Positions 1 to 40,403 of a DNA stretch of 40,403 bases are shown piece by piece. The stretch spans positions 1-40,403 of the IMG/VR virus record IMGVR_UViG_3300047666_000565; one strand, given 5' to 3'. Numbering within the stretch: the first letter of the stretch is position 1; the number at the start of each line of letters is the position of its first letter. The notes beneath the pieces were generated by a model. It saw only the letters and a program-made list of their open reading frames with translations, searched no databases and was not told where the DNA came from. Both the position numbers and the translations under genes were made by a program. This DNA is from a virus.

Positions 1-1
1 T

Positions 2-127
2 TGCGGCGAATGCGAAGCCATTGAGGTGGCGCGATCCGAAGATCACTGCCCCGAATGCGACAGTGAATTATTTGACAAATACACCGATTGGTTATCAAGC
101 CAAGAGGAACCCCTAGAAACTCAATAA
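2..127 (+). CDS. C-terminal fragment of a small zinc-ribbon protein
   Basis: An open frame enters from the left edge and ends at a TAA at 125-127, giving 41 residues with no start in view. It holds two CxxC pairs (CGEC near the start and CPEC about 13 residues later), the layout of a small zinc ribbon, followed by an acidic, glutamine-ending tail. The next gene begins 15 bp downstream behind an AAGGACC ribosome-binding site, so the fragment belongs to the same plus-strand run. Function is unknown; a zinc-binding structural role is inferred only from the cysteine spacing. Confidence 0.55.
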   Translation, partial: CGECEAIEVARSEDHCPECDSELFDKYTDWLSSQEEPLETQ

Positions 128-142
128 TAAGGACCGATCAGA

Positions 143-865
143 ATGCAGTTGATCCACGGAGATTGCCTAGAAGTGATGCACGACATACCGGATCAATCTG
201 TTGATATGGTACTGGCCGACCTTCCGTATGGCACAACGCAATGCAAATGGGACACCGAAATTGACCTGCAGGCACTGTGGGTGCACTACAACCGCATCTG
301 CACTGGGCCTGTTGTTTTGTTCGCTCAATCCCCATTCGACAAGAAACTTGGAATGAGCCAGATACATCGCCTCAAGTATGAGTGGATATGGGAAAAGACA
401 CACCCAACTGGACATCTGAACGCTAAGAAAATGCCGATGAAAGCGCATGAGAACTTGCTTGTGTTCTATTCAAAGCAACCGCTGTACCAGCCAATCAAAA
501 CAACAGGTCACAAGCGCAAGACAGCAACGAAGCACAAAGATGAAACGCCCGTTTACGGAAAGCAGAGCTTTGAGGCTGTCACCTACGACAGTACCGAAAG
601 ATACCCACGAAGTGTTCTAGAATTTCCATCTGATAAACAGCGCCTGAAGCTACACCCAACGCAGAAGCCCGTCGATTTACTGCGCTACATGATCCGAACC
701 TACACCAGAGAGGGTGACACCATTTTGGACAATGTTATGGGGTCAGGTTCAACTGGTGTGGCTTGCCTTCTGGAGGGTAGAAACTTCATCGGAATTGAGA
801 AACAGGCAGACTACTTTTCTGTCGCTGAAAGTCGGCTGAAACAGCCGCTAGATTTAATCGCATAG
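143..865 (+). CDS. site-specific DNA methyltransferase (N6-adenine/N4-cytosine class)
   Basis: A 240-residue protein of the N6_N4_Mtase family, which moves a methyl group from S-adenosylmethionine to the exocyclic amine of adenine or cytosine in DNA. The catalytic DLPYG (DPPY-type motif IV) lies at residues 26-30. The AdoMet-binding loop, GSGSTG, lies near residues 200-205 just before the C-terminal FIGIE strand. Motif IV before the AdoMet loop is the beta-class order, and the length suits the short phage versions. No restriction enzyme gene is adjacent, so it is likely an orphan enzyme that marks phage DNA against host restriction or affects its own regulation. Start chosen at 143 behind AAGGACCGATCAG. 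The recognised sequence cannot be read from the gene. Confidence 0.92.
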   Translation: MQLIHGDCLEVMHDIPDQSVDMVLADLPYGTTQCKWDTEIDLQALWVHYNRICTGPVVLFAQSPFDKKLGMSQIHRLKYEWIWEKTHPTGHLNAKKMPMKAHENLLVFYSKQPLYQPIKTTGHKRKTATKHKDETPVYGKQSFEAVTYDSTERYPRSVLEFPSDKQRLKLHPTQKPVDLLRYMIRTYTREGDTILDNVMGSGSTGVACLLEGRNFIGIEKQADYFSVAESRLKQPLDLIA

Positions 866-879
866 AAAGGACCATCACC

Positions 880-1119
880 ATGTCAGATAAACTTATTACC
901 ACCATGAAGGGCGCAGTGCGTGATTTCCTGATGCCGGAAACATACGTCCGCAAATCACCCGGCGGGACGTGTAAGGCTAATAGCGAAGTTGCCATGCCAG
1001 CGCACAACCACGCGGACAGCGCTATCGTGGAAATAAATCGCCAGCGCGACCAAATGTTTATAAATGATATTATCTATTTTTTGGACAGCGAAGAACACGA
1101 AACAAATAAACCACGATAA
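880..1119 (+). CDS. small hypothetical protein
   Basis: A 79-residue protein that I do not recognise. It starts 14 bp after the methyltransferase stop behind AAAGGACC, the same leader box used by the neighbouring small genes. The sequence is hydrophilic, with a histidine-containing middle (PAHNHADSA) and an isoleucine-rich helix followed by an acidic tail. There is no signal peptide or membrane segment. It is probably one of the small host-takeover or accessory proteins found at phage genome edges. The confidence is in its being coding, not in any function. Confidence 0.6.
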   Translation: MSDKLITTMKGAVRDFLMPETYVRKSPGGTCKANSEVAMPAHNHADSAIVEINRQRDQMFINDIIYFLDSEEHETNKPR

Positions 1120-1131
1120 AGGACGCCTGAC

Positions 1132-1338
1132 ATGAATGCTGAATACGGATGCAAGAGAACCTTCGGAACCACAACCTACGGCGTGTCGGGCTGTCTCAGC
1201 GCCGAAGAAGCCCTTGAATATGTGTTTCGTCGCGCCTTTGAAAATGGCGATTGGAGGCCCCGCGACTTGCGCGAAAAGTGGTGGCAGTTTTGGCGGCCAG
1301 TTGAACACACAGAACTTGAACAGAAATTCACAGATTAA
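1132..1338 (+). CDS. small hypothetical protein, Trp/Arg-rich C-terminus
   Basis: A 68-residue protein starting behind AAAGGACGCCTGAC. It has a cysteine-containing N-terminal half (residues 1-20, CKRTFG...GVSGC) and a helical second half rich in tryptophan and arginine (EKWWQFWRP). The family is not recognised. It closes the small-gene run upstream of the hairpin terminator and MPE-A. The equivalent position before MPE-B is held by an unrelated small gene, so the segment upstream of the terminator is variable. Confidence 0.6.
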   Translation: MNAEYGCKRTFGTTTYGVSGCLSAEEALEYVFRRAFENGDWRPRDLREKWWQFWRPVEHTELEQKFTD

Positions 1339-1349
1339 CCGCCAAGAAA

Positions 1350-1412
1350 ATGCCCAACCAAAAACCCGTTGCCTTGATTGGTCGCGGGTTTTTGTTGTTA
1401 AAACGCCCTTAA
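1350..1412 (+). CDS. possible leader mini-ORF spanning the terminator (20 aa)
   Basis: ATG at 1350 opens a 20-codon frame containing QKPVALIGRGF and runs through the terminator hairpin to a TAA at 1410-1412. The second locus has an ATG at the same distance, a different start of the peptide, and the same QKPVALIGRGF core. Here the ribosome-binding site is weak (AAGAAA). The conserved wording may simply reflect conservation of the hairpin DNA, so coding is uncertain. Confidence 0.2.
   Translation: MPNQKPVALIGRGFLLLKRP
1360..1393 (+). terminator. Rho-independent terminator (can act both ways)
   Basis: AAAAACCCG at 1360-1368 pairs exactly with CGGGTTTTT at 1385-1393, with a 16-nt loop. The A and T runs on both sides allow function on either strand. 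It separates the small-gene run from MPE-A and has a near-identical counterpart at 38849-38880. Confidence 0.75.
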
Positions 1413-1493
1413 GTTGAAAACCCTTAACAATCAAACCCCTGCGTGATACGCATAGACAACGCAAGCAAATTTCAATATTTGGAAGGTTAACCC

Positions 1494-2654
1494 ATGCCAA
1501 CTCCCACCATGTCTGATGCACTCGCAATTCAAGCCCTTGACGCCTTCGGCCGCAATAAAGAAAATTACGCAGACGCCGCAAGAGAAGTCGGGGTGCTGTA
1601 CAGCACATTCTATAGCCGAGTAAAAACTGCCAAAGAACGCGGGTTGCATTTATCCGAGGGCGCAAAGAACGCCATGCACAGCGCGGGATTAAACGGCGCG
1701 GAGGCAAAGGGCGGATGGATTCACAACTATGACCCGTCAACAGGCAACAAGACAGGCACAACGCGATGGTCTGCGCCTGTTGATGCAGAGGCCGCGCAAA
1801 AAAGCATCCTTGAAAACATCGCTAACGCCTTTGAAGGGATTAAATCGTTCCAAATTCCGCAGCCTGTCAACTTAGACGGCGATCACATGACAGTTTACCC
1901 GCTTTACGATATGCACATAGGGATGATGGCTTGGGGCAGGGAGACAAGGGGCCAAGACTTTGATTTGAAGTTAATGAAGTCCGACCTTATGCAGTCGATC
2001 ACGACGGTCATGGCCCGTTCACCCGACAGCACGGAGGCGCTGATAATCTTAGGCGGCGACACCATCCACGTAAACGATCACTTTAACGAGACGCCAGCAT
2101 CCGGCCACCACCAAGACGCTGATGGCCGCTTTGAAAAGATTATTGATGTTGCAATCGAAGCTATTAGTGGGGCCATTGAATTAGTCGCTCAGAAACACGC
2201 AAAGGTCAAAGTCCTAGTGCTACGAGGCAACCACGACGAAACGTCCCACATCGTCCTAAAAGCGGCCCTAAAACAACGATACCGCAACACCGACCACATC
2301 GAGTTTCCAGTGCTTCCCAAATGGGACAAGTCAGAGATTTATTGGCAGGTTTTTGGCGACGTTCTTATAATCACCCACCACGGCGACAAGGCCAAGCCCG
2401 AAAAGCTGGCAATGATTGCCGCCGATAAATGCCCGTTTTGGTCCGGCGCAAAATACCGCGTTATCCTGACGGGTCACATTCACACCCTCAAAGTCATGGA
2501 TATGCCAGGCGTCACGCATTATTCATTGCGTGCGTTCTGCCCACCAGACGCATACGGCGCAAACTTTGGCGGCGTCCGTGGTATCCAAGCAATGACGTTT
2601 GACAAATCAAAAGGGCTTGTTGTATCTGCGCACGATCCGATTAACAGGGATTAA
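1494..2654 (+). CDS. metallophosphoesterase with N-terminal helical domain (MPE-A)
   Basis: A 386-residue calcineurin-like phosphoesterase; the family uses two metal ions to cut phosphoester bonds, often in DNA (SbcD/Mre11 relatives). All core motifs are visible: DMH at 139-141, GGDTIH at 187-192, GNHDE at 244-248, THHGD near 293-297 and GHIH at 326-329. Residues 1-95 form a separate domain with a helix-turn-helix look (AAREVGVLYSTFYSRVKTAKERG), suggesting DNA binding. That domain and the flanking DNA recur in MPE-B, but the catalytic cores differ. Start at 1494 follows GGAAGG. The gene converges on the late operon. A nuclease role is inferred; the substrate is unknown. Confidence 0.88.
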   Translation: MPTPTMSDALAIQALDAFGRNKENYADAAREVGVLYSTFYSRVKTAKERGLHLSEGAKNAMHSAGLNGAEAKGGWIHNYDPSTGNKTGTTRWSAPVDAEAAQKSILENIANAFEGIKSFQIPQPVNLDGDHMTVYPLYDMHIGMMAWGRETRGQDFDLKLMKSDLMQSITTVMARSPDSTEALIILGGDTIHVNDHFNETPASGHHQDADGRFEKIIDVAIEAISGAIELVAQKHAKVKVLVLRGNHDETSHIVLKAALKQRYRNTDHIEFPVLPKWDKSEIYWQVFGDVLIITHHGDKAKPEKLAMIAADKCPFWSGAKYRVILTGHIHTLKVMDMPGVTHYSLRAFCPPDAYGANFGGVRGIQAMTFDKSKGLVVSAHDPINRD

Positions 2655-2655
2655 A

Positions 2656-2671
2656 CGCCCAACCAAGGGCG
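2656..2671. terminator. short hairpin between convergent transcripts
   Basis: CGCCC at 2656-2660 pairs with GGGCG at 2667-2671 and is followed by an AT-rich stretch. It lies between the end of MPE-A and the end of the minus-strand late operon. The five-pair stem is weak, so terminator function is plausible rather than certain. Confidence 0.4.
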
Positions 2672-2676
2672 CAATT

Positions 2677-2901
2677 CTATTTTGCAAACGCGCCAAACAG
2701 TCCCGACTTGAACGCGGCGAAAGCTAGCGCAAACGCAACGCACCATTTGAGCGTAGCGCCAGCATAGCGCATGACCGTTAGGAAACCTTTGATTGAGTTC
2801 CATGCGTCCATGACTTCCTCAAGGGCTTCAAGTTGTTCAGGGGTGTAATCATCAGGCGATTTGTTTTTCATCTTTTCAACTACGTCCTTTACGACATCCA
2901 T
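2677..2901 (-). CDS. small membrane protein, holin-like candidate
   Basis: A 74-residue protein with a charged N-terminal half (EKMKNKSPDDYTPEQLEALEEVMDAW) and one hydrophobic segment near the C-terminus (WCVAFALAFAAF, about residues 52-66). It is the last gene of the late operon, 5 bp after the Rz1 stop; I chose the ATG at 2901 because upstream extension would overlap Rz1 deeply. Position in the lysis cassette and the single membrane segment suggest a holin or lysis helper, but the family is not recognised. A second, partial copy of the end of this gene lies at 40235-40403, with an identical protein over the compared part. Confidence 0.7.
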   Translation of the reverse strand: MDVVKDVVEKMKNKSPDDYTPEQLEALEEVMDAWNSIKGFLTVMRYAGATLKWCVAFALAFAAFKSGLFGAFAK

Positions 2902-2905
2902 CTTA

Positions 2906-3124
2906 TTACACAACGCCCCCACCCCCGACAGCCCAGCACCCGTTTTTGACGCCGTTCCGATTGTGGGCGAGAATAAATTCCGCAGTGGCCTCAGTGATAA
3001 TATCATCTTCGCCCACTAGAGTAGGGGCACGACCAGCACAAACACTATCGCGATTTAGGGCGGGTCCAGTTACGGCGCAACTCATTAGCAGCATTGATAA
3101 CCCTAACATCATCATCAATTTCAT
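2906..3124 (-). CDS. Rz1: o-spanin (Rz1-like outer-membrane lipoprotein)
   Basis: A 72-residue protein beginning with a lysine plus a run of hydrophobic residues and a lipobox LMSC at residues 13-16, so Cys16 would be lipidated after signal peptidase II cleavage. The gene starts inside the Rz-like gene in another frame and overlaps it by 80 bp, the classic nested arrangement of lambda Rz/Rz1. It would sit in the outer membrane, bind the inner-membrane spanin and fuse the membranes at lysis. The mature part is not especially proline-rich and extends past the end of Rz, which is somewhat unusual. Confidence 0.75.
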   Translation of the reverse strand: MKLMMMLGLSMLLMSCAVTGPALNRDSVCAGRAPTLVGEDDIITEATAEFILAHNRNGVKNGCWAVGGGGVV

Positions 3125-3284
3125 CTCGTATCTCTTTCCGAGCGTTTGCGCCCTTTGTAATCTTGTTGTGAAGTTTAGTTTCAGCGTTCGTGCCGCCCTT
3201 GCGATATGCGGCAAACAGTGCGGCCACAGCGGCCAAGGCACCTGCGATGTAGGGAGCGAATTGTGTCAGAATTGCGGTGATCAT
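3045..3284 (-). CDS. Rz: i-spanin (Rz-like inner-membrane spanin)
   Basis: A 79-residue protein with an N-terminal membrane segment (residues 3-26, ending at AAYRKGG) and a charged, helical periplasmic part (ETKLHNKITKGANARKEIRDEIDDDV) likely to form a coiled coil. This is the layout of an Rz-type i-spanin. The start at 3284 follows GGAGG and overlaps the stop of the preceding gene (ATGA). With Rz1 it would bridge the periplasm in the last step of lysis of a Gram-negative host. Confidence 0.75.
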   Translation of the reverse strand: MITAILTQFAPYIAGALAAVAALFAAYRKGGTNAETKLHNKITKGANARKEIRDEIDDDVRVINAANELRRNWTRPKSR

Positions 3285-3460
3285 GTTGTGCCTCCAGTCT
3301 TCTTGGCCCATGCATACGCGCCTTCAACAGACGCGCCCAAGGCAAGCGCCAGCGTAGACACTATGTCAGGATCGCCCGCAAGCATATCGCCTTGCGCGAG
3401 GCCGACCACAGCCCCAGCGCCGTATCGCAGGATAATTCTAGCTACTGGTGCGTAGTTCAT
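3281..3460 (-). CDS. small hydrophobic protein of the lysis cassette (holin candidate)
   Basis: A 59-residue protein with two weakly hydrophobic segments (IILRYGAGAVVGLA and IVSTLALALGASV) separated by an acidic turn, ending in a lysine-containing tail. It is joined by ATGA overlaps to the amidase before it and the Rz gene after it. That position, between endolysin and spanins, is where holins are often found. The hydrophobicity is modest and I do not recognise the family, so the holin label is an inference. Confidence 0.6.
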   Translation of the reverse strand: MNYAPVARIILRYGAGAVVGLAQGDMLAGDPDIVSTLALALGASVEGAYAWAKKTGGTT

Positions 3461-4023
3461 TTTGTAACCCCAAAGAATGATTTTATCAGCGCAGCAAGCC
3501 AATGCACTTCTGGCGCAGGCTCCTTGCAATTCAACCGCGTGACCTTCGGCACTGACGCGGCTTTGCCCAGCCATTCCCCGACGTTAAAGCAAGGACATGC
3601 TTTGGCCGAAACTTCGTTGTGGCCCATAACTTGCAACTCACGCCCTGCGGCCTCTTGGATTGCGGCAATGGTGTCGCGCAACCATTTGTCTTGCGCCGGG
3701 GTGTAGTGGTCGGAAAACGCATCATCCGCCGCGCCGCCTTTACCGCCTTGCAATGCTAAGTGGATGGTGTCCCGGTTATGGCCTTTCGCGCCCGCGCCTG
3801 TTTCTTCCCAAACGTCCCCGTCTTTGTCCAAGTCGCGGCCCATTGCCTCATCGCCAGAGTAGGTGCAGAGAGCGGCGTAGGCCACATCGTTCCAGCCCCG
3901 TCCTTTGACGTGCCAGTCCGTGACCTCCTTCATAATCGTTTTGGCTTTCTGGTTCTTGCGCCAGCCCTTTGGGGTGTCCAAACAGTGGATCATAATCTTA
4001 GTTTTGTGTGCGGGGATCTTCAA
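3457..4023 (-). CDS. endolysin: T7-lysozyme-like N-acetylmuramoyl-L-alanine amidase
   Basis: A 188-residue zinc amidase that cuts the bond between N-acetylmuramic acid and L-alanine in peptidoglycan. It aligns by eye with T7 gp3.5: the metal ligands correspond to His13 (MIHC), His135 (MGHN) and Cys143 in KACPCF. The catalytic tyrosine corresponds to Tyr49 (DVAY) and the lysine to Lys141. It lacks a signal peptide, so it needs a holin for export. The start is a TTG at 4023, overlapping the previous stop and preceded by GGAAGG at good spacing; the next ATG would cut off the first strand. About 35 C-terminal residues extend past the family core. Confidence 0.92.
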   Translation of the reverse strand: MKIPAHKTKIMIHCLDTPKGWRKNQKAKTIMKEVTDWHVKGRGWNDVAYAALCTYSGDEAMGRDLDKDGDVWEETGAGAKGHNRDTIHLALQGGKGGAADDAFSDHYTPAQDKWLRDTIAAIQEAAGRELQVMGHNEVSAKACPCFNVGEWLGKAASVPKVTRLNCKEPAPEVHWLAALIKSFFGVTK

Positions 4024-4316
4024 AACTTACCTTCCCAGACGCGAAGTTGCGAATTATCAGGGTCCATCATTTCCTTGGCAACAACTTCTTCCATTGCCTT
4101 AGAGTCTGACATACTCACGCCCCATTTTTTGGCCCACATCTGGAACATCTTAGCCGGGACAACGCCCACCAGCTTGTTGTCATTTCCGAAATTGTTTAGC
4201 CCTAGGCTTTTTAACGTTTTCGCTTTTTCCAACGCTGGCGTGAAGTCGTGCGTCTCCTGCACTGTCATCTTTCCCGCCATGTCGTCCCAAAGGATTTTCT
4301 CGCTTATTTTCGTCAT
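4020..4316 (-). CDS. hypothetical protein before the endolysin
   Basis: A 98-residue soluble protein starting MTKISEKILWDDMAGK, with a GAGGC ribosome-binding site lying inside the preceding gene. It contains an amphipathic helix (ALEKAKTLKSLGL) and a conserved-looking VVPAKMFQMWAKKWGVS segment. The stop overlaps the TTG start of the amidase. It sits between the capsid and lysis genes, so it may be a minor virion or late accessory protein. The family is not recognised. Confidence 0.65.
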   Translation of the reverse strand: MTKISEKILWDDMAGKMTVQETHDFTPALEKAKTLKSLGLNNFGNDNKLVGVVPAKMFQMWAKKWGVSMSDSKAMEEVVAKEMMDPDNSQLRVWEGKF

Positions 4317-4452
4317 GTGTTGCCTCAAATGTCTTGCGCGGGCGTTCATTCAACATCCGCTCTGCGTTTTCTTCTGTTGCCTCGAATGTCTGGCCTTGGC
4401 GGTGCAATTCGCCGTTGATAAACATGCCCTTGCATGTAACTCGATATTCCAT
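4180..4452 (-). CDS. small protein after the capsid gene, with long 3' overlap
   Basis: A 90-residue frame starting MEYRVTCKGMFINGELHRQGQ behind AAGAGG. The first ~47 residues look like the short beta-rich proteins often found next to phage capsid genes. The remaining part is lysine-rich, of low complexity, and shares 137 bp with the next gene in another frame. That tail looks like read-through of an ancestral stop near KTFEAT rather than a selected domain. The real gene is probable; its C-terminal end is in doubt. Confidence 0.55.
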   Translation of the reverse strand: MEYRVTCKGMFINGELHRQGQTFEATEENAERMLNERPRKTFEATHDENKRENPLGRHGGKDDSAGDARLHASVGKSENVKKPRAKQFRK

Positions 4453-4503
4453 TTTCACCTCTTGGATAAAAGGATGGGGCGACCAAAGCCGCCCCGCCTT
4501 AAT

Positions 4504-5454
4504 TTAAGTAATGGTGTTATCGAACACGCCGCCGTTTGCAGCTTCATTGCGTGACACCAAAGTCATTTCGGTTACGATTTGACGTTTGTCAGAATCGCCC
4601 GTCTTGGCTAGCGCAACGCTCTTAGTCGGACGCAGGATCGCACATGCCCACTTGTCCTTCTCAACAATAAACACATCGCGTGAACGATTTTCACGAGTTG
4701 GGACGAAGGAAACCGTACCCCAAGGTGTGACGTAAACGCTTACGAAGTTTTCAATCTTGCCTGCTGATGCTTCGGCGCGGGCATTGTTGTTACCAGCAAA
4801 GGCCAAGGCTTTGTTCATCTGGAAACTTGAAAGGAAAACCGTGTCTGGCTTGCCTCCAGACTGCCATGCCGCCTGCATAACACCATCAAAACGTGCTTGG
4901 TTAAACGCAAGCAAGGTTGTAGTTTCATCGGTACGTGCGTCTGAACCATCGCCCGTAGCGTCAGCTCCTTCATTTGCACCGAAATCAGTGTTTGAAATCA
5001 AAAATGTTGGCAGGCCAGCAAGCTCACGCGCAGTTGTCGCATTACCAGCAACTTTTGCGTTGTTGGCAAAAAGCGCCTTTTCTTGGTCAAGCTTCTGCTC
5101 TTTGCCCGCCTTGAGAACTTGATACGCCATTTCCTTGGCGCGTCCGGCTTTGGTCAAACCTTCATCCGTATCGGACACAATTACTGCATCTTTAAAGATT
5201 TGGGTCCGGTTGTCCAAGCGAGTCGTGGCAGAACGTGCTGTAGCTGCTGTGTCGTCACCCTCAATGTGGGCGTTAGCACCTGAACTGCGCAAATTATCTT
5301 GCTGCCATTCGTGCTTTGTGCTTGTCGCCTTGGTCTTGGCAATGCCGGAAAGAAACGGGGTTTCTTCTGGCGAAATGTCGTAAATCATATCGGACAAATC
5401 TTCACGGATGCCGACTTGATCGTATGAATCGTAGGTATTTGCTGGTTGTGCCAT
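4504..5454 (-). CDS. major capsid protein (SU10-like, DUF5309 family)
   Basis: A 316-residue capsid subunit. The N-terminus, MAQPANTYDSYDQVGIREDLSDMIYDISPEETPFLS when read in pieces, is the typical opening of the SU10-type/DUF5309 family of HK97-fold shell proteins. It is followed by the KHEWQQDNLR and RLDNRTQIFKDAVIVSDTDEG segments of the family. The start at 5454 follows a strong TAGGAGA site, as expected for an abundant protein. The scaffold gene lies directly upstream. Length is usual for a protein without a fused scaffold. It would assemble on the scaffold into an icosahedral procapsid around the portal. Confidence 0.93.
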   Translation of the reverse strand: MAQPANTYDSYDQVGIREDLSDMIYDISPEETPFLSGIAKTKATSTKHEWQQDNLRSSGANAHIEGDDTAATARSATTRLDNRTQIFKDAVIVSDTDEGLTKAGRAKEMAYQVLKAGKEQKLDQEKALFANNAKVAGNATTARELAGLPTFLISNTDFGANEGADATGDGSDARTDETTTLLAFNQARFDGVMQAAWQSGGKPDTVFLSSFQMNKALAFAGNNNARAEASAGKIENFVSVYVTPWGTVSFVPTRENRSRDVFIVEKDKWACAILRPTKSVALAKTGDSDKRQIVTEMTLVSRNEAANGGVFDNTIT

Positions 5455-5483
5455 TTGATATTCTCCTAAAAGGGGCTAAACCG

Positions 5484-6521
5484 TTATTGATTTTGCTCAA
5501 ACATTAGGGCCATGAAATCCTCAGAACTTCCCGACTTTCGTGCTTTCGCCAGTTGCTTTTCGCGGACCACGCTTTTTGGCTGTGATCTCCGTCCCGTCGG
5601 CTTGACTGACTTCTGGGGCTTGGGCGTAGTTTTTGCCGCCGCTGTGCCAGATTGCAATTCACGCCACCGCATCGCATCGTTTAAAACGCTAACCGCACGC
5701 GCATCCGTTAGTCCCGCCAATTCCTCGGCGCTGTATCCGTATGCACTTTGTCCAACATCCACCAATTTAGATTTCAGCACTCGCGCCTTTTCAGGGTCCG
5801 CGAAGTCTGGAATCATTTCAACTAGCCGTGCAGCCTGCTTTTGCATGTCCGCTTGGCTTTGTTGCTCTTGATATTCACGGGTCCGATTTGTCGTCTCTGA
5901 AAGCTGCGTCTGCTGTGCAGTGTAGTCAGCTACTTCAACGTCATATTGAGCCTGTGCACGCATGTAACCGATTGGATCGGTATCAAGCATTGTTTGGTCT
6001 GGTCGTTGCGGTTGGGCGATTAACCCGTTGGTTTGCAGTTTTTGGACGGCATCAGAAAACCTTTGCTGATCCGCTTGAAAGGCTGCAATGTCGGTTTGGA
6101 ACTGCTTTCGTCCCTCTGCCGTTTCCTGCATCCCTTTTTGAATGTACGCCTGCCCCGAATAGGAGCGCGTTAGGTCGTTTGCAGATACTTCAACGGATTC
6201 ACCATCAACTTTGACATTGAAAGCTAGGCTTCCGTCAGTTTTAAGTGAAACCTGATGCGAGTTCATCGCTTGCATCATTTTTTTGAAGTCCGCCGGACCG
6301 TCGCTTTGTTCGGCTGCGTCATCCTCATCGTTGGATTCGTCAAGTTCATACTCAACATCGTCCGCAGAATTGTCGTCGTCTTCCTCTTGGTCGTCTTCTT
6401 CAATAATCTCCGTTTCTTCAACTTCGGGCGCGTCTTCTTGCGTTGCCTCGGCTTCTTCCACTTCAATTGTTGAATCAAATAGCAGGCTTTCGGCTGCTGT
6501 ATCTAGGTCAGTCGTGTTCAC
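5484..6521 (-). CDS. scaffolding protein
   Basis: A 345-residue, very acidic protein placed between portal and capsid. Residues ~15-75 are almost only Glu/Asp (EEDDQEEDDDNSADD). A helical middle (about 130-220) rich in glutamine is a likely coiled coil, and the C-terminus is basic (KSVVREKQLAKARKSG). Acidic N-terminus, helical centre and basic capsid-binding tail are the usual make-up of phage scaffolds. The start is GTG at 6521, overlapping the previous gene by 14 bp. It should guide shell assembly and leave before DNA packaging. Confidence 0.85.
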   Translation of the reverse strand: MNTTDLDTAAESLLFDSTIEVEEAEATQEDAPEVEETEIIEEDDQEEDDDNSADDVEYELDESNDEDDAAEQSDGPADFKKMMQAMNSHQVSLKTDGSLAFNVKVDGESVEVSANDLTRSYSGQAYIQKGMQETAEGRKQFQTDIAAFQADQQRFSDAVQKLQTNGLIAQPQRPDQTMLDTDPIGYMRAQAQYDVEVADYTAQQTQLSETTNRTREYQEQQSQADMQKQAARLVEMIPDFADPEKARVLKSKLVDVGQSAYGYSAEELAGLTDARAVSVLNDAMRWRELQSGTAAAKTTPKPQKSVKPTGRRSQPKSVVREKQLAKARKSGSSEDFMALMFEQNQ

Positions 6522-6753
6522 GGTCCTGATCTTTCTTTGTTAGAATGTCGCCCGTTGACACATATCTGCGCAACTGACTTTTGACTTCATTAAGCGCCAA
6601 CACCATGCGCCGGGCCTCTAGCACTTCTGCCTCGGTTGCCGACACGCGAGAGAAAACGCCTGTGTGGTACAATAATACCCCATTGAAGGCGTCTTGTAAA
6701 ACGTCATCTTTTAAAAGTTCGTCCGCACGCTGCGCCTTTGCCCGTTTGTCCAT
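6508..6753 (-). CDS. small hypothetical protein between portal and scaffold
   Basis: An 81-residue helical, charged protein (KRAKAQRADELLKDDVLQDAF... EARRMVLALNEVKSQLRRYV). The ATG at 6753 overlaps the portal stop as TGATG, so translation is probably coupled. Small proteins of this sort are common between portal and scaffold in podovirus-like genomes, but the role is unknown to me. Confidence 0.65.
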   Translation of the reverse strand: MDKRAKAQRADELLKDDVLQDAFNGVLLYHTGVFSRVSATEAEVLEARRMVLALNEVKSQLRRYVSTGDILTKKDQDREHD

Positions 6754-8828
6754 CACATTTGGCCCCCGTTAAAGTTGCGCGTTGCGGCTTGTTGCGCCCC
6801 AATTTGGGCAACATCTACGCTTGTGCCGTACTGGCCAAGGATCTTTGCAGCATCGACAAGCAAGTCCTGCGCCATTTTGTCGCGGCTCAAGTCATCGCTT
6901 GACGCCATTTCAAGCATCTTGCGCTGGTGTTCCATTGCCGCTTTTTGCATATCAACCTGCGCACGGGTCTGGGCCTTCATTTGTTCGGCTTGTAGGAACG
7001 CCTGATTTGGATCTCCCTGCTGGCCTTGCTGTTGTGCTGCCTGCGCCGCCGCTTGCTGCATTTGCTGTTCAATCTGCGGATTCATAGGCTGCAGATAGCG
7101 GTCAACATTCGGCAAACCGCCAAGCGTCATCAGGTCCGCCGCTGTGTTGCGGATGTTCGTTAGCGTGACAAGCCCGTTTTGTGGACCATACGCGCCATAG
7201 ACTTGCATCTGCTGCTGCTGCATCATCTGTAGCATCATCATGCGCTCCTCGTGCTTGTTGTTGCCAATACCCACGGTTGTTTCCATGTCCATTTCAACGC
7301 CCCAAGAACGCGGGTCAACCGGGACAAATTCGCCGTCGATCCGCATCATTTCGTCAGGGTTTGGGTTTTGGCGTGCAATCGTGGCAATGGTTTTGAATAG
7401 CCGCTTCATGCCACCCTCGGCCAGCACCCGCGCCATAAGCTCCCCCACCGCCGTAGCGGCTGTCACAGCGGCATTAACGCCCGCCGCTGTCTGTGACTGC
7501 AAGGCGTCTGCATTAAGGCCCGCTGCCCCGTCTCCCACGCCTGTCTTGCCCCTAATCGCCTCGTCAAAGAACTGCATGGCAGGCAATGCGATTGTGGCAT
7601 TGGAACCAACCGTCAATTCGCGCACCTGGCTCACATCGGTCGATCTGATGATTGCCCCGTATTCGTTATTCATCACGTCGTCGGTCTCAACAGCTTGGTC
7701 ATTGATAACCAGTCGCGGGTTGTTAATCATCGCGATGTTGTCCAACAGGCCACGCATCAGCGACGTTGCCGCGTCTTGGTCGTCTATGATAATATCAACC
7801 AAGCTACGGCCAAAGAACGTGTGGGGTTCTGGGTCAACTTCAAAAACACTGAACGGGTTATAATCGCAAAGCTCATAATCAAGAACCTCGTAATTGTCGC
7901 CAGCGCATAGAAATTTATACAGACGCGGGACGCCCGTGCCTTGAATGTCCATTTTCATGTAGGCTTCAGTGATTTCAATCTTGCGCATAGAAGGATCAAT
8001 GCTGCTTTCACTATCGTTGCCATCGTACCCACGCCGCGCAAATTCTTCTTCTTCGTCCACAACGCCGCCCGTGCCGCCAAGTTCAAACACCTTGTCAAAG
8101 TCAAAGCCCATTGCCACAAGGTCGCCCACGCGGCCCTCGGACTTGTGCCCGCAAACGAAATAATCATCTAGGCTGATGGCGTCGCGATCCACAAAGAAAT
8201 CTTCGGGCGCAATGCTTTTGATTTTGATTTCACCGCGCGTGCTGGTCATGGCCACCTTGGCGTCATACATCGCTGGGGAAACCATCATGCCCATTGGGTC
8301 AATCTGCGCTTCCTGCGTGATTTCCGACTCGATAATCTCTGCTGTGTCGTCGCTTTCAAGTAATCGGAATTGATCCTCGGTCAGGCCCGTGTATTCGTCA
8401 ATCTCGACGTTTTTCGTTTCGTCATAATACGCCTTTGTAATGCCAACCTTTTTTACCAATGCGTCATGGATAACGTCGCTTAGAACGTCAAACCCATTGT
8501 TGCGATTGAACACATATTTTGCGTATTTGGTGGCCTGCTCTGCCGCTCGGACAGCCTGCGGACCACGCGGGACAAATTCAACAGGACTACCCGATTGCAA
8601 GAACACCCGCATCAGGGGCGGCTTGATTGCCCGCACCGTGTCACGGCACTTGGTTGCAACAACCTTTGAGCGGCCTTCCTCATGGCTTACCTTGGTTTTA
8701 CCATCGAAATACTTTTGGGCGGTGATACGATCCGGCGCAATTTCGCTTTCAATGAACGACACCGCGTCCTCAATTGCTTGGGACACCGCGTTGCTGATTT
8801 GGTCTTCTGTAAGTTTGGTTGGTTTCAT
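6753..8828 (-). CDS. portal protein
   Basis: A 691-residue protein of the large P22-like podovirus portal type. The portal is the dodecameric ring at one capsid vertex through which DNA is packaged and ejected and to which the adaptor binds. Supporting features are its size, its place before scaffold and capsid genes, and the N-terminal region (RITAQKYFDGK... RDTVRAIKPPLMRVF...) typical of these portals. A glutamine-rich helical C-terminus (IEQQMQQAAAQAAQQQGQQG, ~residues 595-615) resembles the portal barrel. The start at 8828 follows AAAGGA. Confidence 0.9.
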   Translation of the reverse strand: MKPTKLTEDQISNAVSQAIEDAVSFIESEIAPDRITAQKYFDGKTKVSHEEGRSKVVATKCRDTVRAIKPPLMRVFLQSGSPVEFVPRGPQAVRAAEQATKYAKYVFNRNNGFDVLSDVIHDALVKKVGITKAYYDETKNVEIDEYTGLTEDQFRLLESDDTAEIIESEITQEAQIDPMGMMVSPAMYDAKVAMTSTRGEIKIKSIAPEDFFVDRDAISLDDYFVCGHKSEGRVGDLVAMGFDFDKVFELGGTGGVVDEEEEFARRGYDGNDSESSIDPSMRKIEITEAYMKMDIQGTGVPRLYKFLCAGDNYEVLDYELCDYNPFSVFEVDPEPHTFFGRSLVDIIIDDQDAATSLMRGLLDNIAMINNPRLVINDQAVETDDVMNNEYGAIIRSTDVSQVRELTVGSNATIALPAMQFFDEAIRGKTGVGDGAAGLNADALQSQTAAGVNAAVTAATAVGELMARVLAEGGMKRLFKTIATIARQNPNPDEMMRIDGEFVPVDPRSWGVEMDMETTVGIGNNKHEERMMMLQMMQQQQMQVYGAYGPQNGLVTLTNIRNTAADLMTLGGLPNVDRYLQPMNPQIEQQMQQAAAQAAQQQGQQGDPNQAFLQAEQMKAQTRAQVDMQKAAMEHQRKMLEMASSDDLSRDKMAQDLLVDAAKILGQYGTSVDVAQIGAQQAATRNFNGGQM

Positions 8829-8840
8829 TTCGATAATCCT

Positions 8841-10841
8841 TTATTGCGGTCCACTTGGCGACAAAAGCCCGCCAGTTACTGCGCCGCCAGCCATTGCACC
8901 CGCTACCGTTGCAGCACGTCCCGTGCCGCTTGCTAGTGTGTTGCTAAGTTGCCTAACCTTGGCAATTAAGCCAGTTAGCGCCCGTTGGTCTGTCATCGCG
9001 GCCTTTACCAATTCGGGGTCATCCGAAACAAGTATTTTAACGACTTGGGACCGTTGCGCGTCTGTTAGTTCTGTTTTGCCCACCTTGTCAAAAACCTTTG
9101 ACGTTAGGCGTGCGACTGCCAGCGGGTTGCCCCGAACCGCCTCCAGAACATCGGACATACTGACGCCCAAACCCTGCCTTGCAATTTCTTGCGCTGTGTC
9201 AGTCGTTGGAGATCCACCCATAATAAGTCGCTGCGCCTTTTGTGCTTTGTCAGCGACCCCAATCTTTGAAAGCAACCCCTCAAGTTGGTCCTGCGGGAAC
9301 ACCTCCTGCAAAAGTAACCCCTCTTTTTTGGTCGGGTCCATCATGTTGCTGATCATGGTTGCCCGCGAACCCGTCGCTGCCTTGGCCTCAATTGACTGCA
9401 TCAAACCTGCGCGGAAAGCGTCCACAGCCTCACCCGCATTTGCACCCGAAGATATGGCTGCAAAGTCTGCCAGCTTTTCGTTCACATCGCCCACAAGTGC
9501 TTTATTACCAGCCTGATATGCGTCTCTGTTTGTCCTCACAGCGGACGCTTGCGCCCTAACACCGACAAGCGGGGGTGATGAATCGTCAAGAACACCCCGC
9601 AAATTCTTTTCAACATTTGATACAGACTCGCCAGCGCCCCCCATGTTTTCGGTTCTGAATAGGTTGGTTGCGCGGTTACCTATCGCCCTGCGCACGCTTT
9701 CCGCCTCCATTAAAGTTGGATCACGAGAAAAGATAACCTCGCCTGCGTCGTCTATGCTGAAGAACGGGGCTGTCCCTTCATCCGCACGTATCTTGATTTC
9801 CATTTCTTTTGCTGCGCTAGGGACGCGGCGCAAAGCGTCTTTCAGTGACGCAATAGTTTCGTCTGTTGCAGCAACACCTTCTAACCCACCGTAAGCCTTG
9901 CGTTCCGCCGCCTTCGTTGCTGTTTCGCTTGCGCGAGTAATTGACGCTTGACTGCCGGGGGCCGATCCACCCAAACCGCCACGCAATTCGTCCATCGCCG
10001 CGCCCCGTGTGGCCGCTGGTCTAGGGTTTATTGCGTTCATAATTTCAGTAGACGCCTCGCCACCCTGCGCACGGTAGCCCCTGACTGCCATCTGTACCGT
10101 TTCATTTTCAGCCAACAGTTTGCCGTCAATAATATCTTGGACAATTTCATCTGGTGTTTTTTCTGTTTGCTTTACGAGACGCTGTATTTCGTTTTGAACA
10201 ACGGTTGCACCGCGTGGACCTAGTGCAGCACGCGCCCCCATGATCAATCCATTGAAAGCTGCCCCCGCCGCCCTAACTGCACCTTGACCTACAGCGCCCC
10301 CAACAGTGCCAGCTACAACGCCGCCGGGAACCCGCGCAGCACGTTCGGCCAAGTCACCTTCGCCAGTGCCAAGCGCATACAGTCCGCCCTCCATCGCAGC
10401 ACGCCCCAAGACTCGCGCCGTTGTTGCTTGCCCGTAACCGGGCACGAACGCGGGGGCAAAAGCGCCGCCAAGCTCATACGCCATTGATTCAATCGGTCTG
10501 TCTGCGCTGTACGCATCAAGGCCACCCCGAATTTCGCCAATAGCGCTGTCATATGTTTGGCTGGGGGAAAGTGACCGCGCGCCAGCCTCAATTTCATCAG
10601 CAAAGCCAAGCGAAGCGCCTTGAAGCGCGGTCCTTGTCCTTTGAGTCGGAACAGGGGCAGGCGTTGCCAGAATGTCGGCCTCGATTTGGTCATCCATTGC
10701 CCGACTAGCTGGGCTTCTGGGGTCTTTCCTGCGCTGCAATTCAGCCACCGCCTGCGCCCGTGATAGCCTCGGCCCAGTTTGTCCGCTAGCCGCTGCTGCC
10801 CTGCGGGCAAGTTCCGCTTTTGCTTGTGCTGCTGTTGTCAT
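8841..10841 (-). CDS. internal virion / DNA ejection protein (large)
   Basis: A 666-residue alanine-rich protein. The N-terminal ~60 residues contain two similar basic helices (AQAKAELARRAAA and AQAVAELQRRKDP). Then come ALQGASLGFADEIEAG, a phrase I associate with internal proteins of marine podoviruses, and glycine/alanine-rich stretches able to insert in membranes (residues ~115-200). The C-terminus is also hydrophobic and glycine-rich. Such proteins are packed in the head and leave with the DNA to form a trans-envelope channel. The ATG overlaps the previous stop as TAATG. The precise equivalent in other phages is not certain. Confidence 0.7.
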   Translation of the reverse strand: MTTAAQAKAELARRAAAASGQTGPRLSRAQAVAELQRRKDPRSPASRAMDDQIEADILATPAPVPTQRTRTALQGASLGFADEIEAGARSLSPSQTYDSAIGEIRGGLDAYSADRPIESMAYELGGAFAPAFVPGYGQATTARVLGRAAMEGGLYALGTGEGDLAERAARVPGGVVAGTVGGAVGQGAVRAAGAAFNGLIMGARAALGPRGATVVQNEIQRLVKQTEKTPDEIVQDIIDGKLLAENETVQMAVRGYRAQGGEASTEIMNAINPRPAATRGAAMDELRGGLGGSAPGSQASITRASETATKAAERKAYGGLEGVAATDETIASLKDALRRVPSAAKEMEIKIRADEGTAPFFSIDDAGEVIFSRDPTLMEAESVRRAIGNRATNLFRTENMGGAGESVSNVEKNLRGVLDDSSPPLVGVRAQASAVRTNRDAYQAGNKALVGDVNEKLADFAAISSGANAGEAVDAFRAGLMQSIEAKAATGSRATMISNMMDPTKKEGLLLQEVFPQDQLEGLLSKIGVADKAQKAQRLIMGGSPTTDTAQEIARQGLGVSMSDVLEAVRGNPLAVARLTSKVFDKVGKTELTDAQRSQVVKILVSDDPELVKAAMTDQRALTGLIAKVRQLSNTLASGTGRAATVAGAMAGGAVTGGLLSPSGPQ

Positions 10842-12634
10842 TATCCGCCCTCTGCGATTGCTTGTAGTTCTGCGTCTGACATTCCAGAAAGATCAGGGCC
10901 ATCGACCGTTTTGGGTGGGGGCGATGCAGGGTTGGTGTAGCTTTCTATTGTGCGCTCTGACTGATATTTAACACGTTCCGCGCCCTGCTGAACCATAGCG
11001 TTGAACTCAACCAGTGCTGCCCTGAACTCTACAGGGTCTTGCGTCGTTTTCATACGAGACATTGCGGCTTCGGCCCGATTGCTTTCAAAATCTGTAATTG
11101 TGCCGCTGCCCTTTAGGAACTGTCGGGCCTGCAAGAACGCTTGCCCTTGTAGTTGCTCAATTCGGTTGGCAATATTAACCGCCTCGGCGCTGGTGTCTAA
11201 AAGCCTTCCAGGCAGGGGGCCTAACATGCGGTCAAGGTTAGGGTTGCTTAAGAGCGCCTGCACTTGGCTATCAACCGTCTCCGCGCTTGCTAGTGCCTGC
11301 GGTAGCATTATTTTAGCATTGGCTATGGCGTCTCCGTAGATTTTACCTTGTGCGCCCGCCCCCTTGGCCCCTGCCCCAGTTTCGGCCTCGGCCAAATTTT
11401 TACCAGTGGTCTCCGCCGCTGCGGACAATCCCGCACCACGAGTTGCCATAAATTCTTTATATTCAGGTGACTCCGGTTCGAATCCCGATGCCATCGCTTG
11501 ATCGTGCAAAGACCTGAAAGCTGCAGTATCGCCGCCGCCGTTGAGGATGTACTTTTGAAATTCAGGGGTGCCTTCTTCAAGGCCACCTGCCAACGCTTGT
11601 TGGCGCAAACCTTCATAAGATGCCGAAGTTGGTGCAGGCGCGTTTGCTGCGTTCATGGCATCCGAAGTTGCTTTAAGCCCAACTGCGTCAAACATTGCCG
11701 CAAACTGTTCACCGTTTGGCTGGCTTAAAATCCATTCGCGTGTTTGGTTGGTCCGTGCTGCTTGCGCTTGCTTGGCCCGCTCATCGCCTTGGCGTTTATT
11801 GCGGTCATCAAGTGCGGCCTGCGCTGGACCTTCAAGCCCCATGACACCCATTCGGCCCAATGCTGGGGCAATACGTGCCATTGTGTCACCGAAAGACTTG
11901 CGATTGTAGAAGGGCTGCGATGTTTCGCCCTGCGCGTTTGGATCGCGGCGTTGTATGCCCATAGAGCCAAGAAGCCCTTGCGGTTGCTGTGCCATTTGAT
12001 TGCCCTCGTTTGATAATATTCCGCCCGTTGGCGTGCTTGCTGCGCTGATAGGCTGTTGCCCAATAAACGGCGCAATGTCTCTTCGGATTGGACTTCGGCC
12101 AAGTGCCTCCATTGCATCGTCGGCAACGGGTTGGCTGCTTCCAATTAGCGTTTTGGCCATTAACTCACCAAATGACGTTTCGTCCTTAAATACGCTAGAC
12201 GCCGCGCCCCTGTCGGCCCCTATGCCGTGCGCAGCAATTAACCGCATGTCAGGCAGTGTCCCAAATGCATCACGGTACACTTCAGCAAATGCTTGAGGGT
12301 TTTCAAGTATGGCTTGCTGCATTGCTAAGTCACTGTTGAAAAAAGGCTCTGTGTGGATCGTGTTGGAGACGCCACGCCCGTTTTCCGACCTAGTTTTGAC
12401 ACCACGCACGGGATAATCCTGTATACCATACTGAGAAGCAAATGACGCTACCCCCGCATTGTATCTTTGGGCTGCTGCCCTCACTTCTGGGCTGGCGTTG
12501 TCTGGTATGACAACCTCAGTTCCTCGCGCGTTGCCAGACGGAGCGGCGTTGAAATCCATAGAAATGTTAGTCATGCCGCCCGTTGGCGTGTATTTTGCCC
12601 TAGTCCCCGGCGATATATAGAAATCCGAACCCAT
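10841..12634 (-). CDS. internal virion protein, unrecognised N-terminal domain
   Basis: A 597-residue protein transcribed just before the ejection protein. Residues ~35-170 form a compact-looking domain with several conserved-type polar motifs (RGVKTRSENGRG, TIHTEPFF, LIAAHG, DETSFGE). This could be an enzyme, perhaps a wall-degrading one, but I cannot name the family. The rest is long, helical and low in cysteine with alanine/glutamine runs, typical of ejected internal proteins. It ends in a proline-containing, acidic tail (GPDLSGMSDAELQAIAEGG). The start at 12634 follows AAGGGA. Confidence 0.6.
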   Translation of the reverse strand: MGSDFYISPGTRAKYTPTGGMTNISMDFNAAPSGNARGTEVVIPDNASPEVRAAAQRYNAGVASFASQYGIQDYPVRGVKTRSENGRGVSNTIHTEPFFNSDLAMQQAILENPQAFAEVYRDAFGTLPDMRLIAAHGIGADRGAASSVFKDETSFGELMAKTLIGSSQPVADDAMEALGRSPIRRDIAPFIGQQPISAASTPTGGILSNEGNQMAQQPQGLLGSMGIQRRDPNAQGETSQPFYNRKSFGDTMARIAPALGRMGVMGLEGPAQAALDDRNKRQGDERAKQAQAARTNQTREWILSQPNGEQFAAMFDAVGLKATSDAMNAANAPAPTSASYEGLRQQALAGGLEEGTPEFQKYILNGGGDTAAFRSLHDQAMASGFEPESPEYKEFMATRGAGLSAAAETTGKNLAEAETGAGAKGAGAQGKIYGDAIANAKIMLPQALASAETVDSQVQALLSNPNLDRMLGPLPGRLLDTSAEAVNIANRIEQLQGQAFLQARQFLKGSGTITDFESNRAEAAMSRMKTTQDPVEFRAALVEFNAMVQQGAERVKYQSERTIESYTNPASPPPKTVDGPDLSGMSDAELQAIAEGG

Positions 12635-12647
12635 AACTTGCTATCCC

Positions 12648-13361
12648 TTACCCGCCACTAGCCGCGCCATAGACGCCTGCACCAAGCGACAGATAATCGA
12701 ACAAGCCCGGATTCTTCTTCTGCGTGCTTGTGTTTTGGCCCATGTTCGCCGCGCCTGTCGCTGCAATGCGCGTCTGCAATGCGTCCATAGGTGCGCCAGT
12801 GTAGCCATCAAACTGGCCCTTGGCCGCGTCGATAAGCATCTGTTGCGCACCCTGCTGCATACCACCTTGCGCTTGCTGACGATCCGCAATTTGATTGCCA
12901 AAGCCAAAGCCAAGATTTGCCAAGTTGCCCATCTGTCCCGCGCCCTGCATCTGCATACCTTGCTGATTTTGTGCCGCGCCCAGTGCCGTGTTAAATCCTT
13001 GGCTCTGCAAGCCCGCAAACATATTCGCGCCCTGACGCGCAAAGCCCTCGTTTGTTGCGCCCTGCGCTACGCCGTGCCGTGATCCACCAAATGCGCCCGC
13101 CTGTCCAGCCTGCGCGTCCATTGTGTTTGTTGCCATTTGGCGCTGCCGTTCAAGGTCGCCCAAAGCCTGCCCCGTCACCATGTTCTGATAAGGGTTCATA
13201 AATGCGCCGATGTTTGGCCCAGCCATTGCCTGCTGTGTGTTGCCAAGTGCCGCGTTGTAAGCGCCCGCAGATTGGTCATACACGTTAGGCGTTCCGCCTT
13301 GAGCCTGCATTGGTTGCCCCATTGGGGCTTGCGTCTGTTGTGGGTTTGCTCCGCCAGCCAT
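12648..13361 (-). CDS. Gln/Gly/Met-rich structural protein
   Basis: A 237-residue protein of biased composition: glutamine, glycine, alanine and methionine make up most of it (GTPNVYDQSAGAYNAALGNTQ, MQMQGAGQMGNLANLGFGFG). There is no cysteine-based or catalytic motif. It sits between a similar glycine-rich protein and the internal proteins, so it is probably a minor virion component, possibly packed in the head or tail. The family is not recognised. Confidence 0.65.
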   Translation of the reverse strand: MAGGANPQQTQAPMGQPMQAQGGTPNVYDQSAGAYNAALGNTQQAMAGPNIGAFMNPYQNMVTGQALGDLERQRQMATNTMDAQAGQAGAFGGSRHGVAQGATNEGFARQGANMFAGLQSQGFNTALGAAQNQQGMQMQGAGQMGNLANLGFGFGNQIADRQQAQGGMQQGAQQMLIDAAKGQFDGYTGAPMDALQTRIAATGAANMGQNTSTQKKNPGLFDYLSLGAGVYGAASGG

Positions 13362-13362
13362 T

Positions 13363-14010
13363 TTAATTGCCCCCGCTAAAAAAGTTGCCTAAAGCGGACA
13401 TGCCGCCGCCACCGCTATATGCCCCGCCCGATACGCCAGCGCCGCCGCCGTCGAACATATCGCCAATTGAAGTGTATCCACCTGCGCCATAGCCCACATC
13501 GCCGTTGCGGTTTGGCCCTTGGAACCCGCCGCCGCCCATTGGTCCTTCATTGGGGTTTTCGTAACCGTACACGCTCGGCCTTGCCGCTGCCGACGTTGTG
13601 CGTCGGGCCACTGGCGCTGGGTATGAGTTGCCGCCTGCGCCCGTTTGTGGGTTGATAAACATATCTTGGATTGCCGCGAACTGGCCGGGATTGTTGGCCT
13701 CAAGTGCCGCCATTGTTTCAGCAAACATAGGGGCCGACGAATAGCCAGAAACGCCGCCGGCAAACTGTTGCGGCTGTGGCATCCCCTCCATTCCCGTCAA
13801 ACCGCCGCCAGCTACGCCGAAAGCGTTTGCCGCTTGGCCCGTGTTCTGAAACGCTGCCTGCTGCATTGGGGTAAAGGCTGCAACGTCTGGGCCGTAATAA
13901 GGCACGTAGCCAAGGCCAGCAACGTCATTGCCCATCGCAATATTGCTGCGCGATGCACCTTCAAGCCATGCTGGAATTTCTGTTTTCTGTGTTGTGCTGC
14001 CGCTGCCCAT
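13363..14010 (-). CDS. glycine-rich structural protein
   Basis: A 215-residue protein starting MGSGSTTQKTEIPAWLEGASR, followed by a segment with TPMQQAAFQNTGQAANAF. The C-terminal third is dominated by glycine, serine and tyrosine (GAGVSGGAYSGGGGMSALGNFF). The opening resembles that of head or tail completion proteins placed before ejection proteins in related podoviruses. It lies 1 bp from the next gene, indicating one transcript. Likely a virion protein; the exact role is unknown. Confidence 0.65.
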   Translation of the reverse strand: MGSGSTTQKTEIPAWLEGASRSNIAMGNDVAGLGYVPYYGPDVAAFTPMQQAAFQNTGQAANAFGVAGGGLTGMEGMPQPQQFAGGVSGYSSAPMFAETMAALEANNPGQFAAIQDMFINPQTGAGGNSYPAPVARRTTSAAARPSVYGYENPNEGPMGGGGFQGPNRNGDVGYGAGGYTSIGDMFDGGGAGVSGGAYSGGGGMSALGNFFSGGN

Positions 14011-14367
14011 TTATAAGCTCCGTTCCATTGTAACCATTGTAGGGGTCCAACCCCTTTTATTCAAAACACGCTGCCAGCCATTGCGGCCATTCATTGTGAG
14101 GCTTTCACACCCTTGCGCTCTCCCCCATTCCTCAACAGCGCCGATGGCGTCCGTAATTTGGTCCAAGTCTCCGGCTGCGAGAAAAACGTGCAATACCTTC
14201 TTTTGTGGGTATACCACGATTTCAGTGACTGCACACGCCTTTTTCGTTGGCCAAAGCTGCATATGGCCGGACGCAATGCCCGCAGCAATATCGTCAAAAT
14301 TGTGCGTCCCGCCGCTGTATTCCAGCGCGGCGTCGATCCACTCGCGATAGTCCTCAAGGTTTACCAT
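14011..14367 (-). CDS. GNAT-like acyltransferase-fold small protein
   Basis: A 118-residue protein. The central strand pair (CAVTEIVVYPQKKVLHVFLAAGD), a helix, then a C-terminal GCESLTMNGRNGWQRVLNKRGW segment match the small GNAT-like proteins often found in podovirus tail/internal gene clusters. It may be a degenerate GNAT fold used structurally, because the acetyl-CoA loop is not obvious. The ATG at 14367 overlaps the previous stop (ATGGTAA); an in-frame ATG at 14391 would add 8 residues. I favour 14367 but cannot exclude the longer form. Confidence 0.6.
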   Translation of the reverse strand: MVNLEDYREWIDAALEYSGGTHNFDDIAAGIASGHMQLWPTKKACAVTEIVVYPQKKVLHVFLAAGDLDQITDAIGAVEEWGRAQGCESLTMNGRNGWQRVLNKRGWTPTMVTMERSL

Positions 14368-14684
14368 GTTGATATTGCCACTCGCTTCCATGTATCCGCT
14401 GCCGTGCATACGTAAATGTAGCTTGCATCTGTAGCCAAATGACCCACTTGCCCCGACGCTGTGGCGCTCGCTGGGGCCGCAACGAATGTGCCAACCCTTT
14501 TCCACCCACCATCTAGGGAAACAACGGGATACGCCGCAGCCTCGTCCCAAAGGATCATCCCGTTCTCTGATGCTGTTTGCCCCGACACGCGCCAAGACAG
14601 GCGGTCAAGTTGCCGACCAAGGTAGCGGCGCATATCATTGGCCCAGACCTTTAAATCAGGACCAACAACGGGCAGGCGGCTCAT
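14361..14684 (-). CDS. small tail-associated protein
   Basis: A 107-residue protein. The N-terminal helix (LKVWANDMRRYLGRQLDRLSW) is followed by a beta-rich C-terminal half with ASGQVGHLATDASYIYVCTAADTWKRVAI. The latter phrase resembles the short beta-sheet modules seen at the ends of phage tail and fibre proteins that display a text-like DATYLYVCT motif. The start overlaps the nozzle gene stop (ATGA-type), so it is co-translated with tail genes. A tail accessory or fibre-attachment role is inferred. Confidence 0.6.
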   Translation of the reverse strand: MSRLPVVGPDLKVWANDMRRYLGRQLDRLSWRVSGQTASENGMILWDEAAAYPVVSLDGGWKRVGTFVAAPASATASGQVGHLATDASYIYVCTAADTWKRVAISTW

Positions 14685-16159
14685 CGCTTGCCCCCCGGCG
14701 TTACGTCAAGGCGCATTGTGCCGACCCGCCAATTCGCCAGCTTTGCACCGTCAACACGCAGGCGCACCTGCCGCCCCGTAAATCGAACGTCTGTAGGATT
14801 TGCCATTGAAAAGGGACCATATGACCGTTCAGTGTCGTTGGGATGGAACCGCGTCTTGAATGTCGCCGTTACATCGCCCTGCGTCCCTTCGTCTGGTATC
14901 ATGCTTGTTGCGGACATAACTTGATCGCCAACCCCAAGGCTAATTGGCCCACTTTCCGCAAAGATGCTTGCGCCGCCGTAGTTTAAGCCCACTTCTTGCT
15001 CCCAAAGGTTGCCCAATGAATCAGCCCAGAGCGGGTACTTGAATACCCCACGCGCTACGCCGCACGTCCTGTCAATCTCGCCAAACGTCCAATGACCTTC
15101 TTTGTAGTCAAATGATACATATCTATCACACTCGTTAGATGCACCCGATGCATAGAACCACCAGATTTCACCGTGCTGCGCCATTGAAACAGCGTGGACA
15201 AGGCTGGCCTGCGACCTGTTAATGTCGCCAAACACGTAGTCAGCCACCTCGCACGTCAATTCCTGAACTGCACCTCCAGAATAAGAAAAGAAACTTTCTT
15301 GGCCCATCCAAAACGCGCCGTCACCAACACTAATTGCCGCTTTGCGTGAGACAATGCCGCACGATTGGCCGACCCGTTCAAAGTTATAAACAAATGGCGG
15401 CCCCTGATAGGTTGCTGTGTGGGCGTCCTGATCTGTCAATATAAGCTCTTGGCCGCGAACATTCAGGCCGCACATAATTTGGCCCGCCGTTTGAAGCTCA
15501 AGGTCGCCAGCCTCGTTTGTGTCTGCCGCAGTCCATTGCGTGTTGTCCTCACGATCCGACCATTGAACCAAGCGCGGGTTTCCACCAGCGCCAAGAGCGA
15601 ACAAGAACCGCTCTCCTGTCACCAAGATTGAAAGGTTGTTTACGGGGGCGTTTGAAATCACAGCCGCGTTAGCCGCCACGTCAAGCTGCCACTCGTAAAT
15701 CTTGCCGTCAGTGTTAGAACACGCAACAAGGTATTCGCCCCAGTTGCCTATCGCCCACGTTGTAGCCTCGCCAAAGTTTCCCGTGTCAGGCCGCGCAGTG
15801 CCGAAATAGCTAGTGCCAAAGAACCCACCGCCAAAGCCCGTATTAACCGCCGCAATTTCGTTGCCTGATGTAAAGCCTGCGGGTGTGATGTCCGTTGTCG
15901 TGCCGGATGCGCTGGTGGAATAAAGGTTGCTGAATGTTCCCACCGCAACGCGCCTATCGCCCGAAAGGTCTTCCCACGCAATAATCCCGCGAGGGACGCC
16001 AGTGTATGCCGTTGCAGCCCGCAGCCGCCAACCCCCTATGGGTCGCAGTGATCCATCGCGCCACCGCACAAGATTCATGTCACGCCAGCGGCCAGACTGG
16101 TCGAACTCAGTTCCGTTGCGGTATCCACCGGGCGGTATGTCTAAGGGGATTAGCGGCAT
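14681..16159 (-). CDS. tail nozzle / DNA stabilisation protein (P22 gp10-like)
   Basis: A 492-residue beta-rich protein. It begins MPLIPLDIPPGGYRNGTEFDQSGRW, with RWRDGSLRPIGGW soon after, which is the typical opening of podovirus nozzle or packaged-DNA stabilisation proteins. Repeated short beta units follow, as in a propeller (WAIGNWGEYLVACSNTDGKIYEW, FWMGQESFFSYSGG). It would close the portal channel below the adaptor and open at ejection. Its position among adaptor, fibre and internal protein genes agrees. Length is normal for the group. Confidence 0.78.
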   Translation of the reverse strand: MPLIPLDIPPGGYRNGTEFDQSGRWRDMNLVRWRDGSLRPIGGWRLRAATAYTGVPRGIIAWEDLSGDRRVAVGTFSNLYSTSASGTTTDITPAGFTSGNEIAAVNTGFGGGFFGTSYFGTARPDTGNFGEATTWAIGNWGEYLVACSNTDGKIYEWQLDVAANAAVISNAPVNNLSILVTGERFLFALGAGGNPRLVQWSDREDNTQWTAADTNEAGDLELQTAGQIMCGLNVRGQELILTDQDAHTATYQGPPFVYNFERVGQSCGIVSRKAAISVGDGAFWMGQESFFSYSGGAVQELTCEVADYVFGDINRSQASLVHAVSMAQHGEIWWFYASGASNECDRYVSFDYKEGHWTFGEIDRTCGVARGVFKYPLWADSLGNLWEQEVGLNYGGASIFAESGPISLGVGDQVMSATSMIPDEGTQGDVTATFKTRFHPNDTERSYGPFSMANPTDVRFTGRQVRLRVDGAKLANWRVGTMRLDVTPGGKR

Positions 16160-16162
16160 ATT

Positions 16163-16984
16163 TTAAACCTTAATGCAAGCAAGCAATGCAATGTTTCTTG
16201 GCCGTGTTTCTGCTCCGCCGAAGGCGTTGGTGTTTAAATTTCCCCCTGCGGAATTGGTAAATGTACCAGCACGGGAACCCACAAACCCGTTATTGAAGGT
16301 TGGAATAGCGTGGCTGTGACTTTTAAGCTCATCAGCCTGCGTAGAACCAAAGGTACGGCCACTGTCAACGCTTCCATCATCAACCCAACCTCGGACAAAC
16401 TCGCCGCGAAGGTCAGGCACTAGGAATGTGGTGCTACCATCCCCTGCGCCAAAGGTTGTGCCTATAGCGGTAAATAAAGCAGAATATGTTGTGCGAGAAA
16501 CTGCTGCGCCGTTTGCTTTGAGGTATCCAGATGGCGCTGTATTCATGGCGACGTGGATGATTGACCCCGGTGGCAAAGTTACGATACCGTTGATCTGCGT
16601 TTGAATCGCAGACGTTACGCCATCCGTGTAGTTCAATTCTGTAACGGTTGCTGTGATGCCGCCCAAGGCGTTCAACTCTGCCGCCGTGGCTGTCACGCCA
16701 TCCAAGATGTTCAATTCCGCTGTGGTCGCCGTTACGCCGTCAAGCAGGTTGATTTCTGCTGTCGTTGAGGTCACACCGTCGAGAATATTCAATTCTGCGC
16801 TTGTGCTGGTGACAGCAACGCCCGCAATTTTCAGGGCTGAGAGGTTAGGCGCAATCGCTGTTGTTCCATCTAGCAGGTCATCGAGCGCATCAAGCGTGGT
16901 ATTGATCTTTGCGCCCCAAGTATCCTCTGAAGCACCAACTTCGGGCTTAACAAGTGAGTAGGTTGTCGTCGTTGTATCAGCCAT
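16163..16984 (-). CDS. tail fibre with collar domain and ELNILDGVT repeats
   Basis: A 273-residue fibre. The N-terminus (TYSLVKPEVGASEDTWGAKINTTLDALD) is the usual anchor of phage fibre proteins. Residues ~55-125 hold five to six imperfect repeats of the form T-x-A-E-L-N-x-L-D-G-V, probably a trimeric shaft. The C-terminal part has the tail-collar motif (LPPGSIIHVAM..., SGYLKANGAAVSRTTYSALF..., FLVPDLRGEFVRGW) and ends with ETRPRNIALLACIKV. It likely contacts the host surface. The start at 16984 follows AAGGGGG; a longer start at 17035 lacks support. Confidence 0.85.
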   Translation of the reverse strand: MADTTTTTYSLVKPEVGASEDTWGAKINTTLDALDDLLDGTTAIAPNLSALKIAGVAVTSTSAELNILDGVTSTTAEINLLDGVTATTAELNILDGVTATAAELNALGGITATVTELNYTDGVTSAIQTQINGIVTLPPGSIIHVAMNTAPSGYLKANGAAVSRTTYSALFTAIGTTFGAGDGSTTFLVPDLRGEFVRGWVDDGSVDSGRTFGSTQADELKSHSHAIPTFNNGFVGSRAGTFTNSAGGNLNTNAFGGAETRPRNIALLACIKV

Positions 16985-17041
16985 GTCGGCCCCCTTATTT
17001 TGTAGAACAATGCCACAAAAGCGGCAGTTTATCAATCCAGC

Positions 17042-17323
17042 TTATAGCGTCACAGCTAGACGAAACAAATCGTCCATTTCCAGATCCTTCACACCGAGCA
17101 AGTGGCCGATGTATTGAATATCCTCACTTGTCCGACGCCAGTCTGCGGAGTTGTCAATAATCATCTTTTCAGCCCACGAGGCGTAGGTGTCGCGGTAAGT
17201 AATAACCTTACCCCAAAGGGTCTCACCGATAGCGAGCTTGCCCTGTAGCTGTGTGCAGGTCATAGCTGCGCGGATGGTGGAGATGGCCACTTCGGGTGCA
17301 ACTGGTTCGACTTTAATAATCAT
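17042..17323 (-). CDS. small protein between fibre genes
   Basis: A 93-residue protein starting MIIKVEPVAPEVAISTIRAAMTC at 17323, whose ATG overlaps the preceding stop (ATGA). It is helical with several tryptophans (SWAEKMIIDNSADWRRTSEDIQYIGHLLGV). Proteins of this size and place can be fibre-assembly chaperones, but this is a guess from position. Confidence 0.6.
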   Translation of the reverse strand: MIIKVEPVAPEVAISTIRAAMTCTQLQGKLAIGETLWGKVITYRDTYASWAEKMIIDNSADWRRTSEDIQYIGHLLGVKDLEMDDLFRLAVTL

Positions 17324-17541
17324 GTACCCACTCCACTGGTTAAGTCTGCTACGTCCACAACCCATTGACTGCGTTCAGTTCGGTCTGTTGGGATGTCTAA
17401 AACGTCCACAATCTTGTAAGATAATCCTGTTGGGACATCCTTTTCCGCGATTTGTTCTAAGGTTAACCCGCAATCAATGGGGATTATCACAGATACACCG
17501 CCGCCTTCGTTTTGGTGAACTATACGTTTATTTTCCATCAA
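17320..17541 (-). CDS. small conserved-type phage protein downstream of tail fibre
   Basis: A 73-residue protein with the pattern NEGGGVSVIIPIDCGLTLEQIAEKDVPTGLSYKIVDVLDIPTDR when read in segments. I have seen this style in small proteins next to fibre genes of marine phages. No catalytic motif is visible. It begins 1 bp after the large fibre gene and overlaps the next gene, so the three are translated together. A fibre accessory role is inferred. Confidence 0.6.
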   Translation of the reverse strand: MMENKRIVHQNEGGGVSVIIPIDCGLTLEQIAEKDVPTGLSYKIVDVLDIPTDRTERSQWVVDVADLTSGVGT

Positions 17542-17542
17542 T

Positions 17543-19396
17543 TCATCTCACAATAATTACGGTTATATCGCTCAAGTCTTTAGTGTTGTTATCCGCCGGG
17601 TATCCAATGCCAAAACTTAACGACCCAACGGCTTTGGTCGTGTAGCCCTGCAGTTCTGCGCAATAAGAAAACCCATTCGTCCCACCTGAAGCTCCGCTAC
17701 CTTGTATCGAGTATGCAAAATTAACGTCATCTACATCTGTAGTGAAGTTCACGCGGTAACGACCTGTTCCCAAATCAGTAACACTTGAAACATTCATACT
17801 GGCTTTGATTGCGACAGTGCTTGTCCCTTTGAAATTCACCCAAGCCTTGATTGGGCTTGCAGGCGCATTAGCTGCCACGAAAGCCGTTGTTGCAAATTGC
17901 GTCGTGTTCGTACCGTCCGCAGCGGTTGGCCCAGCGGGAACGCCTGTAAACGTAGGGTTTGCAAGGGGGGCTGCATCATCAGCATTGACACCCTGCGCCG
18001 CCGTAGCGTAGTCTGTTGCCGCTGTCGTTGCTGCCGTGCCAAGACCAAGGTTTGACCTGGCTGCTGCTGCGTCGAGCAAATCAGAAAGGTTATTGCCCTT
18101 AAGCAAGCAACCAGAAAGCCCCCCAGAACTGCCACCTTGGATTCCAATCGTGTATTCCGAAAAATCAGTTAGAGTCGGCGTCCCTGTCGTCACTGTGGCA
18201 GTTGATTGAATAAACCACCAGCCAAAGAAAGTCGCGTTCAAAAGACGAGGGTTTAAATCGTAATCCTCTAACACGGCACCAGTTTTTGCTAGGGTCATGT
18301 TAGCGTAATTGCCTTGGCCGTATTGCATGGCAAAATTGCCGTTGCTAAACCGATATAACCGATGAGCCACAACCGTTGTCGAACCCAAGGCAGTAATGGT
18401 CCCGGCATTGTCCCAATACTTCACAAGGTCTGTTTGGTCGCCAATTACCGCTGTACTCGAAAGCAAGCTATAGGTTGCGTTTGATACTGCGTCAAAGCTA
18501 CGAATGTTTGCGTCGTGAATTTGGCCCGTTCCGCCGTACTCCATTAGCTCACCAGCCGATACATCAAAGCCTAGGTCCGACCTGCCAGTGACGACTTGAC
18601 CTTTCTTAAATGGGACGCCTTGGGCCAGAAGGAAAGAGTAGAAGTCTCTAAAAGTATTCCCGTAATGCCCGATAGGGTTAGCAAGGTATTCAAAACCAAG
18701 GATAGTTCCCGCAACGGTATCAACGGCAATACGCATTGTGAATAGTTTGCGGGACCAGTCTTGGCGAGTCGGCGCTGTTGTCTGCTGCTGAAGCGCACCT
18801 GTTTTATCAATATAAACATAAGTAGAACTAGCAGACAAATTAGCAACAGTTACGCCTGTTGCCCCTGCATAACTAATTGAGAAATAGCCTTCGTCGCTGG
18901 CTATCTCACCATTAAGCGCAGGCTGCGCGAATGTAGTGCCCCCAACCCCCGCCGTTGAAACGTAGTCGCTAGTAAAACCTGTTCCCCTAGCCTTCAGCAA
19001 AGCGTCATCAACACCCTCGGCAAACGTCTGTAGACTAGTGGATCCTGAAACAACAAGGCCAGTGTTGTCAATCGTCATATTGGCGATGCCAAATGTCGGC
19101 GCTGCACCGCTGACAACACTTTGGTCAAGCGCCTTCACGTCTGCAAGGTTTGTGACCTCGCTGTCCATCAATGCCCCAGCCGCCGCAACGCTGGTTGCAT
19201 CTACGGACAAACTGCTAGCGGAACTTGCCGCAGCCGTTGCGCTGCCCGCCGCGTTTGTTGCGCTTGTTTCTGCTGCCGTTGCCCTTGTGCCTGCTAACGC
19301 CGCAGCGTCAACCGCCTGCTGGGCCAATTCCTCAACGTTGTCCGTGCTGACAGTGCCGTCCATGCCGGACGCTTGTGTGTAGGTTGTTGAAGCCAT
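17543..19396 (-). CDS. large tail fibre protein
   Basis: A 617-residue fibre. Residues ~25-75 are a low-complexity Ala/Ser/Thr helix region (AAETSATNAAGSATAAASSA). A central part is beta-rich and unique. Around residues 445-530 is the classic fibre phrase (GNNLSDLLDAAAARSNLGLGTAAT, then APLANPTFTGVPAGPTAADG and TTQFATTAFVAA). The C-terminal ~90 residues form a separate beta domain with FSYCAELQGYTTKAVGSL, probably the receptor-binding tip. Its start overlaps the adaptor stop. It should determine host range together with the collar fibre. Confidence 0.88.
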   Translation of the reverse strand: MASTTYTQASGMDGTVSTDNVEELAQQAVDAAALAGTRATAAETSATNAAGSATAAASSASSLSVDATSVAAAGALMDSEVTNLADVKALDQSVVSGAAPTFGIANMTIDNTGLVVSGSTSLQTFAEGVDDALLKARGTGFTSDYVSTAGVGGTTFAQPALNGEIASDEGYFSISYAGATGVTVANLSASSTYVYIDKTGALQQQTTAPTRQDWSRKLFTMRIAVDTVAGTILGFEYLANPIGHYGNTFRDFYSFLLAQGVPFKKGQVVTGRSDLGFDVSAGELMEYGGTGQIHDANIRSFDAVSNATYSLLSSTAVIGDQTDLVKYWDNAGTITALGSTTVVAHRLYRFSNGNFAMQYGQGNYANMTLAKTGAVLEDYDLNPRLLNATFFGWWFIQSTATVTTGTPTLTDFSEYTIGIQGGSSGGLSGCLLKGNNLSDLLDAAAARSNLGLGTAATTAATDYATAAQGVNADDAAPLANPTFTGVPAGPTAADGTNTTQFATTAFVAANAPASPIKAWVNFKGTSTVAIKASMNVSSVTDLGTGRYRVNFTTDVDDVNFAYSIQGSGASGGTNGFSYCAELQGYTTKAVGSLSFGIGYPADNNTKDLSDITVIIVR

Positions 19397-20004
19397 TATC
19401 TAGGTATCCCCATTCGCATCGTTCCAATACTCTTGGCCGACTTGCTTTCTGCATTAAGCGCATCAACAGCCGATTGATATAGAGCCGCCCAGACAGTCAA
19501 ACGTGCGTCATCCTTAAGGTAGGGTGCTGACTGACCCAAAGCCCCATAGAGCAGGATGTCAGGCGCATCTAACAGCAACCAGTTGGCCGTGTTGGTGTCG
19601 GTAAGCGCTGGAATACGGGCGCGATACAAAAGTGACACGCTGTAGGCTTCATCAGGCGTTGGGTATAGCTCGAACTGTCCAGCGGTAAGGCGTACGCTTA
19701 TGGGCTTGCCAGCTAGGTTTTCAGTTGTGCCGCGACGTTCCTGCATTTCGGTTGCGGCCATTGTCATAATGCGCCCGCCGCTTGCGTGCTGCAATGACAG
19801 TGCCTCAATCATGTCGTTAGGAACAAGCTCAAAGCGTTCATTGAATACCGTATCAACGCGCTTTTCTTGCTTCCAATGCGAAAGGTCACGAGAGATCCGC
19901 GTCTCTGCAAGTGCTATGAATGTGGGGATTGCTGCCGTTAGGTCTTGCCGGTCAAGAAAGTCGGCAATAGTTGTCTGCAATCCAGCATATGTTGTCAGGC
20001 TCAT
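19396..20004 (-). CDS. head-tail adaptor (SU10-type adaptor protein)
   Basis: A 202-residue protein. The opening MSLTTYAGLQTTIADFLDRQDL and AAIPTFIALAETRISRDL are the hallmark of the SU10-type adaptor family, helical proteins that bind below the portal and receive the nozzle. The C-terminal DILLYGALGQSAPYLKDDARLTVW also fits the family. It overlaps the small basic gene before it (ATGA) and the large fibre gene after it. Length is normal. Confidence 0.88.
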   Translation of the reverse strand: MSLTTYAGLQTTIADFLDRQDLTAAIPTFIALAETRISRDLSHWKQEKRVDTVFNERFELVPNDMIEALSLQHASGGRIMTMAATEMQERRGTTENLAGKPISVRLTAGQFELYPTPDEAYSVSLLYRARIPALTDTNTANWLLLDAPDILLYGALGQSAPYLKDDARLTVWAALYQSAVDALNAESKSAKSIGTMRMGIPR

Positions 20005-20159
20005 TTCTTGCCCTTCTTAGCCATTGGCTTGCGGTGCGTTAGGAACTTGCTGGATGCTGTGTGTTTAGCGCCAGACATAGGCTTGCCATTGGCATCCTTA
20101 TGCATTGGGCCTTTGTGTTCCCGACCATTTGCGAAATAGTGCTTTACACCTGCAGCCAT
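20001..20159 (-). CDS. tiny basic protein (52 aa)
   Basis: A 52-residue lysine/histidine-rich protein (MAAGVKHYFANGREHKG... KPMAKKGKK). The ATG at 20159 follows AAGGAG and overlaps the stop of a 29-codon frame (TAATG). Its own stop overlaps the adaptor start. Such tiny basic proteins are often found beside phage adaptor genes and may bind DNA inside the head; the role here is not known. Confidence 0.65.
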   Translation of the reverse strand: MAAGVKHYFANGREHKGPMHKDANGKPMSGAKHTASSKFLTHRKPMAKKGKK

Positions 20160-20248
20160 TAGATAGGCTCCTTGGAATTAATAAATTTCAATATGCGAAC
20201 GTGCAGGGCGATCCGTTGCGCTGTTTTTTTGGGTCGCTCTTTAATCAT
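20159..20248 (-). CDS. 29-aa basic peptide
   Basis: A 29-codon frame beginning MIKERPKKTAQRIALHVRIL, with an ideal AAGGAG seven bases before the ATG. Its ATG lies within the end of the previous gene and its TAA overlaps the next start as TAATG. The clean tiling of ribosome-binding site, start and stop supports real translation. The peptide is strongly basic. It may be a DNA-binding peptide or just a coupling device for translation. Confidence 0.5.
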   Translation of the reverse strand: MIKERPKKTAQRIALHVRILKFINSKEPI

Positions 20249-20432
20249 TGGCAGGCTCCTTGAATGTGACTACGTAGCCGTCGCTGTCGCTTATCTCAAA
20301 ACGGCGGCGCTGATTCCTTCGGACGCGGTTTCTAAATGCCAAATCGTCGCCCTTGCAAGCGTCGTCTAGCGTATCAATGTTGTCCAGCAAGTCCCATAGA
20401 AACCTTGCGCTGCTCTCCCAATCAACAGCCAT
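20241..20432 (-). CDS. small hypothetical phage protein
   Basis: A 63-residue protein beginning MAVDWESSARFLWDLLDNIDTLDDACKGDD and carrying an RNRVRRNQRRRF basic patch. This style of small protein is common near terminase genes. The ATG overlaps the stop of the preceding gene (TAATG), and it ends before the 29-aa peptide. Function unknown. Confidence 0.65.
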   Translation of the reverse strand: MAVDWESSARFLWDLLDNIDTLDDACKGDDLAFRNRVRRNQRRRFEISDSDGYVVTFKEPAND

Positions 20433-20587
20433 TAGTAACCGCCCTTCTTTGGTTTCTTGGCAGTCTTTGCCGCCGCTTTAAACGCGCCCTTAGCTGGTGC
20501 GCCCTTGGCCCCGGCTTTACGCATCTTTTCGCCTGATCCAGCCTTGATGCGGCCCTTTTTGGCTGCGATGTTGCTATATAGTCCCAT
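20432..20587 (-). CDS. tiny Lys/Ala-rich protein (51 aa)
   Basis: A 51-residue protein starting MGLYSNIAAKKGRIKAGSGEKMRK and continuing as an alanine-lysine tail (AAAKTAKKPKKGG), similar to histone-tail-like DNA-condensing peptides. It starts behind AGGAG, downstream of a leader sequence that also occurs before the 20647-22332 gene. It probably binds DNA, but this rests on composition only. Confidence 0.6.
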   Translation of the reverse strand: MGLYSNIAAKKGRIKAGSGEKMRKAGAKGAPAKGAFKAAAKTAKKPKKGGY

Positions 20588-20595
20588 GACGGCTC

Positions 20596-20617
20596 CTAGT
20601 TTTGGGGTCTTTTATCA
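20596..20617 (-). repeat. leader repeat, copy 1
   Basis: A 22-bp sequence (plus-strand core CTAGTTTTGGGGTCTTTT) directly upstream of the 51-aa gene, found again at 22344-22365 upstream of the ADP-ribosyltransferase-like gene. Its place at two late-gene starts suggests a promoter or mRNA leader element. Confidence 0.55.
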
Positions 20618-20646
20618 TACTTTACAGCCAAAAAAAAGGCTATTGT

Positions 20647-22332
20647 TTAGCGCAGCAACCCGCGCAGCATTTCCATGAATGGCAAAGGCTTGTCCGTATT
20701 CTGCGCACCTGACGCCAATAGTCCCGCCGTCGGGGATGCGTTCGCCGCGCTTAAATTGGACAAATGCGCAAACTCAGGATCGAAGCGGGCAAAGCGGGAC
20801 CGGATGTTGCTGGGGTCTATGGTTGTAGAGATAATCGCGCCGCTTCGCGTTGGAACGTCCAGACCACTGTACCCATCGTCGGCTGCACCATATGCAACTG
20901 CGTTCGCGTTCTGGCGCAGATTTCCTCCACCCTCCGTCAATTCTGCTGGAGTTACGCCCTTTCTAGTTCCCGCTACGAGGTTGTCGTATATCTGCGCGTC
21001 CTCCGCAAATATTCCGTTCCAAGCGTCAGGGCCAAGATAGCCTTCCGCCACATCCGGGGAGTCTCCCATGTAAACACCGGGGCCAGCGACTCCCCACTTG
21101 AACTTGTCAGCATCAAATGCATCGAACCCGCCAGTTGGTGTCCCGTGATACAGAGGCGTCCCCGTATCAAACCCTGCATCCTCAGCCCGCGCCATCCTTG
21201 CAGCCTCACCCATATCCAGCGGCGTATTTGCAAACATATATTGATCGTCAGCCAGCGCCATCATTTCGTCGGTCACGTCGCCAGCCCGTCCATCCGCACG
21301 CATGTCCAGAATGTCACGCGCTTGGCGTTGCGCACCGCTTAGACCCGCACCTATAAGTCCGCCTGATTGCGAGGCGTTGGCGTTAATGTCACCAAAAAGG
21401 GCGTCCCACTCCGCATTAATACGAGATTGGGCTTCTGGAGATATTGGGTCATCCGTCGCACGCTCCCTTGCTGGCCTGTCTGGATACGCAAGAGCCTCGC
21501 CCCTAGGCCCAGAATAGGCGGTAAACCCACCGCCGAATTTGCTAGGGTCGTCCATCCTGTAACCCATGCTAGGGTCAGAGACAGGAGCTTGATATGTTTC
21601 GCCGTCTGCGTTTGTCAGTTTATAGCCGTACCGTTGCGGGTTCTGTTGATCCACCCAATATCCGTCTATTGACCAATCACCCTCCATATTCCATGTATTG
21701 GGAGGACTGACCCTAGAGCCGACCTGCAAAGGCATAGCGCCGTCTGTGTGTAGCGCAAAACCAGCGTCGTCAATCCGTTGCTGATACCTACCCGACTGCA
21801 CGTCATCGGCAACCCCCCTAATCTTGTCAATAAAGTTAGCCTTGTCTCTACCAGCCCTTGCCGCTGCAAAATCCAAAACGCCATCACGCCCACCCATGCC
21901 GACACTGCCAGCGGGACGCGCAGCCAAGCCACCGCCGCCCATTGCCAAGCCTGCCGTGCCTAGCGCCTCGCCCGACATATCGTCTTGCGGTATTAGATTA
22001 CGGGCCGCTGAATATGGCGCGTCGAACGCCTGACCAAGTGCCTGACCCGCCCCAAGAAAGCCGCCCAAACCCTCGAAGCCGACGCTTCTTAGCGCGTCCA
22101 AGCCCGTGGTTCCAATCTCTTTGGACAGCAAGCCGCCAGCGACAGGACGACGCCCGCTTTCTGCAAGCCCCTGCTGATACTCATCTGCGGCGCTGTTAAT
22201 CGCTGAAAAGGGGCTGTTATGTGACCGATACTGCCGCACCAAGTCGTCGGTATTCCTGCCGCTAGAGCGCATTTCGCCAAGATATGCTTGGAAGTCAGCA
22301 AGCGGCAGGTCAAGGATGTTGTTTTCGCTCAT
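20647..22332 (-). CDS. virion-associated protein with ADP-ribosyltransferase-like C-terminal domain
   Basis: A 561-residue protein. The N-terminus (NILDLPLADFQAYLGEMR) and the Gly/Ala-rich region at ~115-150 look structural. Residues ~394-515 match the ADP-ribosyltransferase fold found in phage polyvalent proteins: LYHGT, then FDAFDADKF, GPGVYMGDSPDVAEGYL, DDGYSGLDV and a closing STTIDPSNIRSRF strand. This family transfers ADP-ribose from NAD to a target. The HGT and Y residues are present; the catalytic Glu is not certain. The gene lies between terminase and adaptor genes, so the protein may be packaged and injected. Target and activity are inferred. Confidence 0.7.
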   Translation of the reverse strand: MSENNILDLPLADFQAYLGEMRSSGRNTDDLVRQYRSHNSPFSAINSAADEYQQGLAESGRRPVAGGLLSKEIGTTGLDALRSVGFEGLGGFLGAGQALGQAFDAPYSAARNLIPQDDMSGEALGTAGLAMGGGGLAARPAGSVGMGGRDGVLDFAAARAGRDKANFIDKIRGVADDVQSGRYQQRIDDAGFALHTDGAMPLQVGSRVSPPNTWNMEGDWSIDGYWVDQQNPQRYGYKLTNADGETYQAPVSDPSMGYRMDDPSKFGGGFTAYSGPRGEALAYPDRPARERATDDPISPEAQSRINAEWDALFGDINANASQSGGLIGAGLSGAQRQARDILDMRADGRAGDVTDEMMALADDQYMFANTPLDMGEAARMARAEDAGFDTGTPLYHGTPTGGFDAFDADKFKWGVAGPGVYMGDSPDVAEGYLGPDAWNGIFAEDAQIYDNLVAGTRKGVTPAELTEGGGNLRQNANAVAYGAADDGYSGLDVPTRSGAIISTTIDPSNIRSRFARFDPEFAHLSNLSAANASPTAGLLASGAQNTDKPLPFMEMLRGLLR

Positions 22333-22343
22333 GCAATTAGCCC

Positions 22344-22365
22344 CTAGTTTTGGGGTCTTTTATCA
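22344..22365 (-). repeat. leader repeat, copy 2
   Basis: Second copy of the 22-bp sequence at 20596-20617, here 12 bp upstream of the start of the 561-aa gene. On the minus strand it reads TGATAAAAGACCCC and then AAAACTAG, and with the following GGGG it can form a CCCC/GGGG hairpin. Confidence 0.55.
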
Positions 22366-22390
22366 CACAATTGAGGCTAAAACAATACTG

Positions 22391-22591
22391 CTACCCTGCT
22401 TCGCTAATGACGTCTAAGCAAAGCGCGGCGTCTAGCGCCTCAATCATATCGGTGGCGTTTGAATACGCGCCCAATGTTTTAGGGATTGTGCCAAACTCTG
22501 AGTCTGAATAAACAATCCAGCCACCATTTTCTGCCCGCGCTAGCCTCATTCCTTCGCCTTTGGGGGCCGCGCCAATAAAGTTTTTACTCAT
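22391..22591 (-). CDS. small hypothetical phage protein
   Basis: A 66-residue protein of a beta-beta-helix pattern: GGWIVYSDSEFGTIPKTLGAYSNATDMIEALDAAL. Similar short proteins are widespread in phages of alphaproteobacteria, with no known function to my knowledge. A probable promoter lies upstream (22618-22646), and its start follows AAAGGAAAA. Confidence 0.65.
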   Translation of the reverse strand: MSKNFIGAAPKGEGMRLARAENGGWIVYSDSEFGTIPKTLGAYSNATDMIEALDAALCLDVISEAG

Positions 22592-22617
22592 GTCATTTTT
22601 CCTTTTGCTAATGGCCT

Positions 22618-22646
22618 ATCATTACACGCTCAAATATGCGCGTCAA
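22618..22646 (-). promoter_or_regulatory. sigma70-like promoter upstream of the 66-aa gene
   Basis: On the minus strand, TTGACG (22646-22641) is followed after 17 bp by AATGAT (22623-22618). The -35 matches the consensus in five of six positions and the -10 in four. It lies in the gap between terL and the next gene and could start transcription of the virion genes. Confidence 0.45.
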
Positions 22647-22653
22647 CACCTAT

Positions 22654-23961
22654 CTAAACAACGCCTTTTAGATTGCGCCGAAGGGGTTGCCGCTTGTGGA
22701 TCGTGCTGGCCCGCTCTGCATAGACCGCGACCAAACCAAACGCATCCGCCGCGTGACTGGCCCAATCGTGTACCGGGCCAAGGCCCACGCCCCGCGTTTC
22801 GTCAATCTTCTGGCGATAAGCGCCAAGGGCGATCCGCCCGCTTTCTGTTGTGTCTGCATTGAACCTGCACCGGGGTAGCATGGCCCGCACAGCGTCGATC
22901 CGCAGTAATGCCGCGCCCTTGCCCTGATTGGTCACCACGTCCGTTGTAAACCCTGCACGGCCAAGAAAGCCTTGCGGCGTAATTGTGTGAACGAAATCAT
23001 GCTTGCGCCCGTCATGCGGTAGGATGCAAACCGCGTCCTCATATCCGTTTGAGCGCAGCCAGTGAACGTGGTCATCAAACGCTTGGCCGATTGCCTCATA
23101 ATAATCCAGCACGCGGATCTCGTCGCCAATGAACTGCACAATCCAGATAGACGTTGCGTCTGCCGCGTTAGACGTGCTGCCAATGTCCCATATGGCGTAT
23201 ATCTTCATTAAGGGGTCACGGGATACAATGCCGATGCGCCCGCTTAGTTGCGCGGCAGTCAATCGGCTGGCGAAGTATGCGCCCTCCGTAACGCTCTGAT
23301 ACTCGCCCTCGTAGATATGGCCGTACCGTTCCGGCGTCATTTCCATCACGTCGCGGCGTTCGGCCTCAAGCGTGCGCGGTAGCCAAGGATTGTCCGACCA
23401 GTTGGCGCGAACAACAACGGACCCTTGCGGCGTCTTATCGCTGCGCAGCATCATATCAATTGCGTCGGTTGGCAGTGAGGGGTTCCAGCTTGCCCATATC
23501 TCTGAGCCTTCGGAACGGATTGTAGGACGCAGCAAGGTTAGCGACCTTTCGGACACCGACTGTGCTTCCTCGATCCAAGCCCGGTGAAAGTCCTCTAATG
23601 ACTTCACGCTGTCCGCTGTGTGGTCTTGCAGGCCGTTAAAGATCATCACCCCATCGCCAGGTAGTTCAATCTGTTCGCGATATACCTTGAACCCATCAGC
23701 CTCGCCCAGCCCGAAGTCTTGCAACTTTTGCTCTATCAGGCTCTTTGCTGAGAACTTTAGGGATTTCTGAACCTCACGCAGGCAAACCATGCGCAGGCCA
23801 TTGCCGTGGTCGCCCTTGTGCCGCAGCGCATCCTCAATAGCCAAGCCACCGAAGAAGTGAGACTTGCCAGAACCACGACCACCCCACGCGCCTTTGTAGC
23901 GGGCAGGGTGGCATAATGGTTCAAACACCGCTGCTGTTGGGATGCGTAGGTCGCGCGTCAT
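22654..23961 (-). CDS. terL: terminase large subunit
   Basis: A 435-residue DNA packaging motor. The N-terminal ATPase has Walker A GGRGSGKS at residues 27-34 and a Walker B/glutamate region RAWIEEAQ near residue 130. The C-terminal RNase H-like nuclease shows an acidic first motif (YAIWDIGSTSNAADATSIW), a middle PHDGRKHDF and the last DWASHAADAFGLV. It uses ATP to pump DNA through the portal and cuts the concatemer. Its start overlaps a small membrane-protein gene that separates it from the small subunit. The length is typical of phages with short terminases. Confidence 0.95.
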   Translation of the reverse strand: MTRDLRIPTAAVFEPLCHPARYKGAWGGRGSGKSHFFGGLAIEDALRHKGDHGNGLRMVCLREVQKSLKFSAKSLIEQKLQDFGLGEADGFKVYREQIELPGDGVMIFNGLQDHTADSVKSLEDFHRAWIEEAQSVSERSLTLLRPTIRSEGSEIWASWNPSLPTDAIDMMLRSDKTPQGSVVVRANWSDNPWLPRTLEAERRDVMEMTPERYGHIYEGEYQSVTEGAYFASRLTAAQLSGRIGIVSRDPLMKIYAIWDIGSTSNAADATSIWIVQFIGDEIRVLDYYEAIGQAFDDHVHWLRSNGYEDAVCILPHDGRKHDFVHTITPQGFLGRAGFTTDVVTNQGKGAALLRIDAVRAMLPRCRFNADTTESGRIALGAYRQKIDETRGVGLGPVHDWASHAADAFGLVAVYAERASTIHKRQPLRRNLKGVV

Positions 23962-24140
23962 TCAGAAAGAGATTCTGCTATCACTGCAATACACGCCAAA
24001 GTTCCTATTAAAGCCACAAAACAAAGAAATGTTATTATAGCGGCAACTGACCCGTAGAAAACAACAACCACGGCAAAGGCCGCAGCTATGCAGACCGCAA
24101 TGCTAGTGATTAGCAAAAAGATAAGTTTGAAGTCAGTCAT
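23958..24140 (-). CDS. two-helix membrane protein between terminase genes
   Basis: A 60-residue protein made almost wholly of two hydrophobic segments (LIFLLITSIAVCIAAAFAVVV and IITFLCFVALIGTLACIAVI) with few charged ends. ATGA overlaps join it to both terminase genes, so it is surely co-translated with them. A location between small and large terminase is unusual. The shape fits a class II holin or an anti-holin, but no lysis gene is near. Confidence 0.65.
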   Translation of the reverse strand: MTDFKLIFLLITSIAVCIAAAFAVVVVFYGSVAAIITFLCFVALIGTLACIAVIAESLSE

Positions 24141-24493
24141 GGTTTTTCCTTTGTTTTCTTCGGCTGCACCAACTCGCGAATGATTTTTGTTGGCGTCATA
24201 CTGCCGTCGGAACTGGTATTATCAACCGATTGCTTTGGCGTTCCGTGCGCTCTGTCTTCGCTTTGTTTGAACAGGTTTAGCGCCCCCGTTGATAGCAACA
24301 AATCAAGGTCATCCGGACCAATATCCTTGTCAGAAAACATTGCCTGCATTGAGGCAAGGGCTTTAAGGCGCAATTTTGCTGATATTTCAGCCGCTTTAAG
24401 CTCGTTTGCTCGTTGCGCTTTGGACTTTCCGCCGGGGTTTCCAGACACGCCCTTTTTAAACTGCGTGTCTTTTGGGTCTTTCTTCTCTGCCAT
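24137..24493 (-). CDS. terS: probable terminase small subunit (DUF5681-like)
   Basis: A 118-residue protein. The start (KDTQFKKGVSGNPGGKSKAQR) is the DUF5681 opening, often found in phage small terminase-like proteins. A helical central part (ISAKLRLKALASMQAMFSDKDIGPDDLDLLLSTGALNL) and a lysine-rich tail follow. It is the first gene of the late operon, two genes before terL, where the DNA-recognition subunit is expected. The start at 24493 follows GAGGAC. Assignment rests on position and the opening motif. Confidence 0.7.
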   Translation of the reverse strand: MAEKKDPKDTQFKKGVSGNPGGKSKAQRANELKAAEISAKLRLKALASMQAMFSDKDIGPDDLDLLLSTGALNLFKQSEDRAHGTPKQSVDNTSSDGSMTPTKIIRELVQPKKTKEKP

Positions 24494-24576
24494 ATCGTCC
24501 TCGCGTCCAGTGGCATGATTGCCCTTGTGCTTCTGGGATATTACATGGATTTGCTTGCCTAGTCTATATCAAGCCC

Positions 24577-25044
24577 CTAAAAATTCTTTAGGCACCCGCA
24601 AACCTTTTCATATACCCGCAAATGACGTGCCAGTGATTTAATATCCTCAAGAGCTTCTGGCCAGCCATCACCACGTATAGTGTTTGGCGCATGACGTTCA
24701 GCCCATAGGTACGCCTCAAGCCTGTCAATCAATTTAATCTCTTGGCTTTTTGCTGGTTCAATCAATTCAAGGTGAATGAAGTTTTTGGTTTCGGCCCATT
24801 CGGACGCAGCCTTCAGCGCGGGATCTCCCCGCTTTGCTGGCCCTGCAACATCACCGATACCAACCTCCGCCACGTCGTGCGTAATGGCATCAATCAACAG
24901 TCTGTGATTGTCGGGGAACAGGTAAATTGCCAAGATAGCGCAGCCCCATTGGTGCTGGGCGTTGGTTTGCGCTGTGTGGGCAAGGTCGGGATTGCTGTGC
25001 CACCGACGTACAAGCCCACTTAGCCAAATTTTGTATATCTTCAT
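24577..25044 (-). CDS. HD-domain phosphohydrolase (YfbR-like)
   Basis: A 155-residue HD-superfamily protein. The metal-binding histidines and aspartate are visible (RWHSNPDLAHT...QHQWGCAILAIYLFP, then AITHDVAEVGIGDVAGPAKR and a later aspartate in KLIDRLEAYLWAE). Close relatives remove phosphate from deoxynucleoside monophosphates, and phage versions are thought to adjust nucleotide pools. The ATG at 25044 was chosen because AAAGGG precedes it at normal spacing; longer starts run into an inverted repeat. It begins a minus-strand unit between the late operon and regulator genes. Confidence 0.8.
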   Translation of the reverse strand: MKIYKIWLSGLVRRWHSNPDLAHTAQTNAQHQWGCAILAIYLFPDNHRLLIDAITHDVAEVGIGDVAGPAKRGDPALKAASEWAETKNFIHLELIEPAKSQEIKLIDRLEAYLWAERHAPNTIRGDGWPEALEDIKSLARHLRVYEKVCGCLKNF

Positions 25045-25085
25045 GTCATGTTTTCCCTTTGGTTGTGTCATGGTTGGCTTTGGTC

Positions 25086-25119
25086 GTGACCCGCTACCGG
25101 GAGAGGACAGGCGGGTCAC
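25086..25119. promoter_or_regulatory. perfect inverted repeat in the gap before the HD gene
   Basis: GTGACCCGC at 25086-25094 is the exact reverse complement of GCGGGTCAC at 25111-25119, with a 16-bp spacer. No T-run follows on either side, so it looks more like an operator or mRNA structure than a terminator. It lies about 40 bp upstream of the HD-hydrolase start. Confidence 0.5.
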
Positions 25120-25166
25120 TAAGCAAAGGAAGGCCCATGACAGCCTATCTGGACCTACAATGTGCC

Positions 25167-25586
25167 TTATTCTGCGGCGATGGTCAAGCCGTCACGCTTA
25201 TTGACCGCAACATAAGTGATTGCTGCCTGTCCGCAAGTTATCGCTTTGGTGCGGATCTTGAGAATAAGCCCCATGCGGATGCCGTCAACTGCCCGCCGCC
25301 CTATGGTTTCCTTAGAACACTGAAAAATCGTAGCCAGCTCCACGCGCCCTTTGCATGGACTGTCTACAAGGTAGGCCGCAAGTTCAATTGCCTTTTCCTT
25401 TTGAGTCGCCGGATATTTTGTCTGCAGCGAAACTCCGATGGATTGTGACAAAGGTGCGCGGCCCACATGCCCCGCCATGCGTTCTTTCTTGAGCATCACG
25501 CGCCCAACCGTTTCTTCAATCCTTGTGGCCATTATTGAAAGGGTAAAGGGGTTGTTTGCAACCATTTCTTGCTCTGAGTAATTCAT
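25167..25586 (-). CDS. helix-turn-helix type phage protein
   Basis: A 139-residue protein. Residues ~65-110 (KEKAIELAAYLVDSPCKGRVELATIFQCSKETIGRRAVDGIRMGLIL in segments) have the shape of a winged helix-turn-helix, as found in phage replication-initiator or regulator proteins. The ATG at 25586 overlaps the previous stop (ATGA). It lies in the run of small regulators on the terminase side of the putative origin. A DNA-binding role is inferred, with targets unknown. Confidence 0.6.
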   Translation of the reverse strand: MNYSEQEMVANNPFTLSIMATRIEETVGRVMLKKERMAGHVGRAPLSQSIGVSLQTKYPATQKEKAIELAAYLVDSPCKGRVELATIFQCSKETIGRRAVDGIRMGLILKIRTKAITCGQAAITYVAVNKRDGLTIAAE

Positions 25587-25834
25587 GCCACCACCCGCTT
25601 TTGTTTGCGCTTCTGGATCATGTAATCCCAATTGCGCTGACCGTAGCTGTCATATGTCCCTGATGGCCGCTGAACAAGTGCGCCAATTCCGCCCGCGGCG
25701 ATCCGTGCGTTCAGCTTTAATGCTTTAGAGCATCGCCCAACGGGTCCAGTGTAATAAATCAGGTTAGCCCCGTCTTTTGCCGCGGCGATTTCTCTGCGTA
25801 TGCCGTCAGGCAATGTTGATTTAATATTGGTCAT
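25583..25834 (-). CDS. small hypothetical protein
   Basis: An 83-residue protein starting MTNIKSTLPDGIRREIAAAKDGANLIYYTG, with a basic C-terminus (IQKRKQKRVVA). ATGA overlaps join it to the repeat-protein gene upstream and the HTH gene downstream. Unrecognised. Confidence 0.6.
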   Translation of the reverse strand: MTNIKSTLPDGIRREIAAAKDGANLIYYTGPVGRCSKALKLNARIAAGGIGALVQRPSGTYDSYGQRNWDYMIQKRKQKRVVA

Positions 25835-26088
25835 GTTTTCACCCCCCAGACGCTGCCCAAGACGCTGCCCTTGACGCTGCCCCTGACGTTGCCCAAGACG
25901 TCGCCCAAGACGTCGCACTTGACGCTGCCCCAGACGCTGCCCACGACGTCGCCCCAGACGCTTCCCTTGACGTTGCCCTCAACGTCGCCCTTGACATCTT
26001 GGATAGTCAAAATCCCGTCTTCATCTTCATTGAACGAAATCAACTCTGCTAATTGATCTATCTGTAATTGTGTTAAATTGGTTTTCAT
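25831..26088 (-). CDS. tetrapeptide-repeat protein (GxVx repeats)
   Basis: An 85-residue protein. An N-terminal helical ~30 residues (MKTNLTQLQIDQLAELISF...) are followed by about 13 tandem copies of G-[DNS]-V-[x], such as GDVEGNVKGSVWGDVVG. One unit has C for G. The repeat almost certainly builds a stacked beta structure like a solenoid or roll. The coding DNA is a 12-bp tandem repeat (25849-25992), so copy number could change by slippage. Start and stop overlaps fit the operon. I know no named family for this exact protein. Confidence 0.65.
   Translation of the reverse strand: MKTNLTQLQIDQLAELISFNEDEDGILTIQDVKGDVEGNVKGSVWGDVVGSVWGSVKCDVLGDVLGNVRGSVKGSVLGSVWGVKT
25849..25992. repeat. 12-bp minisatellite, 12 units
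   Basis: On the plus strand, units of GACGYYGCCCNN follow each other without a break from 25849, each 12 bp long, and some read GACGTC. They code for the tetrapeptide repeats of the minus-strand gene and keep its frame. Confidence 0.85.
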
Positions 26089-26109
26089 GTCTTTTCCTTT
26101 GATGTTTGT

Positions 26110-26307
26110 TTAAGTTTTTGTCCCGATCACGAAACAATCGGAGTCCTCAACGTAGTGTCCTGGCATTAGCGCGGAATAATCGAAAAGCCGTATGCTATTC
26201 TGACATAATTCATTGCTTGAGAATAGCCGGGTTGTAATCATACAGCCATTTATTGCATTTGGCTGTTCTGAGCCCATCCCGCAAATTAGTATAAATCCAA
26301 GTATCAT
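26110..26307 (-). CDS. small cysteine-containing protein with hydrophobic start
   Basis: A 65-residue protein starting MILGFILICGMGSEQPNAINGC behind a strong AAGGAG. The first ten residues are hydrophobic without a preceding basic residue, so they may be a short membrane anchor or a poor signal peptide. Four cysteines are spread over the chain. The family is not recognised; the coding call rests on the ribosome-binding site and operon position. Confidence 0.5.
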   Translation of the reverse strand: MILGFILICGMGSEQPNAINGCMITTRLFSSNELCQNSIRLFDYSALMPGHYVEDSDCFVIGTKT

Positions 26308-26320
26308 TTTTTTCTCCTTT

Positions 26321-26557
26321 TTAATTTCGTCCGGCTATTCCGAGCCACGGCTTTTCCATCAGGGTATCAATTCCCGGTCTGTTTTTTACGGACGAACCGC
26401 TATCACCATGCTGCAACTCCCAGCCTTTTTCTTTGCATATAGCCCAAACGGTTTGCCTTGCTTTCCCAATTTCATCCGCAATGTCTTGCGCTGTACACTC
26501 CCAATTGACCGACTCACCCGCCCGCCATATCAAAAACGCTGTTGCCCGGCGGCTCAT
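26321..26557 (-). CDS. small helix-turn-helix protein
   Basis: A 78-residue protein whose middle (CTAQDIADEIGKARQTVWAICKEKGW) reads as a helix-turn-helix of the type found in phage regulators and excisionase-like proteins. The C-terminus is short and polar. It starts 8 bp after the previous stop. It may control the nearby minus-strand genes. Confidence 0.6.
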   Translation of the reverse strand: MSRRATAFLIWRAGESVNWECTAQDIADEIGKARQTVWAICKEKGWELQHGDSGSSVKNRPGIDTLMEKPWLGIAGRN

Positions 26558-26564
26558 GTATTGC

Positions 26565-26738
26565 TCATGTCTTTTCTCCCTTCATCCATTTTATTTCCTG
26601 CGACAGGTCATCGTTTTTCTTGACCAGTTCAGCGTTTTTCTTTACCTGTTGTTCCCTACCGTGATGCAGCCGCCCGATAACGTCGCGCTGCAAGGCCAAC
26701 CTGTCTTTCATTGACGCAATCATTTCTTTGTCTGTCAT
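26565..26738 (-). CDS. small coiled-coil protein (57 aa)
   Basis: A 57-residue charged helix (MTDKEMIASMKDRLALQRDVIG... VKKNAELVKKNDDLSQEIKWMKG) with heptad-like leucine and asparagine spacing. Its ATG overlaps the stop of the preceding gene (ATGA). It ends TGA 8 bp before the next ATG, with GGGAGAAAAGACATGAGC around that junction. It is likely dimeric; function unknown. Confidence 0.55.
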   Translation of the reverse strand: MTDKEMIASMKDRLALQRDVIGRLHHGREQQVKKNAELVKKNDDLSQEIKWMKGEKT

Positions 26739-26980
26739 GCCTCTTCTCCCTTCAGGGCTTTACTCAAATCTGAATGAATGTCCTGCATTGACGTGATGCT
26801 AACCTCGCCATGAATGACGTGATCTATCATCGCACGGGCGTTTAAAATTGCCGCTTCAATCTCCGCGATCCGTGCTTGCTGGGCGTCATAGTCGGGCAGC
26901 GCTGCGATGATGGCGTCGGCTTGCTTGCCGTAATGTCCGGTTGGAGTTTCACACAACACCTGCGCAATCTTATCTCTCAT
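26735..26980 (-). CDS. small helical hypothetical protein
   Basis: An 81-residue protein starting MRDKIAQVLCETPTGHYGKQADAIIAALPDYDAQQ, with a long helix after it (RIAEIEAAILNARAMIDHV). Several ATGs are possible; I chose 26980 because GGAGG lies 8 bases upstream, while the ATGs at 26986 and 26995 are too near to or before it. Unrecognised. Confidence 0.6.
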   Translation of the reverse strand: MRDKIAQVLCETPTGHYGKQADAIIAALPDYDAQQARIAEIEAAILNARAMIDHVIHGEVSITSMQDIHSDLSKALKGEEA

Positions 26981-26982
26981 GG

Positions 26983-27165
26983 TCATGGCCTCCACCCCGA
27001 CATCAGCGCCCGTAGAAGGGTAACGAACCTGCGACCCGGTTGCTTTGCAGTTTTCGCGCTTTCGATCCGGTAGATTTCTACCCGCTTAACTTCCATGATT
27101 GCCGCTAGCTGATCAGGCGTCATGCCCATAGCCTCACGCGCCAATTTTATTTGTTCGTGGTTCAT
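26983..27165 (-). CDS. Cro/CI-type helix-turn-helix regulator (60 aa)
   Basis: A 60-residue single-domain regulator of the HTH_3 type: EQIKLAREAMGMTPDQLAAIMEVKRVEIYRIESAKTAKQPGRRFVTLLRALM in segments. The helix-turn-helix pair (TPDQLAAIM... VEIYRIES) is clear. ATGA overlaps join it to neighbours. It likely binds operators close to the origin/promoter region upstream. No partner repressor gene is seen, so a lysogeny switch is not implied. Confidence 0.75.
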   Translation of the reverse strand: MNHEQIKLAREAMGMTPDQLAAIMEVKRVEIYRIESAKTAKQPGRRFVTLLRALMSGWRP

Positions 27166-27413
27166 TTGGCCACCTTACGCGCTTCAAGCATTGCGTCGGC
27201 CATTTCGTAGCACCAATTAGCGCAAACCTTGTCGTTTATAAAATCTAAATCTGAAAAATAAGCCAAAGCCTGCCCCGCAAATTTATCACGCAGGGTTCCG
27301 TCTTGTGATGCCGCGCCTGCCTCGTATGCTTGGCGAAGCAATGAGCTAAGGTTGTTTAGGCTGGCTGGGAAGTTTTTGGGTGTACGTGCATACCATTCGT
27401 TGAATTCTGTCAT
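27162..27413 (-). CDS. small hypothetical protein, first gene after the origin gap
   Basis: An 83-residue protein beginning MTEFNEWYARTPKNFPASLNNLSSLLRQAYEAG and ending KVCANWCYEMADAMLEARKVAK, helical with two nearby cysteines. It starts behind AAAGGAT. A TTGACG box with a weak -10 lies just upstream (27443-27471), and it leads the regulator operon running to the left. Function unknown. Confidence 0.6.
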   Translation of the reverse strand: MTEFNEWYARTPKNFPASLNNLSSLLRQAYEAGAASQDGTLRDKFAGQALAYFSDLDFINDKVCANWCYEMADAMLEARKVAK

Positions 27414-27442
27414 GGTCTTATCCTTTGTTTGCTTCTATCCCA

Positions 27443-27471
27443 ACCCTATGCGCAGCCACGCACAGCGTCAA
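27443..27471 (-). promoter_or_regulatory. candidate promoter of the regulator operon
   Basis: On the minus strand, TTGACG (27471-27466) is followed after 17 bp by TAGGGT (27448-27443). The -35 is near consensus; the -10 is weak, which might call for an activator. The operon's first ATG lies about 30 bp downstream. Confidence 0.4.
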
Positions 27472-27481
27472 GGGTTAATTA

Positions 27482-27752
27482 CAGAAACACAGATATTTCC
27501 AGAAACACAACCTTGTGTTAAAGTAACCCTTTGATTTTATTAAATATATATAACAGATATACAGATACACAATATATAGAGACTGTTTTTTTAACTTTAT
27601 AAATTATGCTATAAGGCGCATATTATCTTTAATTTTTATGTCTATTAGGGCTGTGTATGTGTATCTGTGTTTTTCGAATTATTATTAAGCAAAATCAAAC
27701 TGTTACTGGAACACATTGCCCTTTTTGGCTTGTGTATCTGTGTTTCTGGAAA
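27482..27752. other. putative replication origin: iteron-like repeats in AT-rich DNA
   Basis: A gap of 415 bp without a convincing gene. GTGTATCTGTGTTT occurs exactly at 27659-27672 and 27732-27745, and partial reverse copies occur at 27485-27495 and 27561-27570. TTTCCAGAAACACA at 27496-27509 is the exact reverse complement of 27739-27752. CAGAAACACA also occurs at 27482-27491 and 27500-27509. The DNA between is very AT-rich, suited to strand opening. Location next to the helicase/primase-like gene makes a replication origin likely. A regulatory region is the other possibility. Confidence 0.55.
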
Positions 27753-27773
27753 TGTACATTTTGCCCCATTCAC

Positions 27774-27799
27774 AAAAAAAGCGCGACAATTGCCGCGCT
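27774..27799 (-). terminator. Rho-independent terminator after the helicase/primase gene
   Basis: AGCGCG pairs with CGCGCT over an 8-nt loop, and on the minus strand a run of T follows (27779-27774). It lies 30 bp past the stop of the 27829-29439 gene and would insulate the origin region from that transcript. Confidence 0.8.
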
Positions 27800-27828
27800 C
27801 TTTCAAATTTTGCAAGGTAGTGGAAAAG

Positions 27829-29439
27829 TCAGGCAGTTTTCCAAATGTGGACAATTTTGCCCCGATGTTTCTTTGGTTTTTCCTCTTTTTTGACCAGTCC
27901 CCGCCCCTCTAAATCCTTCATCATGGCCTCAATTGAGGGCTTATCAAGCCGCGTTCTATTGGCCAGCATTGACGTAGTGACGCCATTGTCCGAGTCAATA
28001 TAGCCCATCAACCTAGCCGCCAATGCCTCTTGGGGCTTGTCCTTTTTGTTGTCATTTGCGAACACCAGCGCGACCTTGAAATCCATTTCATCTTTGACAT
28101 ATGCCAGCGCCCAGCGCACATGCTCAAGCGTCCTGCGCCCGTCAGTCATTGCTAGAATAAAGCTGATCTTGGCCACAAGTTCATAACCGCGCCGGATCAT
28201 TGCCACGGACGCCTCGCCCGTTTTTTCGCCCATAAATTCCGCATAATCCAACAGCCAATCATTGATAGATAGCAAAGCCGCCGCAGCGTCGTCATCCGTG
28301 GGCACCACGCACCGCTTGCCAACATGCTCGACCCGTTGCCCCTCGTCGCCGTAAAGCAACCCCAAACGGCCTTGCATGAATATCGGCATTTCCTGCTTCT
28401 TAAACCCCTTTCGGGCGCGTGGGTTTATGTCGCGTTCATTCACAATGATTGCACGACCTACAAAACCCTGCGTGGCGGTTTCGCCGTCCATAATGCCGTC
28501 AAATGTGCTGGGCGTTGTAAAGCCTATCAGCGATAGGAACGGACGTTCAAGCCCATTGTCGATCATTGATAACATGCGTTCCGCCTTTTCTTCGGCCTCC
28601 TCGTCCCCCTTGTCCTTCGCCTTAGACAATTGCCCCACGTATATCTTGCGCAGATCCCGCTTGGTGTCGCCGCCTAACAGAAAACGGCTGTTTGCTTTGG
28701 AGTACGCGGACATAATGATAGCAAAGACGCCTTCGAGATAGCTGGCCCCGCCTTTCTGTTGAGCGTTGCGGACCTTGTTTAGAAAGATGCCTATTTCGTC
28801 CACATTGTAAAACGCCGCCTGATGTTCGATTAGATTGCGCGTTACTTCTTGTTCCGACTTGATCCCGCCTTGCAATCCGCCCTGCACGCCCGCCCCTATG
28901 TGCAGGTCTGAGAACGCTTGCATCACGGCCTCTTTTCCTGTCGATGATGCTGCGACACAAAACGCCAGCATATTGGCTGTAACGCCGTCTAACTCATCCT
29001 CATGTGACATGCCCCCGATGTTAGCGATTGCGCAAAGGCCAGCAGCCACGGCCAAACGCCTGCGCGGGTAACGACACTGGCTGTCTATCCAATCCACGAC
29101 CTGACAAGTAAAGCCTGGTGGCGATAATAGATCCACCCCCGACACGTCCAAAGGCATTGTTAGCCCGTCGTCTACTTCTACGTGTTCCGGTTCACTTTTG
29201 AAATCATCGGGTATTAGCCCAAAATCGCGATCAGCTCTAAGCGTGATTTCGTCATATTCTGCAATCGCCGCCTTGCGCTTTTCGGCCTCGGTTTGGGGTT
29301 TTGGCGCGACTGGCTTTGGTTCTGCCTCGACCTCAATCGTGCTGTCGTGCTTTGCCTCAATCGTGCTGTCGTGCTTTGCCTCGTCAAATTCCGCCCGCCC
29401 CTTTGGCGCGTAGTCTGCAAGTTTGAATGTGTTTGTCAT
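27829..29439 (-). CDS. DUF3987-like replication helicase/primase
   Basis: A 536-residue protein resembling DUF3987-type phage replication proteins, thought to be RecA-fold helicases working with or replacing a primase. Residues 1-90 are charged, with an exact duplication of KHDSTIEA at ~22-37. The NTP-binding loop reads ASSTGKE (164-170), not a perfect Walker A. Further on are NVDEIGIFL (Walker B place) and GFTTPSTFDGIM. A C-terminal winged helix (NGVTTSMLANRTRLDKPSIEAMMKDLEGRGLV) may bind DNA. Start 29439 overlaps the previous stop and follows AAGGCG. It lies beside the putative origin. Confidence 0.65.
   Translation of the reverse strand: MTNTFKLADYAPKGRAEFDEAKHDSTIEAKHDSTIEVEAEPKPVAPKPQTEAEKRKAAIAEYDEITLRADRDFGLIPDDFKSEPEHVEVDDGLTMPLDVSGVDLLSPPGFTCQVVDWIDSQCRYPRRRLAVAAGLCAIANIGGMSHEDELDGVTANMLAFCVAASSTGKEAVMQAFSDLHIGAGVQGGLQGGIKSEQEVTRNLIEHQAAFYNVDEIGIFLNKVRNAQQKGGASYLEGVFAIIMSAYSKANSRFLLGGDTKRDLRKIYVGQLSKAKDKGDEEAEEKAERMLSMIDNGLERPFLSLIGFTTPSTFDGIMDGETATQGFVGRAIIVNERDINPRARKGFKKQEMPIFMQGRLGLLYGDEGQRVEHVGKRCVVPTDDDAAAALLSINDWLLDYAEFMGEKTGEASVAMIRRGYELVAKISFILAMTDGRRTLEHVRWALAYVKDEMDFKVALVFANDNKKDKPQEALAARLMGYIDSDNGVTTSMLANRTRLDKPSIEAMMKDLEGRGLVKKEEKPKKHRGKIVHIWKTA
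29331..29378. repeat. exact 24-bp tandem duplication
   Basis: 29331-29354 is repeated exactly at 29355-29378. The duplication adds eight residues to the N-terminal region of the DUF3987-like protein, in frame. Identity suggests it is recent. Confidence 0.9.
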
Positions 29440-29798
29440 GGTTTCGCCTTTTCTGCCCATTCTATAAAGTTTGTTCTATCATCCGGGGAAAGCCTCCTAA
29501 AACATTCCGCCAGCATGATTTTCGTTTGCTTTGTCGTCATCGGATCATCACGCAGCTTGGTTGCGGATGCTAGGAAATACGCGGCCCGCTCGTCATGGTT
29601 TGCAAGTTCGGCCCAAAACATCGCGTCTTGCCGGACTTGCTGTTGTATCAAAGGTTGATCTGGAAAACCAGCGCAGTGATAATCCGACCATTGCCCGATT
29701 GTTGCGTTTACCACGTCCTTATCAACGACCTCCGCCATATTGTTCAAGCCGTCCCATATGATTTTGGCGTGCGTCTGATGTAGCGCCACGCGGTTCAT
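29436..29798 (-). CDS. hypothetical protein upstream of the helicase/primase
   Basis: A 120-residue helical protein (MNRVALHQTHAKIIWDGLNNMAEVVDKD... ending SPDDRTNFIEWAEKAKP). ATGA overlaps link it to genes on both sides. Its tight coupling to the helicase gene suggests a replication partner such as a loader, but no motif shows this. Confidence 0.6.
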   Translation of the reverse strand: MNRVALHQTHAKIIWDGLNNMAEVVDKDVVNATIGQWSDYHCAGFPDQPLIQQQVRQDAMFWAELANHDERAAYFLASATKLRDDPMTTKQTKIMLAECFRRLSPDDRTNFIEWAEKAKP

Positions 29799-30073
29799 GG
29801 GGTGGGGTCCTTTAACGGTCTACAAAAACAGTATGGGTTTGTTGAAGGGTTTGGCAAATCGCAATGTTCGCACGTATCGCCCCCCTTAGACTCAGGCGCG
29901 AGATACTCAGGCGCGAGATAATCGGACAAAAGGCGCATGGTCTTTGCCGTCGGGTTTGTATGAGCCCCCGTTTTAATATGCTGGATCGTGTTGCGGTTCA
30001 CGCCCGTATGCATTGAAACCGTTGCGACGTGCCGATCATGCAAGGCTTGTTTGATTTCTTCTATCGTTAGCAT
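29795..30073 (-). CDS. helix-turn-helix protein with C-terminal Cys cluster
   Basis: A 92-residue protein. Residues 1-50 form a helix-turn-helix domain (ALHDRHVATVSMHTGVNRNTIQHIKTGAHTNPTAKTMRLLSDYL in segments), like small phage regulators. The C-terminus has CEHC and CFC (CEHCDLPNPSTNPYCFC), fit for binding one zinc. A 15-bp tandem duplication (29891-29920) produces LAPEYLAPE between the two parts. It could regulate the divergent region just upstream. Confidence 0.65.
   Translation of the reverse strand: MLTIEEIKQALHDRHVATVSMHTGVNRNTIQHIKTGAHTNPTAKTMRLLSDYLAPEYLAPESKGGDTCEHCDLPNPSTNPYCFCRPLKDPTP
29891..29920. repeat. exact 15-bp tandem duplication
   Basis: CTCAGGCGCGAGATA occurs twice in a row, adding five residues in the linker of the HTH/zinc protein while keeping the frame. 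Confidence 0.9.
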
Positions 30074-30252
30074 TTCTCGTTTTCCTCTTTGTCAATTCTA
30101 TCCAGTTCGATTTGCTCAGATAAAAATGCGGCCTCCATATCCCCCCATGCGTCAAGGGCCTTTTCTGCTAAAATCTCAGACAATTCATCTGCGGTCTCAT
30201 ATCGCAATGTGGCTTTCTCAATCTGTCCTCGTATCTGCTCAAGTAATTTCAT
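30067..30252 (-). CDS. small acidic helical protein
   Basis: A 61-residue protein (MKLLEQIRGQIEKATLRYETADELSEIL...), charged and probably all helix, ending KEENEKC. It is the first minus-strand gene after the divergent control region and starts behind AAAGGG. Its stop overlaps the next ATG. Function not recognised. Confidence 0.6.
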   Translation of the reverse strand: MKLLEQIRGQIEKATLRYETADELSEILAEKALDAWGDMEAAFLSEQIELDRIDKEENEKC

Positions 30253-30296
30253 GTTTTACCCTTTTTTGTAATTTATAAATTTCTGTGTGTAATTTG

Positions 30297-30325
30297 TATT
30301 GCACAACCTGAAACCATGTGCAATA
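30297..30325. promoter_or_regulatory. palindromic operator in the divergent control region
   Basis: TATTGCACA (30297-30305) and TGTGCAATA (30317-30325) are exact reverse complements with an 11-bp spacer. They lie between the divergent genes starting at 30252 and 30394. A TTGCAC box with an AATAAA 17 bp later overlaps it on the plus strand, so binding would block the recombination-module promoter. Confidence 0.6.
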
Positions 30326-30393
30326 AATGATTTGCGGGATTAGAGAGTGCGACCCGCCGCACGAGGCCAATGAGCCAAGCAAAGGAAAACGAT

Positions 30394-31203
30394 ATGACTG
30401 ATGTTCTAGCACAAGCTGGAAAGCCCGCTGACCGCGCCGTAATGGTGACGCTCTGCGGCGATAGCGGGATGGGCAAAACCAGCCTGGCCGCAACATTCCC
30501 CAAGCCAATCTTTATACGCGCCGAAGACGGTATGCAGGCGATACCTGTTGAACACCGCCCCAACGCGCTGCCATTGATTGCAAGCGTCGGGGCGCTTTGG
30601 GAACAACTTACAGCCCTGATCCATGAAAAGCACGACTACCAAACTGTTGTAATTGACAGCGTTACCGCGCTGGAACGTCTGTTTATGGCGGATGTATTGG
30701 CAAGCGACCCAAAGGCCAAGTCGATCAATCAGGCAATGGGTGGCTATGGTGCTGGCACCAACGCAATTGCAGCAATGCACGGGCGGGTGCGCAAAGCCTG
30801 CGGAATAATGACAGAAAAGCGCGGTATGCACGCGGTATTCATTGCGCACGCTGATCTTGAGGCAATGAAGCTGCCAGACCAAGACGATTACATGCGCTAT
30901 TCTTTGCGCCTGCCTAACAAGTCTTTGCCGCCATATGTTGACGATGTGGACGTGGTGGGGTTTCTCAAGCAACAAATGGTTGTCATGGGCGATGAAGGCG
31001 AACGCAAAAAAGCGCGTGGGTCTGGTTCGCGTGAATTGGTCTGCCACGTTACGCCGTCAAGCGTATCAAAGAACCGTTACGGGATCACGCAATCAATCCC
31101 CGTTACAATCGGCACTAACCCGCTAGCACAATTTGTGCCAGCACTAGGCGGCAATGTCGAAACACCAACAATTGAAACACCAGCAGAAACGGAAACATCA
31201 TGA
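30394..31203 (+). CDS. Sak4-like RecA-fold ATPase (single-strand annealing)
   Basis: A 269-residue P-loop ATPase of the phage AAA_24/Sak4 type, which promotes single-strand annealing with an SSB. The Walker A is GDSGMGKTS at residues 22-30, a Walker B is YQTVVIDSVTAL, and a sensor strand is HAVFIAHADLE. The C-terminus is a proline/threonine/glutamate tail. The start at 30394 follows AAAGGA; an upstream in-frame start at 30370 has no ribosome-binding site. It leads the plus-strand recombination operon and overlaps the SSB-like gene by ATGA. Confidence 0.85.
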   Translation: MTDVLAQAGKPADRAVMVTLCGDSGMGKTSLAATFPKPIFIRAEDGMQAIPVEHRPNALPLIASVGALWEQLTALIHEKHDYQTVVIDSVTALERLFMADVLASDPKAKSINQAMGGYGAGTNAIAAMHGRVRKACGIMTEKRGMHAVFIAHADLEAMKLPDQDDYMRYSLRLPNKSLPPYVDDVDVVGFLKQQMVVMGDEGERKKARGSGSRELVCHVTPSSVSKNRYGITQSIPVTIGTNPLAQFVPALGGNVETPTIETPAETETS

Positions 31204-31799
31204 GCTTTTGGGATTTATCAGACGGAACAAGCGCAACCGACACAGGCAAAGAGTTTGAGCGCTCAGGCGGCGGAAATATGGAGCCAATCCCGAATGACAG
31301 CGACGTGCTGGCGATTGTGGATCAAGCTAAGTGGGCAGAAAAAGACGGCAGCGATTACATAGAATTGCGATGGACTGTCATGGCACCCGAAGAAGTCAAA
31401 AACCGCAAGGTATTCCATAAGCTTTGGGTGACAGATTTCGACCCTAACGACAAAGGGAAAGATGAGTCAAAGAGTAAGACAAAACGCGACGAACACCGGA
31501 AAACATTGGCTTGTATTGACGCAAACGCTGGGGGCAATCTAACAAGAACAGGCCAAAACCCAACCGACGAAAACATGACTATGCATTTAACAAATGTGCC
31601 GATGGTCATTAAGCTTATGGTCTGGTCTATGAAAGGCGGCGACGGCACCGACATGTCGGGCAATTGGGTCAAGAGGGTTTCGTCATCCGACAAGCCTTTG
31701 CAAATCAGCAATGAGCCTTTGCCAAAAACCAGCGCGGCACCTGCGGCACAACAAGGCGGTTCTGGTAGCCGTGATTTAGACGACGAGATCCCTTTCTAG
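31200..31799 (+). CDS. DUF669-like protein with SSB-type C-terminal tail
   Basis: A 199-residue protein matching the phage DUF669 pattern (GNMEPIPNDSDVLAIVDQAKWAE near the start, then FHKLWVTDF). Its last residues, DLDDEIPF, copy the acidic tip of bacterial SSB that recruits repair proteins. It is directly coupled to the Sak4-like gene (ATGA). Single-stranded DNA binding is inferred from the tail and partner; I did not see classical OB-fold signature residues. Confidence 0.75.
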   Translation: MSFWDLSDGTSATDTGKEFERSGGGNMEPIPNDSDVLAIVDQAKWAEKDGSDYIELRWTVMAPEEVKNRKVFHKLWVTDFDPNDKGKDESKSKTKRDEHRKTLACIDANAGGNLTRTGQNPTDENMTMHLTNVPMVIKLMVWSMKGGDGTDMSGNWVKRVSSSDKPLQISNEPLPKTSAAPAAQQGGSGSRDLDDEIPF

Positions 31800-31815
31800 G
31801 GTCTAAGCTAACAAT

Positions 31816-31879
31816 CCCCAGCGGCGCGAAGGTGCATGGCCACCGATTAGCCTGAGTATTCAGAGCCGCGCCGCTGGGG
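31816..31879 (+). ncRNA. candidate structured RNA (three-way junction)
   Basis: CCCCAGCGGCGCG (31816-31828) pairs without mismatch with 31867-31879. The 38-nt interior contains two further stems: GGTG/CACC (31831-31834, 31841-31844) and CTGA/TCAG (31852-31855, 31860-31863). Together they form a three-way junction. No T-run follows, so it is not a standard terminator. It may be an mRNA processing or stability element, a small RNA or an attenuator. No known RNA family is recognised. Confidence 0.5.
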
Positions 31880-31909
31880 TTCCACCGCAACAAACAGAAA
31901 GCAAAGATT

Positions 31910-32065
31910 ATGGAATACCCGTTAATCATAACAGAATTTGGGCAGTTTACGTGCCATGCTACTAGCAATGAGGATTTTGGAGACGGGATAGATATACATC
32001 GTTGTCCTAGTTTTGACACAATCCAAGAGGTTGCTGATTGGATTTCGGAAAACGCAACCGATTGA
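31910..32065 (+). CDS. small hypothetical protein (51 aa)
   Basis: A 51-residue protein (MEYPLIITEFGQFTCHATSNEDF..., ending EVADWISENATD). It looks like a small beta-beta-helix unit with a closing amphipathic helix. It begins after an 18-bp leader, CAACAAACAGAAAGCAAA, which is repeated before the next small frame. Unrecognised. Confidence 0.55.
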   Translation: MEYPLIITEFGQFTCHATSNEDFGDGIDIHRCPSFDTIQEVADWISENATD

Positions 32066-32102
32066 CCCGAAACGAGATAACAACAAACAGAAAGCAAAAA
32101 CC

Positions 32103-32171
32103 ATGACACATGAAGAAATAAACAAGATTTTAAACGACGCATTTGCCAAGGTATTCGGGGAGAAATGGTGA
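32103..32171 (+). CDS. 22-aa peptide upstream of the exonuclease
   Basis: MTHEEINKILNDAFAKVFGEKW, then TGA overlapping the exonuclease ATG (TGATG). It shares the 18-bp leader with the gene before it. The peptide is amphipathic and helical. It may act as a translational coupler for the exonuclease; whether the peptide itself matters is unknown. Confidence 0.4.
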   Translation: MTHEEINKILNDAFAKVFGEKW

Positions 32172-33028
32172 TGGAACAACGTACACCTGAATGGCACGAG
32201 GCAAGGGCTGGACGTGTAACAGCAAGCAACGCTGGGGCATTGCTGGGCCTATCGCCACACACAAGCGAGGCGGACGGGTTTCGCCGTCTTGTGCGATCCA
32301 TGCACGGTTTCGATAGTGAATTTGTAGGCAATGTCGCCACCGAATACGGCACGTTTCACGAGGACGGCGCATTGGCCGAATACAAGATGGAGACGGGAAA
32401 CGATGTTTCGCATCTGGCGTTTGCCCCGCATGGCGATTGGTTGGGCGCGTCACCTGATGGCTTGCTTGGCAAACACGGGATGCTTGAGATTAAATGCCCG
32501 TTTGGTCAGCGTAAAACTGACCCGCCCGCCTTTAAGTCAGTTGACGATCAGCCGCACTATTATGCGCAGATGCAAATTCAGATGTATTGCACTGGTCGTA
32601 TGTGGTGCCATTTTTACCAATGGTCGCCGCACGGAACAAAACTTGAGCAGGTCAACTACAGCGAGGACTGGATAGACGAAAACTTGCCAGAATTGCACGA
32701 AATCTGGCAACGCGCCAAAGATGCCGACCCTGCGGACTTTGTGGGCGAAAAGCGTCAAGAATATGACACGCCGGAAGCCGCAAAGCTGGTTGCGGAGTAT
32801 GACGAATTGCGCGACGCGATAGACAACGCCAACGCCCGCAAAAAAGACATTGTGGCTCGGATGGTTGAAATGTCCGGCAAGCGTGACGCGGTAATTGGGG
32901 GGCGCAACCTAACCCTGGTCAAACGCAAGGGTTCTGTGGCCTATGCCAAAGCCCTGACAGTGATTGCACCCAATGCGGACCTTGAGCCCTACCGGGGCGA
33001 CCCAAGCGAATCGTGGCAACTAAAGTGA
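32171..33028 (+). CDS. YqaJ-like phage exonuclease
   Basis: A 285-residue nuclease of the YqaJ/lambda-exonuclease group, which chews one strand of double-stranded DNA ends to supply single strands for annealing. The start MEQRTPEWHEARAGRVTAS is the family signature. The metal-binding D and ExK are at Asp96 (GASPDG) and Glu106/Lys108 (LEIKCPF), with a QMQIQMYCTG motif after. The C-terminal ~80 residues form a helical extension. I chose 32171 rather than the ATG six bases earlier because of the TGATG junction. It pairs functionally with the Sak4-like protein. Confidence 0.92.
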   Translation: MEQRTPEWHEARAGRVTASNAGALLGLSPHTSEADGFRRLVRSMHGFDSEFVGNVATEYGTFHEDGALAEYKMETGNDVSHLAFAPHGDWLGASPDGLLGKHGMLEIKCPFGQRKTDPPAFKSVDDQPHYYAQMQIQMYCTGRMWCHFYQWSPHGTKLEQVNYSEDWIDENLPELHEIWQRAKDADPADFVGEKRQEYDTPEAAKLVAEYDELRDAIDNANARKKDIVARMVEMSGKRDAVIGGRNLTLVKRKGSVAYAKALTVIAPNADLEPYRGDPSESWQLK

Positions 33029-33270
33029 CACCCGACCAGGAGGCCCGCGCAAACGACGCCGCAAACATTATTCTTGAGGAATTGCGGGCTGCGGAAACTG
33101 TTGGCGAATGTGAGGCGGTATCAATTAAGCACGCCAAGACGTTCGCCCGGTTGCAGGAAGTCCATCCAGCGCGGGCTTTTCACATCATCAATCTGGCGTC
33201 TGTGCGAAAGGGTGACTTTGCCCGTGCCGCCCGCGCCAAAAACCAACAGCAACAGGATATGTTTACATGA
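33025..33270 (+). CDS. small helical hypothetical protein
   Basis: An 81-residue protein with a GTG start at 33025 overlapping the exonuclease stop (GTGA); a second GTG at 33013 would add four residues. The chain is helical (ANDAANIILEELRAAETVGECEAV...) and ends in a glutamine run (NQQQQDMFT). It sits between exonuclease and helicase with overlaps on both sides, so it may belong to the same complex. Family unknown. Confidence 0.6.
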   Translation: MTPDQEARANDAANIILEELRAAETVGECEAVSIKHAKTFARLQEVHPARAFHIINLASVRKGDFARAARAKNQQQQDMFT

Positions 33271-35054
33271 CACTTCGCCCATATCAGCAGGAAGCCCACG
33301 ACCCTGCGTGGCAACATATGCGGACCAGCGTTGATCCATGTTTAATTGAGGCGGCAACGGGCGCGGGCAAATCGCACGTAATTGCAGAACTTGCCAAGAC
33401 GATCCACACCGCGACGGGTAAGAAAGTGTTATGCCTAGCACCGTCCGCCGAACTGGTCACGCAGAACCGCGAGAAATACATAGCCAGCGGCCACAAGGCC
33501 AGCATGTTTAGTGCAAGCGCAGGGGCCAAAGACTTGCGCCACCCCGTTGTTTTTGGATCACCGCTAACCGTAAAAAACCGCATTAGCCGTTTTCAGTCTG
33601 GCTATGCCGCTGTTGTAATTGACGAGGCCCACGGCATGACGCCGACGATCAAGGGCATTATTGACGCCATGCGCGATGGTAACCCGATGCTGCGCGTGTT
33701 GGGCCTGACAGCTACGCCATATAGGCTTGGCAGCGGATACATCTTTCGCCAATGGCCGGACGGCAAAGTGAATGGTGACGATACGTGCCGCGACCCGTAT
33801 TTTCCTATTCTAGTGGATCGCATTACCGCGCCAGAACTTATTGACCTTGGATTCCTTACGCCGCCCGTGATGGGATCGGCTGGCGCTGATGGTTATGACA
33901 CGGCAAACCTAACCGCAAACGCCCAAGGCAAGTTTGACAGTGAAGCGGTAGACCGCGCCTATCACGGCCACGGGCGCAAGACTGCTGCAATCGTTGCGGA
34001 TGTTGTGGCGCAATCGCGTGACCGCAATGGCGTGATGTTCTTTGCCGCAACCGTCCAGCACGCCCGCGAAATCATGGCAAGCCTGCCGCCGGATATGTCC
34101 GCACTGGTGACCGGCGAAACGCCCAAGGGCGAACGCAAAACGATACTGTCAGCATTCAAGGCGCGGGTGGTCAAGTATCTTGTGAACGTGTCAGTTTTGA
34201 CAACCGGCTTTGACGCGCCGCATGTGGATCTTATTGCGATCCTGCGCAAGACGGAAAGCGTTGGCTTGTTGCAGCAAATCATTGGGCGCGGTTTGCGCTT
34301 GGATAACGGGAAAGCCGATTGCCTTGTTTTGGATTATACGACGAACATTGAGGACCATTGCCCCGATGGTGATCTGTTTGCGCCGGAGGTAAGGGCAGGC
34401 AAGGAAAGCGGTGAGGGTAAAATGAAAGCCGAATGTCCGCTTTGCCAATACGAAAACAGGTTTTCGACCAATATCAAGTACGTTGATTATGACAAAGACG
34501 ACGCCGGGTATTGTCTGGATCTGGATGGCAACCATGTGAAAACTGACTACGGCCCGCTGGCAGGCCATCACGGTAGGCGGTGTATGGGGCAGGAAAAGAC
34601 TGGCCCGCTTGGCACATATGAGCGTTGCGAGTACCGCTGGACAAGCAAAGATTGTCCAGAATGTTTTGAGCCTAACGATATTGCATCGCGATATTGCTGC
34701 AACTGCAAAGCTGAAATGGTTGACCCTAACGAAAAGCTGCGGATTGATTTCAAGCGAACCAAGCGGACGCCGACAGAAATGCAAACGGATGACGTTGTAT
34801 CAATGACCGTGCGCGAGGGTGTATCGCAGCGGGGAAACAAGACAATGCGAGCTGATTTCGTGACGCCGTGGCGTTCGTTTTCGATCTGGTTTACGCCTGA
34901 CAGCCAATATTCGCGCCAGCAAGGCGAATGGGCAGCGTTTTCCAAAGCAACGCAAGACGGCGAACCAAAAACCGTTACCTACCGCAAAAATGCGGACACC
35001 GGATTTTACAGCGTATTTGGATACAACAAGGAGGCCGATTGTGAACCTGAATGA
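33267..35054 (+). CDS. SF2 DEAH-type helicase with zinc-finger C-terminus
   Basis: A 595-residue helicase of the COG1061 type. Visible motifs are ATGAGKS at 30-36, DEAH at 119-122, TATP at 148-151, and QIIGRGLR (motif VI) at 337-344. Past the motor are two cysteine clusters, CPLC at 390-393 and CPEC...CCNC at 463-480, that likely bind zinc and contact DNA. It would unwind DNA for replication or recombination. Its ATG overlaps the previous gene (ATGA), and a nuclease gene overlaps its end. The length is normal for phage versions. Confidence 0.93.
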   Translation: MTLRPYQQEAHDPAWQHMRTSVDPCLIEAATGAGKSHVIAELAKTIHTATGKKVLCLAPSAELVTQNREKYIASGHKASMFSASAGAKDLRHPVVFGSPLTVKNRISRFQSGYAAVVIDEAHGMTPTIKGIIDAMRDGNPMLRVLGLTATPYRLGSGYIFRQWPDGKVNGDDTCRDPYFPILVDRITAPELIDLGFLTPPVMGSAGADGYDTANLTANAQGKFDSEAVDRAYHGHGRKTAAIVADVVAQSRDRNGVMFFAATVQHAREIMASLPPDMSALVTGETPKGERKTILSAFKARVVKYLVNVSVLTTGFDAPHVDLIAILRKTESVGLLQQIIGRGLRLDNGKADCLVLDYTTNIEDHCPDGDLFAPEVRAGKESGEGKMKAECPLCQYENRFSTNIKYVDYDKDDAGYCLDLDGNHVKTDYGPLAGHHGRRCMGQEKTGPLGTYERCEYRWTSKDCPECFEPNDIASRYCCNCKAEMVDPNEKLRIDFKRTKRTPTEMQTDDVVSMTVREGVSQRGNKTMRADFVTPWRSFSIWFTPDSQYSRQQGEWAAFSKATQDGEPKTVTYRKNADTGFYSVFGYNKEADCEPE

Positions 35055-35463
35055 CTTACCTTTTCCCGTTTTTGGTGACACGACTTTTCGCGGCAAGTGC
35101 GCAACGGAAAGCGTCGAGCAAGTTACGTTCTTTAATCGCCTGCGTGCGCAGTATCCCGATACGTGGGGTGCGCTGGCTATACATGCCCGAAACGAACAAC
35201 AATTGCGCGGGGGCCAGTTTGGGGGCATGGCAAAGCAAAAAGCGGAGGGCATGGTATCAGGGGCCAGTGATATTATTATACCCGGACGTGTGACGTTCGT
35301 TTGTGAATTAAAACGCCGTGACAGGACAAAAAGCGCGTGGCAGGCAGGACAGGTCGAATACCTTACCGCAGCGCATGAGGCAGGCGCGTTTGCGTGCGTG
35401 GCGCTGGGCTGTGATGCAGCGTGGGAATCTTTTAACGAATGGCGCAAATTAGCTCTTGATTAA
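35041..35463 (+). CDS. VRR-NUC domain nuclease
   Basis: A 140-residue nuclease of the VRR-NUC family, which includes stand-alone phage enzymes related to junction resolvases. The catalytic residues appear as Asp77 (GASDIII) and Glu89/Lys91 (VCELKRRD), with an early Glu in ATESVEQ. The GTG at 35041 follows AAGGAGG at ideal spacing and overlaps the helicase end by 14 bp; upstream ATGs lack a ribosome-binding site. Likely it trims or resolves branched DNA from the helicase and annealing steps. Confidence 0.88.
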   Translation: MNLNDLPFPVFGDTTFRGKCATESVEQVTFFNRLRAQYPDTWGALAIHARNEQQLRGGQFGGMAKQKAEGMVSGASDIIIPGRVTFVCELKRRDRTKSAWQAGQVEYLTAAHEAGAFACVALGCDAAWESFNEWRKLALD

Positions 35464-35514
35464 GTGCGTTGCCGCGCATATATTAGACGTAGAAGCAAAC
35501 AAAGGAACGAACCC

Positions 35515-35706
35515 ATGACAACGTATACAACAAAGCGAGGCGCGGCGGCGGCAGCCAGACGTTTGATGAAGTCAATTCACGGCACCAAATACCAAGCCAA
35601 ATCTGGCGTGGATTTCATTACAAGTCGCGCTCTTTACAGTTTTGAATGGAAATTTGAAATCCTCAACGAGGCAGCGCACCGCGCACATCAACGGGCAGCG
35701 GCTTAA
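35515..35706 (+). CDS. small basic hypothetical protein
   Basis: A 63-residue protein starting MTTYTTKRGAAAAARRLMKSIHGTKYQAKSG behind AAAGGAACGA. It has a basic, alanine-rich helix and a compact beta part (FITSRALYSFEWKFEIL). Nucleic-acid binding is possible but not shown. Confidence 0.6.
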   Translation: MTTYTTKRGAAAAARRLMKSIHGTKYQAKSGVDFITSRALYSFEWKFEILNEAAHRAHQRAAA

Positions 35707-35746
35707 AGCCCCGACTACCACCGACCACCTCAAAGGAACGAAAACC

Positions 35747-35917
35747 ATGGCCCACGCCACCCAAGCACAAGAACTGAAATGGGCCAATGAGGATGTGGCC
35801 GAACGCCGGGCCGCAACGGACCTGCACTTCCCCGACGACGCCCACCAATGGCCGCTTGATCCAAGCGCCAATCCATCATCAAGCAACCTAGAATTTTACC
35901 AGAAACGCGGCGAATGA
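35747..35917 (+). CDS. small hypothetical protein
   Basis: A 56-residue protein (MAHATQAQELKWANEDVAERRAATDLHFP...) starting behind AAAGGAACGA, the same leader as the gene before. It is polar, with a Pro/Asn-rich C-terminal half and no membrane segment. Unrecognised. Confidence 0.55.
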   Translation: MAHATQAQELKWANEDVAERRAATDLHFPDDAHQWPLDPSANPSSSNLEFYQKRGE

Positions 35918-35944
35918 GCCGCAAAGCAAAAGGAGAAAGAAACC

Positions 35945-36355
35945 ATGACAAAATCACTAGAGGCTGAAAACGCCGCACTAAAAAAACAAGTCGAATCACT
36001 GAAGCAGACGCTTGAACATCAGAAATTTAAACTAGAAAGCAGTGTGCGGCAACATGCCTTTTGGTATGACTTCGCTGCCAAAAACTACCCCGAAAACCCA
36101 ACCGCTGCAGACGCCGCGATTCTGAAAAATCAACGCGACATGGACGAAATAAGCGTTGCCGAGTTCGAAGAAGTGCTAGGCCCGTGGCTGGATTACAAAG
36201 CCGATTTCGATATTCTAACGGATCGCGAGATTGAGCGCCGTTTGAAGCGTTCGCGCAAAGCTGTGATGGGCAATCAAGCTTTCATCGCCGCCGCTGCGTC
36301 TTGGAAAGTTGCGGGCAAGCCTCGCACCAAGAAAGCAAAGAGGGTTTTAAAATGA
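35945..36355 (+). CDS. coiled-coil protein before the wall hydrolase
   Basis: A 136-residue protein. Residues 3-38 have clear heptads (LEAENAALKKQVESLKQTLEHQKFKLES), a parallel coiled coil. The middle is acidic and the end is strongly basic (KPRTKKAKRVLK). The start follows AAAAGGAG. Its stop overlaps the ATG of the SleB-type gene, so the two are co-translated. It could be an adaptor or regulator for that enzyme, but no family is recognised. Confidence 0.6.
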   Translation: MTKSLEAENAALKKQVESLKQTLEHQKFKLESSVRQHAFWYDFAAKNYPENPTAADAAILKNQRDMDEISVAEFEEVLGPWLDYKADFDILTDREIERRLKRSRKAVMGNQAFIAAAASWKVAGKPRTKKAKRVLK

Positions 36356-36774
36356 TAAGTCTTACTTGTTTGGCCCTCGCGGTGTACTTCGAGGCACGTT
36401 CCGAACCGATTGACGGCCAGCGAGCCGTTGCCGATGTAATTATGACGCGGACCTATCACCCGTCATTTCCCGACACGGTTTGCGAAGTTGTTGCGGAGGA
36501 TCGGGGAAGCAAGGCGTGGGATTGCCAGTTTTCCTTTATGTGTGACGGCCAGCCAGAAAGGCCGACAGGGGCCGCGTGGCTAATTTCGCAGGCAGTGGCC
36601 ATCGAAGCGATGGCAGGACCGCCACTTGTGTACGCCACGCATTACCACACAACCGACGTGCAGCCAAATTGGTTTGACCTAACCGTAATTGGAAAAATTG
36701 GATCTCACATTTTTTACACTGATGGCCGTTGCATTTTAGAAATGGGCTGTTCGTTGCGTCCCAAGGCGCGATAA
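36352..36774 (+). CDS. SleB-type cell wall hydrolase
   Basis: A 140-residue protein of the Hydrolase_2 (SleB) family, lytic enzymes that cut the glycan strand. The catalytic glutamate is Glu14 in LAVYFEARSEP, followed by GQRAVADVIMTR and CEVVAEDRG...CQFSF, all usual in the family. There is no clear signal peptide, although the N-terminus is mildly hydrophobic. The ATG overlaps the previous stop (ATGA). It is separate from the main lysis cassette and on the other strand, so it may serve a different step, or be a second endolysin. Confidence 0.85.
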   Translation: MISLTCLALAVYFEARSEPIDGQRAVADVIMTRTYHPSFPDTVCEVVAEDRGSKAWDCQFSFMCDGQPERPTGAAWLISQAVAIEAMAGPPLVYATHYHTTDVQPNWFDLTVIGKIGSHIFYTDGRCILEMGCSLRPKAR

Positions 36775-36869
36775 ACCAGTTGTAGAAATTTGGTTCGCTG
36801 TTCGCTATCCTCAACCGTTTCAAAATGATGCGGGTGTTTGGTGTGCAGAGCGGCAGTGAACCAAAGCAA

Positions 36870-36899
36870 CCCGTGGCGTTAATTCGTCGCGGGTTTTTT
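36870..36899 (+). terminator. Rho-independent terminator after the wall hydrolase
   Basis: CCCGTGGCG (36870-36878) pairs with CGTCGCGGG (36885-36893), using two G-U pairs, with a 6-nt loop and a run of six T. It ends the plus-strand recombination operon before the convergent minus-strand gene at 36899. Confidence 0.8.
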
Positions 36900-37153
36900 C
36901 ACGTCTTAGGCTCCTTAGAATGATAAGGGCGCACTGTCCATGCGTCTTCGTCTTCTGCGCGAACAGATTCCGCATCTTCGCGACGGTGGTATCGTGTGGC
37001 CCGATCAATATTAGTCGTCCACATCGGCATCCCTTCGCCCCACATGCGCCACTTCGTGCCGTCGCCATTGCCGATGACCCACCCAGTTCCGGTGTCGTGT
37101 TTGAGCGCATCAACGCGCCAAACTTCCATTTCATGTTCGGTCGATATGCTCAT
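36899..37153 (-). CDS. small hypothetical protein
   Basis: An 84-residue protein (MSISTEHEMEVWRVDALKHDTGTGWVIGNGDG...). It is beta-rich at first, with tryptophans in WRMWGEGMPMW, then charged. The start at 37153 follows AAAGGAG, and the ATG overlaps the previous stop. It shares a transcript with the recombinase-like gene. Unrecognised. Confidence 0.65.
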   Translation of the reverse strand: MSISTEHEMEVWRVDALKHDTGTGWVIGNGDGTKWRMWGEGMPMWTTNIDRATRYHRREDAESVRAEDEDAWTVRPYHSKEPKT

Positions 37154-37320
37154 TTCGTAGGCTCCTTTAACGCGCCAACTTCAATCAACCCGTCGTTAGG
37201 GTTCGGGTCTTGGCGTTCCATTTCGTCCATGCAACAACCCGTAGTGTCAGGGGTTGCTGAAATCCTAGCAAGTGCGGCGGCAATGGCCTTTGTCCTTTGG
37301 TCGTCAGGTCCGTCAATCAT
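37150..37320 (-). CDS. small hypothetical protein (56 aa)
   Basis: A 56-residue protein (MIDGPDDQRTKAIAAALARISATPD... ending VGALKEPTK). An alanine-rich helix is followed by a CC pair and an acidic, proline-containing tail. The ATG overlaps the stop of the recombinase-like gene and its own TGA overlaps the next ATG, which supports coding. Unknown function. Confidence 0.55.
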   Translation of the reverse strand: MIDGPDDQRTKAIAAALARISATPDTTGCCMDEMERQDPNPNDGLIEVGALKEPTK

Positions 37321-37784
37321 CGCTTCAATTCCTCCTTTTCAAATCTGTTGCCGTACTTGTGGTTTAATTGGTTGCGGCTGACGGGTGAGCCGTATTCCTT
37401 GCTCGCGTATGTCACCACATAGGGCTGTGTGTACCTGATAGGGTTGGCCCACATTTCACGCAACTGCCCGTCCAGCTTATCGTCGGGCTGAAACCCACGC
37501 GGCCCACGTCGCCCAGCGGGTTTGTTCGATACTGGTGCCGGGCATACTGTGACAGTAATTCCCTTACCTTCAATCAAGTCCTTTGTGTTCTTGGCTGCAA
37601 CGCCGCGCCCTAGATCACCGACAGAGAGAACGGAAAGGGTATCACCCTCACGCGCCCCGCCACGATTGACCAGGGCGTCAAGTTGCTCCCGTGTTTCGCC
37701 ATGATCTATGAATAGCCTGCCCTCGTCATAAACGACGTGTGCAAAATCTTCGGGATCGCGATTTATACCATATGCATTTTTCAT
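37317..37784 (-). CDS. serine-recombinase-like protein lacking the catalytic serine
   Basis: A 155-residue protein. Residues ~25-85 follow the resolvase fold: DEGRLFIDHGETREQLDALVNRGGAREGDTLSVLSVGDLGRG, then a helix and KGITVTVCP. The DLGRG part matches the DRLGR motif. However, the N-terminal strand reads AYGINRDP where resolvases have YxRVS, so the nucleophilic serine is absent. The C-terminal part ends in a helix-turn-helix-like segment (VVTYASKEYGSPVSRNQLNHKYGNR). It therefore probably binds DNA without cutting, perhaps the repeats just upstream. The relation to resolvases is by eye. Confidence 0.55.
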   Translation of the reverse strand: MKNAYGINRDPEDFAHVVYDEGRLFIDHGETREQLDALVNRGGAREGDTLSVLSVGDLGRGVAAKNTKDLIEGKGITVTVCPAPVSNKPAGRRGPRGFQPDDKLDGQLREMWANPIRYTQPYVVTYASKEYGSPVSRNQLNHKYGNRFEKEELKR

Positions 37785-37815
37785 ATCACCTTATTAAATG
37801 ACTATTATCAGCACG

Positions 37816-37877
37816 TCAACAATACTAATTTTATTTAACGCTTGCTTGTTGATTATTGATGTGACATATGTTGATTA
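37816..37877. promoter_or_regulatory. repeat operators in the 37785-37908 divergent region
   Basis: TGTTGATTA occurs at 37847-37855 and 37869-37877, exactly 22 bp apart (two helical turns), with a reverse TCAACA at 37816-37821. They lie between the recombinase-like gene and the plus-strand small-gene run, in AT-rich DNA. A dimeric regulator acting on both promoters is likely. Confidence 0.45.
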
Positions 37878-37908
37878 ACGAAACGGAATTGAATAGGACC
37901 ATTTGAAT

Positions 37909-38130
37909 ATGACACGCTCAGAACATTTGCAGTGGTGCAAGGATCGCGCATTAGAACTTATCAATGATGGCCAAATAGCCGAGGGCATGGCTTCTTTCAC
38001 ATCTGATATGGGCAAGCACCCAGAGACAAACGAAACGCTTCAAAATGGCTTGTCTCACCCGATAATCATGCAAGCGCTTTTCACTAACAATTCAAGCGAT
38101 TGTGCAAACGCCATTAACGGCTTCAACTAA
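37909..38130 (+). CDS. small hypothetical protein
   Basis: A 73-residue protein (MTRSEHLQWCKDRALELINDGQIAEGMASFTSDMGKHPET...). The opening (HLQWCKDRALELINDG) and the following GKHPET are common in small phage proteins of alphaproteobacteria. I chose the ATG at 37909 behind AGGACC over a TTG six bases earlier. Helical, soluble, unknown role. Confidence 0.65.
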   Translation: MTRSEHLQWCKDRALELINDGQIAEGMASFTSDMGKHPETNETLQNGLSHPIIMQALFTNNSSDCANAINGFN

Positions 38131-38143
38131 AGGACCGATAACC

Positions 38144-38605
38144 ATGCGCGAAGGTGACATATATAGCTGGCGTTGGGCTGACAGTGATAAGCACGCGGAT
38201 AGCGCAGCTTTTCGCAACTATCGCTGCAAGTCGTGCATTGCCGAGTATGACGGGAAGTCACTGACGGACACGTTCTGGACATCCAGAACAGATGGGTCAT
38301 GGCTCAATCCTGACGATGTTGCTCTCACCTTGCTGGGCAATAAAAATGACATGACGGTTCTGGCTGACAGACCTGAATTTTACCGCCGCGAAGATTTGGT
38401 GAGCATGAAGCACTCCAACAATTCAGGAGCGCCGATTTACCTAAAGGCTGGAGCAAAAAGAAACGCCGACGTGATGCGTGGTCTACTGCACAGAAAGCAG
38501 GAAGAAAAACGCTACGCGATACGAAGCGCAACGCAAGACTTGGAGCGCCTAGCCTTGGCCGAACGTGACGTAGAAAATGGCTTGATCGACAAGCTTTGTT
38601 TTTAA
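38144..38605 (+). CDS. hypothetical protein
   Basis: A 153-residue protein. The N-terminal part (MREGDIYSWRWADSDK... YRCKSCIAEYDG) carries a CKSC pair and tryptophans and ends in PEFYRREDLVSM. The C-terminal half is a charged helix (KQEEKRYAIRSATQDLERLALAERDVENG). The start follows AAAGGACCGATAACC. Unrecognised; one zinc site is possible. Confidence 0.65.
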   Translation: MREGDIYSWRWADSDKHADSAAFRNYRCKSCIAEYDGKSLTDTFWTSRTDGSWLNPDDVALTLLGNKNDMTVLADRPEFYRREDLVSMKHSNNSGAPIYLKAGAKRNADVMRGLLHRKQEEKRYAIRSATQDLERLALAERDVENGLIDKLCF

Positions 38606-38626
38606 CCCATAAAAAGGACCGAGATT

Positions 38627-38824
38627 ATGCTCAAAGCCCCCTCCGCATACACCACTAAAACCCTGACTGCGCTATTGCATCAAAGAAGTGCTATGACTGA
38701 GATACGTCAAGGCCACTGGCAGCCAGCCAGACCAGAAGGGCTGTATTCGATCAAGTCACGCTTTATGCTGGCTTGGGAAGTTTTCACTGGCCGTGCAGAC
38801 GTTTTGCGCTGGCCTCATCAGTAA
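38627..38824 (+). CDS. small conserved-type phage protein
   Basis: A 65-residue protein. The last part (LYSIKSRFMLAWEVFTGRADVLRWPHQ) is a familiar ending of small phage proteins of unknown function, with a SIKSRFMLAW helix and a final WP. The start follows AAAAGGACCGAGATT, a leader repeated exactly before the next mini-frame. Confidence 0.65.
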   Translation: MLKAPSAYTTKTLTALLHQRSAMTEIRQGHWQPARPEGLYSIKSRFMLAWEVFTGRADVLRWPHQ

Positions 38825-38837
38825 AAGGACCGAGATT

Positions 38838-38888
38838 ATGCACGAACAAAAACCCGTTGCCTTGATTGGTCGTGGGTTTTGTTGTTGA
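38838..38888 (+). CDS. possible leader peptide across the terminator (16 aa)
   Basis: ATG at 38838 sits behind the strong AAAAGGACCGAGATT leader and opens a 16-codon frame with QKPVALIGRGF that ends inside the region 3' of the hairpin. The same core is in frame at the other locus. A ribosome here would cover the hairpin, so it may act as an attenuation leader for MPE-B. Confidence 0.35.
   Translation: MHEQKPVALIGRGFCC
38849..38880 (+). terminator. terminator-like hairpin before MPE-B
   Basis: AAAACCC (38849-38855) pairs with GGGTTTT (38874-38880) over an 18-nt loop. It is the counterpart of 1360-1393 with two fewer pairs. Confidence 0.65.
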
Positions 38889-38980
38889 AACGCCCTTAAG
38901 TTGAAAACCCTTAACAATCAAACCCCTGCGTGATATGCACAACCAACGCAAGCAAATTGCAATATTTGGAAGGTAAAATC

Positions 38981-40216
38981 ATGCCAACTCCCCCAATGTC
39001 TGATGCACTAGCAATTCAAGCCCTTGACGCCCTAGACCGAAATGAGGGGATCGGCGCAAAAGCCGCCGCAGAATTAGGGGTAAATTACAGCACATTCTAC
39101 AGCCGGGTAAAAAAGGCCAAAGAACGCGGGTTGCATTTATCCGACGGCGCACGCAACAGCATGAACCTATCAGGAATAAACGGCGCTGAAATCCAAGGCG
39201 GTTGGCTTGCGGTATTAAACGACGCTGGGGAAAAGATTGGAAACAACAGGTGGTCAGCGCCCAAAAACCAAGAGGAAACCGACCAATTCCTTGAAACGAT
39301 CCGGGGCGCAATTGACGACCTCAAAACGATAGACGTTCCAAAATACGAAATCCGCGAACAGCCGGACGGCGAGTGCTTGCTAGTCATTGATCTAGCCGAC
39401 GTGCATGTGGGCAAGCTGTGTGTCGAAACTGAAACGGGTTACACATACAGCCGTGAGATTGCCGTGCAGCGCATGGTTGAGGGAACACGGGAATTGATCC
39501 GCAAAGCGTCTGGCATGGGTGTTGGTCGCATCTTGTTCGTTATCGGCAATGACATTCTGCACGTTGACAACTCAAAATCAACAACAACCAGCGGCACGCC
39601 ACAAGACACGCACGGGACGATTCACCAGCTATATCGGGACGCCTTCGCTGGATACGTCAAGTGTATTGAGCTTGCCCGCCTGACAGCGCCGGTTGATTTG
39701 ATTTTCTGCCCGTCTAACCACGACTGGCTTATGGGCTGGTGCTTGGCGCGTGAAGTCGGCGCATGGTTCCGCAACGCCCCAGATGTAACCGCGACGGAAT
39801 ACAACCTGTCAGAACTTCATCGCAAATACTACCGCTTTGAGGGCAATCTAATCGGCCTGACACACGGCGACGGGGCCAAGGAAGCAGACCTCTACCCGCT
39901 GATGATGACAGAGGCCCGCGCGCATATCTCAGACTGCACACATCGTTACTGGTACGTGCATCACTTGCACCATAAGATCCGCAAGCAGGCTGGGGTTTTG
40001 TCGCACAAGCGGGAAAAAGATCACATCGGAATGACAATGATGCACAACGCGGTTCGAAGTGTTGAGGGCGACAACGTGCAGATTGAATATGTCCGCAGTA
40101 TGTCGCCCCCAGATGGCTGGCATGACCGCAACGGGTATGTGAACCGCCAGGCCGTCGAGTGCTTTGTGCATCACCCTTACGACGGCCAAGATGGACGTTT
40201 CACGGTTTGGTTTTAA
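38981..40216 (+). CDS. metallophosphoesterase with the same N-terminal domain (MPE-B)
   Basis: A 411-residue protein. Residues 1-95 match those of MPE-A closely (SDALAIQALDAL, YSTFYSRVKKAKERGLHLSDGARN) and look like a helix-turn-helix domain. The catalytic core is different: DVH at 140-142, GNDILH at 189-194, SNHDW at 245-249, THGD at 294-297 and a histidine cluster VHHLHH at 326-331 in place of GHxH. It is still a calcineurin-like phosphoesterase. The start at 38981 follows GGAAGG. The shared flanks and different core suggest exchange of the catalytic part between phages. Confidence 0.87.
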   Translation: MPTPPMSDALAIQALDALDRNEGIGAKAAAELGVNYSTFYSRVKKAKERGLHLSDGARNSMNLSGINGAEIQGGWLAVLNDAGEKIGNNRWSAPKNQEETDQFLETIRGAIDDLKTIDVPKYEIREQPDGECLLVIDLADVHVGKLCVETETGYTYSREIAVQRMVEGTRELIRKASGMGVGRILFVIGNDILHVDNSKSTTTSGTPQDTHGTIHQLYRDAFAGYVKCIELARLTAPVDLIFCPSNHDWLMGWCLAREVGAWFRNAPDVTATEYNLSELHRKYYRFEGNLIGLTHGDGAKEADLYPLMMTEARAHISDCTHRYWYVHHLHHKIRKQAGVLSHKREKDHIGMTMMHNAVRSVEGDNVQIEYVRSMSPPDGWHDRNGYVNRQAVECFVHHPYDGQDGRFTVWF

Positions 40217-40224
40217 GAAACCAA
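40207..40224. terminator. hairpin at the end of MPE-B
   Basis: TTGGTTT (40207-40213) and AAACCAA (40218-40224) pair with a 4-nt loop across the stop codon. It separates MPE-B from the convergent late operon, differing in sequence from the hairpin at the MPE-A end. Confidence 0.4.
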
Positions 40225-40234
40225 GGGCGCAATT

Positions 40235-40403
40235 CTATTTTGCAAACGCGCCGAATAAACCCGACTTAAACGCGGCGAACGCAAGGGCAAAAGCAACGCA
40301 CCATTTGAGCGTAGCGCCAGCATAGCGCATGACCGTTAGGAAACCTTTGATTGAGTTCCATGCGTCCATGACTTCCTCAAGGGCTTCAAGTTGTTCAGGG
40401 GTG
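40235..40403 (-). CDS. C-terminal part of a second copy of the 2677-2901 membrane-protein gene
   Basis: The minus strand from the right edge to the CTA stop complement at 40235-40237 encodes the same C-terminal sequence as the 2677-2901 gene, for example KWCVAFALAFAAFKSGLFG. Eight codons differ in the DNA and every change is synonymous; the outer 111 bp are identical. The N-terminal part is beyond the window. Either the genome wraps around here, or the gene is duplicated. Confidence 0.75.
   Translation of the reverse strand, partial: TPEQLEALEEVMDAWNSIKGFLTVMRYAGATLKWCVAFALAFAAFKSGLFGAFAK

Follow-up and report, generated by a model that had tools for sequence, protein, structure and literature searches.

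The window analyzed here is the complete 40,403-bp IMG/VR record IMGVR_UViG_3300047666_000565 (G000), which has no larger parent. It encodes two related phosphoesterase genes, MPE-A (1494-2654, plus strand, 386 aa) and MPE-B (38981-40216, plus strand, 411 aa), one near each end of the record (Table 1). Both belong to the early block, whose plus-strand genes span 1-2654 and everything rightward of 30.4 kb and which faces a minus-strand late block. An endolysin-like ORF is found in the early block (36301-36774; phrog_938, E=7e-15) and an amidase in the late block (3457-4023). Two repeats were observed elsewhere in the record. A 12-nt repeat array at 25832-26010 comprises ten registers that are 65-83% alike to the reference and lies inside or beside a minus-strand ORF, where it would encode a four-residue repeat. 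A 46-nt direct repeat (20592-20637 and 22340-22385, 80%) flanks the late gene at 20647-22332 and is possibly a shared regulatory element. No named phage gave a near DNA match to positions 1-12000 of the window.

Table 1. Features of the two phosphoesterase loci, in order of position in the window.
Feature	Position	Strand	Basis or description
Hairpin, terminator-like (GC stem then T run), upstream of MPE-A	1359-1395	+	-22.4 kcal/mol, z=-5.65 vs shuffles
Conserved non-coding leader of MPE-A, with CCCTTAACAATCAA and near-palindrome TGCGTGATACGCA	1416-1493	+	88.7% identical to MPE-B leader
MPE-A HTH region, codons 1-50	1494-1643	+	Weak HTH_30/HTH_23 matches; predicted helices 8-20, 25-32, 36-48
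MPE-A linker, codons 51-98, GLHLSxGA...GGWIHNYD...GTTRWSAP	1644-1787	+	Alignments; predicted strands 73-79, 86-93
MPE-A core, type A, calcineurin-like/Mre11-like metallophosphoesterase	1788-2654	+	PF00149, phrog_704, Mre11 fold match, invariant ligands
Shared right flank, 3' part of late gene	2661-2845		9 allele mismatches at 2695-2734; identical from 2735
Convergent late gene, 109 aa, right neighbor of both alleles	2677-3006	-	L043 alignment
Hairpin upstream of MPE-B, weaker	38847-38885	+	-16.1 kcal/mol, z=-2.18
Conserved leader of MPE-B	38903-38980	+	Comparison with relatives' leaders
MPE-B N-terminal HTH and linker, codons 1-98	38981-39274	+	HTH_8 E=4e-4, HTH_28 E=2.5e-3
MPE-B core, type B, remote homologue of core A	39275-40216	+	phrog_704, SbcD-like fold match, all metal-ligand motifs
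Right flank reached again at contig end	40219-40403		Overlaps 2661-2845, last 111 bp exact

BLAST of positions 1340-2850 against the whole record returned matches at 38830-39189 (83%, E=3e-105) and 40219-40403 (185 bp, 95%, E=2e-81). The first-pass annotation of this DNA had described a leader and about 95 N-terminal residues common to both loci, followed by strongly diverged cores and by a return of similarity directly after the stop codons, and each of these observations was reproduced. The two genes have 361 bp in common at 83%, comprising the leader and ~97 codons of the N-terminus, and residues 1-97 of the proteins are 66% identical. The cores share 25% identity (BLASTP across residues 1-340 gives 35%), with the GHIH motif of MPE-A aligned opposite HHLH in MPE-B. 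DNA similarity restarts 7 nt beyond the stop of MPE-A (position 2661) and 3 nt beyond that of MPE-B (position 40219).

Motif content and modeled fold place both cores among Mre11/SbcD-like metallophosphoesterases, and the metal-ligand motifs are intact in each. MPE-A matches PF00149 (E=2.7e-4; 21.9 bits against a cut-off of 21.5) and MPE-B does not, while both match the phrog_704 profile (MPE-A, E=4.8e-77, residues 13-376; MPE-B, E=2.3e-59, residues 12-337). Shared membership in phrog_704 indicates that the cores are highly diverged relatives and rules out wholly unrelated domains. The five metal-ligand motifs of the calcineurin-like superfamily (DxH, GD, GNH, H, GHxH) retain their ligands in both types: D139, H141, D189, N246, H247, H296, H328 and H330 are invariant in the type-A alignment, as are D140, H142, D191, N246, H247, H295, H328 and H330 in the type-B alignment of 34 sequences. 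In type B, N replaces the G before the second D, SNHD begins with S instead of G, and HHxH begins with H instead of G. One type-B gene, L069, is broken into two ORFs (104 aa and 321 aa), for which a frameshift or a sequencing error is the probable cause.

Fold comparisons gave remote matches. The best match of the MPE-A core is Mre11 (4o43, E=3e-8, 13% identity), and the MPE-B core matches LpxH first and Escherichia coli SbcD (4lu9, E=1e-4) second, both with E of about 1e-4. TM-scores to Mre11/SbcD chains are 0.22-0.46, and matches of similar quality are obtained with LpxH or cyclic-nucleotide phosphodiesterase folds. Searching PDB sequences returned weak SbcD/Mre11 matches for MPE-A and none for MPE-B. 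The MPE proteins resemble Mre11/SbcD nucleases in their metallophosphoesterase fold and metal-ligand motifs, but differ in carrying an HTH ahead of the core and in their low identity (11-14%); no SbcC/Rad50 partner was recognized among the annotated window genes (a PHROGs scan of 30 window proteins other than the two MPE proteins, small ORFs excluded). The protein most likely serves early DNA metabolism as a DNA-binding phosphoesterase or nuclease, with DNA binding and activity predicted from domain content and modeled structure. Names given to relatives in databases conflict, and the OANV2 gene (L123, 25059-26294) and the pCB2047-A/C genes variously appear as a DNA polymerase subunit, a putative oxidoreductase or a DNA repair exonuclease. 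Among 84,980 bacterial and archaeal genomes scanned, one relative was found, in Sulfitobacter, so little is gained from host context.

Structure models of both proteins (mean pLDDT 75 and 79) show an HTH region of three helices and a linker containing a pair of strands, in addition to the metallophosphoesterase core. Scanning IMG/VR with a profile of the N-terminus yielded 42 loci, nearly all in records already found by core scans, and the two new loci, L159 and L160, bear further phosphoesterase cores. The same 42 loci include no N-terminus with a non-phosphoesterase partner and no empty allele; the complete N-termini found all precede a phosphoesterase core.

Within the window, CCCTTAACAATCAA and TGCGTGATACGCA occur solely in the two MPE leaders. 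Most close relatives also have the leader ahead of the gene, where it is ~88% identical whatever the core type and more constant than the HTH coding part (~70%), and it is possibly an operator or promoter of the phosphoesterase gene. A ~45-nt block found in most relatives' leaders is missing from the window version. Simple promoter and terminator scans gave scores no better than shuffles, and Rfam and tRNA scans were empty. The hairpin, which the first-pass annotation included among the shared parts, does occur at both window loci, in a weaker form at MPE-B; the upstream stretches of relatives that were inspected lack it, placing the hairpin outside the general cassette. An additional hairpin lies at ~36859-36898.

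A sibling contig, IMGVR_UViG_3300049783_001097 (G001, locus L043), relates the two ends of the record to one another. It is 100% identical to window 25993-40403 (14.4 kb), and in it MPE-B runs directly into the sequence found after MPE-A, window 2661-4350. Relative to that flank the sibling contig has 9 differences at 2695-2734, then zero substitutions up to 4350 and a single 3-nt indel, at 4317. This junction indicates that MPE-A and MPE-B share one position on a 37,558-bp map (40219 minus 2661). The ends of the record have 111 exact bases in common (2735-2845 and 40293-40403), as expected for a contig whose strains differ at the joint. The contig would begin in an allele-A strain, circle the ~37.6 kb map and finish in an allele-B strain. 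A pattern search from the right flank matched the sibling contig alone, and a search for contigs sharing the window's left end, which would be more allele-A records, gave none; the record itself starts at 1.

Other records were consistent in carrying a single copy. Each of 49 carries one phrog_704 gene, and 13 of the 49 are 35 kb or longer; an extra partial match in one of them, G012, is that record's own overlapping contig end. Cultured phage OANV2 (MW805364), with a complete circular genome of 39,241 bp, has one B-type gene that adjoins the late block. In G012 (37,674 bp) the ends 1-190 and 37485-37674 overlap over 190 bp at 97.9%, inside its own phosphoesterase gene, and in G035 (42,175 bp) positions 1-249 match 40495-40743 over 249 bp at 97%, near its own phosphoesterase gene. 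These overlaps mark G012 and G035 as two more records that overrun their own start, in or close to the phosphoesterase gene.

These observations conflict with the first-pass annotation on one point, the placement of both copies in one phage genome. Were the genes carried in tandem (B, partial late gene, A), the sibling contig could be a deletion derivative formed between the flank copies; one record does hold both genes, and the flank repeats would be able to recombine. Yet the second flank copy is a truncated 3' part of the late gene that ends at the contig end in the exact overlap, the sibling contig goes directly on into late genes, a second copy is absent from all 49 other records, and two other records likewise overrun their own start. 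We consider this arrangement very unlikely; the sibling contig, the exact match between the contig ends and the presence of a single copy in relatives led us to reject tandem duplication. The reading of two loci, or two paralogs on one molecule, is very probably wrong, and the record most likely represents two strains' versions joined by assembly. We conclude with good confidence that the phage has a single copy of this gene, located where the early block ends, that MPE-A and MPE-B are its alternative alleles, and that its core appears to have been replaced in situ by recombination. Duplicate genes at the ends of metagenomic phage contigs can be strain alleles and not duplications, and should be read with that caution.

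Relatives carry core types A, B and C, with ~25% amino acid identity between types. Within types, identity is 91-97% for A (L001, L005, L006, L007), mostly 73-98% for B among the closest records, and 86% for C (L020 vs L023). Pairs with different cores can have closely similar N-termini: L023 (C) and L029 (B) are 98% identical in the N-terminus and 22% in the core, L006 (A) and L030 (B) 87% and 27%, L020 (C) and L093 (B) 80% and 24%, and L005 (A) and L047 (B) 78% and 25%. A separate group of phages includes L159 and L160, whose N-terminal protein segments are identical and whose DNA is 94% identical over the leader and N-terminus, joined to different cores. Each of these pairs displays the signature of mosaicism, a near-identical segment joined to differing ones.

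Mean nucleotide identities of pairs among 16 genes demonstrate the same pattern. Leader identity averages 88.9% for same-core and 88.3% for different-core pairs, and the HTH gives 68.7% against 70.3%. From same-core to different-core pairs the linker falls from 73.7% to 65.7% and the core from 82.6% to 42.5%. Mapped on the N-terminal tree, core A requires 4 changes (4 rows), core C 3 and core B 7, although the N-terminus itself recombines and this tree is therefore no phage phylogeny. The same core does not always follow this N-terminus: N-terminal lineages precede core A, B or C, and two distinct scars of in-situ replacement were observed. The comparisons indicate that core exchange at this marine-phage locus is real and recurrent, and that it is a case of phage domain mosaicism at a single locus. 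The cassette of constant ends and exchangeable enzyme domain proposed by the first-pass annotation stands as regards the leader, the flanks and cores A, B and C; it does not extend to a constant HTH, which is itself variable.

Close pairs define the boundaries of the exchanged segment. The flanks of L023 and L029 are ~92% identical on either side, and their alignment stops at codon 98 and restarts ~5 nt past the L023 stop. Three core-C genes (L023, L025, L026) are followed, just past their own stop, by QDGRFTVWF-stop, the ten-codon terminus of a B-type gene, and this remnant indicates that core C replaced core B in that lineage. A comparable remnant lies beyond the stop of L160, where CACATATTCGAGGACTGA (HIFED-stop) is the terminus of an L159-type gene. 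L007 combines a type-B linker with a type-A core, indicating that the left crossover shifts within a few codons. The MPE-A/MPE-B pair is scar-free, its right joint falling between the stop and the flank.

Taken as plain divergence of two old copies, without recombination and with the N-terminus under stronger constraint, the locus would still contain A and B cores that are remote homologues in one family, as observed. Similarity of cores within types and its loss between them, with N-termini that ignore core type, speaks against such divergence, as does the finding that the most conserved part is a non-coding leader, and the replacement scars beyond the stop codons contradict it; we regard it as improbable in the extreme.

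In the recombination we propose, the core would be replaced in situ between co-infecting phages, with a left crossover at the linker end, at about codons 95-101, and a right crossover at the stop or a few codons before it. Crossovers so placed would exchange the enzyme but leave the leader, the HTH and the neighboring genes in place. The genome encodes Sak4, SSB, a RecE-like exonuclease, a helicase and a primase, and the phage's own annealing-type Sak4/SSB/RecE-like recombination genes are likely agents, for which leader, linker and flank would provide short and diverged sequence. Phage Rad52-like recombinases recombine short, diverged sequences in the lytic cycle (PMC3945230). The text of that study, which concerns Rad52-like recombinases, makes no mention of Sak4, and we infer a role for Sak4 in core exchange from its presence in the genome.

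A core that spreads as a selfish homing-type cassette, cutting alleles with other cores and being copied in by repair, would fit the HTH-plus-phosphoesterase architecture and the fixed insertion site with its residual scars. The complete N-termini found all precede a phosphoesterase core and none is an empty allele, and no homing enzyme is known to use a metallophosphoesterase fold, both of which make homing highly improbable as the source of the pattern.

Domain shuffling in phage proteins is already known, and the homologous-core swap at this locus is a well-resolved new case. Fragments common to otherwise differing phage proteins, with recent shuffling in several functional classes, have been described (Smug et al., 2023; PMC10684548), and those authors note that horizontal swaps between homologous domains necessarily escape their domain-based method. 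Here, in contrast, the exchanged parts are homologous cores within one PHROG family; the word 'phosphoesterase' is absent from the text of that study. The family itself, phrog_704, is annotated as 'DNA repair exonuclease' (Sulfitobacter phage pCB2047-A/C, OANV2 gp36), and both window proteins match it over HTH and core. We found neither an experimental function for phrog_704 nor, in the publications consulted, an account of core exchange. The type-B gene of OANV2, a podovirus lysing Octadecabacter, shares 85% identity with MPE-B. Downstream of this OANV2 phosphoesterase is a DNA methylase; in the window, a DNA methyltransferase gene (143-865; phrog_67, E=1e-70) lies upstream of MPE-A, and the B allele has different genes there.

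Two characterized phage proteins offer comparisons for function. ICP1 Odn likewise combines a DNA-binding domain and a nuclease through domain shuffling, with alternative content at one phage locus, but its nuclease is from a homing-endonuclease family, and its target and interference have been demonstrated (PMC8263062). Gp48 of mycobacteriophage A10ZJ24 is described as an early phage metallophosphoesterase, the class to which the MPE proteins are assigned here, and nuclease activity is demonstrated in its report, where no mention of an HTH was found (PMC12287305).

The first-pass annotation suggested that the exchange could follow an arms race, for example against host defense or competing phages. 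On this reading, different cores would defeat different host defenses or competitors, with the target kept constant by the HTH. Such selection would be a motive for allele exchange and not an alternative to it. Cores that change while the leader and HTH stay would be consistent with it, as would, by analogy, Gp48, which aids evasion of host immunity (PMC12287305), and Odn, which acts against a rival element (PMC8263062). No sequence link between core type and host, defense or rival was found, and other segments of L023 and L029 have been exchanged equally freely. The latter finding suggests that the locus reflects general mosaicism, for which no special selection or arms race is needed, and we regard an arms race as possible, though on balance unlikely. 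It is doubtful, too, that the gene constitutes a fast-switching catalytic slot, in which a leader and DNA-recognition domain stay fixed and the nuclease is changed to track host defenses or rival phages; if so, near-isogenic strains would differ chiefly in the core they carry.

With its close pairs, defined crossovers and scars that show direction, the locus provides a clear natural example of enzyme-core exchange within one phage gene. Swaps limited to the core would make the function of a very common phage phosphoesterase family open to test.
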